A stretch of DNA of 64,000 nucleotides from an uncultured Rhodospirillales bacterium (lineage in GTDB: Bacteria > Pseudomonadota > Alphaproteobacteria > Acetobacterales > Acetobacteraceae): assembly GCA_903844135.1 (NCBI GenBank), contig CAIMSN010000103.1:1-64000 (forward strand). The letters are read 5' to 3'. Numbering within the stretch: position 1 is the stretch's first letter; the number at the start of each line of letters is the position of its first letter. Below the pieces are notes generated by a model, which saw only the letters and a program-made list of their open reading frames with translations, was not told where the DNA came from and ran no database searches. The translations under genes and the position numbers were made by a program. Positions 1 through 64,000 of this stretch are shown here, piece after piece.

Positions 1-1
1 C

Positions 2-1258
2 CGTCTGCCCAACGGCCTGACCATCGTCACCGAGCGCATGGAGCGGGTCGAGACGGTCTCGCTCGGCGCCTATGTCGCCAGCGGCACCCGCAACGAACGC
101 GCCTCCGAGAACGGCGTCTCCCATTTCCTGGAGCACATGGCTTTCAAGGGCACCGAACGGCGCTCGGCGGTACGGATCGCCGAGGAGATCGAGAATGTCG
201 GCGGCCACATCAACGCCTACACCGCACGCGAGCAGACCGCCTACTACGTCAAGCTGCTGAAGGAGGACCTGGCGCTCGGCGCCGACATCATCGGCGACAT
301 CCTGACCCACAGCAGCTTCGCGCCGGAGGAGCTGGAGCGCGAGCGCGGCGTGATCCTGCAGGAGATCGGCCAGGCCAACGACACGCCGGACGACATCGTG
401 TTCGACTATTTCCAGGAGACCGCCTTCCCTGGCCAGGCGATGGGCCGCCCGACGCTCGGCACCGAGGGGCTGATCCGCACCATGAAGCGCGAAACGCTGA
501 CCGACTACATGCGGGCACACTACACTACCGGGAACGTGGTGATCGCCGCCGCCGGCAATCTGCATCACGAGCAGGTGGTGGAGCTGGCGCAGCGCCATTT
601 CGCCGACCTGCCGACCGCCAGGCTCGAGCAGCCCGAGGCCGGGCGCTATCTCGGCGGCGAGTTCCGCAAGGAGAAGGACCTCGACCAGGTCCATGTGGTG
701 CTGGGTTTCCCGTCGGTCGGCTACGGCGATCCGGACTATTATCCCGTGCTGCTGCTCTCCACCCTGCTCGGCGGCGGCATGTCGTCGCGCCTGTTCCAGG
801 AGATCCGCGAGAAGCGTGGGCTGGTCTATTCGATCTACTCGTTCAGCGCGCCGTTCCTCGATGGCGGCCTGTTCGGCATCTATGCCGGCACCGGCGAGGA
901 CGAGGCCAGGGAGCTGGTGCCCGTCACGCTGGAGGAACTGCAGAAGGTGCAGCGCGAGGCCGGACCAGACATCGTCCGTCAGGACGAGCTCGACCGTGCC
1001 CGGGCGCAGTTGAAATCGAGCCTGCTGATGTCCCTGGAATCCACCGGCAGCCGCTGCGAGCAACTGGCGCGCCAGCTCCAGGTGTTCGGTCGCCTGATCC
1101 CGACCGCCGAGACCGTCGCGAAGATCAACGCGGTGACGCTCGACGACGTCCGGCGCGCCGCAGCGAGGCTGTTCCGCAGCAAGCCGACGCTGACCGCGCT
1201 CGGCCCGGTGACGCATATTCCACGGCTCGGCGAGGTCGCCGACAGGCTCGCGGCATGA
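2..1258 (+). CDS. M16 family zinc metallopeptidase (processing peptidase type), 5' truncated by window
   Basis: The frame is already open at base 2, so the true start lies upstream of the window. The inverted zinc motif HFLEH (bases about 122-136) is followed by the conserved downstream Glu region EEIENVGGHINAYT, which together define an active M16 (pitrilysin / mitochondrial processing peptidase) beta-type subunit. A second, inactive-like M16 half forms the C-terminal part, ending near residue 419 of the visible frame, the usual length for a bacterial one-domain-pair M16 protein. Such proteins degrade or process small peptides in cytoplasm or periplasm. The stop overlaps the start of the next gene (ATGA), so the two are probably co-translated. 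Family assignment is firm; substrate is unknown. Confidence 0.93.
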   Translation, partial: RLPNGLTIVTERMERVETVSLGAYVASGTRNERASENGVSHFLEHMAFKGTERRSAVRIAEEIENVGGHINAYTAREQTAYYVKLLKEDLALGADIIGDILTHSSFAPEELERERGVILQEIGQANDTPDDIVFDYFQETAFPGQAMGRPTLGTEGLIRTMKRETLTDYMRAHYTTGNVVIAAAGNLHHEQVVELAQRHFADLPTARLEQPEAGRYLGGEFRKEKDLDQVHVVLGFPSVGYGDPDYYPVLLLSTLLGGGMSSRLFQEIREKRGLVYSIYSFSAPFLDGGLFGIYAGTGEDEARELVPVTLEELQKVQREAGPDIVRQDELDRARAQLKSSLLMSLESTGSRCEQLARQLQVFGRLIPTAETVAKINAVTLDDVRRAAARLFRSKPTLTALGPVTHIPRLGEVADRLAA

Positions 1259-2592
1259 CCGACCGCCTGTCGCTGATCGAAACGCTGGTCGCCGATGCCA
1301 GGCGCGCCGGAGCCGATGCCGCCGAGGCGATCCTGGTCAGCGGAACCTCGCTCGGTATCCAGGTCCGCCAGGGCAGGAGCGAGGAGCTGGAACGCTCCGA
1401 GCACAACGATGTCGGACTGCGCGTCTTCGTCGGCAGCCGCAGCGCCATCGTCTCCGCGACCAGCATCGATCCTGCAGGCTTCGGCCGCCTGATCGAACAG
1501 GCTCTGGCGATGGCGCGCGTGGTCCCCGAGGACCGCTTCGCCGGCCTCTGCGACCGCACCCAATCCGGTCGCTTCGAGGACGATGGTCTGGATCTGGTCG
1601 ATGCCGCCGAGCCGGACATCGCCGCCCTGACCGAACGCGCCCGCATCGCCGAGGCGGCGGCGCTGGCGGTCGCCGGCGTGACCAATTCGCAAGGCGGATC
1701 GGCCGGCTACGGACGCAACGAGATCATGCTCGCCACTTCCGGCGGCTTCTCCGGCCGCTACGGCAGGACCAGCCACTCGATCTCCGCCAGCGTGCTGGCC
1801 GGCAGCGGCACGGCGATGCAGCGGGACTACGATTACCATTCCAGCGTGCATCTTGCCGACCTGGACGATCCGGCGACCATCGGCCGCAGCGCCGGCGAAC
1901 GGGCGGTGGCGCGGATGAACCCGGTCAAGCCGCGCACCGGACGGATGCCGGTGGTGTTCGATCCGCGCGTGTCCAACTCCCTGCTCGGGCATCTTTCCGC
2001 CGCCATCAACGGCGCGGCGATCGCGCGCGGCACCTCGTTCCTCAAGGACCGGATGGGCACCAGGATCCTGCCCGCGACCGTCACCGTCACCGACGATCCG
2101 ACCCGACCGCGTGCCAGCCGATCGAAGCCGTTCGACGGCGAGGGCGTGCGCACGGCGCCGCTGCTGCTGATCGAGAATGGCGAGCTCACGAGCTGGGTCC
2201 TGGACGGGCGCAGCGGCCGCCAGCTCGGTCTGCCGAGTCGTGGCAACGCCAGCCGCGGACCGTCCTCGCCGCCATCGCCTTCGGCCAGCAACCTCTTCCT
2301 GTCCGGCGGCGTAGCGAGTCCGCAGGATCTGATGGCGGACATCAAGGAAGGCGTCTATCTGAATGAAATGATGGGAAACGCGGTCAACGGATTGACCGGC
2401 GACTACAGCCGCGGTGCGGCCGGTTTCATGATCCGCGACGGCGCTCTGGCGGAACCGATCGCCGAATTCACCATCGCCGGAAACCTCGTGGAGATGTTTG
2501 CGTCCCTGGAGCCGGCCAACGACCTGGTTTTTCGTCGCGGCACCGACGCGCCGACGATTCGCATCGACACCCTGACCATTGCAGGCGCATGA
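1255..2592 (+). CDS. pmbA: TldE/PmbA-type metalloprotease subunit
   Basis: A 445-residue protein of the TldD/PmbA family. The N-terminal half has the family pattern of an RQGRSEELERSE strand followed by GLRVFVGSRSA; the C-terminal half has the conserved block NLFLSGG ... GVYLNEMMG and ends with EFTIAGNL, typical of the TldE (PmbA) partner, which itself lacks the HExxxH zinc site of TldD. TldD/TldE heterodimers degrade unfolded peptides and mature modified peptides such as microcin B17 or CcdA. Start ATG overlaps the stop of the M16 gene. No tldD is present in this window. The PmbA rather than TldD call rests on the missing zinc motif and the C-terminal block. Confidence 0.9.
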   Translation: MTDRLSLIETLVADARRAGADAAEAILVSGTSLGIQVRQGRSEELERSEHNDVGLRVFVGSRSAIVSATSIDPAGFGRLIEQALAMARVVPEDRFAGLCDRTQSGRFEDDGLDLVDAAEPDIAALTERARIAEAAALAVAGVTNSQGGSAGYGRNEIMLATSGGFSGRYGRTSHSISASVLAGSGTAMQRDYDYHSSVHLADLDDPATIGRSAGERAVARMNPVKPRTGRMPVVFDPRVSNSLLGHLSAAINGAAIARGTSFLKDRMGTRILPATVTVTDDPTRPRASRSKPFDGEGVRTAPLLLIENGELTSWVLDGRSGRQLGLPSRGNASRGPSSPPSPSASNLFLSGGVASPQDLMADIKEGVYLNEMMGNAVNGLTGDYSRGAAGFMIRDGALAEPIAEFTIAGNLVEMFASLEPANDLVFRRGTDAPTIRIDTLTIAGA

Positions 2593-2593
2593 C

Positions 2594-3565
2594 ATGACAT
2601 TCTCGCTCAGCAGGCGTCGCCTGCGTGCCGCCTCACTCTCCCTGGTGCTGTCGCTGGCGCCGATCGCCGCCCCGCCGATCGTCGGAGCGGTGACGATGCT
2701 GGCGCCGATTTCCGCAGATGCGCGACCGGGCATGGGCGGGTCGATGGGCAGCCGCGGCAGCCGCACCTACAGCGCGCCGCCGCCGACCGCCACGAATCCC
2801 GGCGGCGCGTCGCCGTTCGGGCGCACGATGACGCCAAACCCCGGCCAGTACGGCGCGCCAGGCTATGGCGCCGCCGCGCGGCCGCATCCGTTCGCGGCCG
2901 GTCTGGCCGGCGGCCTGCTGGGTGCCGGCCTCGGCGGATTGCTGTTCGGCCATCACGGCGCCTATGCGGACGGTTACGGCGAGCGCGGATCCGGTGCCGG
3001 CAGCTTCATCTGGCTGCTGATCGAATTGGCGATCCTGTTCTTTCTCGGGCGCTGGCTCTATCGCCGCTTCTTCGCCAACCGTGCCAGGGGCCCGGCACTC
3101 GGCGGATTGCCGGGCGCGATGTCGATGCGTGGCGCCGGTCAGCCGATGCGCGGCGGAGCCCCGATCCAGATCGGCAATGCCGACTATCGGGCGTTCGAGC
3201 AGACGCTGCTGGACGTGCAGCAGGCCTGGTCGATGCAGGACCTCCGGTCGCTCTCCCGGTTCGCGACCGCGGAGATGGTCAGCTACTTCTCCGAGCAATT
3301 GTCCGATCTGGCCAGCCGCAACCTGCGCAACGTGGTGAGCGCGGTCAGCATGGATCAGGGCGACCTGTCCGAGGCCTGGGCGGAGAACGGTCGCGAATAC
3401 GCGACGGTGGCGATGCGCTACTCGATGATCGATGTCACCACCGATCTGACCGGCCGGGTGGTGGATGGCAGCCCGAACGAACGCCAGACGGTGACCGAAC
3501 TCTGGACCTTCGTCAGGGCGCCCGGCGGAAGCTGGCTCCTGTCGGCGATTCAGCAGGCACGATGA
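2594..3565 (+). CDS. Tim44-like domain protein, exported or membrane-anchored
   Basis: A 323-residue protein when started at the ATG one base after the pmbA stop; a TTG 15 bases earlier is open but less likely. An N-terminal signal peptide or anchor (hydrophobic after SRRRLRAAS) is followed by a long Gly/Pro/Ser-rich linker, a Gly-rich hydrophobic stretch, a second transmembrane segment around residues 130-155, and a C-terminal Tim44-like fold (about residues 195-320) with the pattern FEQTLLDVQQAWSMQDL and ELWTFVRAPGGSW. Bacterial Tim44-like proteins are thought to act in membrane-protein biogenesis or respiratory-complex assembly, but their function is poorly known. It may share a transcript with pmbA. 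Confidence 0.82.
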   Translation: MTFSLSRRRLRAASLSLVLSLAPIAAPPIVGAVTMLAPISADARPGMGGSMGSRGSRTYSAPPPTATNPGGASPFGRTMTPNPGQYGAPGYGAAARPHPFAAGLAGGLLGAGLGGLLFGHHGAYADGYGERGSGAGSFIWLLIELAILFFLGRWLYRRFFANRARGPALGGLPGAMSMRGAGQPMRGGAPIQIGNADYRAFEQTLLDVQQAWSMQDLRSLSRFATAEMVSYFSEQLSDLASRNLRNVVSAVSMDQGDLSEAWAENGREYATVAMRYSMIDVTTDLTGRVVDGSPNERQTVTELWTFVRAPGGSWLLSAIQQAR

Positions 3566-3580
3566 CCGAGCCCGCCGTCT

Positions 3581-3748
3581 TCATCCCTGCAGCCTGACCA
3601 GCGTCAGCCCGAACAGCAGCAGGGCGACGGACAACAGGACGGCGACGACCGCGATATTGCGGCCGCGCCTCCTGCGCATGGCTTCGGCGCTGCGTTCGGC
3701 CTCGGTGGCGAAGACGGGTCGCGGACGCGACCTGCGTCCCTCAGCCAA
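3581..3748 (-). CDS. coxF: CoxF-like small cytochrome oxidase assembly protein
   Basis: A 55-residue protein with one transmembrane helix near the C terminus, preceded by a basic RRRRGRN stretch. Small proteins of this layout directly follow ctaB in many alphaproteobacterial cta operons and are called CoxF. I chose the TTG at 3748 because it overlaps the ctaB stop (sequence TTGGCTGAG spans the ctaB TGA), a translational coupling pattern; a longer open frame upstream lies wholly inside ctaB in another frame. Next in the canonical order would be ctaG, which is absent: the following gene is the convergent Tim44-like gene 15 bases away. Confidence 0.7.
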   Translation of the reverse strand: MAEGRRSRPRPVFATEAERSAEAMRRRRGRNIAVVAVLLSVALLLFGLTLVRLQG

Positions 3749-4661
3749 CGAAGCGGTCCACGCAGACGGCGACGAACAGAAGCGCCAGATAGACCAGGGA
3801 ATAGCGGAAGGTCTGCCGTGCCGGCTTGTCACCGGACAGGCTGGTGCCGGTCCGGTCCTGCGTGTCCGTGAGCACGCGTATCGCACAGACCAGGAAGCCT
3901 GCATCCAGCAGCGCTGTCGCAGCCAGATAGATCCAGCCGGTCAACCCCAGCGCCGATGGCGCGAGCGACACCAGCGTGAGCAGGATCGTGTAGACCAGGA
4001 TCTGCCAGCGCGTGTGGCGCGCGCCCTTTACCACCGGCAGCATCGGCACGCCCGCGGCGCCGTAATCCTTGCAGGCGTAGAGCGAGAGCGCCCAGAAATG
4101 CGGCGGTGTCCAGAAGAAGACGATGGCGAACAGCAGGGTCGGCAGGAGGCCGATCTGCCCGGTGGCGGCGGCCCAGCCGATGATCGGCGGGAACGCTCCG
4201 GCCGCCCCCCCGATCACGATGTTCTGCGGCGTCGAGCGCTTCAGCCACATCGTATAGGCCACGACGTAGAACAGGATCGACAGCGCCAGCGCGGCCGCTG
4301 CGACCAGGTTCGTCGCAAGCCCGATCAGCAGCACGGAGAAGATGCTGAGGCCGATGCCGTAGGCCAGGGCATCGTCGGGCCGGACCCGCCCGGCCGGAAC
4401 CGGCCGACTGGCGGTCCGTCGCATCAGCGCGTCGATGTCCCGGTCGTACCACATGTTGATCGCGCCGGCGCCACCGGTGGCGATGGCGATCGACAGGATG
4501 ACGATGAAGGCGACCAGCGGATGGACGTGCACCGGTGCCACGAACAATCCGATCGCCCCGGTGAACACCACGAGGGTCATGACCCGCGGCTTGAGCAGCG
4601 CGATCCAGTCGCGCGTGTCGGTCCCGAGCGCCAGGTCAACGTCCGGTGCCACACCGCTCAT
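3741..4661 (-). CDS. ctaB: Protoheme IX farnesyltransferase (heme O synthase)
   Basis: A 306-residue polytopic membrane protein of the UbiA prenyltransferase superfamily. It converts heme b to heme o by adding a farnesyl group, needed for heme o/a-type terminal oxidases. The first Asp-rich site MWYDRDIDALMRRT (residues about 70-83) and the second loop motif around FFWTPPHFWALSLY and DYGAAGVPMLPVV are clear. Helices are spread through the length as expected, about nine. The start overlaps the stop of the upstream CoxI-like gene by one base and its stop overlaps coxF, so this is a tightly coupled operon. The functional partner oxidase is not in this window. Confidence 0.96.
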   Translation of the reverse strand: MSGVAPDVDLALGTDTRDWIALLKPRVMTLVVFTGAIGLFVAPVHVHPLVAFIVILSIAIATGGAGAINMWYDRDIDALMRRTASRPVPAGRVRPDDALAYGIGLSIFSVLLIGLATNLVAAAALALSILFYVVAYTMWLKRSTPQNIVIGGAAGAFPPIIGWAAATGQIGLLPTLLFAIVFFWTPPHFWALSLYACKDYGAAGVPMLPVVKGARHTRWQILVYTILLTLVSLAPSALGLTGWIYLAATALLDAGFLVCAIRVLTDTQDRTGTSLSGDKPARQTFRYSLVYLALLFVAVCVDRFVG

Positions 4662-5980
4662 CAGCGGCGCCCTTCGCCGGTCGCGCCGCGGTCACGCCGC
4701 GCATCCCAGGTCACGGAGACCGCTCCCCGCTTTCCACCAAGCAGCATCATCGACAGCAGGACGCCGAACAGAGCGACCGAAAGAGCGATCATCGCCGCGC
4801 CCAGGATACGCAGTTCCGCGACCGGTAGCAGAAGCGCCACCACGCCACCGAGCAACAGCCAGGATTGCGCGCGTCCGATCGGCTCGGGAGCGGTCCGCTC
4901 GGCCAGCATCCCGGCCCACCGGTAAAACCCCGCGAACAGGGCAAAGACGCTCGCCAACGAGATTGCGTCATGCAGCGGATCGCCGGCCAGCCAGGCCGCC
5001 GTCCCGGCAAGCATCGCGGCGACGAAACCCACCACATGCAGCCCCGGGGTGCTGGCGAGGGCGACCCATCGTCCTGACCGGGCCAGCGTCAAGACCCAGC
5101 AGGCCGTAGCGATCGACGTCGCCGCGGCGATCGCTGCCATGGAGGCGAAATCACCACCCCGGGTGCCGTGCAGCAGCGCTACCGCCCAGGCCATGAATGC
5201 GACCGCCGCCAGGATGGCCATCGTCAGCACCATAGTTCGTCGCCCGACCAGGGGGCGTCCCGCCAGACCGCCGACGATATCGCCGACCAGGCCGAGGCCC
5301 GGAAGCACCAGTCCGACCAGGGCGGGCGTGAGAATGCCGCCGACGGCGAGGCCGATCCCGGCTCCGTGCCAGGCCGACAGCACGATCGAGGCGGCCATCA
5401 CCGGCGCCGCGCAGATCGCGAACGACGCAGCGATGAGCGCCGACCAGACGAAGACCGGCAAAGCGTCGCTCCTCGCCGCGCGCTCGTTCAGGATGGTCGC
5501 GACCAGGTTGGACGCGCCCAGCACGGAACCCAGCCCGGTGAGGATGGCGGCGACGGCATACCAGACCGGATGGGCCGTCATCAGCCCGGCGACGGCGGCG
5601 GCGAAACCGAGCACCGTCAGCAGCAGGGCCTGCAGCGCCACGACGGGAAACGCCGTGTCGCGAGCGCCGATCTGGAGCGGCACGATCAGAGTGCCGAAAC
5701 CGCCGAGCAGCGCGGGCAGTGCGGAGAAGAACAGAAGGAGCGGCGCGTGGGCGTGGGCCAGTGTCCGCCACCCCGGCCCGAGGCTGGCGAAGCCGGGCAG
5801 TCGGAGCAGCAGCGACAGCGAGCACGCCGCCAATCCGGTCGCGAGCGCGAAGGCGAGAGTCGCAGAGCCGACGGCGACATGGTCCGGCACATGAACGCGC
5901 CAGCGATGTCCAGGGCTGGACGTGGGCGGCATGCAGGCAGGTACTCCCTGGCCGCCCTCACCCGGGCGGCGACGGGTCAC
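4661..5980 (-). CDS. Degenerate cytochrome c oxidase subunit I-like protein lacking catalytic ligands
   Basis: A 439-residue, about 12-helix membrane protein clearly related to heme-copper oxidase subunit I: ALLGGFGTLIVPLQIGARD matches the GGFGN..PL.IGAPD block, SVLGASNLVATILNERA matches the SILGAINFI.T..NMRA block, and FALFAGFYRWAGM matches the FGIFAGFYYWFGK block. The catalytic residues are gone: the HPEVY motif (copper B His and cross-linked Tyr) reads TPALV, the copper B His pair region reads WAVALLHG, and the VAHFHY segment carrying the heme a and a3 ligands is deleted. One His of the helix II low-spin site survives (HAHAPLL). GTG start overlaps the pmtA stop. It cannot be a normal oxidase; role unknown. 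Confidence 0.8.
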   Translation of the reverse strand: MTRRRPGEGGQGVPACMPPTSSPGHRWRVHVPDHVAVGSATLAFALATGLAACSLSLLLRLPGFASLGPGWRTLAHAHAPLLLFFSALPALLGGFGTLIVPLQIGARDTAFPVVALQALLLTVLGFAAAVAGLMTAHPVWYAVAAILTGLGSVLGASNLVATILNERAARSDALPVFVWSALIAASFAICAAPVMAASIVLSAWHGAGIGLAVGGILTPALVGLVLPGLGLVGDIVGGLAGRPLVGRRTMVLTMAILAAVAFMAWAVALLHGTRGGDFASMAAIAAATSIATACWVLTLARSGRWVALASTPGLHVVGFVAAMLAGTAAWLAGDPLHDAISLASVFALFAGFYRWAGMLAERTAPEPIGRAQSWLLLGGVVALLLPVAELRILGAAMIALSVALFGVLLSMMLLGGKRGAVSVTWDARRDRGATGEGRR

Positions 5981-6720
5981 GACGCTTCGTTGCGCAGCGT
6001 GACCAACGTGAAGAGGCCGAACGGTGGGACTGGTTCCACCGCGGCCGCCCTTAAATCTTCATCCGGGAGTAGAGATTCAATCGCAAAATCGGGATGCCAG
6101 CCAAGCGAATGCGATGCCTGGGCCATGCCGCGCTCGATGGCCAGCCTCAGCCCGCCGGTCGCCAGGAAATGGTTCACGAACAGGATCTGCCCGCCCGGCC
6201 GCACCACGCGCTTCAATTCGCCAAGCAGACGCCTCGGATTGGGCACCACGGAAGCGACGAACATCGCCACGGCGATGTCGAACGAGGCGTCGGGGAAGCT
6301 GGTCTCCTCGGCGTCCATCTCCAGCAGGGCCTCGACATGCGGCATGGAAGCCCGGGTAACGCGTTGCCTGGCCTTCGCCAGCATGGCACCGGACAGGTCG
6401 ATGCCGGTGATGCGCTTGGTGGTCTCGTAGTGTGGCAGCGCCAGCCCGGTTCCGACGCCCACTTCCAGAACCCTGGTTCCTGGCAGGCGATTGACCGCGG
6501 CCACCGCGCGACGGCGGCCGAACGCGGAAATGCCACCGAAGACGGCATCGTACACGCCCGCCCATCTCTGGTAGGCAGCACGCACCGCATCCGCATCGAG
6601 CGCCGACTTCGGAACCGGCAGCGAGTGACCGGGGGCACTCACCTGGAGGACCGAGGCAGGCGCGACATGCAGAACCGCACTTGGCTGCTGGGCATGATTC
6701 TCATCGACGATCTGGCACAT
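5977..6720 (-). CDS. pmtA: PmtA-type phosphatidylethanolamine N-methyltransferase (class I SAM methyltransferase)
   Basis: A 247-residue soluble SAM methyltransferase. Motif I is VLEVGVGTGLALPHY, motif post-I is GIDLSGAMLAKA, and the FVASVVPNPRRLL and PGGQILFVNHF blocks match Rhodobacter-type PmtA, which methylates phosphatidylethanolamine three times toward phosphatidylcholine. The first 50 residues are poorly conserved, so an internal start is possible. The stop overlaps the GTG start of the CoxI-like gene (GTGA), so pmtA heads the pmtA/CoxI-like/ctaB/coxF operon. Substrate assignment is by family resemblance; another small-molecule or lipid methyltransferase cannot be excluded. Confidence 0.75.
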   Translation of the reverse strand: MCQIVDENHAQQPSAVLHVAPASVLQVSAPGHSLPVPKSALDADAVRAAYQRWAGVYDAVFGGISAFGRRRAVAAVNRLPGTRVLEVGVGTGLALPHYETTKRITGIDLSGAMLAKARQRVTRASMPHVEALLEMDAEETSFPDASFDIAVAMFVASVVPNPRRLLGELKRVVRPGGQILFVNHFLATGGLRLAIERGMAQASHSLGWHPDFAIESLLPDEDLRAAAVEPVPPFGLFTLVTLRNEAS

Positions 6721-6875
6721 CGGCCCTCTCTGTGCCCTGCCTGCCGACGGTCAGCAAGGGCATAAGACTTGACCGCAACGCCATTCGCGGAACGCGACCG
6801 CGTCTGACGGTTTGCGGCGGGTGCGACCGATGGCCTATCCTGACGTCTCCACCACGCCGGTCGGGGGCCAAATCG

Positions 6876-7043
6876 ATGCTGACAGCGATCCTGGTCGTCC
6901 TTACGGCAATCCTGTGGTGCGGGATCGTGCTGCTGTATTTCCGCGGCGAAATCACCCGCTGGTGGGACAACCGCTACGGTCCGGACCACAAGGAAGAGAA
7001 GCCGTTCAGCAACAAAAAGAAATTCTGGCAGCTCTACGACTGA
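6876..7043 (+). CDS. Small single-pass membrane protein, uncharacterised
   Basis: A 55-residue protein with one N-terminal transmembrane helix (about residues 3-22) followed by a charged tail containing [17 protein letters not shown] and ending FWQLYD. The composition change at the ATG at 6876, compared with non-protein-like upstream sequence in the same frame, supports this start. Its last ten bases overlap the 3' end of the convergent gshB. No family recognised; it may assist a membrane complex, as many small alphaproteobacterial single-helix proteins do, but that is inference. Confidence 0.55.
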
Positions 7044-8053
7044 GCCTGATCCGTCCGGACCCTCGCCTCGATGCGGTCCCAGATCAGCCCGGCGCTGTTG
7101 ATGGAGTCGAACCGGTCGATCTCCTGCAGCCCAGTCGGCGACGTCACGTTGATTTCGGTCAGCCAGTCGCCGATCACGTCGATGCCGACGAAGACCAAGC
7201 CGCGCTCGCGCAGCAGCGGGCCGATCCTGCGGCAGATCTCATGCTCGCGCGGTGTCAGCCGGGACTGGGCCGCCTTGCCGCCGACATGCATGTTCGAACG
7301 CGCTTCACCCGGCGCAGGCACCCGGTTGATCGCGCCGATCGGCTCCCCATCGGCCAGGATGATCCGCTTGTCGCCCTGCCGGACCGCCTTCTCGTAGCGC
7401 TGGATCATCAGCGGCTCGCGCGACCGCGAGAAGAACATTTCCAGCAGGGAAGCCAGGTTCTCGTCGTCCTCGCGGATCCTGAACACCCCGGCGCCGCCGT
7501 TTCCGAACAGCGGTTTGACGATGATGTCGCGATGCTCGGCGCGGAAATCACGGATCGCCTGGAGATCCCAACTGATCAAGGTCGGCGGCATCAGGTCCGG
7601 AAAATGCGTGACCAGCAGCTTTTCCGGCGCGTCGCGCACCGAACGCGGGTCGTTCACCACCAGCGTTCCACCGCCATCCGGCCGATGCACGTGCTCGAGC
7701 ATGTGGGTGGCGGTGATGTAGGCCATGTCGAACGGCGGATCCTGGCGCATCAGCACCACATCCATCGTGGTGAGATCCAGGATCTGCTCGTCCCCGAGCG
7801 TGGCGTGCGCATCACCGACGCGCTGCACCGTGACCGGCCTGGCGCGCGTGGTCAGACGCTCGGCGCGACGTCCTGTGGCACCCGCTTCGCCGCTCCCCCT
7901 GCCCTCGCGGAGGCTCATGGCCCGATAATCATAGACATAAAGACGATGACCGCGCCGCTGTGCCTCCAGCATCAGCGCGAACGTGCTGTCGCCGTTGATG
8001 TCGATATGCTCGATCGGGTCCATCTGGACCGCCACCTGGAGGCAATTGGCCAT
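7034..8053 (-). CDS. gshB: Glutathione synthetase
   Basis: A 339-residue ATP-grasp ligase joining gamma-glutamylcysteine and glycine to give glutathione. The N-terminal domain begins with the family pattern [19 protein letters not shown]; the ATP-grasp domain shows [17 protein letters not shown] (glycine-rich loop) and [20 protein letters not shown] near the C terminus, where metal and product are bound. Slightly longer than the Escherichia coli enzyme because of an insertion around residues 50-75 rich in Gly, Arg and Glu. It stands alone on the minus strand between the S9 peptidase gene (25 bases upstream) and the small membrane protein gene. Confidence 0.96.
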
Positions 8054-8077
8054 CGTCTGGTCCGCCCTTCGTCTTGA

Positions 8078-10156
8078 TCAGTGGCCGATATGGGAACCGA
8101 GCCACGCCGCCACTGTGGCATGCCACTGCAGGGAGTTCGCCGGTTTCAGGACCCAGTGGTTCTCGTCGGGGAACACCAGCAGACGGCTCTCAATGCCGCG
8201 GCGCTGCAAGGCGTCGAACGCGCCAAGCCCCTGCTCCAGCGGGATCCGATAGTCCCTGCCGCCATGGATCACGAGTTGCGGAACCCGCCAGGCCGACACG
8301 TGGGCCGCCGGATCGAAGCGGGCATAGGAGGCCGGATCCGCCCACGGCGTGTGTCCCGGACCGCCATGCTCCCATTCTGCGAACCAGAGCTCCTCGGTGG
8401 CGAACCCCATCATCCTGTCGTCGAAAACGCCGTCATGGGTGACGAGGCACTTCCAGGGTGCGCTCCAGTTGCCGGCGATCCAGTTCACCATGAAGCCGCC
8501 ATACGAGGCGCCCAGCGCACAGGCCCGACTCGAATCCAGAAACGGGTAGCGGGCCAGTGCGGCCTTCCAGCCCTCCTGAAGGTCCTGCAACGGCCGGTCG
8601 CCCCAATGCCCGGAGATCGAGTCGGTGAAGGCCTGCCCGTAGCCAGTCGATCCATGGAAATCGATCATCACCGCGGCATAGCCGAGCCCGGCATAGAATT
8701 GCGGATTCCATCGATACGACCAGTCATTGCCGAACGAGCCCTGCGGACCGCCATGGATCAGGAACGCGACCGGGTATGTCCTGCCGGGCTGGAAGCCATA
8801 CGGCTTCACCACGTATCCATGCACCGTCTCGTCGTTCCAGCCCTTGAAGGCGAACTGCTCGGCCGGCGCCAGGGAGATTCCGGACAGACGGTCTGCATCG
8901 ATGTGCGTGATTTGCTCCGCCTTGCCGCCGTCCTGCCGGACACGCCAGAGCTGCGCCGGACTATCGAGCGCGTCGCGCTGGAACAGTATCTGATCGCCAA
9001 ACGGAATGGCGTCGGAGACGTGGCCCTGGTCGGTCAGCGCGGTCGGCGTTCCGGTCGCCACATCGAGCGCGAACAGCTTGGACTGACCCATCTCCTCGGC
9101 CACTGCGAATAGCGTTCTGCCATCCGCCGACCAGGCCAGGCTGGCCGCGGAACGGTCCCAGTGCGGGTCGACCTCGCGTGTGCTGCCGTCCGCGAGGTCC
9201 ATCACCATGACCCCGAACCGGTCGGCCTCGAAGCCCGGCCGCTTCATCGCCCGATAGGCCAGGCGGCGTCCGTCCGGCGAAACCACCGGACCGGCGTCCC
9301 AGGCAGGATTGGCGGCGGTGAGGTCGGTGGCAGGCGCCGCGCCGTCGATCGGACTGCGGTAGATATCGAAATTGGTACTCCAAGGCTCGGACCTGCCGGC
9401 GAGGCGGACGGAGAAGAACACGGTGCCTCCGTCCGGGGAGATCGCGTAATCGGAGGCATCGCCGAAAGGCTTGGACGGGGTGTCGCCATCGATCCCCTTC
9501 ATCAACGGCACCGCCGCGCCGGATGCGATGCCCTTCGCGTTCAGGGTCACGGCGAACAGATGCGAGCGCGTTCCGTCGGCCCATGTGTCCCAGTGGCGCA
9601 CGAACAGACGATCATACACGCGGCCGGTCGCGTGGTCGGCCTGGCCATGCGCCAGCCTGAGCCTCGTGTCGGACGGCGACTCCGTATCAGGAAACACGAC
9701 CAGCGACACCACGAGACGCTTGCCGTCCCGGGACGCCTTGAAGCTCCCCACATCCACCGGCAGATCCGTGACCTGCACCGGTACGCCGCCGGATACCGGG
9801 AAGCGCCAGACCTGATCCGAGCCGCTTCGACCCGAGATCGCCAGCACCGCCGTGCCATCCGCACTCCAGGCCGGCTGATCCATCCCGGTCTCGGCGTCGG
9901 TCAGACGGGCTGGAGTCGAACCCGGGGCGAGCGAAAGGATCCGCACCGCGTGGACCGCCTTATCGCGGGCGAGATCGGTCGAGCGCAGCGAGAAGGCGAC
10001 CATCCTGCCATCCGGCGAAACCGCCGGATCGGACAGACGATCGAGCGACACCAGATCCTTCGCGGTGAACGCCCTGGCCTGCGCACCGGTCGTCTGCGCC
10101 AAGACCGACAAGACCGAACCGCACAGGAGGGCGGTCCTCAGGAGGGGTGAGATCAT
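8078..10156 (-). CDS. S9 family serine peptidase (dipeptidyl/acylaminoacyl peptidase type), secreted
   Basis: A 692-residue protein started at the ATG at 10156, which gives a clean signal peptide (hydrophobic core up to about residue 28, Ala-rich cleavage region); a longer frame would overlap the greB end. An N-terminal beta-propeller region contains repeated WSADG / SPDGR segments of PD40 type (about residues 30-400). The C-terminal alpha/beta hydrolase domain carries the catalytic triad: Ser551 in GASYGGF, Asp635 in HGGRDYRIP and His667 in PDENHWV. Such enzymes trim short peptides in the periplasm or outside the cell. Convergence with neighbours suggests an independent transcript or co-transcription with greB. 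Confidence 0.92.
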   Translation of the reverse strand: MISPLLRTALLCGSVLSVLAQTTGAQARAFTAKDLVSLDRLSDPAVSPDGRMVAFSLRSTDLARDKAVHAVRILSLAPGSTPARLTDAETGMDQPAWSADGTAVLAISGRSGSDQVWRFPVSGGVPVQVTDLPVDVGSFKASRDGKRLVVSLVVFPDTESPSDTRLRLAHGQADHATGRVYDRLFVRHWDTWADGTRSHLFAVTLNAKGIASGAAVPLMKGIDGDTPSKPFGDASDYAISPDGGTVFFSVRLAGRSEPWSTNFDIYRSPIDGAAPATDLTAANPAWDAGPVVSPDGRRLAYRAMKRPGFEADRFGVMVMDLADGSTREVDPHWDRSAASLAWSADGRTLFAVAEEMGQSKLFALDVATGTPTALTDQGHVSDAIPFGDQILFQRDALDSPAQLWRVRQDGGKAEQITHIDADRLSGISLAPAEQFAFKGWNDETVHGYVVKPYGFQPGRTYPVAFLIHGGPQGSFGNDWSYRWNPQFYAGLGYAAVMIDFHGSTGYGQAFTDSISGHWGDRPLQDLQEGWKAALARYPFLDSSRACALGASYGGFMVNWIAGNWSAPWKCLVTHDGVFDDRMMGFATEELWFAEWEHGGPGHTPWADPASYARFDPAAHVSAWRVPQLVIHGGRDYRIPLEQGLGAFDALQRRGIESRLLVFPDENHWVLKPANSLQWHATVAAWLGSHIGH

Positions 10157-10169
10157 GGCGCCCTGTGTC

Positions 10170-10712
10170 TCACGGATAGGCAATCGCCGTCACCTCCAGC
10201 AGAGAAACGCCGCGAGGCGTCGCCAACCGGACCTCATCGCCGACCCGCGCGCCCATCAGCGCGCGGGCGACCGGCGACGCCAGGCTGATTTCCCCCCGCT
10301 CGAAATCCGCCTCGTCGACGCCGACGATCGTGACGCTGCGGCTCTCATCGGCCTCGTCGAGATAGGTGACGGTCGCGCCGAAGAACACCTGGTCGCGCCG
10401 GGTCTGCAGGGCGGGGTCCACCAACTGCGCCCGGTCGATCCGCTTGCCCAGGAACCTCGCCCGCCGATCGATCTCGCGCAGCCGCTTCTTGCCATACAGA
10501 TAGTCGCCGTTCTCCGACCGGTCGCCATTGCCGGCTGCCCAGGACACGATGTCGACAATCCTGGGGCGCTCTTCGCGCATCAGTTGCCGGTGCTCGGCTT
10601 CCATGCGTGCTAGGCCTGCCGGCGTGATGTAGCGTGAGAGCCCGGGCGGCAATCCGGCGGTCTCCACGCGATCGTCGTCGTCGTCATCCTGTCGGTCGGG
10701 CGCCGCGTCCAT
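10170..10712 (-). CDS. greB: Transcript cleavage factor GreB
   Basis: A 180-residue Gre-family factor that enters the RNA polymerase secondary channel and stimulates cleavage of backtracked transcripts. The coiled-coil tip with acidic residues is visible in GDRSENGDYLYGKKRLREID, and the YLYGKKRLREIDRR sequence is the GreB rather than GreA signature. The FKBP-like C-terminal domain ends with SPVARALMGARVGDEV. ATG at 10712 is preferred over a start 36 bases further upstream; the N terminus then has an unusual Asp-rich run (QDDDDDD) absent from typical GreB. The S9 peptidase gene follows 14 bases downstream. Confidence 0.9.
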   Translation of the reverse strand: MDAAPDRQDDDDDDRVETAGLPPGLSRYITPAGLARMEAEHRQLMREERPRIVDIVSWAAGNGDRSENGDYLYGKKRLREIDRRARFLGKRIDRAQLVDPALQTRRDQVFFGATVTYLDEADESRSVTIVGVDEADFERGEISLASPVARALMGARVGDEVRLATPRGVSLLEVTAIAYP

Positions 10713-10769
10713 CCCAGGCCTATGAACCGGCCCGGCGCTGCGCGTCAACCGGCACGCCGGACCGGAGCA

Positions 10770-13133
10770 TTAGAAGCCGATCTTGAAGGTCGCGAAGGCG
10801 GCGAACCCTTCTCCGACATTATAGGTCGGCGCACTGCCGGCGATCAGCGTGCCATACCGGCCGACGGTGTTCTTGGCGTTCGGCGTGATCGAATTGATCC
10901 CGCTGAGGAATTTGTTGTCGGTGAGATTGATCAGGTTGAGCTGCAGGGTCGGCGACTTGGCCGGGCCGATATCGGGCAGCCTCACCCCGACGGCGCCGCC
11001 CATCTCGTAATATGCGGGCATCTTCTCGTCGTTGGTCAGGGTCGCATACTGCGAACCGATATAGCGCATGTTCCAGTTCGCGAAGAATCGGCCGTCATCG
11101 TAGTCCAGGCCGACCGATCCGACGAAATGCGGGCTGCGGACCGCATCCTTGCCCGTGGTCGGCAGCAGATCGCCGCCGATCAGGATATCGTTGTCGTTGC
11201 TGGTGTGTAGGTATTGCCCTGCGACATAGGGCCGAAGGTGAAAGAACGGACGCGTTCCGGCTTCCACGTTGACGCCGTCCGACGTCTGGCCGCCGGCATT
11301 GACGTCCGTGGTCACCGCATTATTGGTGCCGGGCACAGCGGTCGTTATCTGCCGGTTGGTGAAATTGTAATGGAAGTAGCTCGCCGACGCGACGAGCAGT
11401 GATCCGGTATAGCGATAGCCAAGTTCTTCAGAAATAGAATACTCGTCCTTCACATTGGATGAACCCTGAAAACTGACTGATCCGTCGAGGTAGCTGTATT
11501 GATTATAGAGCGTCGTATTGACCGGGGAGCGGAAGTTGGTCGATACGCTGGCGAATATCTGCATTTCGGGGTTGATCTGGTAATGCGCTGAGATCGCCGG
11601 CAGAGGCTGTGCGTCGTTGAGAACCGCCTTGTATTGCGGCCCCGGCAGGTAGTTCGTGCCGTCGCGATTGATGATCGCTTCCTTGATGCCGAAATCCAAC
11701 TTCAACCGATCGCCCAGGAAGCCGATCTCGTCGCCGAGATACAGCGCGTGGATCGTCGTCTTGGTATCGTCATTGCGGCTCAGGAAGGCACGCCCGTCGG
11801 CCAGCTTGAGAATGCCGCGATCGCCCCACACGCTGGCCGGCTCGCCATTGGCGCCCACCGGACTGTAGGTGTAATAGTCATGGTCGTTCGAATAGTCGAA
11901 CCACCAGCCACCGTACAGGCGGTTCCGTCCGGTCCGGTAGTTCAACGTGCTATTGAAGCCGCTCCTGTACTGGTCGTCGATGAAGGCGAACAGCTCCGGC
12001 GCTGAACCGTCTATGGCGCCGGGAACCGTCAGGTTGACCTTTTCCGCGCCGAGAAAGTTCTCGCCGCTGAAGGCATCCAGTCCGATCGTGCCGTTGCCGT
12101 AGCCGTGCCAGAGATAAGGAACGAAATCGAGCGAGACGCCGTGAGTCAGATTGAAATGCGACGGCGCCGCCATCTCAAAATTATGGTAAGGATTCCGATT
12201 GAGCTTATAGTAGTTGAGATCGTTATAGGTATAGGTGCCGTCGTAGTTGAACGACCGGCCAAGCTGGCCCCACTGATACAGCGTCGGGTTGGTGTAGCTG
12301 TTCTGCACCGAATACTGGTAGGCGCCGACCAGAGAGACGCGATTACCCTCGCCCCACTCCTTGACGGCCTTGAAGTCCAGATGCGTCTTGTCGTCCGTGC
12401 CGGAACCCCGCCAGGCGCGATCGAACTGGTTCGAGAGCGACACGAACGCCCTGATGCCGCTGTTTCCGATCAGGCCGGTGTCATACCGGCCGAACTCCCG
12501 ATTGTACTTGTAGGTGCCGTAGCCGTAATCCAGCAGGCCGCCCATCTTGAGAGACGGATCCCGGTCGTGAAACGTAAAAAGGCCGCCCGATCCGTTGATC
12601 GTCGGCGTGTCGATGTTCGACGATCCCTGCTGCAGGCTCAGCTCTTCCAAATTCTCTCCATCGCCGAATTCGGATGGATAGGTCGTATAGACCCCGATAT
12701 CGGCGATCGGCATTCCTTCCCAGACGAACGCCATCTGCGTCTGGTCCAGGCCGCGCAGCGACAGCGACCCTCCGGACAAGCCCCAAGGATCCACCTCGGA
12801 CACCACGACGCCCGGCAGCAACTGCACCAGCATGAACGGGCTCTGCGCCGGCGGCTGTTTCTGGATGTAGTCGTTGGTGACCGTGCTGACCGATTTCGGC
12901 GCGACCTGGACCTTAATCAGGCCACCGCCCGGCTGGAGCCCGGTGACGCCGTCGGCGCTCTTGTGGCCAGCCGTGCCGACGACGGTGATGGCCTCGCTCC
13001 CGGACGCCTTCCTGACGGTCTGCGCTGCCGGTGACGAAACCGGTATTGTCTGGGCCTGCGTCGGACCAACGGCCGGCAAAATCGAGAAGGCCGTTCCAGA
13101 GAGCAGCAGCGCACGTGCGACACAGGGCGACAT
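10770..13133 (-). CDS. TonB-dependent outer-membrane receptor
   Basis: A 787-residue outer-membrane protein with a signal peptide ending near TQAQ. The plug domain (about residues 45-200) includes SEAITVVGT near the N terminus as a candidate TonB-box region, the SLSLRGLDQTQMAFVWEG segment and LQQGSSNIDTPTINGSGG. The rest is a 22-strand-type barrel rich in aromatic residues, ending with the terminal Phe expected for BAM-dependent insertion (FATFKIGF). Close to the Fe-siderophore/catecholate receptor architecture, but without a neighbouring tonB, sigma or transport gene the ligand cannot be named. Base composition is somewhat more A/T-rich than in neighbouring housekeeping genes. Confidence 0.92.
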   Translation of the reverse strand: MSPCVARALLLSGTAFSILPAVGPTQAQTIPVSSPAAQTVRKASGSEAITVVGTAGHKSADGVTGLQPGGGLIKVQVAPKSVSTVTNDYIQKQPPAQSPFMLVQLLPGVVVSEVDPWGLSGGSLSLRGLDQTQMAFVWEGMPIADIGVYTTYPSEFGDGENLEELSLQQGSSNIDTPTINGSGGLFTFHDRDPSLKMGGLLDYGYGTYKYNREFGRYDTGLIGNSGIRAFVSLSNQFDRAWRGSGTDDKTHLDFKAVKEWGEGNRVSLVGAYQYSVQNSYTNPTLYQWGQLGRSFNYDGTYTYNDLNYYKLNRNPYHNFEMAAPSHFNLTHGVSLDFVPYLWHGYGNGTIGLDAFSGENFLGAEKVNLTVPGAIDGSAPELFAFIDDQYRSGFNSTLNYRTGRNRLYGGWWFDYSNDHDYYTYSPVGANGEPASVWGDRGILKLADGRAFLSRNDDTKTTIHALYLGDEIGFLGDRLKLDFGIKEAIINRDGTNYLPGPQYKAVLNDAQPLPAISAHYQINPEMQIFASVSTNFRSPVNTTLYNQYSYLDGSVSFQGSSNVKDEYSISEELGYRYTGSLLVASASYFHYNFTNRQITTAVPGTNNAVTTDVNAGGQTSDGVNVEAGTRPFFHLRPYVAGQYLHTSNDNDILIGGDLLPTTGKDAVRSPHFVGSVGLDYDDGRFFANWNMRYIGSQYATLTNDEKMPAYYEMGGAVGVRLPDIGPAKSPTLQLNLINLTDNKFLSGINSITPNAKNTVGRYGTLIAGSAPTYNVGEGFAAFATFKIGF

Positions 13134-13345
13134 AGCGGTTTCCTCAGCGACAGGCAGACACGACTGTCACGATGAAGCAATGACTATGCCACCAACTGAT
13201 CCAGCGATCCTCCCCGCAGAGCTTCCGACCTGTATTGTGACATTTACGACACGGAATGGACGGGCTGGAGCGTCGCCGACCAGGCCGCTCTTATCAATCC
13301 ATCAATCTCTGGCCGCTAAATTTCCTCCGCCGGGAGGAGCTCGCT
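13134..13345. other. Intergenic region between TonB receptor and prophage-edge glycosyltransferase
   Basis: A 212-base region between divergent genes, so it must hold promoters for both. I saw no convincing -35/-10 pair, no operator palindrome and no copy of the tRNA-Ser 3' end that would mark an attachment site. This is the left boundary of the lower-G+C island. Confidence 0.5.
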
Positions 13346-14113
13346 GTGCAGCCGCATATCTTTATTGCCACACCTTGCTACGGCGGGGTCGTCACCCAGG
13401 GCTACATGCAATCCATCATCGCCCTGATGACCGCTTCATCGCTGCGCGGGATCGGCGCGACGCTCGCGCTGCTGGGCCAGGATGCCCTGATCACCCGCAG
13501 CCGGAACACCCTGGTCAGCCACTTCACCGCCCATCCAGAAGCCACGCATCTGCTCTTCGTCGACGCGGACATCTCGTTCGCGCCAGACGCCGTGTTCAGG
13601 CTTCTCGACGCCGGAAAACCCTTGATCGCCGGGATCTACCCATTGAAGGCCTATTACTGGGATCGTGCCTTCAGGGAGCGGAGCGCATCCGGCGAGGCGA
13701 TCGAAACCGCCGGCCTGCATTACGTCGGCAGGCCCGGCATCGACGGAACGCTGCAGCGCGATGGCGACGTCGTCACGGCGGATTTTGCCGGAACCGGGTT
13801 CATGCTACTCGAACGGGCGACGATCGAGCGCATGATCGCGGCCCATCCGGAAACCGCCTATCGGGCGACCGACGCCTACGATGCCACATCGAACGCCCCG
13901 AGCCTGGCTTATGCCCTGTTCGACTGCATGATCGACCCCGATACCAGCACCTATCGCAGCGAGGATTTCACATTCTGCAGACGCTGGCAGCGGATCGGCG
14001 GTCAGGTCTGGCTGGATACCGGAGCTAGATTGACCCATAGCGGAATCTCGGATTTCACCGGTGATCCAGCCACCCGCTTTGGATCGAAAACCGCTGACAG
14101 GTCGGCGCTCTAA
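13346..14113 (+). CDS. Glycosyltransferase-like protein (GT-A fold), phage-associated
   Basis: A 255-residue protein started at GTG 13346, which has a GGGAGGAG Shine-Dalgarno six bases upstream; longer in-frame starts lack one. It begins with PHIFIATPCYGG, followed by a nucleotide-sugar binding region and the metal-binding DxD-type motif LFVDADISF (about residues 70-78), and later GTGFMLLERATIERM. This pattern is common in phage and prophage sugar transferases. It may glycosylate capsid, DNA or host surface; that is inference. It is the only rightward gene of the island and converges with the tail-fibre gene: the two stop codons overlap in the sequence CTAA. Confidence 0.65.
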   Translation: MQPHIFIATPCYGGVVTQGYMQSIIALMTASSLRGIGATLALLGQDALITRSRNTLVSHFTAHPEATHLLFVDADISFAPDAVFRLLDAGKPLIAGIYPLKAYYWDRAFRERSASGEAIETAGLHYVGRPGIDGTLQRDGDVVTADFAGTGFMLLERATIERMIAAHPETAYRATDAYDATSNAPSLAYALFDCMIDPDTSTYRSEDFTFCRRWQRIGGQVWLDTGARLTHSGISDFTGDPATRFGSKTADRSAL

Positions 14114-15444
14114 CCATTCCACTCGATCACCACCAGCCCGTCGGCGCCTTTCCCCCCGGCGCCGACCGATCCGCCGCCGCCGCCGCCGCCAGGCCAAACA
14201 CCATCGAAGCCGATCGCACGACCGAACGCGGCTTGACCACCCGCCACGCCGAAACTCGGACCGCCAGCGCCGCCGACGCTCGTGCCCCCGATCTGAAATC
14301 CGGACGTCCCACTCGCGACACCCAGCGCCGCGACGATATTGAACCCGGTCGACGAGGAACTGCCTGCAGCGCCGCCACTTCCGGGTCCGTTGGCGTTGGC
14401 CGTTCCACCGGCAACCCCTCCCGACACGCTGGCCAGTATGTCGAAACTGCTGGCCGGGGAACCGCCCGACCCGCTTCCGACCTGGATGCTGTAGGTGGTT
14501 CCCGCCGTCACGGAGAGCAAAACCTCTTCATAGCCGCCGCCGCCGCCGCCACCACCGGCATAGCCCGATGCGGCGGATCCACCCTGACCGCCGGCAGCCC
14601 AGAGCCTGGCGAGAATTGTCGACACACCCGGCGGACAGACCCAGCTATGAGTCCCGCTCGCGCCCCAGGCGGCACGGTTACGGGCATTCGCAGCCGCCAC
14701 GAAACCGGTGGTTGCCAATGTCGCCGATGCGTCGCCAGGAGAGGCGGTTGGCGCCGTCGGCACGCCATTGAAGGCCGGCGACGTCAGTGGAGCGGCGAAC
14801 GGCAGCTTGACGGCGAGAAACGGTGCTTGCGGGACCGGAGAGATCATCGAGCCGTCGATGCTCGTGGCACCGGTGGGTACGGTGATCGACCAGAGCCGAA
14901 TGGCGCCCACAGGCGCCGCGGTCGCCGCCCCGATCTGAAGCCCGACCCGTTGCTGCACCACCGTCGCCTGCGGCTGGCCGTTCCCCTGGGCCCCGATCAA
15001 CGTCTGCAGGGGATTGGCGGCGTTGTAATAGCTGATCGATGCGCTTCCGGCTTGCGCCTCGACCAGCGTCGCGAAAACCGACCACTGGCCAGCACCAGGA
15101 ACCGAAAGGAAGGTCGGCGACGAATTGATGCCGATCTTGACAAGAGGATCACCATCCGGCGGCAACGAGCCGTACGGCGCCGAATCAACGATGCCTGGTT
15201 CGGCGAAGCAACCCGCTCCAATCTGGACCGACAGGCCGGCCGCCGGCAGGCAGGACAGCCCGTCCACCACCGGCCCCCCGTCTCCCAACACCATTTTTGC
15301 CAGGTAGCCGATCGCCACCATGGTCGCCCTGGATTGCAGAAGCTGGTCCGTATCCAGCGGAATAGCGCCGGCATAAACGATCTGTCGATCCAACGTGCGC
15401 CTCGCTTCGTCATGGTAAACCGGGGGGGGGGTTCGAACAGTCAT
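14110..15444 (-). CDS. Tail fibre / host-recognition protein with glycine-rich C-terminal domain
   Basis: A 444-residue protein in the position of P2 gene H, last in the tail operon. Residues 1-60 form a fibre-attachment-like N terminus (DTDQLLQSRATMVAIGYLA), the middle carries a fibre segment (SPAFNGVPTAPTA, ATTGFVAAANARNRAAW), and residues about 265-444 are a Gly/Ser-rich domain with runs of eight or more Gly, like polyglycine-helix adhesin tips of T4-like fibres and the PF21722-like glycine-rich domain; it ends GADGLVVIEWNG. A run of ten C follows the fourth codon (ACC CCC CCC CCG), so slippage would turn the gene off. Two GGC-repeat tracts could change Gly-run length in frame. Start overlaps the upstream stop (ATGA). 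Confidence 0.8.
   Translation of the reverse strand: MTVRTPPPVYHDEARRTLDRQIVYAGAIPLDTDQLLQSRATMVAIGYLAKMVLGDGGPVVDGLSCLPAAGLSVQIGAGCFAEPGIVDSAPYGSLPPDGDPLVKIGINSSPTFLSVPGAGQWSVFATLVEAQAGSASISYYNAANPLQTLIGAQGNGQPQATVVQQRVGLQIGAATAAPVGAIRLWSITVPTGATSIDGSMISPVPQAPFLAVKLPFAAPLTSPAFNGVPTAPTASPGDASATLATTGFVAAANARNRAAWGASGTHSWVCPPGVSTILARLWAAGGQGGSAASGYAGGGGGGGGYEEVLLSVTAGTTYSIQVGSGSGGSPASSFDILASVSGGVAGGTANANGPGSGGAAGSSSSTGFNIVAALGVASGTSGFQIGGTSVGGAGGPSFGVAGGQAAFGRAIGFDGVWPGGGGGGGSVGAGGKGADGLVVIEWNG
15422..15431 (-). repeat. C10 homopolymer tract inside the tail-fibre gene
   Basis: Ten consecutive G on the + strand (C on the coding strand) begin 13 bases after the A of the tail-fibre ATG. Tracts of this length are prone to slipped-strand mispairing; a one-base change would frameshift the gene at codon five to eight. 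The same sequence is also vulnerable to sequencing error. Confidence 0.9.
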
Positions 15445-16709
15445 TGCAGTCTAGATTGCACGTTCAACCAGGCGATGCTGCCAGCAGGCACGACACGGCC
15501 AATCGTGTCCTGCACGTCCTGTCGCGTGAACGCGGCGCCGCCATAGATGTCGGGCAGCGTGGAGACGACATCGGCGTCCCGCATCCCGATCTGTCCAGAC
15601 GACGGAATATAGCTGCTCGCTATCGTTCCGGGTTCGATTTGCCAGCATTGCGTGATCACTGCGCCCGACATCGTCGAAGCGGCAGCGCCGGCGATATGCG
15701 CCGTCATCGTTCGGCCTTTTCCCGACCCGATATCCAGGTTCGCGGACACGCGCTGCCAGCAATCGACGACGGACAGGTCCACCGCAGCGACCGAGCTCAC
15801 CAGCCCGTCGGTTACGGAGATCGCCAGCGACATCAGGGTATGACCGGAGGGAATCAAGATCCAGATCGACGCACACGCAGCGCCGGTACCGATATAGGTC
15901 GACACCGAAGGTCCGACGATTAGTCCCGATCCCGCGATCGTCATGCGCAACACCGGATTGCTCGGCCACAGCGCAAGCGGGTCCGAATCCTCGATACCCC
16001 AAGCGGCAACCGAACCTGGGTCGGCAGGAGAGAACCCGCTCCAGGCGACGCTATCCTTGATCAGGTTCCAGCTACGGCTTTCAATGAGAGCGGAAGACGC
16101 GGCCCCGTTCGCGTAGAGCGGGCGGAGCGCGTGACGCGGTGCCAGCTTGAGCCGGCCCGCCTGATCGATGTAGCTTGCTTCCGTCTCGCGGCGCACGTCC
16201 GAACCCGGCGCGTTGATCGAGATCAGATACTGGAACGGCATCGCGTTGGACCCATACCCGAACCATGCGCTGCCATATCCGCCGGCGTCGCCGCCTCGCC
16301 GCGGCTCGAAGATGACCGGAACCAGCCCGGTGAGCGACAGCAACATATCACTGGTCGCCTGACGCGTCGCGCGAGGCAGCAACAGGTTCGATCCGATCCT
16401 GGCGCTGAATTCCAGGTCACCCTCTCCCGGCCGGCGGGTCAGCGTGGCACCGAAGAAGTCGAAAGCCATCAGATCGAGGAGACTTCCCGACATGGTCGAA
16501 AGCCGCGCTTGCGCCCGGACGAATTGCAGCAGGGCGAAGCAATAGGACCAGGCCGCCGCGATCCCCGCGAGCACGCCGTCCAGCACCGGCGACATGCTCG
16601 TCGTACTTCCCGGCGAGGTCAGCGGAAACCACGCCGCCGGCAGCACTGCGCGGATTCTCGAAGCCATATCGGACGGCGTCCCGATCGACGTAGACCCGCT
16701 GTCGCTCAT
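15441..16709 (-). CDS. Baseplate/tail protein in gpI position with an added C-terminal module
   Basis: A 422-residue protein. The ATG at 16709 is chosen because it overlaps the baseplate J stop (ATGA); upstream open sequence belongs to another frame of gene J. By order (between J-like and fibre genes) it corresponds to P2 gpI or Mu gp48. The N-terminal 180 residues (LDGVLAGIAAAWSY, QARLSTMSGSLLDLMAFDFFG, LPRATRQATSDMLLSLTG) look like the baseplate part; residues about 230-400 (SWNLIKDSVAWSGF, ASIWILIPSGHTLM, WQRVSANLDIG) resemble a carbohydrate-binding beta-sandwich as found in phage spike and fibre proteins. P2 gpI is about 176 residues, so the extra module is notable. Confidence 0.65.
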   Translation of the reverse strand: MSDSGSTSIGTPSDMASRIRAVLPAAWFPLTSPGSTTSMSPVLDGVLAGIAAAWSYCFALLQFVRAQARLSTMSGSLLDLMAFDFFGATLTRRPGEGDLEFSARIGSNLLLPRATRQATSDMLLSLTGLVPVIFEPRRGGDAGGYGSAWFGYGSNAMPFQYLISINAPGSDVRRETEASYIDQAGRLKLAPRHALRPLYANGAASSALIESRSWNLIKDSVAWSGFSPADPGSVAAWGIEDSDPLALWPSNPVLRMTIAGSGLIVGPSVSTYIGTGAACASIWILIPSGHTLMSLAISVTDGLVSSVAAVDLSVVDCWQRVSANLDIGSGKGRTMTAHIAGAAASTMSGAVITQCWQIEPGTIASSYIPSSGQIGMRDADVVSTLPDIYGGAAFTRQDVQDTIGRVVPAGSIAWLNVQSRLQ

Positions 16710-17818
16710 GATGTCTGCGTCACCAGGGCCAGATCGACCGACATGCAACGGATCACGGCACCGGAAGCGGCCACTATGTCGTCGGTCGCTCCGTTCAGCA
16801 CCACGTTCTGCACGTTCGTGATCGCCGCGGACGTATCGTAGCAAAGCCCCGCGATGCGCGAATAGCGGAGCGCCTGCGCGACGCCGAGCGCGTCCACGTA
16901 GCTCGTGATCGCACTCGTGACCGCAGAACGCACGCTGACCGTGTCCGCTTCCGCGCCCAGTGTCAGCGACAAGCCGACGGCAACCGGCACGACGCTGGGA
17001 CCGGATACCGAGATCGTGGTTCCAATCGGCCTGACGCGATCGACGGCGATGGCAACCTCCTGCAGCAGGGCGGCCGGCGGCGCGCCGGTTCCGTCATCGA
17101 CAATGACATGGACATTGCCGGGGAGAGCCGTGCCCGCAGCCGTCATGTTCTCCTGCACCGCGTAGCTGATCCCCTGCTGCACCGCACTGATCGCATAACC
17201 GACGGCCTGCTCGGTCGCCTGCGCCCGCGTGTTGATGTAATTCACGAAGCGGGCCCTGAGCGCCACGTCGCTTTCTTCGGAACCGCCTCCCGTGAAGGGC
17301 AACGCATTGGTGACCGTGTCGATACCCGGCACCGCCGTACCGAGCATGATCACCGACCCGGCCGGGACGTTGCCGCTGACCCCGGGAGTCATGGCAACGA
17401 CGGCGACGTCGACCGAGGCCACCCCAACGGCTCTGACATACGGGCCATTGACGACGGCGAACGTCTGAGACCCATCACTGGTCCTTACCGTGACCCCATC
17501 GGCAATCGTCGCCGCCTGGGCGGATGGATTGAATGAGGTCATCGTGACCTTCCCGCTGGCGGCGATCGCCGGCAATCGCGAAAGGCCGAAATCGGCGACC
17601 CAGCTATCGGCGTCGCTTCCGACGCTCGACGAAAGCCTGGTCATGGAAAGCACCTGCAGCAACAGATACTGCAGCCACAGGGCGACCGAGGCCGAAGCCT
17701 CCAGGAGGGCACGCAGCACCGATCCGACGGTCAGATCGATCAGGCTGCTGCAGGCTCCCTGCACGCCCGCAGCCATCGAGTCGACAAGACTTGCGAAGTT
17801 CTGGAGCGAAATCTGCAT
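16706..17818 (-). CDS. Baseplate J / gp47-family wedge protein
   Basis: A 370-residue homolog of P2 gpJ and Mu gp47, the baseplate wedge protein that couples the hub to the fibres in contractile tails. The N terminus has the family pattern of helices around LIDLTVGSVLRALLEASA and SSSVGSDADSWVADFGLSR, then the beta-rich NPSAQAATIADGVTVRTSDGSQTF segment, the NVPAGSVIMLGTAVPGID block and the helical EQAVGYAISAVQQGI segment. It is followed by the I-like gene with a four-base overlap and preceded immediately by the gp25-like gene. Structural role by homology and position. Confidence 0.88.
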   Translation of the reverse strand: MQISLQNFASLVDSMAAGVQGACSSLIDLTVGSVLRALLEASASVALWLQYLLLQVLSMTRLSSSVGSDADSWVADFGLSRLPAIAASGKVTMTSFNPSAQAATIADGVTVRTSDGSQTFAVVNGPYVRAVGVASVDVAVVAMTPGVSGNVPAGSVIMLGTAVPGIDTVTNALPFTGGGSEESDVALRARFVNYINTRAQATEQAVGYAISAVQQGISYAVQENMTAAGTALPGNVHVIVDDGTGAPPAALLQEVAIAVDRVRPIGTTISVSGPSVVPVAVGLSLTLGAEADTVSVRSAVTSAITSYVDALGVAQALRYSRIAGLCYDTSAAITNVQNVVLNGATDDIVAASGAVIRCMSVDLALVTQTS

Positions 17819-18187
17819 TCAGGCTCCTAATGACACGCTGAGGACTTGCCCCGGGCCGGCTCCGGAATCGGTATAGGTTATCGTGGCCGACACGGTGCCC
17901 AGCGCCGAAGCCACGACTCCGACGACCGGCTCCGGCGAAACCGCCACGGCCTGCTCCAGCGCCAACTGAGACGTGATGATGGCCGCGATCTGCTGCCCGG
18001 AAGCGACCTCGCCGACCATCTCGGGTAGACCGGCCCCGTAGGTGAGTTGCCAGATATACGATCCCCGAGCGGTCAAAAGACGATGCAGGATCCGCTGCTT
18101 CGTCTCTTCGGTACCACTCACCAGCAGGAGGTCGCCGGTCGGACCGAGCTGGAGGTCGGCGCCGATCGGGTGCGCGACATCAGACAT
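17819..18187 (-). CDS. gp25/gpW-like baseplate wedge protein
   Basis: A 122-residue protein of the GPW/gp25 family: PIGADLQLGPTGDLLLVSG followed by ETKQRILHRLLTARGSYIW and a C-terminal beta-rich half. In P2 this is gene W and in T4 gene 25, whose product initiates sheath polymerisation at the baseplate. It lies between the V-like spike gene, with which it overlaps by eight bases, and gene J, which starts one base after its stop. Length is normal for the family. Confidence 0.85.
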   Translation of the reverse strand: MSDVAHPIGADLQLGPTGDLLLVSGTEETKQRILHRLLTARGSYIWQLTYGAGLPEMVGEVASGQQIAAIITSQLALEQAVAVSPEPVVGVVASALGTVSATITYTDSGAGPGQVLSVSLGA

Positions 18188-18716
18188 CGGCTGGCTTCGG
18201 CTGACCGGTCAGCCCGCTCCCCGGCTGGACGCCACCATGAACATGGCGAACCAGGCTCACGCCGGACGCCGTCACGTCCCCACCGACCAGCACCGAACCG
18301 TCGACCGACAGGTCGCCCTTCAGATAGAGACCGTCCTTTGCGAGATGGAAATAATTGCCGTTCGACTGGAAGATTCCTATCTCTCCGGGCTGCACCTGCC
18401 GACCGGTTGCCGGACTGACCGGCGCGACCAATGTAACGTCGAACAGGCGCGCCACCACGATCGGATGTTCCGCATCGCCCTCTACCGGGACGATCAGAAC
18501 TTGCGTTCCGATCTCCGAAGGGCAAGCAATGCGCAACCCGGACGCTGCCATCGCCCCATCCGGAATCCAACCGGTCTCGAGACCTTCCGGCTGGACGGTG
18601 ACTTTGACGGCATGCGCGACAGGGTCGACGCTCGTGACGATACCGTGGCGCGCCTGTCCGAGAGACGCCGTCTGCACGGCCGCATGCAGCTTGATGGTCT
18701 CGATCCAATCACTCAT
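18180..18716 (-). CDS. Baseplate assembly protein V (spike) homolog
   Basis: A 178-residue protein with the P2 gpV pattern: RHGIVTSVDPVAHAVKVTVQ, an OB-fold with TGWIPDGAMAASGLRIACPS and GTQVLIVPVEGDAEHPIVVAR, and a short beta-helix C terminus (YLKGDLSVDGSVLVGGDVTA) ending in a His-containing VRHVHGGVQPGSG segment that could bind the spike-tip metal ion. The ATG at 18716 is chosen, overlapping the D-like stop. In contractile tails this trimer pierces the outer membrane. Confidence 0.85.
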   Translation of the reverse strand: MSDWIETIKLHAAVQTASLGQARHGIVTSVDPVAHAVKVTVQPEGLETGWIPDGAMAASGLRIACPSEIGTQVLIVPVEGDAEHPIVVARLFDVTLVAPVSPATGRQVQPGEIGIFQSNGNYFHLAKDGLYLKGDLSVDGSVLVGGDVTASGVSLVRHVHGGVQPGSGLTGQPKPADV

Positions 18717-19791
18717 CGCTCCCACTTTCATCTTCGAGAGTCACCGCGGAAATGTGCTGGGTGAATCCCCGCAGCAGAGATATGTGACGTACGATGCGAT
18801 CGACGATGTAGACAGTGTCCCAACCGGTGCCGGTGCCCGTCATCTGCAACGTCCGACGGGGCGTCAGCGTCAGCTCTCCCGCCATCGTCGCCAGCAACGT
18901 CCGCTTGCGGGCTCGAAGCTGGAGGTAGGTCGCCTTGGCGAGCGCCTCCGCCTGCTCGGCCTGCAGATTCGGCTTCAGGATCGTGTAGAGTGTGACCTTC
19001 CCAGAAACGGAGACGGGGTAACGCGACGTGATCCTCTGTTTCTGCCGGCTGTTCCAGCTATCGATCCTGACCTGCACCGGACCCGACAATCCGGTGGTTC
19101 GGTCGAGAAACAGAGTATCGACGTTCAGGACCGGGAAAGACCCTCCCGCATTGCCCGGACTGAAGCTGACCGCCAGCGGTTGGCCCGCCTGGGAGGGTCG
19201 CTTGAAATGAAGCGTGCGCCCATCGACCCATAATTCGTAATTCTCGATCTCGGCCAGTTCCGAGAGCAAGTCCCAGCCATTCGCATGTCTGGAATAAGCG
19301 CCGAACACGGTCTTGGAATGTTGGATCTGATAATACTGCCCGACAAGTCCGGCCGTGTCGTCGACATCGGCCGCCAATCCGCATCTGGACGCCAGGTCTC
19401 GTGCGACCTCGGCTCCAGTCTTGTTCAAATAGGCATCCTCGAGCGGCAAGTCGATGAGCCTCGCGGCGTAATCGCGCCCATCGAGCACGGCAAGCGACGA
19501 GACCGGGTCGAGAGACACGCGATCGACGACACCCGAGACCATGGACGTCCAGACCGTCGGCAGAGCCGCCCCCTGTCCGGCAAGGCCAATATCGACAACG
19601 ACCTCGATCTGATCAACGTCGAGCCAAGTCGATCCAGATCCTGGCGATAGGATGTTATGAGCGACCTCCAGGCGAAAGGTCGCCGCATGGGAACCCCGCT
19701 GCGACGTTATCTCCGCCGACATGCACGCGATGACCGACCCGTTGACCGTCAGTCGCAATCGCGGCCGCCGGACGATATCGTCCGAGCTCAT
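18709..19791 (-). CDS. Phage late control protein D-like tail hub (gpD)
   Basis: A 360-residue protein like P2 gpD and T4 gp27, the baseplate hub on which the spike sits. The start is the ATG at 19791, overlapping the X-like stop by four bases (ATGA); the longer open frame upstream is a shadow of gene X and U. Features: PRLRLTVNGSVIACMSAEIT at the N terminus, a mid region with TGAEVARDLASRCGLAADVDD, and a C-terminal beta-barrel with RTLQMTGTGTGWDTVYIVD. Length fits the family. Confidence 0.82.
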   Translation of the reverse strand: MSSDDIVRRPRLRLTVNGSVIACMSAEITSQRGSHAATFRLEVAHNILSPGSGSTWLDVDQIEVVVDIGLAGQGAALPTVWTSMVSGVVDRVSLDPVSSLAVLDGRDYAARLIDLPLEDAYLNKTGAEVARDLASRCGLAADVDDTAGLVGQYYQIQHSKTVFGAYSRHANGWDLLSELAEIENYELWVDGRTLHFKRPSQAGQPLAVSFSPGNAGGSFPVLNVDTLFLDRTTGLSGPVQVRIDSWNSRQKQRITSRYPVSVSGKVTLYTILKPNLQAEQAEALAKATYLQLRARKRTLLATMAGELTLTPRRTLQMTGTGTGWDTVYIVDRIVRHISLLRGFTQHISAVTLEDESGSDE

Positions 19792-19973
19792 TGCGCTGGA
19801 ATACCGTCTGTCAAGGTACGATCGGTCGTGGGGATCGCAAGCGAACAGAGTCCGAAGATCATCGGATCGGAAAGCCCGTTCAAGGCGGCGATCCTGTACC
19901 ACTGGGTAGCGTCGCCGAGCTCGGCCGCGGCAACGGAATACAGGTTCGTGCCAGCTATCTGAATCGTCTTCAT
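19788..19973 (-). CDS. Tail protein X-like LysM-domain protein
   Basis: A 61-residue protein consisting of one LysM-like fold: TIQIAGTNLYSVAAAELGDATQWYRIAALNG, with the family Trp in the second helix. P2 gene X codes for the same short LysM protein that joins tube and baseplate hub. Too short to have more domains. It overlaps the D-like gene by four bases and follows the U-like gene by 16 bases. Confidence 0.78.
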   Translation of the reverse strand: MKTIQIAGTNLYSVAAAELGDATQWYRIAALNGLSDPMIFGLCSLAIPTTDRTLTDGIPAQ

Positions 19974-19989
19974 GGCTCTCCTCTCGAAC

Positions 19990-20862
19990 CTACGAGAATG
20001 TCGGACTCACCAATGCCGTTCCTGCAGCGATCTGGAGCGATCCCCGGCTCAGATATGCTCCCGCCCGCACGACGCCGGCCAGGGCACCGGCATCGACGAC
20101 GACTCCGGCCAGGTCGGCGCCGCTCCCCAAGGTCAGCGTCGAAGCGCTGCCAGCAAAATGCCCGCCTGAAAGGCTCGCGACGACCTGTCGAGATGCCGCA
20201 ATCGCGTCAGCGAGCGCAGCCGTGACAATTGCGGAAGGTTTCGTCGGATTGCCGCTCTGTGCACCAAGCGACGCAATCAGAGAGACGGACTGTGCCGATA
20301 GCGCGCTCACCGCGTCGGACGATATGAGGTCAGGCGCGATAAGCAGACCCTGGTAGGCAGCGGCAGTCGCTGTCGTGTTGGTCAGCAGTTGCTGGGCAAA
20401 GGTGACATCTCCGATCACCAAGGAGAGCGTGTCTGAGGGACTCGTCAGTGCGAACGGCTGGTTCGGCACGATCTCGGTCCGGACCTTGTAGGAAATGATC
20501 GCACCGCGATCCCGGTAGCTATAGTCGAAGCCGACGATCAGCACCGTGAACTGATAGTCTCCGAAACTCAGACCAACCGGTATTCCTTGTACCCTCATCG
20601 AATCGAGATCGCGGACCCGGCTTGCTGCCGATGGGCCAATGAAGAGGCCCTTCCAGGCAACCGTATTCTCGTCCGGCCCCATTGCATCGATGATCCGGCC
20701 ACCGCCGGGGAGCCTGTGCAGCGTATGGGCCTGCCTGCCGCCAATACCGATTTCTGACGGTGCCTCATGCCCTTCCAGGGTCATGCTGCCGAGGATGACC
20801 GGAGCTGGTCGATTGGCACCATTGAGAAGCTGGCTGACGATCGGCCCCAGCGCGCCGCTCAT
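19990..20862 (-). CDS. Tail/baseplate protein in gpU position
   Basis: A 290-residue protein between the tape-measure position and X. The first 140 residues (GGRQAHTLHRLPGGGRIIDAM, AWKGLFIGPSAASRVRDLDS, GDYQFTVLIVGFDYSYRDRG) resemble the P2 gpU / Mu gp43-type tail terminator or hub-proximal domain; the C-terminal 140 residues are Ala/Ser-rich and helical and not recognised. Start ATG overlaps nothing upstream; its four-base overlap is with the preceding tape-measure-position gene stop. The call rests on order and weak pattern similarity. Confidence 0.55.
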   Translation of the reverse strand: MSGALGPIVSQLLNGANRPAPVILGSMTLEGHEAPSEIGIGGRQAHTLHRLPGGGRIIDAMGPDENTVAWKGLFIGPSAASRVRDLDSMRVQGIPVGLSFGDYQFTVLIVGFDYSYRDRGAIISYKVRTEIVPNQPFALTSPSDTLSLVIGDVTFAQQLLTNTTATAAAYQGLLIAPDLISSDAVSALSAQSVSLIASLGAQSGNPTKPSAIVTAALADAIAASRQVVASLSGGHFAGSASTLTLGSGADLAGVVVDAGALAGVVRAGAYLSRGSLQIAAGTALVSPTFS

Positions 20863-22073
20863 TGCGGAATCCTCGTTCCCGGAAAGAGCGCCGCCGACCT
20901 CGTATTGACGCGAGATTGCCCAGCCGGCGGCAGGGACGCGTGCCTGACTTGAGAAGTCAAACTGACCTGACCTAGTCGCCGACCGTCCATCGAGACACCA
21001 CCATTCACCTGAACCGCCGCCGGCATCTGCCCATCGACCGAGCGGGTGGTGCCGACATCTCTGCCCTCGATCCGAGGGACACGACCATGCCCGTGCAGTC
21101 GAGCAGCCGCATCGGCGGAGGACGTGCCCGACGACCAGTCGGCGTTCGTTGCAGGCTGTCGTTTCATTGCCGGCGGCGGAACAGCGGAAAAGCAGCTCGA
21201 GCCACCGACCTCACCAGGATCATCGCCGCCCGGGACTACAACCTCTGGTGTAGCCAAGTTCGGCGGCCGCACCGAGACCAAGGCGCTCGACAGGCGGTCG
21301 GTCGTAGGAACTGCCGTAACGACATAAGACGATATGCGGCGCAAACCGTCCTCTTCCACCGGGAGCCTGAAGCGGTTGGTCTCCGCCGCGGCGTGAGCGA
21401 GCGATCTTGGCCCGTTGGCAGATAGCCAACCATCCTGCGCCGTCTCCCGCATCGGCACCCATCGTGGATCCACGACCTCCGCCAGGCCGGCGCGGGAGAC
21501 GGTCGTCACGATCTGCACGGGCAGAGTCTCACCGGCAAGCACCTGCGTGGATTGTCGACTCTTCCCGAACGATACCGACGCAGGGGGGGTGTACGGGCCG
21601 CTCTCAAAGGAAAGGTGGGCCAGCATCTCCCTCGACCACCTGACGCGGGCCTCCTCGTCCGACAACGGAGACCCCCTGTCTTGCAGCTTATCCGCGTCGT
21701 GCTCGGGGAACACCGGCTCGAGCGATCGGCTCATCGGCCAGCCGGATTCAGACACCCCGTCGTCGGTGCCTCCGAACCCCGGTATGGTATCCGCTGGACG
21801 GGAGCCTCGCTCCGGCTGTCTCCACTCTTTCTCGCCCAAGTCTCGGTCGATCCCGCCCTTCACGACCGCGGGTCGTCGTGAAACCGGGATCGGCAGCGCA
21901 AAGTTCGGCAAGTGTTCCAGCCGTCCGACAAGTTCGATTTGACCCTCCCTGGCAGGGTCGAGCAGATGTCTGTCGACAGGTGGTGACACATCCCCGGCGA
22001 CTGCGGAACCCTCCCCCGGCTTGTCTTGAAAAAGCATGACGATCAGTGTGCTCAATGACTCTGACATCGCCAT
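20859..22073 (-). CDS. Unusual short protein in the tape-measure position
   Basis: A 404-residue hydrophilic protein, rich in Pro, Arg, Ser and Asp, lying between the tail chaperones and the U-like gene, where P2 gene T (tape measure, about 815 residues) belongs. The end VSMDGRRLGQVSLTSQVRHA followed by PPAGQ and a Pro-Gly near the terminus resembles C termini of phage tape-measure proteins. Missing are the usual long helical repeats and hydrophobic segments. At about 0.15 nm per residue it would set a tail near 60 nm, if it is the tape measure. A G7 run lies at about 21584-21590. Function inferred from position only. Confidence 0.5.
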   Translation of the reverse strand: MAMSESLSTLIVMLFQDKPGEGSAVAGDVSPPVDRHLLDPAREGQIELVGRLEHLPNFALPIPVSRRPAVVKGGIDRDLGEKEWRQPERGSRPADTIPGFGGTDDGVSESGWPMSRSLEPVFPEHDADKLQDRGSPLSDEEARVRWSREMLAHLSFESGPYTPPASVSFGKSRQSTQVLAGETLPVQIVTTVSRAGLAEVVDPRWVPMRETAQDGWLSANGPRSLAHAAAETNRFRLPVEEDGLRRISSYVVTAVPTTDRLSSALVSVRPPNLATPEVVVPGGDDPGEVGGSSCFSAVPPPAMKRQPATNADWSSGTSSADAAARLHGHGRVPRIEGRDVGTTRSVDGQMPAAVQVNGGVSMDGRRLGQVSLTSQVRHASLPPAGQSRVNTRSAALFPGTRIPQ

Positions 22074-22098
22074 CCCTTTTTCCTCAAGTCGGTCGCTT

Positions 22099-22586
22099 CT
22101 ACTGATCCCAGCTAAGGCTCCTCCAATCGAACGTACCTCCGTCTATCTCGCCGAGTGCGATACAGCACGCATATCGACGATCCGACGACATCTTCATGAC
22201 TTCTGCCCAAGGCACCCCCTGCCTGACGAGATACAAGATCTCCCTAAGCAACGGGTGCCTGCTCAGTTTTTTATGCCGTCTTTCTCCGCCATCGGCTCAG
22301 ACTCTTCTTGCCGCCCGGGATAATGCACTCGCGAAAGTGCCGCCATGCCTTCATGACCGATCCTACGTCCAAGATCGCGCACCGCATCCTTCGTATGCGG
22401 CATGAACACCGGCTTTCCGTCGATTGCGCTGACCGCACAGATCATCAGTGCGTAGCGCATCCACGCGGCGGAGCCTGCCGCCGTCCCCGCAGCCTCGATC
22501 AAATCGAGCGTGTGGCCAGGATCGACCTCACGAAGCGAAAAACGTCGCCCGTCACCGCTGTCGATTTCGGCAGGAAGCTTGCTCAC
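22099..22586 (-). CDS. Tail assembly chaperone, -1 frameshift fusion product (E/E' or G/GT type)
   Basis: Predicted long form made when ribosomes slip back one base at A AAA AAC (22266-22272). It contains the residues of the 107-residue short form and then 55 codons in the -1 frame, beginning with CTG AGC AGG and ending at TAG 22099-22101. The extension reads like known chaperone extensions: REILYLVRQGVPWAEVMKM and ALGEIDGGTFDWRSLSW. There is no good independent start for this segment near its beginning, and it fills precisely the otherwise empty gap before the tape-measure-position gene. Confidence 0.78.
22263..22586 (-). CDS. Tail assembly chaperone, short form (gpE/gpG-like)
   Basis: A 107-residue protein starting at GTG 22586, which overlaps the tube-gene stop (GTGA). 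The sequence pattern GDGRRFSLREVDPGHTLDLIEAAG ... WMRYALMICAVSAIDGKPV is typical of the small protein encoded between tube and tape measure in contractile-tailed phages, equivalent to P2 gpE or lambda gpG. It ends EKDGIKN and its last two codons form the slippery site. These chaperones coat the tape measure during tail assembly. A longer open frame upstream of the GTG is a shadow of the tube gene. Confidence 0.78.
   Translation of the reverse strand: MSKLPAEIDSGDGRRFSLREVDPGHTLDLIEAAGTAAGSAAWMRYALMICAVSAIDGKPVFMPHTKDAVRDLGRRIGHEGMAALSRVHYPGRQEESEPMAEKDGIKN
22266..22272 (-). other. Programmed -1 frameshift slippery heptamer A AAA AAC
   Basis: In the zero frame the codons are ATA AAA AAC TGA, so the heptamer A AAA AAC matches X XXY YYZ exactly and sits directly before the stop. 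After a -1 slip the next codon is CTG, opening 55 codons. Location at the end of the chaperone gene is where P2 and lambda use the same device. Confidence 0.85.
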
Positions 22587-23020
22587 AGGCGGTTCCTCTG
22601 GCTGGCGAAGAAGCCCACAGTCTGCTTCACGATATTTTCTGCCTGGTAATGCCCCGAGCTGGTCAAGTTCAAGGAGACGCCAACGAACTCGTATGTACTC
22701 GTCGAGCCGTTCGCCTCGGCGACATACTGATAGATCGTCCCCGAGCCGATGACACCTGCATTCCAGAACGCTGCCTCGATCGCCGAAACGAGATCGTCCA
22801 AAGCGGACGACCCGCGATCGACCTGAAATTGCCCCCTCCATCCCGCTGGGGTATTGAACTCGATCGGCACGCTGTTCAACGGATCCGACCGCTGCTGACG
22901 CACCTGCTGATTGGCCTGAAATCCGGTAACGTCGCGCAGATCGAGCCGGCTTCCGTTCCAGAGCAAGACCACCTGACAGTCTCGACCGATACTATAGGGA
23001 TTTACCAAGATTTGCTCCAA
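22583..23020 (-). CDS. Tail tube protein
   Basis: A 145-residue protein directly after the sheath gene, the place of P2 gene FII. It starts MEQILVNPYSIGRDCQVV and has a beta-rich body with VPIEFNTPAGWRGQFQVDRG, SAIEAAFW and YEFVGVSLNLTSSG, consistent with a hexameric tube-forming fold of the Hcp/gpV tube superfamily. Length is normal for contractile tail tubes (about 140-175). The gene starts 32 bases after the sheath stop and overlaps the chaperone start. Confidence 0.78.
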   Translation of the reverse strand: MEQILVNPYSIGRDCQVVLLWNGSRLDLRDVTGFQANQQVRQQRSDPLNSVPIEFNTPAGWRGQFQVDRGSSALDDLVSAIEAAFWNAGVIGSGTIYQYVAEANGSTSTYEFVGVSLNLTSSGHYQAENIVKQTVGFFASQRNRL

Positions 23021-23052
23021 TGTCGGCTAATTCGGGACCGCATCCGTCGATC

Positions 23053-24624
23053 TTAAGCGCCCTGGCTACCGCCGGTACTGACAGTGACGCTCTGGCCGCC
23101 TTGCAGATTGACAATGAACTTCTCGTTGATCCCCTGGTACCGCACCTGCACATCCGCCTGGACGTATCCAAGCGAAGTGCGGGCCTGGGAATTGTTCGAT
23201 GCGTCACAGACCACAGCATACGGCAACGTTCCGTCAACGCTGCCAAGGATATTCTGCTGCAGCAGGCTCGACAGGTAGCCGAGAAGCGTCGCCCTGATAT
23301 TGGAAAGCAACGTTGCATTGATAACGGCGCCGACATAGCCGCCCATACCTGCGGCGAGCGTTCGCGCAATGAAGTTCGTCATCCTCGTGTAGCTGTCGCC
23401 GGCAACGACAGCGTTGCTCGAACTATTGTGCCCGCAGCGAACCGCCCAGTAAGAGCCGCCTGGCGCCGGGTTGCAGATGACATCGATTCCCGCGGCGAAC
23501 AACGCTTCGAGCTCGGCGCCCGAATACGTCAAGGCCTGGCCGCTTGAAGCCAGACCGCTCTTCTGACTGCCGATGATCCCTGCAAGACGTTTATTAAGAC
23601 TTGATCTCTCCGGCGATAGGTTGGCCAGGCACCCTGCCGCGAACCCCTGCGGACTAACCAAACGGGTCTGAGCGTTCGCCTGATCGAACCAATAAAGCCA
23701 ATCGCCGAACATCAGTTTCGCCGCGAAACTGTCGAGCCCGACCTGCTGCTTCGCCGTAACCGCCGAATTGATATCCTGCCCACTCGCTCCGGCAAGGACC
23801 ATGTAGATCCCCTCGGACTCCCCAAAACTGCTTTGGACCGTCCATTGCTGGGGATCGGAGCAGTCCGATATCACGCCCACCGCGCAAGCCTGTCCACGGA
23901 GCGCATACATCCCGGTCCTCACGAGACTGTCGAGCCCGATCAACGTCGACGCACCGACATTGTCGGCACCGTCGGTACCATTGAGAAGGTACTGACCTGA
24001 GATGGACGTGGGCGCCGTGCCGGTCGCAGTTCCCGCTACCGCTATACAAAGCGCGGATGGTCCGCGCGTCGCGCTCGTACCGTTATTGACCGCGCGTGCC
24101 ACGTTACTCCAGAATATGGCATTCCCCTGACTAGCGTCGAGATTGTCGAAGACCTCTGCGAGCTGCCCCGGCATCTGCAGAGTGAGTTTCCAGCTTCCCG
24201 ATCGGGAGCCGGCGCCCAAAGTGACCCCAATGAGGTTGCCACGCGAGCCTGTGCAGACCGCGGTCAACAGCAACGGGTAGCCGGCTGTCGAATATAGCAA
24301 TGCGTAGTTTGCCGCGACATCGCTCCCGTCGGTGACCCGAATCCCGACAAAGGAGGATGCGCCCTGCTGTTCGGCACAGGCGATCGGGGTGCCCAGATCG
24401 TAAGTTTGCGTACGCAAGGAGCCGAAGGCGACGACGTAGTCGGCCGTGCCGCCAAGGACCACAGGCTGATTCACTGGCCCCCACGACGCGGTGCCGACGA
24501 CGCCGATCCGATCAGTCGGAACGCCATTCAAAGCGAGGCTTTGGGGCGAAGCGATCTGGATATACAGATCCGGCACGATGAGCGCCGCCGTGTTGATGGA
24601 GCCGGCCTGGGTTATGTTTGCCAT
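23053..24624 (-). CDS. Tail sheath protein
   Basis: A 523-residue contractile sheath subunit. The N terminus has the sheath hallmark of a loop followed by GVPTDRIGVVGTASWGPVNQP and the VVAFGSLRTQ segment; the middle contains LIGVTLGAGSRSGSWKL and an insertion domain; the C-terminal core shows YWAVRCGHNSSSN, SYTRMTNFIARTLAAGMGGYVG and QNILGSVDGTLPYAVVCDASNN. Sheath length and order (followed by the tube gene) fit P2 FI and Mu L. Its presence defines the virion as myovirus-like. Confidence 0.88.
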   Translation of the reverse strand: MANITQAGSINTAALIVPDLYIQIASPQSLALNGVPTDRIGVVGTASWGPVNQPVVLGGTADYVVAFGSLRTQTYDLGTPIACAEQQGASSFVGIRVTDGSDVAANYALLYSTAGYPLLLTAVCTGSRGNLIGVTLGAGSRSGSWKLTLQMPGQLAEVFDNLDASQGNAIFWSNVARAVNNGTSATRGPSALCIAVAGTATGTAPTSISGQYLLNGTDGADNVGASTLIGLDSLVRTGMYALRGQACAVGVISDCSDPQQWTVQSSFGESEGIYMVLAGASGQDINSAVTAKQQVGLDSFAAKLMFGDWLYWFDQANAQTRLVSPQGFAAGCLANLSPERSSLNKRLAGIIGSQKSGLASSGQALTYSGAELEALFAAGIDVICNPAPGGSYWAVRCGHNSSSNAVVAGDSYTRMTNFIARTLAAGMGGYVGAVINATLLSNIRATLLGYLSSLLQQNILGSVDGTLPYAVVCDASNNSQARTSLGYVQADVQVRYQGINEKFIVNLQGGQSVTVSTGGSQGA

Positions 24625-24627
24625 CCT

Positions 24628-24804
24628 TCAGTGCTCCTGATTGGCCGGAGACCCTTCGGCCGGCAATATCGTTGGAATGACGAATGCCGCCTTGCCACCG
24701 TTCAGGATTGCTGTAATCGCAACCGGATCCTGAATCAGATCGCCTTTGTTGTAGACGCCAAAGGCGTGAAGCACGACAAGCGCTGATGGCAGTGGTCTGT
24801 TCAT
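24628..24804 (-). CDS. Small phage protein upstream of the sheath gene
   Basis: A 58-residue protein starting at ATG 24804, with no signal or membrane segment. It begins MNRPLPSALVVLHAFGVY, contains the GDLIQDPVAITAILNGGKAA segment and ends PANQEH. The frame fills the gap between the large neck/glycosidase-like gene (10 bases upstream) and the sheath gene (three bases downstream), and composition matches the neighbours. Small proteins of this size commonly precede sheath genes in Mu-like phages; I do not recognise a family. Confidence 0.6.
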   Translation of the reverse strand: MNRPLPSALVVLHAFGVYNKGDLIQDPVAITAILNGGKAAFVIPTILPAEGSPANQEH

Positions 24805-24814
24805 GTCCGTCCCG

Positions 24815-26722
24815 TCAGTTAATGAGGATTATGTCGGGTTTGGTCGACTGCGAAACGGCCAACGACAGCGCGTTGCCGATCGCCGCACAGCGTGTCGCAT
24901 CCGACCTTTGCGCCGTATAAGTCGGCATCAGCCAGCCGCCTTCAGCGAGTTCGTTCCAGGCATAGATGAGGCCGACCTGCGCCGGACAACTTACGGGATG
25001 GCCGACAATGTATTGGACGAGGTCGCCTACATGACCCGCCAGCGCGTCGCTCGTCGCCGTTGCGTAGAAGTTCTCGGGCGTGAGGCTATTCGATATTGGA
25101 TAGAAACTCTGCGGGGTCTCGATCAGGGGGCGCTGATCCCACCCGCTCATCGCAGTCGGAACCATCGGAAAGCCGGTCCTGCTGCGCGCGGCCCAATCAT
25201 CAGCAGCCGCGCTCGTAAGCGCACTATAGGGCTGCTCCGATCCGTTCAAACGAGGCACGGCGTAAGCTCCGGCAGCATCGGCGCCGGCTACCTGCGCCGC
25301 CTCCACGTTCGAGTAGTCGACAATACTGGCCCCGGAGAGCCAAACGATATAAGGATTTTTGCCCCCGGCCAACTGGACCTGCCGTCGGATCGTCAGGACC
25401 GCCTCCGCGACCCCACCCGCAGGAAGGCCGGCCAACTGGGCAGGGCTGGAGTCGATGGCAAAATAGAGCGGCCTGCCATCCAGGACCGTCATGTAGTCCG
25501 GCTGAGTCATCATTTGGATATCGCGGAGCAAAGGCGGCTGATCCTCGCCGCCCGCTCCCCAGTTCGAGGTCTGGCCGACCATGCAGAATCGCAGCCGTCC
25601 TCGGCTTGCGCTACTCAGGTAAAGTTGCAGCGCCAGGCTGAGTGAATCGTCAGGCCGATAGCTATCGAACGCCCAGAAGCTGAGGCCGGCCTGCAAGGCG
25701 GCGGCAATCTCCGCATCCATAGTCGACTGGGTCGCGAGCGGCCAGGAGGCTATCCCATTTTCCAACACCGCATTCGGCGGAAGTCGGAAATTGTACGCTT
25801 TTGGAGATAGGGCAGCGGCACATTGCCTGTCGATGGCATTCGCCGGATCGTACCAGGCGTCAAAACGAATTGCCCCGAGCGGCGGAATGATCAGCCTGGC
25901 CGACGGCTCCAGACAACTGAACCCAACGGTCGCTCCCGAGACCTCGAGCCTGCCGATCCCGAAGGCCATCTGCGAACTCGACATCGTCACAGTCGTCGGG
26001 TATTCGACCGTATAGTTCAGGTTACGACGATAGAGGTTCGCATTCTCGGATATGTCCGTTTCGAACGTCTCCCGATACCTCAATCGGGCCGAAGACCCGT
26101 CCGCAAGCGGAAACCAGTCCATGGCGGAAAGCTTCTGGTCGATCGCCGAGCAAAGCACGTCACGCGCCGCAGGCGTCGCAGACCAGACCGCGATCATCAC
26201 GCCCTGCTCCTGCCGCCGCGTCTCCATTATCGATGTCCCGCTGCCAACGATGCGGACCGAGACTTGCAATGTCGCCGTCTGAATGAGGTTGCCTTGCGCG
26301 GTGGCACTGGGGATCTCCAGGGCCAGCGCCGAGGCGACGGTCTCCAGCGTATCCATCGCCAAGACCTGTCTCGCATAGGCGACACCATCGACGATCAGTC
26401 CAACCGTCTGGCCAACCATGCAGGTCCCGGAGAGCGTCACTGTCGAGCCGTCCACCGTGGCCGTAATCGTCGGGGCAACGACCGCCAGGGGCTGCCACGT
26501 CCTGCCATAACGAGATGTATTCTTCGTACTATGGTCACAACTGAATACTGTGACAGTATCCGATCCGCTCCCGAGATCGGTGTTCAAAGTGCGGTTTGAC
26601 GGCCACCCTCGATATATCTTGACCACCGTCGCAGTCACGCTGTCGCTGGTAACACCACCGGGATAGACGACGCTCTCGATGAGTTCACAGAGCGCGTTTT
26701 CCACATCGGAGACGTCTGCCAC
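24815..26722 (-). CDS. Neck-type protein fused to a glycoside-hydrolase-like domain
   Basis: A 635-residue protein. GTG 26722 has a GGGGAG Shine-Dalgarno eight bases upstream and begins VADVSDVENALCELIESVVYP; the longer open frame runs through the previous gene and is discarded. Residues 1-240 (VKIYRGWPSNRTLNTDL, TVTVFSCDHSTKNTSRY) look like a head-tail connector or tail completion module. Residues about 300-635 resemble a TIM-barrel glycosidase of the GH99/WbsX-like kind: LSFWAFDSYRPDDSLSLAL, RPLYFAIDSS, PYIVWLSGASI, VPTAMSGWDQRP and the acid motif LIYAWNELAEGGW near the end, whose Glu is a candidate catalytic residue. Probably a virion-borne surface-polysaccharide hydrolase; activity is inferred. 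Confidence 0.6.
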   Translation of the reverse strand: MADVSDVENALCELIESVVYPGGVTSDSVTATVVKIYRGWPSNRTLNTDLGSGSDTVTVFSCDHSTKNTSRYGRTWQPLAVVAPTITATVDGSTVTLSGTCMVGQTVGLIVDGVAYARQVLAMDTLETVASALALEIPSATAQGNLIQTATLQVSVRIVGSGTSIMETRRQEQGVMIAVWSATPAARDVLCSAIDQKLSAMDWFPLADGSSARLRYRETFETDISENANLYRRNLNYTVEYPTTVTMSSSQMAFGIGRLEVSGATVGFSCLEPSARLIIPPLGAIRFDAWYDPANAIDRQCAAALSPKAYNFRLPPNAVLENGIASWPLATQSTMDAEIAAALQAGLSFWAFDSYRPDDSLSLALQLYLSSASRGRLRFCMVGQTSNWGAGGEDQPPLLRDIQMMTQPDYMTVLDGRPLYFAIDSSPAQLAGLPAGGVAEAVLTIRRQVQLAGGKNPYIVWLSGASIVDYSNVEAAQVAGADAAGAYAVPRLNGSEQPYSALTSAAADDWAARSRTGFPMVPTAMSGWDQRPLIETPQSFYPISNSLTPENFYATATSDALAGHVGDLVQYIVGHPVSCPAQVGLIYAWNELAEGGWLMPTYTAQRSDATRCAAIGNALSLAVSQSTKPDIILIN

Positions 26723-26772
26723 ACAACAATCTCCCCAAACCGAGTAAAGAAAGCAGCTAAGCGCCTCGGCCT

Positions 26773-27414
26773 CTAAGTCGTGGCGAGACCGACGAGAAGT
26801 TTCCACCCGAACGGCGAGAAATCTGCACTGATGATTTCGTATTCCTGCAGGATCGGGTCTCGAAGTCGCATTCCGAACGATAGTTCTAGTCCTGGTATGG
26901 GCGGGGCCAACACCTCGTAAAAGGCCGCCCTCGTATCGCTCGGAAGCTTTGTGACGTCGGTCCCGGCACGAGAGCGTGCGCTCATGCTGACCGGCCAGCC
27001 ACCTGCAACGATTGCGTCTGTTTCCGCCGTCCGACCGCCATATCCGTTGGCCCCGGCGCTTGTCTGAACGTCGGACACGAGGAAATCGACCGTCTGCGTG
27101 CACAGCACGCAGAGCGCCGGCCGCAAAGGCTCGACACGCGCGACGAAATGCGTGTCTTCTCCGACCAGATAGTCGCCCTGCCGGACAAGTGTCGGATCTG
27201 CGAGAAGCGAAGCGTAAGCATGATCCGGCCGTGCCGTCGACAGGAGCTTGAAGTCCGGAGCAACATCGAACGCACAATAGAGTGTGCCAAACGGGGGCCC
27301 CGCGACAGGACCCGAGAGACCCGATGGACGAAACAGCAATTCGGCTACACCGTTAATAGCTGCCGACTTCGCAAGGCCGTTGGCAATTCTTTTATTAAGC
27401 AGGGACTGTAGCAA
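26773..27414 (-). CDS. Putative head-tail connector protein
   Basis: A 213-residue protein in the head-completion region. It begins MLQSLLNKRIANGLAKSAAI, contains the GPPFGTLYCAFDVAPDFKL and DYLVGEDTHFVARVEPLRPALC segments and a beta-rich C terminus (LGMRLRDPILQEYEIISADF-like). Proteins with this GDYLVG...FVA pattern sit between capsid and sheath genes in other alphaproteobacterial phages. No catalytic motif is visible. Predicted to join head and tail; assignment is from order and weak resemblance. Confidence 0.55.
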   Translation of the reverse strand: MLQSLLNKRIANGLAKSAAINGVAELLFRPSGLSGPVAGPPFGTLYCAFDVAPDFKLLSTARPDHAYASLLADPTLVRQGDYLVGEDTHFVARVEPLRPALCVLCTQTVDFLVSDVQTSAGANGYGGRTAETDAIVAGGWPVSMSARSRAGTDVTKLPSDTRAAFYEVLAPPIPGLELSFGMRLRDPILQEYEIISADFSPFGWKLLVGLATT

Positions 27415-27429
27415 GACCGTTCCCCGTCA

Positions 27430-27978
27430 TCAGGCGATGGAAATTACGCCGCCGTTATTCCACAGTTGCCCGCTCCCGGCGGCTGGCTCGGCCTGCGGGA
27501 GCATGGCCATGACGACTGTCGACCCAAACGCCTGACTCTGTGCCGACAGGCTGCCTCCGGAAAACTGGAGGGCTACCCCCGAAATCACCTGACGCCCGTC
27601 AGGCGTGGTCGCGATGACCGCACCTGCAGGCCAAAGCCTGATCGAGCCTAGATTTCGAAGATCCGTGAAGGAGAGATTGAAGCTCCCTCCCTGCGTGGAT
27701 ATCGTCGCCCCCGCACCAATGACGACGGGGTGCTGAAGCGGCATCCAGAACAGCAGGCTACCGGCACTCGGCGAATCAAAGACCCCGACAAAATTGAGCG
27801 TGCCCCAAGCCGTCCCTGCTGGACCCGCCGTGCCGGATCCAACATCTGACGTGGTTCCTCCGTTCAGATCCCCGAGAACGAATGGCCGGCGTCCGTACGA
27901 AGGATCGGTCGGCTCGGAAAGGATACCGGCCTGGACCGAGCTCCCATAGCCCAGCCAGCCATTCAGTATTGTCATCAT
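27430..27978 (-). CDS. Phage structural protein, head-completion region
   Basis: A 182-residue protein. ATG 27978 is chosen because of a GGAGGAGG Shine-Dalgarno eight bases upstream; the long open frame beyond it overlaps the previous gene. The sequence is Gly/Ser-rich and beta-prone: ILNGWLGYGSSVQAGILSEP, FVLGDLNGGTTSDVGSG, GSLLFWMPLQHPVVIGAG, RLWPAGAVIATTPDGRQVISG. This suggests a beta-sandwich decoration or connector protein. I do not recognise a family. Confidence 0.55.
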   Translation of the reverse strand: MMTILNGWLGYGSSVQAGILSEPTDPSYGRRPFVLGDLNGGTTSDVGSGTAGPAGTAWGTLNFVGVFDSPSAGSLLFWMPLQHPVVIGAGATISTQGGSFNLSFTDLRNLGSIRLWPAGAVIATTPDGRQVISGVALQFSGGSLSAQSQAFGSTVVMAMLPQAEPAAGSGQLWNNGGVISIA

Positions 27979-28004
27979 GATGCGGACCTCCTCCCGCGAA
28001 AGAC

Positions 28005-28406
28005 TTAGATGACGATCGACGCCTGGCTCATGAGTCCTGGACCCGGAGGAACGCCAATGAAGCTCGCGAGCCGTCGGCACCAACTCTCGAAGAGTCCGAT
28101 GCGGTCGCCGATCTCCGACGGGTTTCTCTTCCAAACTGCAGCCTCGCTCGTGTCGAGGCTCAAGGCCGTGTCGGGAATGCCTTGTTCGAGACTGTAAAGC
28201 GCAGCAAGCTTCTGCCGGACCACCTGGTATTCCGATCCGGACATATTGCTCAACCTGAACTCGAGCGTTCCATACGCTTCGAAAAAGCGCCAAGACTGGA
28301 ACCCGCTGGCGCCCGACCCATACGACGGATAGCCGCAAAAGCGTCTGACATCGACACGCTCGGCATCCGAGAGCGGATCCGTGGAAAGCCCGCTAGAGCC
28401 GGACAT
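28005..28406 (-). CDS. Putative head completion/connector protein
   Basis: A 133-residue protein beginning MSGSSGLSTDPLSDAERVD, where ATG 28406 follows a GGAGGAG Shine-Dalgarno. The helical pattern DVRRFCGYPSYG, RFFEAYGTLEFRLSNMSGSE and LYSLEQGIPDTALSL recalls small gp6-like connector proteins that bind below the portal, a position that fits: it is the first gene after the capsid. Family call is tentative. Confidence 0.55.
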   Translation of the reverse strand: MSGSSGLSTDPLSDAERVDVRRFCGYPSYGSGASGFQSWRFFEAYGTLEFRLSNMSGSEYQVVRQKLAALYSLEQGIPDTALSLDTSEAAVWKRNPSEIGDRIGLFESWCRRLASFIGVPPGPGLMSQASIVI

Positions 28407-28475
28407 TGAATCTCCTCCCATGAATAGCGAGAGAGAAGAACAACGATGCGTTCTTCATCCCTCTCCTCTTAATCT

Positions 28476-29849
28476 CTAGAGACTTTCGATAACGACCCCC
28501 CGCTTCAGGTAGCTGTTCGTCGCAGTCGGAATGATGCTCGTGTTCGCGGTCGCGTCGGTCGGCAACGCATACCCGCCGATCCAGTACCAGGACTGCGCGA
28601 TGATCTGTTTCAGACGATCGAGCGGCTCACGCGTGACCATGACAACATTGTCGACCTTTTCCATGAGCGACTTTTCCGCGTCGGGGATGTCGCTGTGCCC
28701 GGCATCCGCATAGTCGCCCTCAATGAGCGCGCCCTTACCGCAGACGATCGCCCGATGGATCGCTCCGGCACCAAGCGAGGTCTGCTGCGGCGCCTCGGTG
28801 GTCGGGATGAACCTCACGCCGAGGAGCTCGACGACCGATCCCGACTGGTACGTCTCGGTCCCGTAGGCGCCGCGATAGAGATATTTGAAGTCACCATCAC
28901 GGAACAGCCCAAGCATCTGCTGGTCGTCCAAGTAGCAATGATAGGCGCCGTCGACGGTCGGCACATTGTTCATTCTCAGCGCCGCGACAGCGGACAACAC
29001 CGTCTGGATTCCGAGCGTGTCGCCGGGAACATAGCTCGCGGCACCATAGGTTCCGGTCGGTGCGACGAGAGCTGCGGTTGTCAGGCGTCCATTCGGTCGC
29101 AACACCAGAGGGGCTGTCGCTGCGATGACTGGCTGCGATAGGGCGCCGTCTGAGGTCGTGACGTTCGTGGAGAAGGTGAGTTGACCCGAAATACCGTTCG
29201 GTGCGGTCGAGATATTCAACGGGTCTGCGACACTGCTGACGAGTGTGTAAGCGTTGCTCCCGACCGTCACGGTCATGCCGAGGGTCGTCCCGACCGGTGC
29301 GACCTGGCCGTAGTTGTTCAAGACGTTCTGAAAGCCTCTGATATCGTCCAGAGAGACGGTCTTGCCTGCTGAGCCGAGTGCGACATTGACCCGGCTATTA
29401 CCGCCGAGGTAACCGCCCACACCGTTGCTCGCGCCGCCAAAGAGTGCATTTCGCGCAATACGATCAAGCGACTGCATCGCCTGCACGCCATTGGTCCGGG
29501 CATTGGCGAGAAACTGTCCGGCGATTCCCACCCCCTCGCTCACCATATTCAGGTCGATGGTGTCTCCGTACTGGTTGATCGTCAGGGTATATTGCTCGAC
29601 AGTCCAACTCGACGGGCTCATGCCGTTATCGAAGTTGGTGTTCCCGGTGGCGCTCATCGGCGCAGTGACTGGTGCCTTGAGGCCCTTTCGCGTCTTGGTG
29701 ACGGTCTCACCGATCCGGTTGGGAAATACCTCGCGATCGGCAATAGACCTGAAGCTCAGGCGCGACTGAAGTCCGTCTTGAAATTCCCGGGCAAGAAAGC
29801 CCTGCTGAATGATCGGCTGAAGTTGTGTCGGAAAATTCTGGATCGGCAT
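28476..29849 (-). CDS. Major capsid protein (HK97-fold type)
   Basis: A 457-residue protein after the scaffold gene. N-terminal arm and E-loop region are seen in REFQDGLQSRLSFRSIADR and KTRKGLKAPVTAPM, the spine helix in ANARTNGVQAMQSLDRIAR, and A-domain sequence in DTLGIQTVLSAVAALRMNN and VDGAYHCYLDDQQMLGLF, ending in LPTDATANTSIIPTA. Pattern and length resemble P22 coat / N4 gp56-like HK97-fold capsids. No protease gene precedes it; instead there is a separate scaffold gene, as in P22. Confidence 0.78.
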   Translation of the reverse strand: MPIQNFPTQLQPIIQQGFLAREFQDGLQSRLSFRSIADREVFPNRIGETVTKTRKGLKAPVTAPMSATGNTNFDNGMSPSSWTVEQYTLTINQYGDTIDLNMVSEGVGIAGQFLANARTNGVQAMQSLDRIARNALFGGASNGVGGYLGGNSRVNVALGSAGKTVSLDDIRGFQNVLNNYGQVAPVGTTLGMTVTVGSNAYTLVSSVADPLNISTAPNGISGQLTFSTNVTTSDGALSQPVIAATAPLVLRPNGRLTTAALVAPTGTYGAASYVPGDTLGIQTVLSAVAALRMNNVPTVDGAYHCYLDDQQMLGLFRDGDFKYLYRGAYGTETYQSGSVVELLGVRFIPTTEAPQQTSLGAGAIHRAIVCGKGALIEGDYADAGHSDIPDAEKSLMEKVDNVVMVTREPLDRLKQIIAQSWYWIGGYALPTDATANTSIIPTATNSYLKRGVVIESL

Positions 29850-29930
29850 GCGCGATGATCGCCTTTTGAGAGAATGGGGGACATCAATGTCGGCCGGGGG
29901 TCAACAGGGCCAAGTATCCGACGCGCTGCG

Positions 29931-30476
29931 TCAGCGTTTGCGGGCGAGCAGGCGATCGCGTTCTGCCTTCCAGGCCTCGCGAGATAGTTCGCGCGCGTCG
30001 ATCGCGACGGGCTTCGCCGCCTGGGGGGTCCGGTGTGTCTGGCTCGTTGTCCCCGGCGCCAAGGCAGCGACGTCGGCCCCGAAAAGGTAGGGCTTACGAT
30101 CCCGGAGCGAAGCGATCGCTTCGTCGATGCCGATGATATCCCCATTCTCCCCGAAGTTGATCGCACCGAGGTCGGCAAGCTTCAGGGCATCGAGATCGAG
30201 GATGCCGGCACGGGTCGCATGCGCCCTCAGTTCGGCCTGAAGTACGTGACCGCGGGCTTCCTCCCGCACCGCTGCAATCGCATCATCGCGCTCGCGAGCC
30301 GCCGTGGACACTGCGGCATCCCGCTCGCTCATGGCGATGCGTGCCTGCTCTCGGTAGCGGGCAACCTCGCGACGCAATTTCTTTTCGGCATCGGTGATCT
30401 CCCGTGGCGCGTCCGCAGCGACAACCGGGGTGGCTTCCTCGGCGAGATCGATGGACTCTTGGCTCTGCTCTGCCAT
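29931..30476 (-). CDS. Scaffolding protein
   Basis: A 181-residue protein between portal and capsid. It has an acidic N terminus (ESIDLAEEATPV), a long charged coiled coil (residues about 30-80, EKKLRREVARYREQARIAMS), a region with LDALKLADLGAINFGENGD (similar to DUF4355-type phage scaffolds) and a basic C-terminal helix SREAWKAERDRLLARKR that could bind the capsid. This layout is standard for scaffolding proteins released after procapsid assembly. Confidence 0.72.
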   Translation of the reverse strand: MAEQSQESIDLAEEATPVVAADAPREITDAEKKLRREVARYREQARIAMSERDAAVSTAARERDDAIAAVREEARGHVLQAELRAHATRAGILDLDALKLADLGAINFGENGDIIGIDEAIASLRDRKPYLFGADVAALAPGTTSQTHRTPQAAKPVAIDARELSREAWKAERDRLLARKR

Positions 30477-30570
30477 AGGCTGGACCGGTCCTTCCTGTAG
30501 CGCCGACGGCTCGACGCCACATGGCGCCGGGTCCGCTCTCGGCGGAAACTTGGTTGTCGGAACGACGCGC

Positions 30571-32004
30571 CTACGCGATCAGCGTGGCGTCCTCGCCGTC
30601 CGTTTCGATCGCAGTTGCCTCAGTCAGGCCGTAGAGCGGCGCGACGATGGCGTAGGCCTGCGGTCTGTCGATCACCCCGGCGGCTATGAGCGTGGCGACG
30701 CTCGAGGCCTGAGCCTGCCTGTCGCTGAAGCTCGCCGGGAACCAGCTCGGCCAGGCAAGCGCAAGCCCGTGCGGATCGAGGTCGCGATACGAGATGCCGG
30801 CGACGATCAGCCCATCGCGCAACCGGCTGGATGCACGGCACAGCATGTTCAATAAGGCCAGTAGGCCACCATCGCCGTACGAAATCCTGAGGCGGTCCGC
30901 CAGCCAGATAAGACCCTGACACATCATCTCGATCGCCCGGCCGCTTGGCGCTACCCCTGCACGATCCCCATGCGCCCGATTGCCATGCATCGCTTCCAGG
31001 GCAATCGCCCGAAGCTCCTTGACGTGGGCCAGTACCGCAGCGGCGGCGTTGCCATTGATCTCGAGAAGCTTGGCGTCACCTTCCGGTGGCAGAGTCAACG
31101 CGGACGCAACGCCTCCAACCCGGGACGGAGCCGCTCCGCCGATACAAGCCGACGGGTCCTTCAACACCAGGGTTGGATCCGAGCCATATTTCAGGCCCCG
31201 TCCGGCTTGGGAAAGCAGATAATCAACCTCGATGACCGTGTCGATCGCGGCGGCGAAGGTGCACATCCCATCCGCACCGTCCGGCTCGTGTCCAGAACCC
31301 CCGGAGATGTTGCGGATCCAGACAATGGGAACGAAGCCGAGCCCATGGACAACGCTTCGATCCGGATCGACCGCCATCGCCGCATAGCCGTCACCGATCG
31401 GAACCGGCTTGAACCAGAGCTCCGCCTGATCGTCCCAGACGCGCTTGAACCAGAATATCCCGGCGTCCGGATCGACGTTAAAGCCAAGAGCAATCAGGGT
31501 CGCTGCATCGACCTTGTAGCACTCGCTGACAGAGTGAAGTTGCCGTGGGTCGTCCAGACGCCAGACCGGTGTGAGAAACTTGGTACCCATAACCGCGAGA
31601 AACGGACGGGATTTCACGATCCGCATGTGGATCGCCACAGACCCTACCGATCCACGGGTCGCCGCTTCAAGCATCGTCTCCTTCAGCCGGCACTCGGCTA
31701 CCAGCTCGTTGAGCGCCACCAAGGTACGCTGATCGCTTGCCTGTATCGTTGGCCAATGACCCTCGCTGAACAACAAGGAGACCGAATCGTCGACCACGAC
31801 CCGGCAAAGACCGGTCCTGACGGACGGCCGTCGCTCGTCGAGAGGAATATATTCCCCGGCTTCGCTTCGCTCTTTGGAAAACGGATAGATGAGCTGATCG
31901 TACTGCCGACCCTCCAGGATGGCCTCAAACGCCAGAAGCTTGAAGCATCGGACGGGCATGTCCGCATCCCTGGGCATACGCGACTGCAGAGAGAGCCAAT
32001 CCAT
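30571..32004 (-). CDS. Portal protein
   Basis: A 477-residue protein directly after the large terminase (stop-to-start gap of four bases). It shows the portal layout: N-terminal clip/wing (CRVVVDDSVSLLFSEGHWP, RLKETMLEAATRGSVGSVAIHMR), GFVPIVWIRNI, the stem/crown helices around DTVIEVDYLLSQAGRGL and the C-terminal AYAIVAPLYGLTEATAI region typical of SPP1 gp6-like portals. It forms the dodecameric DNA gate and docks the terminase. Length is within the family range. Confidence 0.75.
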   Translation of the reverse strand: MDWLSLQSRMPRDADMPVRCFKLLAFEAILEGRQYDQLIYPFSKERSEAGEYIPLDERRPSVRTGLCRVVVDDSVSLLFSEGHWPTIQASDQRTLVALNELVAECRLKETMLEAATRGSVGSVAIHMRIVKSRPFLAVMGTKFLTPVWRLDDPRQLHSVSECYKVDAATLIALGFNVDPDAGIFWFKRVWDDQAELWFKPVPIGDGYAAMAVDPDRSVVHGLGFVPIVWIRNISGGSGHEPDGADGMCTFAAAIDTVIEVDYLLSQAGRGLKYGSDPTLVLKDPSACIGGAAPSRVGGVASALTLPPEGDAKLLEINGNAAAAVLAHVKELRAIALEAMHGNRAHGDRAGVAPSGRAIEMMCQGLIWLADRLRISYGDGGLLALLNMLCRASSRLRDGLIVAGISYRDLDPHGLALAWPSWFPASFSDRQAQASSVATLIAAGVIDRPQAYAIVAPLYGLTEATAIETDGEDATLIA

Positions 32005-32008
32005 ACGA

Positions 32009-33973
32009 TCATCGCTCCATCAGACTGCCAATCAGAACGCCGCTGTTCGTCTTCTGCCGGCCATACAAGTAATACCCACTCGCGTCGACCAGATGATCGA
32101 AGCCTTGCGTCTTGTCCGGCTCGGTCGTTCCCTCGCGAAACACCAAACGCTCGTAGGCCTCGATCGATTTGACGCAACGCGCATCAACGGTTGCAACAAT
32201 TGTCCCGTCGGCCGATCGAAACTGCCGGTTCATGACGTTTATTCGATCCCTCACCGAGGGATGCGACCTTAACGCCGACACGTTGAAACCCTTCTCCCGC
32301 AGGATACCGATGTCGGTCCGCCCGGCCGACGAGCTGCGGCGCTGCGACCCAGCCGGATCCGGATAGATCGTGATATGGTCGACCGTCCTCCGCCCCGGCT
32401 CAAAGCCGTCACGGCCGAACCGGCTTATGATCTCAGCCGCCATTTCGTCGGTATTTGAAGTCGGCATAATAATTTCGTCGACTTGACAGACCGTCTCGCC
32501 AAATTCCTGCCAGACCGTTGCAGACATCGGGTTGACGTTAAAGTCCATTCCGACATGCAAGGGTCTTGCGATATCGAAAGGCTTTGTGACCACGTTCTCC
32601 GCCCTGTTGAACGCATAGATGACCCGTCCCGCATAAGTCTCGAAGCTGGCGCAATACTCTTGACGGAATGTCCTGCTGTCCATTTCGCGCCTTGCTGCCA
32701 CCAATTCCTCCGAGGGTACGTTCCCGCCGTCTTCGGTTGTGAATAGAAACGAACGATAGTCGGGATCACCGCCTGGTTGACCGAGCAGATAGCAGTCTCG
32801 GAAATGATCGAAGCCCTTCGGCGTGCCGATGAACAAAGCATGCCCACGGGTGGTCGACAGCATCGGTCGTATCACCTCCAGCCAGGCGCTTGGGCGACAA
32901 TCCGCCCATTCGTCTCCACCGAAGAACCACAATCCGGAACCACGCAAATTGTCGCAGGCGTCCAGCCCGACCAGACGGATGATATGTCCGGAATGCAGCC
33001 TGAGCACGCAGAGCGTCTCGTTCGGTCTGCTAGCCAACCAGGACCGCGGAATCGCTACCTTCAACCTGCCCCACATGACGCGCTTGGCCTGGAGGAACGT
33101 CGGTGCTCCATACCAGATCTCATTCTCGATCCCGACCCCGTACTTTACAGCAAGCCTGGCCGCTCTACGGATCTCCTCGGCCATCAGGAAGGTATTATGC
33201 GTCGGTATATAGCTCTCGCTGCACAGGAAGAGGCGCGATTTGCTGTCAACCTGGATGCAACGTACCGGACGGGTCTGGATTGATCTGATCGACGCGATTT
33301 GGTGCAGACCTGCGTCTGGTCCGATCCTCCAGGACACGACCCCCTCGCTCATCTGCGTTACGAGTCCAAGCGCACCGCAAAGGCGTCTGATCGAATCAAG
33401 CCGAAGCTCACGGCCTCTAACCCAGGCGCCGCGGTCGTCACAACCGCCGTAGCGCGCGACAAGTCGATCTAAGAGCGCCCGTCGCGGTTTTTCATCACGG
33501 CGTCCGCCGCGGAATTGAGTATTGATCGGCTGGCACGGCCGGATGCCCAACACCAGGTGTCGTTTGCACAGAACTCTCAGATCTCGGGTTTGAAGCAACG
33601 CCTCCACACCGGTCCTCAGGACAACACGCCAGAGATGCTCGTCATCGGCGACGATCCTCGTACCACCCTCGAACACGATCTCGTTGCAAGGCCTGCCCAG
33701 CATGATGTCGGTTGCGAAGACGACGTGGCATATGTTACCGCCTTCATCAAACAATCTATCACCGACCTGAATGGCCCCCATCGTTGTCCATCCATCCGGA
33801 GAGGGAAGGCGAGTGCCGAGGCAAAGCGCCTTGCCGAACCGCCGTCCGCAGACTGCGACACGAAAGCGCGTTGAGTCCTTCCAACCAGCCTGATAGATGG
33901 TCCATTGAGCGTCTGTGAGGGACGGTCGACTCTCAGCAACGGTTCGACGTCGCCCTGGGTGGATCGTCGTCAG
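32009..33973 (-). CDS. Terminase large subunit precursor with in-frame intein
   Basis: A 654-residue precursor. From the upstream TGA to the intein there is no ATG, GTG or TTG; the CTG at 33973 has AAGGAG seven bases upstream and is taken as start. N-extein residues 1-48 end VAVCGRRFGK; intein residues 49-260; C-extein residues 261-654 begin TFLMAEE. Splicing gives GRRFGKT, a correct Walker A, and a 442-residue protein. Walker B is in GLWFFGGDEWAD; RNase H-like nuclease acidic residues lie in HVGMDFNVNPM and DHLVDASGYYL. The enzyme packages DNA into the prohead. It overlaps the small-subunit gene by 41 bases. Confidence 0.85.
   Translation of the reverse strand: MTTIHPGRRRTVAESRPSLTDAQWTIYQAGWKDSTRFRVAVCGRRFGKALCLGTRLPSPDGWTTMGAIQVGDRLFDEGGNICHVVFATDIMLGRPCNEIVFEGGTRIVADDEHLWRVVLRTGVEALLQTRDLRVLCKRHLVLGIRPCQPINTQFRGGRRDEKPRRALLDRLVARYGGCDDRGAWVRGRELRLDSIRRLCGALGLVTQMSEGVVSWRIGPDAGLHQIASIRSIQTRPVRCIQVDSKSRLFLCSESYIPTHNTFLMAEEIRRAARLAVKYGVGIENEIWYGAPTFLQAKRVMWGRLKVAIPRSWLASRPNETLCVLRLHSGHIIRLVGLDACDNLRGSGLWFFGGDEWADCRPSAWLEVIRPMLSTTRGHALFIGTPKGFDHFRDCYLLGQPGGDPDYRSFLFTTEDGGNVPSEELVAARREMDSRTFRQEYCASFETYAGRVIYAFNRAENVVTKPFDIARPLHVGMDFNVNPMSATVWQEFGETVCQVDEIIMPTSNTDEMAAEIISRFGRDGFEPGRRTVDHITIYPDPAGSQRRSSSAGRTDIGILREKGFNVSALRSHPSVRDRINVMNRQFRSADGTIVATVDARCVKSIEAYERLVFREGTTEPDKTQGFDHLVDASGYYLYGRQKTNSGVLIGSLMER
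33194..33829 (-). other. Class 3-like intein inserted in the terminase Walker A motif
   Basis: Residues A1-N212. A1 replaces the usual Cys/Ser (ALCLGTRLPSPDGWTTM), block B is GTRIVADDEHLW with H65 and W67, block F is RPVRCIQVDS with C191, and block G is YIPTHN with T210, H211, N212, followed by Thr+1. W67, C191 and T210 are the Trp-Cys-Thr triplet of class 3 inteins. The middle holds a decayed homing-endonuclease remnant (RALLDRLVARYGG, intein residues about 117-130) in which the expected acidic DTDG-type motif is lost. Confidence 0.85.
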
Positions 33974-34385
33974 AAGCGATCTCCTTAATCAAGCCGGCCG
34001 CGTCGAGTGGGAGCGCGGCAGCGCCCCTTGCATGATACTTATCCGGCCTACTTCCCTTCAGCAGCATGACGAGTAGCGGATCGCTATAGCGCCGCAGGAT
34101 GATCGGCTGATTCGTCTCCGGATCCAGCACGAGCTTGCCGGCCTGAAAGAGTTTCTGTTCGATACCATCCAGAGCTCGCCGCCAGGCTTCTGCCTCCAGG
34201 CGGTCTACCGCCTCATCCATGGCTTCTAAGTAAGCTTGTCCGAAATCCTCGTCGACCTTCCGCAACGCACCCACCTCACGGCGCGTCATCTCCGATGCGT
34301 GACAGGCAAGAGAGAGATTACCGCTCTTTGCGAGTTCGCTGAGAAAAAGCTCTTGCCGCATCGCCGCTGCGGTGTCCGGTACCAC
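33933..34385 (-). CDS. Terminase small subunit
   Basis: A 150-residue protein using GTG 34385; the frame is open further upstream but that part overlaps the previous gene and is not protein-like. It has the small-terminase helix-turn-helix pattern: FLSELAKSGNLSLACHASEM, TRREVGALRKVDEDFGQAYL, followed by EAVDRLEAEAWRRALDGIE and a C-terminal region LRRYSDPLLVMLLKGSRPDKY, which is a common motif of this family. It recognises pac/cos DNA and hands it to the large subunit. ATG 34361 is an alternative start. Confidence 0.75.
   Translation of the reverse strand: MVPDTAAAMRQELFLSELAKSGNLSLACHASEMTRREVGALRKVDEDFGQAYLEAMDEAVDRLEAEAWRRALDGIEQKLFQAGKLVLDPETNQPIILRRYSDPLLVMLLKGSRPDKYHARGAAALPLDAAGLIKEIASDDDPPRATSNRC
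33971..33987 (-). promoter_or_regulatory. Shine-Dalgarno and CTG start of terminase large subunit
   Basis: AAGGAG (33981-33986) lies seven bases before CTG (33971-33973). This is the only start-like codon with a ribosome site in the open interval between the in-frame TGA upstream and the intein. It lies inside the small-subunit gene. Confidence 0.55.
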
Positions 34386-34426
34386 AGCGTGGGAAGGTCT
34401 CCCCAGACCCTCCGAGCCGCGCGGGC

Positions 34427-34834
34427 TCAGTTGTAGCGCACCGCGCCGACCCTGCGGCCGCGCGACGCCGTGGAAGCGAGCAAGTTGCTGCGAACCGGCG
34501 GGCTGTCCTCGAACCTGCGAACGATCTCCTCTCGCTTCAGAGCAAGCAGGATACGGTTGCGGAGTGCCTCCGGAAGCATTCCGAGCTTCGTGAGGTTTGC
34601 TACGCCGTAGCGCTTGATCGGTACACAGCGGATGACGACGTCCTGCATCGGCAATCCACTCTGCGCCAGATCGGACCAATGGTCGGGGACGACATCCGCT
34701 CGGTGCCGTGCGTTGGCTTGGCTTTCCAAGCGAAGCAACGTGAGTTCTTCGTCTGCTGTCGCCTGCACCACGTAGATCGAGGTGCCACAGGCAACTACAT
34801 CTCCAGACGAGATCTGGACCGAGTTCGTGAACAT
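34427..34834 (-). CDS. Uncharacterised protein opening the late operon
   Basis: A 135-residue protein between the leader terminator and the small terminase gene. It starts MFTNSVQISSGDVVACG (GTG three codons earlier is possible). The N-terminal half is beta-rich (GDVVACGTSIYVVQATADEE, DVVIRCVPIKRYG), the C-terminal half helical (LPEALRNRILLALKREEIVR). The pattern of a small beta-barrel followed by a helix faintly recalls PemK/MazF-fold proteins, but no catalytic residues are clear and no antitoxin gene adjoins. Best left unnamed. Confidence 0.5.
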   Translation of the reverse strand: MFTNSVQISSGDVVACGTSIYVVQATADEELTLLRLESQANARHRADVVPDHWSDLAQSGLPMQDVVIRCVPIKRYGVANLTKLGMLPEALRNRILLALKREEIVRRFEDSPPVRSNLLASTASRGRRVGAVRYN

Positions 34835-34861
34835 CGAAAGCACCTATCGCCTGAGGCCAAC

Positions 34862-34890
34862 AAAAAACCCGCCAGGTTTCCCTGGCGGGC
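34862..34890 (-). terminator. Intrinsic terminator in the leader of the phage operon
   Basis: On the minus strand the stem CCCGCCAGG / CCTGGCGGG with a GAAA tetraloop is followed by six T (34862-34867). It is directed leftward, directly before the first gene of the morphogenesis operon and just after a consensus promoter. No T run follows on the other strand. Confidence 0.85.
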
Positions 34891-34912
34891 GCATCAATTC
34901 GAGTATGAGAAA

Positions 34913-34941
34913 CTTATAGATGATCTTGGGTCCGCCGTCAA
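34913..34941 (-). promoter_or_regulatory. Sigma-70-type promoter for the phage morphogenesis operon
   Basis: On the minus strand TTGACG (34936-34941) and TATAAG (34913-34918) are separated by exactly 17 bases, with an A/T-rich stretch upstream (TTAAATAACG). Expected transcription start is near 34906, only about 17 bases before the terminator stem. It lies in the gap between two leftward genes. Confidence 0.75.
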
Positions 34942-35032
34942 TCGTTATTTAACCGTTATGGACAGTGGCCTGTGGCTCAAACAGGCAGCTCGCCGCGCTC
35001 GGCCGCACCGATGCGGACTCAAGCATGCAAAC

Positions 35033-35575
35033 TCACGTCGGCGGACGTTTCAACTTTGCACTATCGATCCTGTCGTAGAGTTCGGTCAATTGCTGCAGAA
35101 GCAAGACCATCTGGGCCGCTACCTTCTTGCGTCCGTTCACATCGCCAGGCAACAGCATTGCCGCCATTGCTGAAAAGGACATCTCGTCCACGAGAAGAAG
35201 TCGAAGACGAACTTCGCCGCAGAGGCCAAGGCTGTTTCGGACAATCTTGCATCGTCCGATAGCTTCGGTGCGCGACAACATAGCGGCATGCAGATCAGGC
35301 GCCTTTCCCGACCGTTTCGTATCAGGGTCATGCGCACCGATGATTCCCATAACGTAGTCTTTGTACCAGCGCTGTGCGGAGTCCGTCTGATCCTGAGCAA
35401 TATCCCCCGTCTTCGAAAGCAGGGTCAGGCCGCCGATAACACGCTGTACATCTTCTTCGACACGTAATATCTGTCCCTTGCCTATCCGTTCGCGGGGAGC
35501 TCGTTCCGCCCGGAAATGGTTTGGGACGACCACCGCCGGCGAAGCCGCTGTCGGGTACGTCTCTGTGATCATCAT
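35033..35575 (-). CDS. Phage-associated protein, possible regulator (DUF6456-like)
   Basis: A 180-residue protein. Its pattern of LTLLSKTGDIAQDQTDSAQRWYKDYVMGI near residue 50-80 and a C-terminal helix pair (LLLVDEMSFSAMAAML, KVAAQMVLLLQQLTELYDRI) resembles alphaproteobacterial prophage proteins with a helix-turn-helix-like end, such as the DUF6456 group. It lies immediately upstream of the late promoter and is a candidate activator or antiterminator by position only. No metal-binding or catalytic motif is visible. ATG ATG at the beginning: either codon could start. Confidence 0.5.
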   Translation of the reverse strand: MMITETYPTAASPAVVVPNHFRAERAPRERIGKGQILRVEEDVQRVIGGLTLLSKTGDIAQDQTDSAQRWYKDYVMGIIGAHDPDTKRSGKAPDLHAAMLSRTEAIGRCKIVRNSLGLCGEVRLRLLLVDEMSFSAMAAMLLPGDVNGRKKVAAQMVLLLQQLTELYDRIDSAKLKRPPT

Positions 35576-35649
35576 TCTGATTATCTCGCGCTAGAACCTG
35601 CTGAACCCAGCATGCATGCCGATCGGCCATGGAACAGACCGACGCGATT

Positions 35650-35931
35650 TCAGGTGTGGATCGACGACGCGGGCTGATGCGGCACGAAATGCACGATCGC
35701 GCTCCAGGTAATCGGATGCCCGGCTGGGAGAGGAGCCGCCCCCGCATCCTCCCTGTCGCGTGTGCACACAGTTCGCACTGACTGTCGGAGAATATGCTTC
35801 GCGCGCCGCTGCGCGAAGCTCCTGCTGACCCCGAGCTGCTGTGCGGCCTTCCGCAGGGTGACACCATGGTGATCGAGGAGTGAGACGAGCCGGCTATCCT
35901 GGTCGGCAGTCCATGTCAAAGCGCGTGGCAT
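35650..35931 (-). CDS. Small helix-turn-helix DNA-binding protein
   Basis: A 93-residue protein starting MPRALTWTADQDSRL at ATG 35931. Residues 5-50 form a Myb/GcrA-like helix-turn-helix: WTADQDSRLVSLLDHHGVTL then KAAQQLGVSRSFAQRRAKHI. The rest contains LPAGHPITWSAI, a motif found in small prophage regulators of alphaproteobacteria. A palindrome overlapping its likely promoter suggests autoregulation. It is the rightmost phage-type gene. Role as regulator of the island is inference. Confidence 0.6.
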   Translation of the reverse strand: MPRALTWTADQDSRLVSLLDHHGVTLRKAAQQLGVSRSFAQRRAKHILRQSVRTVCTRDREDAGAAPLPAGHPITWSAIVHFVPHQPASSIHT

Positions 35932-35963
35932 ACGGGCACCCAAAAGAAGCTGATGACCCCCGT

Positions 35964-35992
35964 AGACTAACGAAGCGTTAGTCGCTGTACAA
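35964..35992 (-). promoter_or_regulatory. Tentative promoter for the HTH gene
   Basis: TTGTAC (35987-35992) and TAGTCT (35964-35969) on the minus strand with 17-base spacing, 33 bases before the HTH gene start codon. The -10 matches consensus weakly. The palindromic operator candidate overlaps the spacer and the -10. Confidence 0.4.
35965..35983. promoter_or_regulatory. Perfect palindrome, candidate operator
   Basis: GACTAACG-AAG-CGTTAGTC: eight-base arms with a three-base spacer, located between the HTH gene and the A/T-rich region to its right. Symmetry and overlap with a promoter fit a dimeric regulator site; the HTH protein is the obvious candidate. Not followed by a T run, so not a terminator. 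Confidence 0.6.
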
Positions 35993-36000
35993 GAAAACAA

Positions 36001-36135
36001 TCGCCCGGAATGACGATATTTTAACGTTTTTCACTGGGGCGCGGGCTGAGCCACGGCCGCGGTGAGCCCTCTGAGCGTCCCGATCAGCACATCGGTGGAG
36101 CCATCAGAACGACCCGCAAAGCCTCCATTCCCCCC
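36001..36135. other. Intergenic region between prophage island and tRNA-Ser area
   Basis: Contains an A/T-rich patch (about 36016-36032, TATTTTAACGTTTTTC) at its left end, then G+C-rich sequence of chromosomal type. This seems to be where composition changes, so the right edge of the island may lie here. No gene or direct repeat recognised. Confidence 0.4.
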
Positions 36136-36491
36136 TCACTCTGGGGGCGACCGAAGTTCGAGCGCCGCACAGGGTGCCGAGACATTGCTGGTGAGGGCGT
36201 TATGACAGAGGCGGACAGCGTCCACGCCACACATCTGGGACGCATTCTCATAGGCGAACTCTGTCTGGGCAGGATCGGCGCCTGGACCCTCTGCGTGATG
36301 GACCGCGCGCATGCTGGTGATACACGCTGAACTGGCTTCGTCCGGTTTCAGACGCAGGACAGTAAGGATGCGATTCAATCGGGTCCGGTCGGGCGTGACT
36401 GCTCCACTTGTCGCGCTGATCGACAGCGCAACGGCCAGAGCCCCGGCGAAGAGCCGATGCTGCCGGACGGGGGAGACGAGGAGAGAGGCTT
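36136..36491 (-). pseudogene. Small secreted Cys-containing protein without a visible start codon
   Basis: The frame from the tRNA-Ser 3' end leftwards encodes a signal-peptide-like segment (HRLFAGALAVALSISATSGA) followed by about 85 residues with four Cys, ending ALELRSPPE. Between the tRNA and the body there is no ATG, GTG or TTG before the hydrophobic segment; the first TTG (36378) would remove the signal peptide. Either a rare start is used, the 5' end was lost, or it is chance. The frame also runs through the tRNA gene. Function not recognised. Confidence 0.35.
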
Positions 36492-36584
36492 TGGCGGAGG
36501 GGATGAGATTCGAACTCACGGTACGGGTTGACCCCGTACAACGGTTTAGCAAACCGCCGCCTTCAGCCACTCGGCCACCCCTCC
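36492..36584 (-). tRNA. tRNA-Ser (anticodon GCT)
   Basis: Class II tRNA with acceptor GGAGGGG / CCCCTCC, discriminator G, encoded CCA, a long variable arm (TTGTACGGGGTCAACCCGTACC) and T arm GAGTTCGAATCTC. Anticodon loop GTTTGCTAAAC gives GCT, reading AGC and AGU. Its 3' end faces the phage island, a usual orientation for integration targets, but no duplicate of the 3' end was found at the left side. Confidence 0.95.
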
Positions 36585-36647
36585 GCCGAAGAGCGTGCTC
36601 GTCGCACGGCGTTTGCAGGGCGTTTCTACGGCTTGCAGGCCACCCCG

Positions 36648-38105
36648 TCAATCAGCCAGCAATCTCTGCCGGAGGCGCTCGTTGACCAGGGCTGGATTGC
36701 CTTTTCCCTTCATCGCCTTCATCGTTTGACCGACGAAGAAGACGAACAGCTTGTCCTTCCCGGACCTGAATTCGGCGAGCTTGTCAGCATTTGCGTCCAG
36801 GACCGTCTCGATCGCCGCATCGATTGCACCGGTATCGACCACTTGGCGCAAACCCTGCCTTTCCACGATCGAGCCTGCGGCCTCACCGGTCTGCACCATC
36901 GTCTCGAAGACGTCTTTGGCGATCCGCCCGTTGATTGTGCCATCGAGCATGAGATCGAGCATCTCGCCCAGATTCCCGGCCGTGACCGGGCTATCGGCGA
37001 TCGTGCGCCCGGTACGGTTCAAGGCCGCGAACAGGTCGCCGATGACCCAATTCGCCGCCAGCCGCGCATCACGGCCCTTGGCGACGGTCTCGTAGAATGC
37101 CGCGGTCGCCTGCTCTGCCACGAGCACGGACGCGTCGTAGTCCGGGATCCCGTAATCCCGCACGAAACGCGCCCGTTTGGCATCCGGCAACTCCGGCAGG
37201 TCGGCCTTGAGCGCGGCGACCCAGGCCTCGTCAAGCACCAGCGGCAGCAAATCCGGATCCGGGAAATACCGGTAGTCGTGCGCGTCCTCCTTAGATCGCA
37301 TCGACCTGGTCTCGCCACGGTGCGGATCGAACAGCCTGGTCTCCTGATCGACCACGCCCCCGCTCTCCCAAACGGCGATCTGCCGCCGCGCCTCGACTTC
37401 GACCGCCTGGGTCACGAACCTGATCGAATTGACGTTCTTGATCTCGCAACGGGTCCGGAACGGCTCTCCCGCCTTCCGCACCGAGACGTTCACGTCGGCA
37501 CGCAGGGACCCCTCCTCCATGTTGCCGTCGCAGGTTCCAAGATAGCGCAATATCGTCCGCAACTTGCGCACATACGCGCCAGCCTCTTCCGGGCTGCGCA
37601 TATCCGGCTCGCTGACGATCTCCATCAGCGCGACCCCGGCGCGGTTGAGATCGATATACGACCGGGAAGGATCCTGGTCATGCAGGGACTTTCCGGCATC
37701 CTGCTCCAGATGCAGCCGCGTCACACCGATCGTGCGTCGGCTGCCATCTGTCAGTTCGATCTCGATCGTGCCTGCGCCGACGATCGGATGGCTGAACTGG
37801 CTGATCTGATACCCGGCCGGAAGATCGGCGTAGAAGTAGTTCTTTCGATCGAATGTGCTCACGAGGTTGACATGCGCCTTGAGCCCGAGGCCGGTCCTGA
37901 CCGCCTGCGCGACGCAAACCTCGTTGATCACCGGCAACATGCCCGGAAATGCCGCGTCAACCAGACTGACATGCGTATTCGGCTCGCCGCCATAGGTCGC
38001 GGACGCGCCGGAGAACAGTTTCGCGTGACTCACCACCTGCGCATGCACCTCAAGCCCGACCACCAGCTCCCACGGGCCGGTGTTGCCCTCGATCAGATAA
38101 CTCAT
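36648..38105 (-). CDS. gatB: Aspartyl/glutamyl-tRNA(Asn/Gln) amidotransferase subunit B
   Basis: A 485-residue GatB. Beginning with [15 protein letters not shown], it has the [19 protein letters not shown] and [13 protein letters not shown] blocks of the kinase domain and ends with the helical YqeY-like tail ([20 protein letters not shown]) that binds tRNA. With GatA and GatC it converts Glu-tRNA(Gln) or Asp-tRNA(Asn) by phosphorylation and amidation. ATG overlaps the gatA stop by four bases, so gatC-gatA-gatB is one operon. Confidence 0.97.
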
Positions 38106-39598
38106 GACCCCACCCCCGCCCGGACCGCCGGTAGGTGCGTGAAGGCGGCCGCCTTTTCCAGCGCCGACCCCAGCGCGAAAAGCAACTCCTCGTCGAATGG
38201 CCGACCCAGCAACTGAAGCCCGAGCGGCAAGCCCTTTGCATCGAGACCCACCGGCACCGAAAGCCCCGGCACCCCCGCCATGCTCGCGGGCACGGTGAAT
38301 ATGTCGTTGAGATACATCGTCACCGGATCGTTCATCTTCTCGCCCAACGCGAATGCGGCCGACGGCGCCGTCGGCGTCAGCAGCGCATCGACCCTCGTAA
38401 AGGCCTCGGTGAAGTCACGCAGCAGCAGGCCCCGCACCTTCTGCGCCTTCAGATAATACGCATCGTAATATCCCGACGACAGAACGTAGGTCCCGATCAG
38501 GATCCGTCGTTTCACCTCGTCGCCGAACCCGGCGGCACGCGAGCGCTCGTACAGCATGTCCAGGCTGTCCGCCTCGACCCGCTCACCGAACCTCACACCG
38601 TCGTACCGCGCCAGGTTCGAAGAGCATTCCGCAGGCGCAACTATATAGTACGTCGCCAGCCCGTATCGCGTATGCGGCAGCGACACGTCGACGATCTCGC
38701 ACCCGGCATCCCGCAGCCAGGCAATGCCCTGCTGCCAGAGCGCCTCAATCTCCTGCGACATGCCGGGCGCCCGATATTCCGCCGGGATCCCGATCCGCAT
38801 CCCTTTCAGGCTGCGTCCGATCGCGGCGCGATAATCCGGCACCGGCCGGTCGACGCTCGTGCTGTCCTTGACATCGAATCCGGCCATCGATCGCAGCAGG
38901 ATCGCGCAATCTTCGACGGTGCGCGCCATCGGCCCGGCTTGGTCGAGCGAACTGGCGAACGCCACCGTCCCCCAGCGACTGCAGCGCCCGTAGGTCGGCT
39001 TGATCCCGACGATCCCGCAGAAAGCGGCAGGCTGCCTGATCGACCCCCCCGTGTCGGTCCCGGTCGCGCCGAGCGCCAGCCGCGCCGCCACCGCAGATGC
39101 AGAGCCGCCGGAAGAGCCGCCCGGCACCAGAGCGGTCTCGTCTCCAGTGCGTTTCCACGGGTTTTCCACGGCGCCGAAGGCCGACGTCATGTTCGACGAC
39201 CCCATGGCGAACTCGTCCAGGTTCGTCTTGCCGAGGAAGACCGCGCCATCGCGCTTCATCTGCGCCGTCACCGTGCTCTCGTAGGGCGGCACGAAGTTCT
39301 TCAGGATCCTGCTCGCAGCCGTCGTCCGCACGCCCTCGGTGCAGAACAGATCCTTGATCGCAACGGGCACACCGGACAGAGGTCCCGCGTCGCCCCGTGC
39401 GCGCGACGCATCCGAGGCCCGCGCGCTCTCGAGCGCCTGCTCACCGGTCACGGTGATGAAGGCGTTCAACCGGGGATTGAGCTGCTCGATCGCAGTCAGG
39501 TGGGCCTGCGTGAGCTCCACCGAGGAGAATGCGCCCTGTTCCAGCCCGGACAGCGCCGCCGCCAGGGTCTGCCCGGTCAGCTCCACCATGCCGGCCAT
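38102..39598 (-). CDS. gatA: Aspartyl/glutamyl-tRNA(Asn/Gln) amidotransferase subunit A
   Basis: A 498-residue amidase-signature enzyme. The catalytic Lys is in [11 protein letters not shown], and the cis-Ser/Ser nucleophile pair lies in [13 protein letters not shown] followed by [21 protein letters not shown]. It releases ammonia from Gln for GatB. ATG 39598 overlaps the gatC stop (TGATG); a GTG one codon earlier is also possible. Length is typical. Confidence 0.97.
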
Positions 39599-39885
39599 CA
39601 CTCGACGACCTTCGGCACGGAGTAGAACGACCCCGCACGGCTCGGCGCGTTCGACAGCACTGCCTCGACCTTGTCACCATCCGTGACCGCGTCGGCACGC
39701 ATACGCAGCGCCGCCTGGCCAACGCCGCTGATCGGCTCCAACCCGTCGACGTCGAGTTCAGACAACTGCTCGATCCAACCGATGATATGCCCGAGTTCGC
39801 CCTGCAGGCGGGCAATATCCGTCTCCTCGATACCGAGCCGCGCCAGCCTGGCGATACGTCGTATGGTCGCGGCATCGAGCGACAT
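39598..39885 (-). CDS. gatC: Aspartyl/glutamyl-tRNA(Asn/Gln) amidotransferase subunit C
   Basis: A 95-residue GatC, starting [20 protein letters not shown] at ATG 39885; the longer open frame to 40029 is not conserved and would overlap ruvX. The belt-like subunit wraps GatA and GatB. Pattern [19 protein letters not shown] and a C terminus [18 protein letters not shown] are typical. First gene of the gatCAB operon; its promoter must lie in the 127-base gap to divergent ruvX. Confidence 0.95.
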
Positions 39886-40012
39886 GTTTGGGAGCTTTCG
39901 ATCGTTGATGGACACACGCAGGCGCGGGACGACGGCCGATTGCGCCTGCCATGCAGCGCCGATGCCGGTTTCCCCTGGTCGCCCGGGTGCCGAAGGACCA
40001 TAAACCCTGCCC

Positions 40013-40495
40013 ATGCCACTGTTCAACATGCCGCAGCTCCGCGCCCGACTGGCGCCGGACAGCAGACTGCTTGGCCTCGATCTCGGGTCCCGCGTGATCG
40101 GCGTCGCCCTTTCCGACGTCTCGCTCCTGCTCGCCTCGCCCTATGCAACTCTGCGACGCGGGAAAATGTCCAGGACCGCCGCCGATATCGCCGCAATCGC
40201 GGCCACGGAGCGCATCGGCGGCCTCGTCGTCGGCCTGCCGCTTTCTCTCGACGGCAGCTTCGGGCCCGCAGCCCAGGCGGCCCGCGACTGGCTGAGAAGC
40301 CTGTCGGACGTCACCGGGCTACCGGCCGCGCTCTGGGACGAACGACTCTCCTCGAGTGCCGTCAACCGAATGCTGATCGACGATCTCGACATGACTCGAG
40401 CCCGCCGCAGCGCCGTCGTCGACAAGCTGGCAGCCGCCTACATCCTGCAGGCCGCACTCGACGCCAGCCGCCCTGCGTCACCGACAGGCGGCTAA
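40013..40495 (+). CDS. ruvX: Putative pre-16S rRNA nuclease / Holliday junction resolvase RuvX (YqgF)
   Basis: A 160-residue RNase H-fold protein. The first catalytic Asp is in LLGLDLGSRVIGVALSD, the Glu in LWDERLSSSAVNRML, and a C-terminal Asp in RRSAVVDKLAAAYILQ. YqgF processes the 5' end of 16S rRNA in several bacteria and is also named RuvX. ATG 40013 is used; an in-frame ATG five codons later is possible. Divergent to gatC, an arrangement found in many alphaproteobacteria. Confidence 0.92.
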   Translation: MPLFNMPQLRARLAPDSRLLGLDLGSRVIGVALSDVSLLLASPYATLRRGKMSRTAADIAAIAATERIGGLVVGLPLSLDGSFGPAAQAARDWLRSLSDVTGLPAALWDERLSSSAVNRMLIDDLDMTRARRSAVVDKLAAAYILQAALDASRPASPTGG

Positions 40496-40525
40496 AAATG
40501 CAACCAAATCAGGGGGTTCGGCGGA

Positions 40526-40601
40526 TGGTGGGCGCGACAGGGATTGAACCTGTGACCCCTACCATGTCAAGGTAGTGCTACTACCGCTGAGCTACGCGCC
40601 C
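40526..40601 (-). tRNA. tRNA-Val (anticodon GAC)
   Basis: Acceptor GGGCGCG / CGCGCCC with discriminator A and encoded CCA; anticodon stem CTACC / GGTAG around TTGACAT, anticodon GAC, reading GUC and GUU; T arm CAGGTTCAATCCCTG. Acceptor and T arm are identical to those of the tRNA-Val(CAC) 6 kb to the right on the opposite strand. Confidence 0.95.
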
Positions 40602-40720
40602 ATCCGCCGGCCGGTCTTCTATCCAAGCTTGCAGGCTTCCGCAACCCTCATCGGCCCCAACGCCTGGCGGTGACCAGAGCATACGGGTGACAGGATCCGC
40701 ATGCGGATCGAGAATGGGCC

Positions 40721-41605
40721 ATGATACCGATCCCGCTGAGGTCCGACACCATCGAGCCGGCCGCCAGCCAGGTGCGTGTCATCCGCCCGAGCCAGCAGAC
40801 CAGCCCACTTCTCGTCGCATCGCCGCATTCCGGCCGCGACTATCCCGACCATTTCGTCACCGCGTCCCGGCTCGACCGGCACATGCTGCGACGGAGCGAG
40901 GATTGCTTCGTCGACGAACTCCTGGGTGGAGCCGCCAGCCACGGAATCCCGCTCCTGCTGGCCGATTTCCCGCGCGCCTATTGCGACGTGAACCGTGAGC
41001 AGTGGGAACTCGATCCGACCATGTTCGTCGAGACCCTGCCCGCCTGGTGCAATACCCGCACCGCCCGCGTCGGCGCAGGCTTCGGGACGATCGCCAAACT
41101 GGTCTCGTCCGGCCAGCCGATCTACGCTGGCAAGTTACATTTCGTCGACGCGGAAGCCCGCATCCGGGCCTGCTGGCAACCCTATCACGCGGCTCTCGCC
41201 GACCTGATCGAGCAGACCAGGATGCAATTTAGTCTGTCCGTTCTGCTCGACTGCCATTCCATGCCGAGCGACGACGACGCGACGAGCCAGGGCGATCCCG
41301 ATTTCGTCCTGGGCGACGCATACGGCAGCGCATGCGATCCCGTCATCACCAGAACCGCGCATCGCTTCCTCGAGGGAGCCGGGTATCGGGTGCGTCGGAA
41401 CGATCCCTACGCGGGCGGCTATGTCACGCGCCATTATGGTCGTCCCCGCTCCGGGTGCCATGCCCTGCAGATCGAAATTGCCCGCCGCCTCTATGTCGAC
41501 CAGCGGGCCTATCGGAAACTTGCCGATTTCGACCGGATCGAAGCGCTTCTTTCCGGCCTCCTGGTCACGCTACGGGAGGCCGCGACGGCCCTCGCAACGG
41601 GCTGA
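40721..41605 (+). CDS. N-formylglutamate amidohydrolase family protein
   Basis: A 294-residue zinc-dependent enzyme of the N-formylglutamate deformylase family (HutG type). Metal and substrate motifs include LLVASPHSGRDYPD near residue 27, LADFPRAYCDVNREQWELDP, LLDCHSMPSDDD (metal His-acidic block) and RRNDPYAGGYVTRHYG. The reaction is formylglutamate to formate and glutamate, usually in His catabolism, but no hut genes are nearby, so another N-acyl amino acid substrate is possible. Monocistronic, followed by a leftward-directed terminator. Confidence 0.88.
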   Translation: MIPIPLRSDTIEPAASQVRVIRPSQQTSPLLVASPHSGRDYPDHFVTASRLDRHMLRRSEDCFVDELLGGAASHGIPLLLADFPRAYCDVNREQWELDPTMFVETLPAWCNTRTARVGAGFGTIAKLVSSGQPIYAGKLHFVDAEARIRACWQPYHAALADLIEQTRMQFSLSVLLDCHSMPSDDDATSQGDPDFVLGDAYGSACDPVITRTAHRFLEGAGYRVRRNDPYAGGYVTRHYGRPRSGCHALQIEIARRLYVDQRAYRKLADFDRIEALLSGLLVTLREAATALATG

Positions 41606-41608
41606 GAC

Positions 41609-41636
41609 AAAAAAAAGGCGGTGCCGAAGCACCGCC
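41609..41636 (-). terminator. Intrinsic terminator pointing left (candidate sRNA end)
   Basis: On the minus strand the stem GGCGGTGC / GCACCGCC closed by a TTCG tetraloop is followed by eight T. The + strand has no T run after the stem, so it does not fit as terminator of the upstream rightward gene. There is no leftward protein gene to its right before 46 kb. Confidence 0.85.
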
Positions 41637-41686
41637 AAGTTTAGGGAGGAAACGTCCAAGAAGCAGCGCGCCAAAGCAGCGCCGCT
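41609..41686 (-). ncRNA. Candidate small RNA with anti-Shine-Dalgarno motif
   Basis: A minus-strand transcript is implied by the terminator. A promoter-like TTGACC (41717-41722) and TAGGAA (41693-41698), spaced by 18, would start it near 41686, giving about 78 bases. Just before the terminator stem it holds GTTTCCTCCCTAA, with CCTCCC complementary to ribosome-binding sites, as in many alphaproteobacterial trans-acting sRNAs such as AbcR. No reading frame is likely on that strand. Promoter is weak, so confidence is moderate. Confidence 0.5.
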
Positions 41687-41810
41687 GGATCCTTCCTACA
41701 TCGCCCGAACCCCGACGGTCAATAAGTTTTTGCGCTGCACAAAATCGCGAGCCAGCGATTTTTTCCTTGTGCTTAACCCGACCTTAAACCGCCGGCTCTA
41801 CGCTCGCCGC

Positions 41811-42617
41811 ATGACCTACCGGACCGTCGCCCTTGTCCCGATCCTGCTCTGGCTCGCCACGTCGATCTCGCCCGCGGCCGCCGGCTCCGGCGACGGTCTG
41901 CTCTGTCAGGCCGCGACCAGCCGCGCAGAACGCTCATCCGGGGTGCCGGACCAACTGCTCGGAGCGATCAGCCGGGTCGAGAGCGGTCGCCTCGATCCCG
42001 AAACAGGCACCCTCAGGGCCTGGCCCTGGACCATCAACGCCCAAGGCGTCGGCCATTTCTACGAGACCAAAGCGGATGCCGTCGCAGCGGTGCGCGCGTT
42101 CCAGGCAGCCGGGATCAGGTCGATCGATGTCGGCTGCGCCCAGATCAACCTGATGTTCCATCCGGACGGCTTCGCCTCCCTCGACCAGGCTTTCGATCCG
42201 CTCGCCAACGCCACCTTCGCCGCGCAATTCCTGACCGACCTGTTCCATCAGACCGGAAGCTGGCCGCATGCCGCCGCCGCCTATCACTCGCAGACCCCAG
42301 ATCTCGGCAGCGACTACCAGCGCAAGGTGCTGGACGTGTGGGCGCAGCCGGTCGACCGTCCCGCCGATACGGAGGGCCGCCCGTCGACCGGCGCCAGGCG
42401 CGCCGGCGCCGCCGGCACGATCGCGCAGGACCGCACGGCAGGGAGCGCCGTGTCGGCGCCGTTCGGAAACCGACCCCTCGGCGGCTTTGGTCACATCATC
42501 CGCAACGGCCCGATCACGGCGCCGCCAGTCGGCGGAATCGGCGTCGTTCCGGGGAGTCTCGCCGCCTATCGCGCCCGCCCGGTCGCACTGGCGTCGATGC
42601 CGATACCGCCATCTTGA
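41811..42617 (+). CDS. Periplasmic lytic transglycosylase (SLT-type)
   Basis: A 268-residue protein with a signal peptide (to about AAAGS) starting at ATG 41811. The transglycosylase domain spans residues about 30-180; the catalytic Glu is in [12 protein letters not shown], and the [15 protein letters not shown] and [16 protein letters not shown] blocks are characteristic of the flagellar/secretion-associated SLT group. Residues 185-268 form a low-complexity Ala/Arg/Gly/Pro tail. Cleaves peptidoglycan glycan strands to anhydromuramic ends. A lysozyme role for the phage island is unlikely because this gene is 6 kb away among housekeeping genes. Confidence 0.85.
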
Positions 42618-42699
42618 CGCATCGCGTAGGTTCGCCTTTGTGAGCGAACAGCACGCGCTGAGCGGCGCCCGCAGCAGCAGGTCAAGAGGTCAGACGACG

Positions 42700-44592
42700 A
42701 TGAGCGATCACGCACCAGCCCAGGACCAGGCGCACGCCGGCGAGGAGCGCCATGAATTCGGCGCCGAGGTCGGCCGCCTGCTCGACCTGGTGGTCCACGC
42801 TCTGTATTCGGAACGGGAGATCTTCCTCCGCGAACTGGTGGCCAACGCCGCCGATGCCTCCGATCGGCGCCGCTTCGAGGCCCTGACCGACCCGTCGCGA
42901 GCCCTTCCTGACGGCGCGAAGATCCGCATCCATCCGGACAAGGAGGCCCGCCTGCTGACCGTCTCCGATGACGGCACCGGCATGAGCAGGGATGAGCTCG
43001 CCCGCAACCTCGGCACCATCGCCCGCTCGGGCACCCGTGCCTTCGGCCAGGACATGGCCAAGCTAGAGAACGCCAAGCCGGAAGACCGCCCGAGCCTGAT
43101 CGGCCAGTTCGGCGTCGGCTTCTACGCCGCCTTCATGGTGGCCGACCGCGTCGAGGTCACGTCCCGCCGCGTCGGCGAGCAGGAAGCCTGGCGCTGGTCC
43201 TCCGAAGGACAGGGCAGCTACACCCTCGCGCCGGCCACCCGCGACCTCCCCGGCACCGACATCGTCCTGCACATCAAGTCCGATGCTGACGAGTTCCTTG
43301 AGCCCTACCGGCTCGAGACCATCGTCCGCAAATGGGCCGACCACATCACCTGGCCGATCACCATCGTTCGGGACGGCAGCGATGTGGCGGCTAACGAGGG
43401 CACCGCGCTCTGGCGCAAGGCGAAGAGCGAGATCACCGAGGAACAATACACCGAATTCTATCAGCATATCGGCCACATGTTCGACAAGCCGTGGGCGACG
43501 CTGCACTGGCGTGCCGAAGGTACGCTCGAATTCACCGCTCTGCTGTTCGTACCGGGCATGCGCCCGTTCGAGCCGATGGAGTCGACCCGCGAAAGCCGCG
43601 TACGACTGCATGTCCGACGCATGTTCATCACCGACGAGGCCGCATTGCTGCCGCCCTGGCTCCGCTTCGTCCAGGGTGTGGTCGACACCGAAGACCTGCC
43701 TCTGAACGTGTCGCGTGAAATGCTGCAGGCCACGCCGGTTCTCGCCCGCATCCGCAAGGCCGTGACCAACCGCGTCATCAGCGAACTGCGCAGCAAGGCC
43801 AAGGACGCCGAGACCTATGCCGCGTTCTGGGACAATTTCGGCCCTGTCCTGAAGGAGGGCATCTGGGAAGATCAGGATCACCGCGCGGACGTCGCCGGCC
43901 TGTCGCGCTTCCGCTCCTCGTCGGAGGCCGGGTGGGTCTCGCTGGCCGACTATGTCGGCCGCATGAAACCGGGCCAGGAAGCGATCTACTTCCTGGTCGG
44001 CGACAATCACGACGCGCTGGTCGGCAGCGCCCAGCTCGAGGGCTTCCAGGCCCGCGGCATCGAAGTGCTCCTGCTCTCTGACCAGGTCGATGCCTTCTGG
44101 CCGGAGCGTCTCGACCGCTTCGACGACAAGCCGCTCCGGAGCGTCACCCAGGGCCTGGCCGACCTATCGTCGATCCCCCTGATCGACGGTCCCTCGGGGG
44201 ACGCTGCCAACGTCGACTCGCTGATCCCGGCGCTCAAGGACGCACTTGGAGATGCGATCACCGATGCGCGCACCACCGACCGTCTCGTCAACAGCGCCAT
44301 GGTACTGGCCGCCTCGCAAACCGGGCCCGATCTGCAGATGCAGCGCCTGATGCGCCGCAGCGGCCAGAAAATGCCGTCCTCCGCCCCGATCCTGGAGATC
44401 AACCCGCATCATCCGCTGATCCGGGCCCTGTCCGCCCGTCTCGCCGACGGCAAGCCGATCGCCGACGCCGCCCTGACCCTGCTCGATCTTGCCAGGATCC
44501 AAGACGGCGAAGCCCCGGCTGACCCGGCCGCCTTCGCCAGACGAGTCGCCGATGCGCTGGTCGGGGCGGCGTCCTCGCCAACGGCCGACTGA
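42700..44592 (+). CDS. htpG: Molecular chaperone HtpG (Hsp90)
   Basis: A 630-residue Hsp90. ATG 42700 gives the expected N terminus before [20 protein letters not shown]. The GHKL ATP site is seen in [17 protein letters not shown] (note Ala where most have Ser), [10 protein letters not shown], and [15 protein letters not shown]; the middle domain shows [18 protein letters not shown] with the catalytic-loop Arg. C-terminal dimerisation domain has [14 protein letters not shown]. Length normal. No heat-shock promoter could be recognised in the upstream gene end. Nicotinamidase follows three bases later. Confidence 0.96.
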
Positions 44593-44595
44593 GCC

Positions 44596-45258
44596 GTGCG
44601 CGGCCGGCTGAAGCTCGACCCGGCGACCGATATGCTGGGTGCGATCGACGTGCAGCCGAGCTTTATGCCGGGTGGCGAACTGCCCGTTCCAGACGGCGAC
44701 GCGATCGTGCCGGTCATCAACCACCTGCTCGCGGACCGTTTTCTCAACGCGTTCGCGACCCAGGACTGGCATCCGCCCGGACACAGCTCTTTCGCCAGCA
44801 TGCATCCCGGCCGAACACCGTACGACGTGGTCTCGATGCCGTACGGGCCGCAGATGCTCTGGCCCGATCACGCGATCCAGGGCAGCAGGAACGCGGCGCT
44901 GCACCCCGGCCTGGATAGCGCCCGATTCAGTCTGATCCTGCGCAAGGGTCTCGATCCCGCGCTCGACGGCTACTCCGCGTTCCGGGACAATGACGGCACC
45001 AGCCGAACCGGCCTGGCGGGGCTGCTGCAGGCCCGCGGCGTGAAGCGTCTGTTCCTCTGCGGCCTGGCCGGCGATGTCTGCGTCGCCTGGTCTGCGGAAG
45101 ACGCGATCGAAGCCGGCTTCGAAACCTACCTCGTCGAGGATGCGACCCGCTCGATCGGTATGATTTTGCCTGATGGCGGCAACAGCGCCGACATCGCCCG
45201 CAAGCGCCTGGAGGCCTGCGGCGTCGTCTTCGTCACCTCGAACGACCTCACCCTCTAA
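44596..45258 (+). CDS. pncA: Nicotinamidase/pyrazinamidase
   Basis: A 220-residue isochorismatase-fold amidase converting nicotinamide to nicotinate in NAD salvage. Catalytic triad: Asp18 (LGAIDVQPSF), Lys117 (LILRKGL) and Cys162 (GLAGDVCVAWSA). Metal ligands Asp57, His59 and His92 are present (QDWHPPGHSSF, WPDHAIQ). Start is GTG 44596, three bases after htpG stop, suggesting co-transcription. Length typical. Confidence 0.95.
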   Translation: MRGRLKLDPATDMLGAIDVQPSFMPGGELPVPDGDAIVPVINHLLADRFLNAFATQDWHPPGHSSFASMHPGRTPYDVVSMPYGPQMLWPDHAIQGSRNAALHPGLDSARFSLILRKGLDPALDGYSAFRDNDGTSRTGLAGLLQARGVKRLFLCGLAGDVCVAWSAEDAIEAGFETYLVEDATRSIGMILPDGGNSADIARKRLEACGVVFVTSNDLTL

Positions 45259-45265
45259 GCCACCG

Positions 45266-46594
45266 ATGATGCGCTGGGACCTGCTGCTGGACGATACCAG
45301 GCTCGGTGGGGAGCGACGCACCGAGGCGCGAACCGATTCCGCCCGATCGGAGTTCCAGAAAGACCACGACCGCCTGATCTTCAGCGAGCCGTTCCGGAAA
45401 CTGGGCCGCAAAACCCAGGTTCACCCGCTTCCCCAGAACGATCGGGTGCACAACCGTCTCACCCACAGTCTCGAAGTGTCGTGCGTCGGCCGCTCGCTCG
45501 GCGAACTGACCGGCAAGCAGTTGCATGCGCAGGGGCTGCTGCCGCCGGGCGTGGTCGCGGCCGACGTCGCCGCCATCGTGCAGGCCGCCTGTCTCGCCCA
45601 TGACATCGGCAACCCGCCTTTCGGTCATGCCGGCGAATTCGCGATCCGCGACTGGTATGCCAAACGCGATGCCGGCTTCTTCGCGGGCATGCAGCCCCCC
45701 TGCATCCAGGACCTCAACACCTTCGAGGGCAATGCCCAGGGCTTCCGTCTGTTGACCAGCCTGGTGGACAGCGTCGGTCTGCGACTGACCTACGCCACGC
45801 TCGGCAGCTTCATCAAATACCCCTGGTCGGCGATGCACGCCCCCCGCTACAAACCTGGAAAATTCAGCTACTTCGCCTCGGAACGCGACGCCTTCCAGAC
45901 CATCGCCCGGTCCATGGGCCTGATCGAGATCGAGCCCGGCGTCTATTGCCGTCATCCGCTGGCCTATCTGGTCGAGGCCGCCGACGACATCTGCTACGCG
46001 ATCATCGACATCGAGGACGGCATCGAGATGAGCCTCCTCCATACCGGAGAAGTCGAGCACCTTCTGCTCTCCGTCATGCCCGGTTCGGCCCATACGCACT
46101 ACGATCTCTACAAGATCGGCCGCACCGAACGACAGCGCGTCCGCTGGCTGCGCGGACGGGCGGTGGACGTCCTGATCGAGGATTGCGTCGCCAGCTTCTT
46201 CGCCAATCAGGCCGCGATCCTCGAAGGCCGGTTCGCCTCGACCCTGGTCGAGAGCGGCAGCCCGAAGATCGCCCGGGGCGTCGCCGCGGCCAAGACGCTC
46301 GCCAGGGAAAAGATCTTCACCCACACCCGCAAGATGGAGATCGAGATCGGCGCCTACGCCGCCGTCGACACCTTGCTCGATTCCTGCTCCGACGCCGCCC
46401 GCGAGCTGCTGGTTTCCGGCGCCGGACCGTCTTTGTCCTATCGCGCCTCGCGCATTCTCGGCCTGATGGGCGAGTCCGCACCGATGGAATCGACCGGCCT
46501 GGAGGAGAGCTACCGCCGCATCAACGATTTCCTCTCGAGCCTGACCGACAACCGCGCGACCGAATTGGCCCAGGTCATTCGCGGCCGCGGCTGA
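45266..46594 (+). CDS. dgt: Deoxyguanosinetriphosphate triphosphohydrolase-like protein
   Basis: A 442-residue HD-domain dNTPase. ATG 45266 (or the next codon) follows pncA by seven bases; longer frame overlaps pncA. Motifs: RSEFQKDHDRLIFSEPFRKL, HNRLTHSLEVSCVGRSLG (first His), AACLAHDIGNPPFGHAGE (HD pair) and DDICYAIIDIEDG (last Asp). Cleaves dNTPs to nucleoside and triphosphate, setting dNTP pools. Length fits the type 2/3 bacterial dGTPase-like group. The operon htpG-pncA-dgt is inferred from spacing. Confidence 0.94.
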   Translation: MMRWDLLLDDTRLGGERRTEARTDSARSEFQKDHDRLIFSEPFRKLGRKTQVHPLPQNDRVHNRLTHSLEVSCVGRSLGELTGKQLHAQGLLPPGVVAADVAAIVQAACLAHDIGNPPFGHAGEFAIRDWYAKRDAGFFAGMQPPCIQDLNTFEGNAQGFRLLTSLVDSVGLRLTYATLGSFIKYPWSAMHAPRYKPGKFSYFASERDAFQTIARSMGLIEIEPGVYCRHPLAYLVEAADDICYAIIDIEDGIEMSLLHTGEVEHLLLSVMPGSAHTHYDLYKIGRTERQRVRWLRGRAVDVLIEDCVASFFANQAAILEGRFASTLVESGSPKIARGVAAAKTLAREKIFTHTRKMEIEIGAYAAVDTLLDSCSDAARELLVSGAGPSLSYRASRILGLMGESAPMESTGLEESYRRINDFLSSLTDNRATELAQVIRGRG

Positions 46595-46655
46595 CGGTTC
46601 CGCGACCTCTTGCCGTCTTGCGGGAAACGCCATAAAACGCCGCCACGGCCAGGAT

Positions 46656-46730
46656 GGGCGCGTAGCTCAGCGGTAGAGCATCGCCTTCACACGGCGGGGG
46701 TCACAGGTTCAATCCCTGTCGCGCCCACCA
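46656..46730 (+). tRNA. tRNA-Val (anticodon CAC)
   Basis: Acceptor GGGCGCG / CGCGCCC, discriminator A, encoded CCA; D arm GCTCAGCGGTAGAGC; anticodon loop CTTCACACG gives CAC, reading GUG; T arm CAGGTTCAATCCCTG. Candidate -10 ATAAAA lies about 20 bases upstream. Shares acceptor and T arm with the inverted tRNA-Val(GAC). Confidence 0.95.
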
Positions 46731-46739
46731 TCCGGCGCC

Positions 46740-48626
46740 TCAGAACCCGAACATGTGATCCAGCGAGAAGCGTCCGCCCTCGTCCATCAGACCATGATAG
46801 CCGAACAGCCGGCACGTGGTATCGCGGATCAGCACATAGCCGCGCGGGCCGGCCTGACGCAGCAGCTCATCGCCGAACGCGCGATGCGGCCAGATCATCG
46901 TCGAGCCCGAAGACGCGATCCTGACCGGGCGTTCCGCCAGCACCTCGCCCAACCCGTCGTGCAGGATCAGCAGGGTCTGCGATTCGGCATGCCAGGGCGC
47001 CGAAGCCGGATACATCATCGCCGCGAAGCTGCGCCGCTGCTCGTCGCCAAGCCTCAGGAACAGCCGCGTCGACAATCCGGGCGCCGCACCCGAATAGGAT
47101 TGCGGCTCGTCGCGATAGGTCATCGCGGTGTTGAAGATATGCGCACCGAAACTCGTCTCGGCGACATGCCCGCTCTGCCTGTCCTCGTAGCGCACCAGCG
47201 CATGCATCCAGCCATCCGCCGACCCACCGTCGCGGAAATCATAGACCAGCTCGGCATGTCCCTCCGGCGCGCCAAGCTCGGCCAGATCCAGCGCCAGATC
47301 GTGGCGTCGTCCGAGCCTGCCCAGGAACCGCTCCGCGACCTTCGTCCCGCCCACATCGAAGACGTCGAGACGGAGCGGCAGGTCGGTCTGGCCCACCGCC
47401 ATCGGCGTCGGTTGCACGATGCTGCGATAGCGCTCCGGCGGCAGGACCGGGAACGGCAGCAGGTAGCCGCGACCCAGCGGCTCCGGCAGAGCGGGAATTC
47501 CAGGGTCCGCGACCAGATCGGCGCGCTCGACGTTCATATGCGCGATCCTGCGCCGCCCGCCCCGCGTCACCTCGTAGCGCGGCCGGACGACGTGCCGCCC
47601 GGCGCGGAGTTCGATCTGCGCCGGCCATTGCAGCCCGGGAAGATGCCGGGAGACGTCGACCGGGACCGACGCATCGGCCGGCACGGCGAACGGCAGCGCG
47701 ACCGGCGCCTCAGCCCCCATCCGGTCCAGGCTGACGGCGCCGGCCGGAATAGGCATCGCATGGCTGTTCTGCAGCCAGAGCGTCACCGTCTCGTCGTCGC
47801 GTGGCGCCGGCATGTTGGCATACCGGTCCGCCGGCCACGCATTCGCATCGTGCGTCACCGACAGGCTCTCGTCGCCCTCGTGTGTCCCGAACGTGTCCAA
47901 CGCGTATTTGACCACGTCATGGCCGGCGACATTGATGGCGTGGATAAACAACTGCCCCCGGAACGGCGGAAGATCGAACCGGCGCCGCACCGCTCCGCTG
48001 TCGATCGAGACCCCGCCCGCAGCGGACGGCATCTCCTCCTCCCAGGTCGCCAGCGGCAGCCCCTGCTCATCGAACAGACGCAACCACAGCCTGACGCGTT
48101 TCGCGCCATACGAGGCCCAGTAATTCGCCGTCACCAGCCTTGTGCCGAGCCCGTCGGCATCGCGGAAGAACGCATAGTTGGTGGCGAAATTGAGCCGGTC
48201 CAGATAGACCCGCGAACTGGTCAGCATCTCTGCCGGCAGCCGCGCATCGTCCAGGCTCGCCACCTGCATCCCGCGCGGAACCATGTGCGCGATCCGCGCC
48301 AGCACCCGCCCGGCGTCGAACGACGTCACCAAGAGCGTCGAGGCGCCGCTCTCCAGCAGCGCGGTCAAGGGTTGGGCGACCACCCCCAGCATCTCCCGCC
48401 CGATCAGCGACACGTCCTGCACGTAGAACGCATCGATCGCCGGCAAGGTGGGGTGCAGCGCGAACAGCATCGCCGCGACCCCGTCCGGGTCGAACACCGC
48501 GAGCGATCCCTGCCGGCGCAACCGGTCGCCGAGCACCATGATCGCCTCGGCGGCGAGCGGATGCGCCAGGGCCTTGTAGAGCGCATTGCCGCCCTGCCGC
48601 GCATCGTAGGTTTGGATATCGAGCAT
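46740..48626 (-). CDS. Uncharacterised conserved protein linked to ELM1
   Basis: A 628-residue protein, started at ATG 48626 (MLDIQTYDARQGGNALYKAL), five bases after the ELM1 stop. It has no signal peptide or membrane helix. The N terminus (residues 1-120) looks like a nucleotide or sugar-binding alpha/beta region (AEAIMVLGDRLRRQGSLAVFD, YVQDVSLIGREM); residues about 180-380 are beta-rich (FRGQLFIHAINVAGHDVVKY, DETVTLWLQNSHAMPIPAG); the C-terminal part has Pro/Tyr-rich strands. I do not recognise a family. Proximity to ELM1 and a possible operon suggest a linked envelope or glycoconjugate role. Confidence 0.7.
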   Translation of the reverse strand: MLDIQTYDARQGGNALYKALAHPLAAEAIMVLGDRLRRQGSLAVFDPDGVAAMLFALHPTLPAIDAFYVQDVSLIGREMLGVVAQPLTALLESGASTLLVTSFDAGRVLARIAHMVPRGMQVASLDDARLPAEMLTSSRVYLDRLNFATNYAFFRDADGLGTRLVTANYWASYGAKRVRLWLRLFDEQGLPLATWEEEMPSAAGGVSIDSGAVRRRFDLPPFRGQLFIHAINVAGHDVVKYALDTFGTHEGDESLSVTHDANAWPADRYANMPAPRDDETVTLWLQNSHAMPIPAGAVSLDRMGAEAPVALPFAVPADASVPVDVSRHLPGLQWPAQIELRAGRHVVRPRYEVTRGGRRRIAHMNVERADLVADPGIPALPEPLGRGYLLPFPVLPPERYRSIVQPTPMAVGQTDLPLRLDVFDVGGTKVAERFLGRLGRRHDLALDLAELGAPEGHAELVYDFRDGGSADGWMHALVRYEDRQSGHVAETSFGAHIFNTAMTYRDEPQSYSGAAPGLSTRLFLRLGDEQRRSFAAMMYPASAPWHAESQTLLILHDGLGEVLAERPVRIASSGSTMIWPHRAFGDELLRQAGPRGYVLIRDTTCRLFGYHGLMDEGGRFSLDHMFGF

Positions 48627-48631
48627 GCGCC

Positions 48632-49639
48632 TTACTTCCCGCTCCGGCCCGGCCCGGCCTCGCCCGACGGCGCCGGCAGTCCCAGCCTGCGGCACATCTC
48701 GTCCGCAACCTGCCCGGTGTCGTCGAGCGGAGTCACCGCCCAGTCCTCGATCCTGTCGTTGAAGGTCCGAATCCGCCCCGCGTCAATCAGCGCTTGCAGA
48801 AACAGGCCGATGCGCCGCGAGCGGCCGGGCAGGCCGGCCACCATCACCGGAGCCCGCGTCGCCGCCGCTTCCGACACCATCGACACGCTGTCCGAGGTGA
48901 CGACGATGGCGTCGGCGCAGGCCAGCAGGCCGAGATACGGATTGTCGCCGGTCATGTCCCAAACCCAGCCGCCCAGCGGCGCAAGCACCCGCTCCAGCAC
49001 CTGGCGCACCGGCAGCCCGGTCCGTCGCGACGGCGTCAGCGCCAGCCCGACCTTCTCCGCCCGCATCATCTCGGCCAGCCGGCCGGCCAGCGCCTCGGCC
49101 TCCGGCACCCCCAGCCTGAACCGCCCGTTCGATCCGCCGACCAGGACGGCCACCAGAGGCCGGCTCAGATGCGCCAGACGCGGCATCCAGGCCCGCCGTG
49201 CCGCCTCCAGCGCACCCGGACTGACCCTGTGCAGCGCGGTCCGCGCCAGAAGCACGTTCGGCCCGTCGATTTCGTCATGCACGTTGGCCACCACCAGGTC
49301 GAACCGGTCCAGCCTCAGCCGCGGATTCTGGATCTGTACCACCCGGCTGCCACGCGCCCGCAGCGCCGCGCCCACGGCGCCCCCGGTGCCGCCGACCGTG
49401 AACACCAGACCGCCCGCCACTCCGTCCAACCCGCCGACCACGGAAAGCGGCCGCGGCCAGAGCCGCGCTGGCAACCGCGACCAGGGCCCCGCCGGCTGCA
49501 GCCGGTGCGTCCGCATCGCCAGCCCGGCCCGCTCCGCCAGCCCCACCGCCTGCGCCTCGAGCCCGGCATAGCCCTCCGACAGGATCAGACCATCCTGCGA
49601 CACCATTCCCTCGTGCATGCGCCGCTTGTGCGGGTCCAC
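48632..49639 (-). CDS. ELM1/GtrOC1 family putative glycosyltransferase (DUF1022)
   Basis: A 335-residue protein of the mitochondrial-fission ELM1 family, which in bacteria appear to be GT-B-like sugar transferases. Family marks: ILSEGYAGLEAQAVGLAE at the N terminus, VQIQNPRLRLDRFDLVVAN, VAVLVGGSNGRFRL, LALTPSRRTG and the DAIVVTSDSVSMVSEA donor-site loop. GtrOC1 of Bordetella modifies LPS, but the role here is unproven. Start ATG 49639 is uncertain by a few codons. Upstream lies the divergent DEAD-box gene. Confidence 0.8.
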   Translation of the reverse strand: MDPHKRRMHEGMVSQDGLILSEGYAGLEAQAVGLAERAGLAMRTHRLQPAGPWSRLPARLWPRPLSVVGGLDGVAGGLVFTVGGTGGAVGAALRARGSRVVQIQNPRLRLDRFDLVVANVHDEIDGPNVLLARTALHRVSPGALEAARRAWMPRLAHLSRPLVAVLVGGSNGRFRLGVPEAEALAGRLAEMMRAEKVGLALTPSRRTGLPVRQVLERVLAPLGGWVWDMTGDNPYLGLLACADAIVVTSDSVSMVSEAAATRAPVMVAGLPGRSRRIGLFLQALIDAGRIRTFNDRIEDWAVTPLDDTGQVADEMCRRLGLPAPSGEAGPGRSGK

Positions 49640-49692
49640 CTTCCCGGCGTCAATCGACCCGGCTATTCCCCCTGCGCACAGGAGCCTCAGCC

Positions 49693-50826
49693 ATGACCGC
49701 GTTCCGCGACCTCGGCCTGGCCGAACCCCTGCTCCAGGCGCTCGCCGTCGCCGGCCTCGCTACCCCGACCCCGATCCAGACGCAGGCGATCCCCCCGATC
49801 CTCGCCGGGCGGGACCTGATCGGCATCGCCCAGACCGGCACCGGCAAGACCGCCTCTTTCGCCCTGCCGATCCTGCATCGCCTGCTCGATTCCGGCGCCC
49901 GCGCCGAGCCGCGCACCTGCCAGGCGCTGGTGCTCGCCCCCACCCGCGAACTCGCAAGCCAGATCTGCGATGCGATCCGCACCTACGCCCGTCGCACCGC
50001 GCTGCGCGCCACGGTGCTGGTCGGCGGCGTACCGAAACAGAAACAGGCCCGCGCGCTCGCTGCCGGCATCGACCTGGTCGTCGCCACCCCGGGCCGGCTG
50101 CTCGACCATCTTTCGGACGGCGCGCTGCGGCTCGACGAGACCCGCTACCTGGTGCTGGACGAGGCGGACCACATGCTCGATCTCGGCTTTATCGACGACG
50201 TCCGGCGCATCGCCGGGCGGCTGCCCGACCAACGCCAGAGCCTGCTCTTCTCCGCCACCATGCCGGCACCGATCGCCCTGCTGGCGCGCCAGTTGCTCCG
50301 CGACCCGCTGACCGTGGCCGCGACGCCGCCCGCCACCACGGCGGACAAGATCGACCAGCGCATCGTCTTCGCCGAGACCCAGCAGAAGCGGCCGCTCCTC
50401 ATCGAGATGCTGAAGCGCGGCCGCATGAAGCGCACCCTGGTCTTCACCCGCACCCGCCAGGGCGCCGACACGCTGGCCGCGGCGCTCGACAAGGCCGGCA
50501 TCCGCGTCGCCGCGATCCATGGCGACAAGAGCCAGCCGCAACGCGACCGCGTCCTCGCCGAATTCCGCGCCGGCCTGTTCCCGGTGCTCATCGCCACCGA
50601 TGTCGCCGCACGCGGCATCGATATTCCGGACCTGACCCATGTGGTGAATTTCGAGATCCCCGAGGTGCCGGAAGCCTACGTCCACCGCATCGGCCGCACC
50701 GCCCGCGCCGGAGCCCGCGGCATCGCCATCAGCCTGTGCGCCGCCTCGGAACGATCCTCGCTGCGCGACATCGAGAAGCTGCTGGCGACCCGGCTCAGGG
50801 TCTACGACCCTCGCCAGGCGACCTGA
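49693..50826 (+). CDS. DEAD-box ATP-dependent RNA helicase (RhlE-like)
   Basis: A 377-residue helicase. Q motif FRDLGLAEPLLQALAVAG with TPIQTQAIPP, motif I AQTGTGKTASF, Ia PTRELASQI, II LDEADHMLD, III SATMP, IV FTRTRQGADTL, V ATDVAARGIDI and VI HRIGRTARAGARG. No C-terminal RGG or KH extension, giving a minimal RhlE-type enzyme for ribosome assembly or mRNA decay. Its 3' end overlaps the convergent glycosyltransferase by 32 bases. Confidence 0.94.
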   Translation: MTAFRDLGLAEPLLQALAVAGLATPTPIQTQAIPPILAGRDLIGIAQTGTGKTASFALPILHRLLDSGARAEPRTCQALVLAPTRELASQICDAIRTYARRTALRATVLVGGVPKQKQARALAAGIDLVVATPGRLLDHLSDGALRLDETRYLVLDEADHMLDLGFIDDVRRIAGRLPDQRQSLLFSATMPAPIALLARQLLRDPLTVAATPPATTADKIDQRIVFAETQQKRPLLIEMLKRGRMKRTLVFTRTRQGADTLAAALDKAGIRVAAIHGDKSQPQRDRVLAEFRAGLFPVLIATDVAARGIDIPDLTHVVNFEIPEVPEAYVHRIGRTARAGARGIAISLCAASERSSLRDIEKLLATRLRVYDPRQAT

Positions 50827-51922
50827 CCAGCCGTCTCACCCCGTCGAGAAGCACCGACACCACCTGTCCCCACGCCGCATAGGGATCGTCGGCGGCGCGA
50901 CGATCCGCCGGCGGATCGGACACCAGCCGCTCGATCGCCCGCCTGAGATCGACCGCATCCGGCGCGCACAGGATCGACATCGCCTCGTCCTTGAACTGCT
51001 CGGCGAGCCCACCGACCCTGGTGGCCACCACCCAGCGCCGGGCCGCGATCGCCGCCGCGGCCACGCCGCTCTGGCTCGCCTCCCGATACGGCAACACAAG
51101 CGCATCCGCCCAGGCGATCAGCGCACCGATCTCGCCTTCCGGAACCCAGCGATTCTCCACCACGACACGGTCCATCGCCGCGAGCCTGGACAGGTCCCGG
51201 CTGTTCGGACCCTGCCCGACCACACGCACCTCCAGCCCGGCCGGCACTCCCTGGTCGAGCGCATCGGCCAGCAGATCCAGCCCCTTGTAGGGAAGCAGCC
51301 GACCGAAGCAGAGCAGCCGCACCGCTCCGCCATGCGACAGCGGCGCGGGCGGCATCGGCCCGAACACGAACGGCGGCAGGCTGGCCATCAGGACCGGTCG
51401 GCGCCGGGTCAGTTTCTGCGCCACCAGACGTCGCGCGACATGACCCGACAAGGCGACCAGCCCGTCAGCGCGCCGGATCAGGCGACGCTGCAGCAACATC
51501 TGGATCGCCGACCCGTCGCCCGGATGGCGATCGGCATCGTGCACCACCACCAGGAACGGGATATGCAGGCGGCGCAGCACCGCGGCCATTTCCAGGTCGA
51601 GCGGCCCCGGCATCGCGCAGATCGCCACGTCCGGCCGCAACGCCTGGACCTCGCGGCGCAGGCGCGGCTGGCGAAACGCCGTGCCCAGCATCCGCAGCGC
51701 ATAGCCGACCACGTTGCGATAGGTCGCCACCGGCAACGCCACCTCGGGCCGCCCCCGGCCGCCGGATCCGTCGCGCAGGATCTCCGCGCCGGTGGACAGG
51801 GACAACGACACCCTGCATCCCGGCAACGCGGCGAGACCGGCCACCATCTCCACCGCGACGCGCGGTCCGGCGCCGAACCGTCCCCATTGCCAGACCAGCA
51901 CCCTGATCGGCGGATCGGTCAT
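50795..51922 (-). CDS. GT4-family glycosyltransferase
   Basis: A 375-residue GT-B glycosyltransferase; ATG 51922 overlaps the stop of the upstream glycosyltransferase (ATGA). The donor domain shows GGAVRLLCFGRLLPYKGLDLL and the EX7E-type region around ALVLPYREASQSGVAAAAIA, then RWVVATRVGGLAEQF. The acceptor domain begins IRVLVWQWGRFGAGP. Probably works on a surface polysaccharide or LPS together with the upstream enzyme; substrate unknown. Confidence 0.85.
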   Translation of the reverse strand: MTDPPIRVLVWQWGRFGAGPRVAVEMVAGLAALPGCRVSLSLSTGAEILRDGSGGRGRPEVALPVATYRNVVGYALRMLGTAFRQPRLRREVQALRPDVAICAMPGPLDLEMAAVLRRLHIPFLVVVHDADRHPGDGSAIQMLLQRRLIRRADGLVALSGHVARRLVAQKLTRRRPVLMASLPPFVFGPMPPAPLSHGGAVRLLCFGRLLPYKGLDLLADALDQGVPAGLEVRVVGQGPNSRDLSRLAAMDRVVVENRWVPEGEIGALIAWADALVLPYREASQSGVAAAAIAARRWVVATRVGGLAEQFKDEAMSILCAPDAVDLRRAIERLVSDPPADRRAADDPYAAWGQVVSVLLDGVRRLVRSPGEGRRP

Positions 51923-53157
51923 GCGCGCTGCGCCGGATCGTATCCAATCGCCGCCAGACCGGCCTCCAGACCGCCGCTCCCGAGCCTCGCCTGTGCCGCC
52001 AGCAACGCGGCATGCCCGACACGGGTCCTGAGCTCCATCGAATCCGCCAGCGCACACAGCGCCGCGGCCGCCTCGCCCAGGTCCGCATCCGCCCACAGCG
52101 CACCCGGCGCCTCGAACACGCCGCGCGGATCGCGCGCCGGCACCAGCCGATACCCGATCGGCATGCCGCAGCCGGAATCGAGGAATTCCGCCGTGGCCGA
52201 CCAGTCCGTCGCCACCACCGGGCGGCCCAGCAGCATGGCCTGCGCCGGCACCAGCCCGAACCCCTCGCTCCTGTGCAGCGACAGCACGATATCGCAGCAC
52301 CGGGTCAGTGCATGGACGTCGTCGCCAGGAAACATGCGTGTCTCCACACGGATATTCCCCGCATCGCCGATCGCCGCCACGATCCGCGCCAGATCGGCCC
52401 GGTAGTGCGCGGCGTGACCGACCTTGAGCAGCAGGAAGCGATCGCTTCTGGTGCCGAACGCCTGCTTGAACGCCGCGATCGCGCCCAGCGGGTTCTTGCG
52501 CTCGAAACTCGAGGCGAGGTTGAACGACACCAGCACCACCACCGCCCGCTCCGGCAGCCCGAACGCCTGCCGATCCAGCGCCGAGGTGACCGGCGGCGAC
52601 AGCGCCACCGCATGCGGCACCACCCGCACCCGACCCGGACAGACCGCCTCGAGCGCAGCGGCGGTGAAGCGCGACGGCGCCCAGACCTCATGCACATGAC
52701 CCAGCGCCGCACGCCAGAGCTCCGGCACCACCGGCAGCTCCCAGTGCCAGTAGCCGACCACCCGGCGGTCGCGCAGCGCCTGCCTGCCGAGCCCGATCAG
52801 CGCCGCCGGCAACTGCGGCGCGTTGACGTGCAGCACGAGCGCGGCGCGCCCCGGCCAGTCCGCGCGCGACCGCCCGCGTGCGCCGCGGTCGCGCAGCCTG
52901 GAGCCGGTCGCAATGCCCGCGTGCGGCACGCCGAGCCGCTGCAACGCCGCCAGCATGATCCTGGCGCCCTCGCCCAGCCCCGAGCTCTCCCCGATCTCGC
53001 CGCCGACGACGACTCCCTCGCACCGCGCCGGCGCCGCGCTATCCGGCTTCGGTGCCAGCCACGCGCTGCCGCGCGCCAGCCATAGCCGACGCGACCGCGC
53101 AGGCAGGGCCTGCCAGGCGCGATGCAGGGGGTGCAGTCGGGGCTCGGCTATCGACAT
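51919..53157 (-). CDS. GT4-family glycosyltransferase
   Basis: A 412-residue protein starting at MSIAEPRLHPLHRAW (ATG 53157; further upstream starts are in frame but overlap divergent argE). GT4 features: VVGGEIGESSGLGEGARIML near the N terminus (donor-loop Gly-rich), WAPSRFTAAALEAVCP, VVVLVSFNLASSFERKNP and the EX7E motif SEGFGLVPAQAMLLGRPV. Partner of the next gene, with which it overlaps by four bases. Likely cell-surface glycan synthesis. Confidence 0.85.
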   Translation of the reverse strand: MSIAEPRLHPLHRAWQALPARSRRLWLARGSAWLAPKPDSAAPARCEGVVVGGEIGESSGLGEGARIMLAALQRLGVPHAGIATGSRLRDRGARGRSRADWPGRAALVLHVNAPQLPAALIGLGRQALRDRRVVGYWHWELPVVPELWRAALGHVHEVWAPSRFTAAALEAVCPGRVRVVPHAVALSPPVTSALDRQAFGLPERAVVVLVSFNLASSFERKNPLGAIAAFKQAFGTRSDRFLLLKVGHAAHYRADLARIVAAIGDAGNIRVETRMFPGDDVHALTRCCDIVLSLHRSEGFGLVPAQAMLLGRPVVATDWSATAEFLDSGCGMPIGYRLVPARDPRGVFEAPGALWADADLGEAAAALCALADSMELRTRVGHAALLAAQARLGSGGLEAGLAAIGYDPAQRA

Positions 53158-53267
53158 CGTGATGCCCCAACTCTGGTCGCGACCGCGCATCGCGGCAAGC
53201 CTTGCCATCAACACACCGTCAAACCGGCGGCCATTGCCGTCGGTCCGGCCGCGTATAGACTGACGCC

Positions 53268-54458
53268 ATGGGAACAGCGCCACGCCTTCCGACCCTGACC
53301 ATCCTGGAGCGACTGGTCGCGTTCGACACCACGAGCAGCCGATCCAACCTGGCCCTGATCGACTGGATCGAGACCTACCTCGCCGCGCACGACGTCGCCT
53401 GCCGACGCACCACCGACGCGACCGGAACCAAGGCCAACCTGCACGCCATCATCGGGCCGCACCGGGACGGCGGCCTGGCGCTGTCCGGGCACGTCGATAC
53501 CGTGCCGGTCGACGGCCAGGCCTGGACCACCGACCCGTTCGCGCTGCACGTTGCCGATGGCCGCGCCACCGCGCGCGGCGCCTGCGACATGAAGGGCTTC
53601 GTCGCCTCCGCGCTCGCCGCCGTTCCCGAACTGATGGCGATGGACCTGCAGCGTCCGGTGCATCTCTTCATCAGCTACAACGAGGAGGTTGATTGCGAAG
53701 GCGCGCACGTGCTGGTGCGGGACCTGGCGCAAGGCGGGCTGAAGCCCAGCCTGTGCGTGGTCGGCGAGCCGTCGATGATGAAGCCGATCACCGCCCACAA
53801 GGGCCGGCTGTCGGTGCGCGGCACCGTGCGCGGTCTCGCCGGCCATTCCAGCCAGCCGGCGAAAGGCGTCAACGCCGTGCATGCCGCGTCCGAGGCGATC
53901 GCCCATATCGCCGCGCTGTCGCGCCGCTTCGCCGCGCACGGCCGACGCGAGCCGGGTTTCGAGCCGGAACACACCACCATCCATGTCGGCCTGGTCGAAG
54001 GCGGCGCGATCCTCAACATCATCCCCGAACATGCCAGCTTCGAGATGGAATGGCGCACCGTCCCCGGCGACGACGCACGCCTCGAGCTCGACCGTCTGCG
54101 CGCCCATCTGCGCGACACCACCGAGCGCTGGATGCACGCCGTCGATCCGTCCACCTCCATCCAGCTCGAACCGATCAGCACCCTGCCACCGCTCTCGCTC
54201 GATCCCGCGCATCCCCTGGTCGGGCTGGTCAAGCAGGCCAGCGGGTCCAACGACGACGGCAAGGTCAGCTACGGCACCGAGGCCGGCATCTACCAGAATG
54301 CCGGCATCGCCAGCATCGTCTGCGGTCCCGGCGACATCGCGCAGGCGCACAAGCCGGACGAATGGATCGCGCTCGACCAGTTGGCCGCCTGCGATCAGTT
54401 CATCCGCCGGCTCGCCCAGACCCTGACGCGACCGCTCGCCAGACCCGTTCCGGCCTGA
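53268..54458 (+). CDS. argE: Acetylornithine deacetylase
   Basis: A 396-residue M20-family amidase. Zinc ligands are in LALSGHVDTVPVDG and GACDMKGFVASAL, catalytic Glu in SYNEEVDCEGAH, later metal His in the C-terminal end (AQAHKPDEWI). The dimerisation domain carries VRGTVRGLAGHSSQPAKGVN. The ArgE call over succinyl-DAP desuccinylase is based on YNEEVDCEGA and overall pattern. It removes acetyl from N2-acetylornithine. Followed ten bases later by the aspartoacylase-like gene. Confidence 0.9.
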   Translation: MGTAPRLPTLTILERLVAFDTTSSRSNLALIDWIETYLAAHDVACRRTTDATGTKANLHAIIGPHRDGGLALSGHVDTVPVDGQAWTTDPFALHVADGRATARGACDMKGFVASALAAVPELMAMDLQRPVHLFISYNEEVDCEGAHVLVRDLAQGGLKPSLCVVGEPSMMKPITAHKGRLSVRGTVRGLAGHSSQPAKGVNAVHAASEAIAHIAALSRRFAAHGRREPGFEPEHTTIHVGLVEGGAILNIIPEHASFEMEWRTVPGDDARLELDRLRAHLRDTTERWMHAVDPSTSIQLEPISTLPPLSLDPAHPLVGLVKQASGSNDDGKVSYGTEAGIYQNAGIASIVCGPGDIAQAHKPDEWIALDQLAACDQFIRRLAQTLTRPLARPVPA

Positions 54459-54468
54459 GGCCACACGC

Positions 54469-55494
54469 TTGATCGACCTGCCCGCCGAGCCGACGCACGA
54501 GGAAGACGGGGAACCGGCGCTCCAGGCGCTGCCCGGCCTGCCGAACACGGTCCGGCCGCTCCGCTTCGACGTCCGCCTGCTGCCGCCGGACCTCGCCGAT
54601 TGGCGCGGCGGCAATACCGGCCTGCCCGGCATCATGCAGTTCCGCTCCGGCACGCCCGGTCCGCATGTCGCGGTCACCGCGCTGATGCACGGCAACGAGA
54701 TCGCCGGCGCGATCGTGCTCGACGCCCTGCTGCGCGACCGGTTCCGGCCGATCCGCGGCACCCTCACGCTCGGCTTCCTCAATCTCGCCGCCTTCGACCG
54801 GTTCGATGCCGCGGAGCCGACCGCGTCGCGCTTCGTCGACGAGGACATGAACCGCGTCTGGGATCCGGCGATCCTCGACGGCAACCGCGAGACCACGGAG
54901 CTGGATCGCGCGCGGGCGCTGCGTCCGCTGCTCGATTCGGTGGACATCCTGCTCGACCTGCACTCGATGCTGTGGCCGTCCGAGCCGTTGATCCTGAGCG
55001 GCCCGACCGCCAAGGGCCGCCGCCTGGCCGCCACGCTCGGCACCCCGCCGACCGTGGTGGCCGACCATGGCCACCAGAGCGGACCACGCCTGATCGATTA
55101 TGGCCGGTTCGCTGACCCGGCCGCCGCCCCGGTCGCCTGCCTGGTCGAGGCCGGCCCGCACTGGGAGGCGGAGACGGTCGACACCGCGCGCATCGCCGTC
55201 CAGTCGCTGCTCCGCACCACAGGTATGATCGACCACGCGCCGCTGCCCGGCCCGGTGCCGCGCATCCGGTCCGCCAGCGTGACCCAGGTGATCACCGCCA
55301 CCACCGCCAGCTTCGCCTTCGTGCGCGCCTTCCGCGGCGGCGACGTGATCCGCAAGCGCGGCACGCTGATCGCCCATGATGGCGGCATCGAAATCCGCAC
55401 CCCGCACGACGACTGCCTGCTGGTGATGCCGAGCCTGCGCCCGAGCCGGGGGCACACCGCCGTCAGACTCGCCCAACTCCTGGACCATTCGTAA
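54469..55494 (+). CDS. Succinylglutamate desuccinylase/aspartoacylase family hydrolase
   Basis: A 341-residue zinc carboxypeptidase-fold deacylase. Zinc ligands are in VTALMHGNEIAGAIVLDAL (HxxE) and LLDLHSMLWPS (His), with DEDMNRVWDP nearby as substrate motif. C-terminal 100 residues form the beta-domain with VTQVITATTASFAFVRAFRG. Start is TTG with GAGG eight bases upstream. Co-transcribed with argE, suggesting a related N-acyl amino acid substrate. Confidence 0.85.
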   Translation: MIDLPAEPTHEEDGEPALQALPGLPNTVRPLRFDVRLLPPDLADWRGGNTGLPGIMQFRSGTPGPHVAVTALMHGNEIAGAIVLDALLRDRFRPIRGTLTLGFLNLAAFDRFDAAEPTASRFVDEDMNRVWDPAILDGNRETTELDRARALRPLLDSVDILLDLHSMLWPSEPLILSGPTAKGRRLAATLGTPPTVVADHGHQSGPRLIDYGRFADPAAAPVACLVEAGPHWEAETVDTARIAVQSLLRTTGMIDHAPLPGPVPRIRSASVTQVITATTASFAFVRAFRGGDVIRKRGTLIAHDGGIEIRTPHDDCLLVMPSLRPSRGHTAVRLAQLLDHS

Positions 55495-55597
55495 ACGCGC
55501 CCTGGCGGTCATCCGCGGGACACGTTTCCGAACGGTCCAGCGCTGATCTGCGTCGACCATCAGGACCATCCCGCGAATTCTTGCTTCGCAAGGCCGC

Positions 55598-56629
55598 TCA
55601 GGACTCTTTGTCTCTCACGACGCCCCTGCCCGCCCAGACTCCCGCCAGCAACGATCCCGACAGATTGTGCCAGACCGAGAACAACGCCGCCGGCAGCGCC
55701 GCGACCGGGCCGATATACGCACGCGCCAGCGCCGCCGCGAGCCCGGAATTCTGCATGCCGACCTCCAGCGCCAGCGTCCGGCACACCGCCTCGTCGAAGC
55801 CCAGCAGCCGGCCGCCCCAGTAGCCGCCGAGCAGGCCGATCGCGTTGTGCAGCACCACCGCCAGCAGCAGGGCCGGCCCCACGACCGCCATGCCGGCCTT
55901 GGCGCCGGCCACCACCACACCGATGATGAGCAGCACCGCGGCGATCGACACCAGCGGCAGCACCGGTGCCACGCGCCTGACCACGCCGCCGGCCAGCGCG
56001 TTCACCGCCACCCCCAGCAGCACCGGCACGGCGACGACTTCGACGATGCTGACCAGCATCGCCCACCCATGCACCGCCACCGCGGCGGACACGTAGAACC
56101 GCGTCAGCAGCGGCGTCGCCACCACGCCCACCAGCGTCGACAGCGCCCCGATGCTCACCGAAAGCGCAACGTCCCCGTTCGACAGGAACACCATCAGAGT
56201 CGATGCCGTCCCGCTCGCGACGCTGCCTACCAGGATCAGGCCCGCCGCCAGCTCGGGCGGCAGACCCAGCGCCCGCCCGATCGCCCAGGCCGCCGCCGGC
56301 ATGATCAGGTAATGCAATCCGACCCCGGCCAGCACCGGCGCCGGCCGGCGCGCGATCCTGCGAAAATCCTCGACACCGAGCGTGACCCCCATCGCGAACA
56401 TCACCACCGCCAGCAGCGGCGTCACCAGCGGCCCCAGCGGCCGGAACCAGCCCGGTTGCGACACGGCGAAGACGGAGATGAGCACGGCCCAGATCGGGAA
56501 CAGGCGAGTGACGAGGGTCAAGGCCAAGACTTTCGCTATCCAGCCCCCCTCCTGACGCCGGCCGGGCCGCGCGGCAAGAACCCCGCCCAGCCCTGCCTGG
56601 CTTGCATCCCAGCCTCCATCGCGGAACAA
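55598..56629 (-). CDS. Bile acid:sodium symporter family (BASS) transporter
   Basis: A 343-residue membrane protein with about ten helices, related to PanS/BASS. Conserved crossover motif SGTASTLMVFLSNGDVALSV and the EVGMQNSGLAAALA sequence are typical. BASS proteins carry organic anions such as pantoate, pyruvate or bile acids with sodium. The N-terminal 30 residues are not conserved and the true start may be internal (for example at IAKVLALTLV). No neighbour suggests a substrate. The gap of about 100 bases to the preceding gene has no clear terminator. Confidence 0.85.
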   Translation of the reverse strand: MFRDGGWDASQAGLGGVLAARPGRRQEGGWIAKVLALTLVTRLFPIWAVLISVFAVSQPGWFRPLGPLVTPLLAVVMFAMGVTLGVEDFRRIARRPAPVLAGVGLHYLIMPAAAWAIGRALGLPPELAAGLILVGSVASGTASTLMVFLSNGDVALSVSIGALSTLVGVVATPLLTRFYVSAAVAVHGWAMLVSIVEVVAVPVLLGVAVNALAGGVVRRVAPVLPLVSIAAVLLIIGVVVAGAKAGMAVVGPALLLAVVLHNAIGLLGGYWGGRLLGFDEAVCRTLALEVGMQNSGLAAALARAYIGPVAALPAALFSVWHNLSGSLLAGVWAGRGVVRDKES

Positions 56630-56670
56630 CCCTGCTAGAGCATCGCACGCCCCGAGGAGCCTCGCCCGCC

Positions 56671-59149
<2,479 letters not shown>

Positions 59150-59175
59150 CGTTGCGCGCCGTCCGCAAGGTCGGC

Positions 59176-61458
59176 ATGCGGATCATCCTGCTGGCGCTGC
59201 TCGCGATCGGGCTGCTGCTGGCGGCGATCCTGGCCTGCCTGATCGCCACGCTGCCGCCATCCGGCCGCACCCTGCATCTCGCCGGGCTGCATCGCCCGGT
59301 CACGGTGCTGTTCGACGACAAAGGCGTGCCGCGGATCCAGGCCGGCGACCTGCAGGATGCCGCCGTCGCCACCGGCTACGTGCATGCACGCGACCGGATG
59401 ATGCAGATGGAGCTGATGCGGCGGCTTGGTTCCGGCCGCGTCTCAGAGCTCGCCGGACCCGCCGGCCTGGCCACCGACCGCATGATGCGCACGCTCGGCC
59501 TGCGCCATCTCGCGGAGGCCAGCTACGCGACCCTGCCGCCGGATACGCGCGCGCTGCTCGACGCCTATGTCCGCGGCGTCAACCTGGCGATCGCCGATCG
59601 CGGCCGCTTCATCGCCCCCGAATTCCTGCTGTTCGGCCCGCCGGCCCCCTGGACCGCTCCGGACAGCCTGCTCTGGGGCCGGCTGATGGGGCTGAGCCTG
59701 TCCGGGAACTGGCGCACCGAACTCGACCGGCTCGCCGCGTCGGGCAAGGTCGATCCCGCACGCCTGCTGCAGGCGTTTCCCACCCATGCCGACACCCCGC
59801 CGCCGGACCAGGCCGCGCTGCCAGGCCTGGCAGCGCGCATCGCCGCCGCCCTGCCGCGCTTCCCGGCGCCGTTCACCCAGCCGGACGAAGCCTCGGACGA
59901 ATGGGCGGTCGACGGACGCCACAGCGCCACCGGCGCGCCGCTGCTGGCCGGCGACCCGCATCTCGCCTTCGGGTTTCCGGCGCTCTGGTATCTGCTGCGC
60001 ATCGACGTCCCCGGCCTGTCGCTCACCGGCGCGACGGCGCCGGGCGTGCCGTTCCTGGTGATCGGACAGAACGGCCATGTCGCCTGGACCTTCACCAGCA
60101 ATTCCGCCGACACCCAGGACCTGTTCGTCGAGACCGTGCTGCCGGACGGGCGCTATGCCAGCCCCGATGGTCCCGTCGCCTTCGAGACCCGCACCGAGAC
60201 CATCCATGTGCGAGGCGCGCCGGACGTGACGCTCGCCATCCGCACGTCGCGGCACGGCCCGGTGATCAGCGACGCGCTGCCTGGCGCCGGGACCGGACCG
60301 GTGCTCGCCCTCTCGGCGGAGAATCTCCGTCCGGACGACGCCGCCCCCGGCCTCGCCGCGCTCGATCGCGCCACCGATCTCGCACAGGCCGGCCTGGCCG
60401 CGCCGCTGATCTCGAGCCCGGTGCAGAACCTGCTGGTGGCCGACCGCACCGGCATCGCGCAATACACCACCGGCCACGTCCCGGTGCGAAGGTCCGGCGA
60501 CGGCAGCTTTCCGGCCGACGGCGCATCCGGCGCCTCGGACTGGATCGGCGAGGCCAGCGGCGCCGCCCTGCCGCACATCGTCGCCCCGGCCAGCGGCCAG
60601 ATCCTGAACGGCAACGAACGCACCGCGCCGCCGGACTTCCCGGTGTTCCTCGGCCGCGACTGGCCGGCACCCTGGCGCGCCGCGAGGATCCGCGCCCTGC
60701 TCGCAGCGAGCCGGACCCAGACGCTCGACCGCTTCGGCCAGATGCAGAACGACGTCACCAGCGCCTATGCCGCCCATCTGCTGCCGCTGCTGCTCGCCCG
60801 CGCGCCGCGCCCGACCGGCGCCGCCGCCACGGCGCTCGCCACCCTGCGGGGCTGGCACGGCGCGATGGACAAGGCGCTGCCGCAGCCGCTGATCTTCAAC
60901 GCGTGGGTGCAGCGCTTCGTCGTCGACGCCGAGGATCGCGATCCCGGCGCGCGCGCCGACAGCGGCTGGGAGGAGATGGCCGACCTGCTGCTCTCGCCCG
61001 AAGGCGCCGCGCGGTGCGGCGGCGACTGCGCGCCTCTGCTCGCCAGGGCGCTCGACGAGTCGGTGGCAGCGCTCGCGCGGCTCCAGGGCGACGACCCCGC
61101 GCGCTGGAGATGGGGCGCCGCGCATGTCGCCGTGTTCGACAATCCGCTGCTGCGGGCGGTGCCACTGGTCGGCCGGCTGGCCCGGGACCAGATCGCCATC
61201 GGCGGCGACGACACCACCCTGCTGCGCGGCGGCAATGGCACTCCGGGAGATTTCGAATCCAGGCACGGCGCGGCCTATCGCGGCCTCTACGATCTCGCCG
61301 ACCCCGACCGGAGCCGGTTCGTCGTCACCCCCGGACAGTCCGGCAACTGGCTCTCGCCGGCCGCATGGAATTTAATGCACGATTGGGCGTGGGGCTCTAG
61401 CATGACGATCGGTCGCGCGCCCGACGCCGTGGCCGCGACTCTCTCCCTTTTGCCCTAG
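59176..61458 (+). CDS. Penicillin acylase family protein (Ntn hydrolase)
   Basis: A 760-residue Ntn-hydrolase precursor; ATG 59176 begins a signal anchor (MRIILLALLAIGLLLAAIL). A TTG eight codons earlier is possible. Alpha-chain motif: AAVATGYVHARDRMMQMELM. The catalytic Ser following the spacer is in ASDEWAVDGRHSATG (Ser before DEW), then PLLAGDPHLAF; oxyanion motif NGHVAWTFTSNSADTQD. Family members cleave amide bonds of beta-lactams or acyl-homoserine lactones after autoproteolysis. Substrate unknown. Confidence 0.9.
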   Translation: MRIILLALLAIGLLLAAILACLIATLPPSGRTLHLAGLHRPVTVLFDDKGVPRIQAGDLQDAAVATGYVHARDRMMQMELMRRLGSGRVSELAGPAGLATDRMMRTLGLRHLAEASYATLPPDTRALLDAYVRGVNLAIADRGRFIAPEFLLFGPPAPWTAPDSLLWGRLMGLSLSGNWRTELDRLAASGKVDPARLLQAFPTHADTPPPDQAALPGLAARIAAALPRFPAPFTQPDEASDEWAVDGRHSATGAPLLAGDPHLAFGFPALWYLLRIDVPGLSLTGATAPGVPFLVIGQNGHVAWTFTSNSADTQDLFVETVLPDGRYASPDGPVAFETRTETIHVRGAPDVTLAIRTSRHGPVISDALPGAGTGPVLALSAENLRPDDAAPGLAALDRATDLAQAGLAAPLISSPVQNLLVADRTGIAQYTTGHVPVRRSGDGSFPADGASGASDWIGEASGAALPHIVAPASGQILNGNERTAPPDFPVFLGRDWPAPWRAARIRALLAASRTQTLDRFGQMQNDVTSAYAAHLLPLLLARAPRPTGAAATALATLRGWHGAMDKALPQPLIFNAWVQRFVVDAEDRDPGARADSGWEEMADLLLSPEGAARCGGDCAPLLARALDESVAALARLQGDDPARWRWGAAHVAVFDNPLLRAVPLVGRLARDQIAIGGDDTTLLRGGNGTPGDFESRHGAAYRGLYDLADPDRSRFVVTPGQSGNWLSPAAWNLMHDWAWGSSMTIGRAPDAVAATLSLLP

Positions 61459-61514
61459 ACTGATTGCGCCGACATCACGGCGGACCATCGACCAGGAGAC
61501 CGGATCCGGACTGC

Positions 61515-62240
61515 ATGACCTACAATCCGCCCAAACGGCCGCAATTCTTCTACACCACGGCGCCGCTCCCGTGCCCCTACGTGGCAGGCCGGATCGAGCG
61601 CAAGGTGGTGACCGAGATCAGCGGTCCCGAAGCCGAGTCGCTCCACGACAGGCTGTCGCGGGCCGGATTCCGGCGCAGCCACAACATCGCCTACGCGCCG
61701 GTCTGCCCGGCCTGCAACGCCTGCGTACCGATCCGCATTCCGGTCGCCCGCTTCCAGCCCGGCCGCACCCTGCGACGCATCCGCACCCGCAACGCCCTGG
61801 TCGAAGGGTTCGAAGTGCCCGCCCGCGCCACCGCCGAGCAATATGCGCTGTTCAAGCGCTATCAGCAGGCGCGTCATGGCGAAGGCGACATGGCGGCGAT
61901 GAGCTTCTACGACTACCGGGCGATGATCGAGGACACGCCGATCGAGACCGTGCTGGTCGAATTCCGCGACCCGGAGGATGAGCTGGTGGGCGTCTGCCTG
62001 ACCGACCGGCTCGGCGACGGGCTGTCCGCCGTCTACAGTTTCTTCGCACCCGAACATGCCGACCGTTCGCTCGGCAGCTTCGCGATCCTGTGGCTGATCG
62101 ACCGCTGCCTCGCATTGGGCCTGCCGCACGTCTATCTCGGCTATTGGGTCGCCGACAGCCGCAAGATGGCCTACAAGGCGCGCTTCCGTCCGAGCGAGAT
62201 CCTGTCCCAGGGCGCCTGGCGCGAGCTGCCTCCAGACTGA
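61515..62240 (+). CDS. bpt: Aspartate/glutamate leucyltransferase Bpt
   Basis: A 241-residue N-end-rule transferase of the ATE1-like Bpt family. It moves Leu from tRNA to N-terminal Asp or Glu, marking proteins for ClpS/ClpAP. Signature: APVCPACNACVPIRIP with Cys cluster, EQYALFKRYQQARHGEGDM, LGSFAILWLIDRCLALGLP and YLGYWVADSRKMAYKARFRPSE. ATG 61515 matches the family N terminus TYNPPKRPQFFYT. Length normal. Confidence 0.95.
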   Translation: MTYNPPKRPQFFYTTAPLPCPYVAGRIERKVVTEISGPEAESLHDRLSRAGFRRSHNIAYAPVCPACNACVPIRIPVARFQPGRTLRRIRTRNALVEGFEVPARATAEQYALFKRYQQARHGEGDMAAMSFYDYRAMIEDTPIETVLVEFRDPEDELVGVCLTDRLGDGLSAVYSFFAPEHADRSLGSFAILWLIDRCLALGLPHVYLGYWVADSRKMAYKARFRPSEILSQGAWRELPPD

Positions 62241-62241
62241 C

Positions 62242-62598
62242 CTATTCGTCCAGATACCGCCCGGTCACCGCGCCATCCAGGCGGCGCAGCCTGGCCCCTC
62301 GCACGATGTCCGGATTCATCAGCCGGGCATTGACTCCCATCCGGTCGACAGATCCGTCCACCGCCGACCAGTGCGTCACGCAGCCGCAGGCGCGGCAGCG
62401 ATGGAACCGGATCGCTCGGTCATCCCAAAGATACAGATCGGTCTCGCCCGCCCGCGCGAACCTCACCTGTCGTGGCCGGTAATAGGCCCACAGCACGCCG
62501 TAGCGCCGGCAGATCGAGCAGTTGCAGTCGGTGATCTCGACCGGTGCCGCGTCGATTTCCAGAACGAACGCGCCGCAATGGCACGAGGCCCGGATCAT
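62242..62598 (-). CDS. GFA/CENP-V-like zinc-binding protein
   Basis: A 118-residue protein of the glutathione-dependent formaldehyde-activating (Gfa/CENP-V) fold. Cys motifs for two zinc sites: ASCHCGAFVLEI, DCNCSICRRYGVLWAY and FHRCRACGCVTHW. Usually zinc-binding with unknown substrate; some add glutathione to formaldehyde. ATG 62598 is right after parC (four bases between parC stop and this start), so it may be in the same transcript. Longer open frame overlaps parC. Confidence 0.85.
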   Translation of the reverse strand: MIRASCHCGAFVLEIDAAPVEITDCNCSICRRYGVLWAYYRPRQVRFARAGETDLYLWDDRAIRFHRCRACGCVTHWSAVDGSVDRMGVNARLMNPDIVRGARLRRLDGAVTGRYLDE

Positions 62599-62602
62599 CC
62601 CG

Positions 62603-64000
62603 CTATCCCTGCGGCAGCCAGCGCGGCGCCAGCTTGCCCGCCTCGCCCCGCGACCCGGTGAACGACAGCAAGTCCGACGCCGGGCGCGGCTTCGCACCCT
62701 CCTGCCACACCAGCCCGGACGCGGACTCGAACACCCGCACCGCCTTAAGCCCGCCCTCTTTGTAGCGCTGCAGCGTGGTGCCAGTGCCGCGCGCCAGCAC
62801 TGCGACCTGCTCCAGCGGAAACACCAGCAGCTTGCGGTTCTCGCCCAGCACCGCCACCCGGTCGCCGATCGCCGGCACGCAGCCGACCGCCCGCTCGCCC
62901 GGCTTCAGGTTCAGCACCTGCCGCCCTGTGCGCTTTTCCGACGCCAGGTCCGCAGCCTCGATCGCCAGGCCACGCCCGTTCGAGCCGGCGACCAGGAAGC
63001 GACCGCTCTCCGGCAGCCTGAACAGGGCGATGATCTGTCCCTCGTCGGCCAGCTCGACCATCAGCCGGATCGGCTGGCCGTCGCCGCGTCCGCGCGGCAG
63101 CTCGCCGGCCTTCAGCGTGAAGGCGCGGCCATCGCTGGCGAACAGGCAGAGCCGGTCCGCGGTGCTGCATTCGATCACGCCGAGATCGCCGCGCAGACCG
63201 TCGCCTTCCTTGAATTTCTGCGCCGCCGGGTCGAGCTGGTGGCCGCGCAGCGCCTTGATCCAGCCCTTCTGCGACAGGATGACCGAGATCGGCTCGCGCT
63301 CGATCGCGGCGATCGCGGCGATGTCGATCGGCCTGGGCGGCTCGGCCAGCGTGCTCCGGCGACGCCCCAGCGGTCCGTCGCCGAACTGCTTCGCGAGCTT
63401 GTCGAGTTCCTTGCCGATCCGCTTCCAGCGCAGCGTCTCGCTGCCGAGCAGCGCGTCCAGCGAACTGCGCTCCTCGGCCAGCGTCGCATGCTCCTTGCGG
63501 ATCTCCATCTCCTCCAGGCGGCGGAGCGAGCGGAGCCGCATATTCAGCACCGAGTCCGCCTGCAGCTCGGTGAGCGAGAAGGTCCGCATCAGCGCCGGCT
63601 TCGGCTCGTCCTCCTCGCGAACGATCCTGATCACCTCGTCGAGATTCAGATAGACCGCCAGGAAGCCGTCCAGGATCTCGAGCCGCTTGAGCACCGCCGC
63701 CAGACGGTGCGCGCTGCGTCGCCGCAGCACCTCGTGGCGATGATCCAGCCACTCCAGCAACACCTCGCGCAGACCCATCACCCGCGGCACGCGATCCGCG
63801 CCGAGAACGTTCATGTTCAGCCCGTAGCGCGTCTCGAGCTGGGTCGCGCGGAACAGCGTCTCCATCAGCACTTCCGGCTCGACGCCCCTGCTCTTCGGCT
63901 CCAGCACCAGGCGGATATCTGTCGCGCTCTCGTCGCGTATGTCGCCCAGCAGCGGCAGCTTCTTGAGCTCCATCAGCTCGGCGATCTGCTCGATCAGGCG
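62603..64000 (-). CDS. parC: DNA topoisomerase IV subunit A, C-terminal part (truncated by window)
   Basis: A 465-residue fragment in frame to the window end, its start outside. It covers the C-terminal part of the breakage-reunion domain (IRDESATDIRLVLEP; LRSLRRLEEMEIRKEHATL coiled coil) and the beta-pinwheel C-terminal domain with repeated strands (GRAFTLKAGELPRGRGDG, NGRGLAIEAADL). The active-site Tyr lies upstream of the window. ParC rather than GyrA is favoured by the missing GyrA box (QRRGGKG) and by the pinwheel repeat pattern. Decatenates chromosomes with ParE. Confidence 0.9.
   Translation of the reverse strand, partial: RLIEQIAELMELKKLPLLGDIRDESATDIRLVLEPKSRGVEPEVLMETLFRATQLETRYGLNMNVLGADRVPRVMGLREVLLEWLDHRHEVLRRRSAHRLAAVLKRLEILDGFLAVYLNLDEVIRIVREEDEPKPALMRTFSLTELQADSVLNMRLRSLRRLEEMEIRKEHATLAEERSSLDALLGSETLRWKRIGKELDKLAKQFGDGPLGRRRSTLAEPPRPIDIAAIAAIEREPISVILSQKGWIKALRGHQLDPAAQKFKEGDGLRGDLGVIECSTADRLCLFASDGRAFTLKAGELPRGRGDGQPIRLMVELADEGQIIALFRLPESGRFLVAGSNGRGLAIEAADLASEKRTGRQVLNLKPGERAVGCVPAIGDRVAVLGENRKLLVFPLEQVAVLARGTGTTLQRYKEGGLKAVRVFESASGLVWQEGAKPRPASDLLSFTGSRGEAGKLAPRWLPQG

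Follow-up and report, generated by a model that had tools for sequence, protein, structure and literature searches.

A putative class 3 intein with a defunct homing endonuclease in the Walker A motif of a terminase large subunit from Acetobacteraceae

An intein divides the TerL P-loop between Lys and Thr

The large terminase gene (terL) of the window, by which we mean the whole 64,000-nucleotide stretch of DNA that was analysed, is interrupted by a 212-residue segment. The best explanation of the results as a whole, and one that we hold with strong confidence, is that this segment is a class 3 intein lodged in the Walker A motif of the TerL packaging ATPase, between Lys and Thr, its endonuclease dead. 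The open frame runs from stop to stop over 659 codons on the minus strand (32009-33988). Within it, the terL precursor (32009..33973, minus strand, stop at 32009) has an uncertain start, assumed here to be the CTG at 33971-33973; the protein matches the terminase large subunit in PHROGs (6.9e-30 and 5e-26) and Terminase_6C in Pfam at 3.2e-4, slightly short of the cut-off.

The intein, A1 to N212, occupies 33194..33829 on the minus strand. It is preceded by ...VAVCGRRFGK and followed by TFLMAEE..., and it splits the P-loop between Lys and Thr; the residue that follows it, Thr+1 (33191..33193, minus strand), is the Walker A Thr and would also serve as the C-extein nucleophile. These coordinates and residues agree with an earlier sequence-only reading of the DNA, which had placed the segment between VCGRRFGK and TFLMAEE. 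The K/T junction it proposed is borne out by comparison with intein-free terminases: these homologues read GRRFGKT continuously, joined at the insertion point. An intron was ruled out, as the frame is open throughout.

Sequence and predicted fold point to class 3

A phmmer search of the PDB with the intein returned class 3 DnaB1 inteins as the top matches: 6rix (E=3e-26), 6riy (1.5e-25), and 6bs8 (1.5e-24). The match falls in two parts, residues 1-70 and about 175-212, with an insert between them. The N-terminal Hint part (33620..33829, minus strand), whose residues 1-70 match 6rix and 6bs8, includes block B from H65 to W67 (33629-33637, minus strand). The C-terminal Hint part, residues 176-212 (33194..33304, minus strand), includes C191 (33257-33259), T210 (33200-33202), and N212 (33194-33196). 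Residue 1 is Ala, and so not Ser, Thr, or Cys; Ala1 is found in 8/8 orthologous terL inteins. The WCT set is complete, with W67 at B:12, C191 at F:4, and T210 at G:5, and the further class 3 residues are in place: H65 (B:10), the penultimate H211, the terminal N212, and Thr+1. The sequence-only reading had the signature right, both in W67, C191, and T210 and in Ala1, and the nearest neighbours are indeed class 3 DnaB1 inteins. A class 1 intein was rejected for want of a nucleophile at residue 1.

An AlphaFold2 model of the intein (pLDDT 94.4) is closest among solved structures to 6bs8 (Z 23.0, rmsd 1.1 over 125 residues), 6rix (Z 22.6), and 6riy (Z 22.5); the structural matches that follow lie at Z 19.1 and below. 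With the same model, the best E-value in Foldseek was 3.6e-11. The Hint profile search that had been proposed as a check finds no support in the curated libraries: on the intein, Pfam and NCBIfam gave no intein or Hint family at E<=1, and on four full-length class 3-like inteins Pfam called Hint in 0/4 and LAGLIDADG_3 in 4/4. A negative outcome of that check would thus have reflected the libraries and not the sequence.

Across 32 aligned inteins, a chosen set made up of the window intein, 8 of the 13 loci of one search, and 23 of the 52 of another, C191 and T210 are invariant (32/32), and neither residue was in the search patterns. For H65, W67, H211, and N212, invariance is in part a product of how the set was assembled, because H65 and W67 sit in the pattern used to fetch many of these inteins and the intein ends were set by an HN motif, which permitted seven residues at G:5. 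Judged by its residues and modelled fold, the segment is almost certainly a class 3 intein, and it would very likely splice when expressed.

The terL start codon casts doubt on expression in this strain

Upstream of the intein, the terL frame contains no ATG, GTG, or TTG. The N-extein (33830..33973, minus strand) is 48 codons long if the CTG starts translation; within it, the ACG at 33965-33967 aligns with the ATG of relatives, a replacement that by eye is silent in the overlapping terS. A Shine-Dalgarno-like hexamer, AAGGAG (33981..33986, minus strand), lies by eye within terS, 7 nt ahead of the CTG. The 442-residue ligated product foreseen by the sequence-only reading is sound as arithmetic (48 + 394) but holds only with the assumed CTG start. 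Because ACG replaces the aligned ATG and there is no standard start upstream of the intein, expression of the window copy is doubtful, and the chances that it is expressed well enough to matter seem evenly balanced. The claim that DNA packaging in this strain depends on splicing is not supported, given a terL with no ATG, GTG, or TTG start in a cluster that is perhaps no active prophage.

The most serious alternative, to which we give roughly one chance in three, is that the intein is dead or sits in a dead gene, class 3 by descent and untranslated or unspliced here. The missing start codon and its silent ACG replacement favour this, as does the GC content of the cluster, 61% compared with 66-69% in its flanks, and a class 3 intein reported not to splice, that of Arth_1007, provides a precedent for a dead copy (PMC3196547). 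Unlike the window intein, however, the Arth_1007 intein is described as lacking C F:4 and H B:10; here every catalytic residue is present, the frame is open, and a CTG is available 7 nt behind AAGGAG. Moreover, comparison of the TerL C-extein with six relatives gives a pN/pS of 0.42 for one (L006) and of 0.21-0.28 for the other five, and a single-base sequencing error at the start codon is conceivable.

The surrounding head-tail cluster appears to be vertically inherited

The gene lies in a contractile head-tail cluster of ~22 kb (13256..36030), whose gene order is conserved in congeners. It includes, all on the minus strand, terS for the small terminase subunit (33933..34679, PHROGs 2e-27), which overlaps the start of terL, and genes for the portal (30571..32004, PHROGs 1.1e-9), the major capsid protein (28479..29849, PHROGs 5e-53), and the tail sheath (23053..24624, PHROGs 2.8e-44). 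Relatives of the major capsid protein occur in 166/397 family genomes. No tyrosine integrase (PF00589) was matched on the window contig; in three congeners (G056, G181, and G219) the vicinity of the cluster gave no match either, and Pfam and PHROGs scans of the larger frames, several of which had no call, revealed no serine integrases, transposases, or replication genes.

The cluster sits at the same locus in the window genome and in 3/3 checkable congeners. In four of the five genomes of the genus (G132, with a contig of 9 kb, was omitted), the same quartet is favoured by 6/6 cluster genes and by 4/4 flanking host genes, HSP90 only barely. This is the pattern of vertical inheritance, as seen in one genus and against neighbouring host genes rather than a genome-wide tree. 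Because no integrase was detected, the locus is shared, and the quartets match those of the flanking host genes, the cluster appears to be vertically inherited rather than mobile, and the label "prophage" that it had been given may not fit.

The closest known counterparts are gene transfer agents, BaGTA and RcGTA, and the cluster is perhaps gene transfer agent-like. BaGTA is reported as a capsid-tail gene cluster of Alphaproteobacteria that evolves together with the host (PMC9662315), a likeness that here comes from one genus. The tails differ: BaGTA is described as having none or non-contractile ones and BhGTA a non-contractile one, whereas the window cluster has a contractile-tail gene set.

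The insert is a probable half-LAGLIDADG repeat

Between the two Hint parts lies a half-LAGLIDADG remnant without the catalytic acid (residues 110-175; 33305..33502, minus strand). The first LAGLIDADG repeat is absent, and the second reads LLDRLVARYGG compared to LIRGLMDSDGT in a full-length intein of the same bacterial family (L027). Modelled on its own, the remnant gave pLDDT 83.5 and pTM 0.58. VIA-align ranked LAGLIDADG proteins first, with I-DmoI at Z 8.6 and an rmsd of 1.8 over 66 residues, close to the level that may mean a mere common arrangement; Foldseek gave nothing at E<=0.001, its top rows being phosphatases and repressors. Pfam LAGLIDADG_3 made no call on the window intein at E<=1, in contrast to the four full-length class 3-like inteins. 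The intein does not have the two acid-bearing motifs of an active LAGLIDADG endonuclease, nor is it a mini-intein devoid of an endonuclease part, since the half repeat remains. The earlier description of a decaying endonuclease in a mini-like and probably immobile intein is supported, with one refinement: what is left has kept a shape, that of a single half-LAGLIDADG repeat whose fold is predicted with confidence.

The half repeat is kept in 7/8 orthologous terL inteins, as 95-115 residues in inteins of 204-224 aa. The exception, a congener copy in G219, is 153 aa long with 44 residues between the Hint parts and the WCT set retained, close to a mini-intein. Among the copies, the Hint part is under constraint (aa identity 49-70%, pN/pS 0.28-0.66) and the insert evolves much faster (aa identity 8-40%, pN/pS 0.57-1.13). 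Synonymous sites are near saturation, so the pN/pS values are rough, and one row (L005) was misdivided, its insert values resting on 40-46 codons.

Sequence and model leave little room for doubt that the homing endonuclease no longer works. Immobility of the intein is very probable, because its insert is one half-LAGLIDADG repeat without the acid and this repeat is missing from the 153-residue copy. It is improbable that the half-endonuclease is kept for use, as a spacer, for contact with DNA or TerS, or in the timing of splicing, instead of being a relic. Its retention in 7/8 orthologues and the compact fold modelled for the window copy are in keeping with such a use; the low identity and high pN/pS among copies, and the congener that retains WCT with only 44 residues between its Hint parts, argue for a relic.

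Proposed route of splicing

The chemistry that we propose is taken from the intein family. With its P-loop split, the precursor is not expected to show normal ATP binding. C191 in block F would attack the Lys-Ala1 bond, the N-extein would then pass to Thr+1, and cyclisation of N212 would re-form GRRFGKT. A class 2-type mechanism, in which C191 plays no part and the direct attack on the N junction comes from Thr+1, also fits Ala1, as class 2 inteins likewise have no nucleophile at residue 1; it is very improbable, however, given the complete WCT set, a modelled fold nearest to class 3, and a near relative, Msm DnaB-1, reported as proved class 3 through mutation of C F:4 (PMC5222942). With its endonuclease dead, the intein would persist not through homing but because precise loss from an essential motif is hard to achieve.

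Intein-bearing and intein-free homologues

Orthologous inteins are present in all five sampled species of one genus (5/5 genomes) and in two further Acetobacteraceae genera. Among 80 of 434 viral TerL matches, the P-loop is uninterrupted in 77 (one with a masked residue), 35 found with a pattern that has no Cys before GRR and 42 more by eye; two of the other three bear inteins (L033, and L034, which is the same terL as L006) and one begins downstream. The P-loop is also uninterrupted at 4 loci in 3 family genomes. Identity of these homologues over the C-extein is 60-68%, and G001, which holds an intein-bearing copy too, has two of them. That the segment is an ordinary accessory domain of the terminase is scarcely credible: it is in 5/5 sampled genomes of the genus, but it is exactly absent from the K/T site in these homologues, its predicted fold is Hint, and a P-loop split by 212 residues should be incompatible with ATP binding.

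In an extein tree that took 12 of many intein-free homologues (L218 was left out), the intein-bearing clade has support of 100/98 under a midpoint root. The Hint tree places L006 beside gpA inteins at 51/35 and so does not resolve it, so it is the extein clade, not the intein tree, that speaks for a single acquisition and subsequent descent. A Hint quartet for co-inheritance had 2, 3, and 3 columns, too few to inform. The idea that all related clusters share one terminase was rejected: among ten sister loci, four match this TerL (G142, G169, G386, and G294) and six do not. At the terL place, four of the six (G025, G389, G022, and G060) have a frame of 441-482 aa with GGSRSGKT or GGARSGKT and G006 has one of 546 aa; Pfam called a terminase in 3/3 tested (G025, G060, and G006), and no terminase was recognised at G217.

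Discussion

TerL inteins at the P-loop K/T site have been published before, and so have inteins of class 3, an uncommon kind. The window intein resembles MchDnaB1 and MsmDnaB1 (6rix, 6riy, and 6bs8) in its class, Ala1, H65, W67, C F:4, T G:5, and THN end, and shares their Hint fold, with Z 22.5-23.0 and an identity of 43-44% across the aligned part. The catalytic residues of MchDnaB1 are reported as C124, H65, and T143 (PMC7664689), and H65 and W67 carry the same numbers in both inteins. The DnaB1 inteins differ in being chains of 139-146 residues without an endonuclease remnant, in mycobacterial DnaB, whereas the TerL intein has 212 aa and a half-LAGLIDADG. Mycobacteriophage TerL1-a inteins occupy the same P-loop Lys/Thr point, described as a classic insertion (PMC5050341), in the terminase_1 TerL family and in phages of Actinobacteria. 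The novelty claimed for Alphaproteobacteria was overstated, since the TerL of Caulobacter phage phiCbK, likewise alphaproteobacterial, is described as having a P-loop K/S intein with no N-terminal nucleophile (PMC3556154). That intein differs, however, in being 341 aa long and, by eye, in having F in position B:12 and V in position G:5; without the W and T of WCT, it was rejected as a class 3 precedent. Titles and abstract openings on inteins in Acetobacteraceae and class 3 inteins in proteobacteria do not mention the inteins described here, and a literature search on inteins in Roseomonas terminases found nothing.

In the same bacterial family, gpA terminases (L027-L031) carry class 3-like inteins with W, C, T, H, and N in 5/5, inserted just ahead of Thr/Ser in the ATPase domain; unlike the window intein, they have 364 aa, both LAGLIDADG motifs, and Pro1. 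Pfam finds GpA_ATPase and GpA_nuclease in the two gpA terminases tested. One bacterial family therefore holds inteins of the same class that have a full endonuclease (364 aa, gpA), a folded half (204-224 aa), or no half at all (153 aa); the second and third forms share one insertion site in orthologous genes. Because these forms coexist, the usual account, that an intein first loses homing and then stays on, becomes directly testable.

A vertically inherited packaging motor that is obliged to splice is the interesting and unproved part. If the cluster is domesticated, a motor kept by the host would rely on protein splicing, and homing would not explain why the intein stays. We can imagine, as a long shot, a vertically inherited, contractile-tailed, gene transfer agent-like particle in Acetobacteraceae whose motor turns on only after the P-loop intein splices, the intein, immobile perhaps since before the genera split, being a fixed and possibly redox-sensitive gate on particle production via C191. 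A redox gate through C191 is speculation by analogy with a mycobacterial DnaB intein reported to sense oxidative stress (PMC6195587). The absence of a standard terL start codon in this strain offers a natural comparison.

The terL intein and its splicing class

The open minus-strand frame at 32009-33988 (659 codons) matches the large terminase subunit in PHROGs (6.9e-30 and 5e-26); the sole Pfam match, Terminase_6C at 3.2e-4, falls below the cut-off. In the translated frame, the residues named in the sequence-only reading proved correct: the intein extends from Ala1 to Asn212 (33829 down to 33194, minus strand), flanked by GRRFGK and TFLMAEE.

This segment is a genuine intein of class 3, seated in the TerL P-loop. 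Class 3 inteins are described as carrying Trp at B:12, Cys at F:4, and Thr at G:5 and as lacking a nucleophile at residue 1 (PMC5050341, PMC5222942). The class 3 assignment proposed earlier holds: residue 1 is not a nucleophile, W67, C191, and T210 are all present, and the nearest neighbors in both sequence and fold are class 3 DnaB1 inteins. The closest solved proteins by sequence are those of M. chimaera (6rix, E=3e-26) and M. smegmatis (6bs8, 1.5e-24), with matches spanning residues 1-70 and about 175-212; a profile built from seven orthologues reached 1.7e-37. An AlphaFold2 model built from 32 aligned inteins (pLDDT 94.4) is most similar to 6bs8 (Z 23.0, rmsd 1.1, 125 residues), followed by 6rix (Z 22.6) and 6riy (22.5), with all further matches at or below 19.1.

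The working residues reported for MchDnaB1 are C124, H65, and T143, plus W67 (PMC7664689); H65 and W67 are numbered alike in the window intein, whereas its C191 and T210 are displaced by the insert. By analogy with these proved class 3 relatives, the window intein would splice by the class 3 mechanism. H65, W67, C191, T210, H211, and N212 are invariant across the 32 aligned inteins; this is partly built in for H65 and W67, because they lie inside the pattern used to collect the sequences, and for H211 and N212, because intein ends were set by the HN motif. The invariance of C191 is free of this bias and that of T210 nearly so, the motif permitting seven residues there.

The earlier expectation of a Hint-domain profile match was not borne out, as neither Pfam nor NCBIfam calls an intein family on the window terL. 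Given that Pfam also fails to call Hint in any of four full-length class 3-like inteins, its missing call here seems to reflect a gap in library coverage.

The endonuclease remnant

The two Hint (splicing) parts of the window intein are separated by 103 residues, which align with the second LAGLIDADG repeat alone of full-length class 3-like inteins; LLDRLVARYGG lies opposite LIRGLMDSDGT of one such intein, L027. When the remnant is modelled alone (pLDDT 83.5, pTM 0.58), residues 110-175 align with I-DmoI in VIA-align (66 residues, rmsd 1.8) at Z 8.6, just above the aligner's warning level for common arrangements, with PI-SceI and I-CreI lower in the list. Foldseek returned no match to the lone model at E<=0.001. 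Given this result and the marginal Z score, the LAGLIDADG reading rests on VIA-align and the sequence alignment combined. PI-SceI structures align with the whole-intein model as well (201-208 residues, rmsd 2.5-3.3).

Pfam calls LAGLIDADG_3 in all four full-length inteins tested and, at E<=1, not on the window terL. All but one of the eight orthologous terL inteins retain an insert of 95-115 residues. Pairwise amino acid identity among the orthologues is 57-81% in the C-extein (TerL after the intein) and 49-70% in Hint versus 8-40% in the insert, a comparison in which synonymous sites are near saturation and the L005 insert contributes only 40-46 codons. The missing Pfam call, the variable insert length, and the low insert identity relative to Hint make it very probable that the endonuclease is dead and drifts, with the splicing part being retained. 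The decay proposed from LLDRLVARYGG is thus upheld and refined to a remnant of a single repeat; the window endonuclease represents a stage between activity and complete loss.

In the eighth orthologue, from the congener G219 (L218, G219:C1:2337500-2342500), only 44 residues lie between the Hint parts of a 153-aa intein; the remnant is gone and the Trp, Cys, and Thr are kept.

Insertion site and distribution

Of 200 genomes from this bacterial family searched with the precursor, 15 matched. Six carry terL with the intein (the window's genome, its congeners G056, G132, and G181, plus G086 and G001), and three carry intein-free terL (G142, G169, and G001, the last with two copies). Five matched through a different intein in a gpA terminase (G015, G020, G047, G127, G171), and G070 and G174 by weak terminase similarity alone. 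Among viral contigs, 80 of 434 homologues were retained: the P-loop is ungapped in 77, two have the intein, and one begins too late to judge. Together with the intein-free family copies, these homologues confirm the proposed K/T junction. This point is the classic TerL1-a site (PMC5050341); the site is already in print, and the window intein adds one member to class 3. Endobacter medicaginis (G001) has three related terL genes (L006, L016, L024), of which only one is interrupted by the intein.

When genomes were searched with a profile built from the 32 inteins, 23 of 397 from the family gave a match, as did 8 of 385 from across the class; the window's genome and one congener account for two of these eight. 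Both counts are upper bounds for class 3, some matches covering the endonuclease part only. Carriers of the orthologous intein include Acetobacteraceae bacterium KSS8, two uncultured Acetobacteraceae metagenome bins, Lichenicoccus roseus, and Endobacter medicaginis. Matches occur in 180 phage records; 150 are named Mycobacterium phages, and others, Acidovorax ACF1 among them, infect Proteobacteria. The TerL intein of Caulobacter phage phiCbK, reported as P131-N471 at K/S (PMC3556154), was rejected as a member of the Trp-Cys-Thr group: its sequence (L180:1861-2883) has Pro1 and the block F Cys, with F at B:12 and V at G:5 in place of the Trp and Thr.

Class 3-like inteins of 364 aa with both LAGLIDADG motifs (L027-L031) lie in gpA terminases of five same-family genomes; Pfam finds GpA_ATPase and GpA_nuclease in both of those tested (G047, G020). 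Others lie in genes for a dCTP deaminase (L118), a helicase (L119), and a PD-(D/E)XK nuclease (L124), and by eye L120-L123 resemble these three.

The start of terL

In this strain the packaging gene lacks a standard start: no ATG, GTG, or TTG lies in frame upstream of the intein in the window copy, whereas all seven other orthologues have one or more. In six of them (L002, L003, L004, L005, L033, L218) an ATG lies within GACGATGA; the window sequence at this position is GACGACGA, its ACG at 33965-33967 (minus strand) aligning with their ATG. In L006 a TTG occurs further in. Judged by eye, the ATG-to-ACG change is silent in the overlapping terS. AAGGAG lies 7 nt upstream of a CTG. Translation of the window terL may be poor or may begin at CTG, or the sequence may contain an error; the 442-residue ligated product predicted earlier holds if CTG is the start.

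The head-tail cluster and its inheritance

The contractile head-tail cluster (13256-36030, about 13.2 to 36.0 kb) comprises terS, terL, portal, scaffold, capsid, sheath, baseplate, and a probable fibre gene, along with several frames lacking a functional call in Pfam or PHROGs. One flank holds tRNA-Ser(gct), GatB, and GatA, and G056, G181, and G219 share these genes, their order, and their placement next to that tRNA-Ser and GatB/GatA (G132, a 9 kb contig, was left out). The capsid gene is present in all five genomes of the genus, and capsid relatives at E<=1e-30 in 166 of 397 family genomes. No tyrosine integrase was matched on the window's contig, nor in the vicinity of the cluster in G056, G181, and G219.

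The cluster seems to descend with its host. Concatenated cluster proteins group G000 (the window's genome) with G056 against G181 with G219 on 71 columns (alternatives 23 and 29), and flanking host proteins give the same split on 56 columns (alternatives 23 and 28). All six cluster genes and all four host genes favor it, HSP90 barely (18, 17, 15); the Hint part alone carries no information on this quartet. Capsid pN/pS (0.11-0.18) is similar to that of GatB (0.15-0.24). These observations fit vertical inheritance within the genus.

Several points count against vertical descent. GC is 61% in the cluster versus 66-69% outside, and the other flank is not common to all. In Lichenicoccus and Endobacter most of these genes recur with their order preserved, but GatA/GatB are absent from the stretch read, so that the locus differs or was not reached. 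Some related clusters have another terminase: in sister head-tail clusters of G025, G389, G022, G060, and G006 (L267-L268, L270-L271, L274, L277, L273), a different one occupies the terL position (by Pfam for G025, G060, and G006). Free phages of this kind also exist, since Komagataeibacter phage phiKX2, which has repressor-type genes plus a transposase, carries homologues of 16 of 24 queried cluster genes within the first 45 kb of 53.8 kb.

Gene transfer agent tails are described as non-contractile in the account consulted (PMC9662315), whereas the window cluster has a contractile tail gene set. Weighing the signs of vertical descent against all these points, we regard a gene-transfer-agent-like nature as a serious lead rather than an established result.

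In phiKX2 (LC644976), the gene labelled 'terminase small subunit' (L179:3001-4284) looks mislabelled, because it covers most of the TerL match; its annotated start omits the P-loop part.
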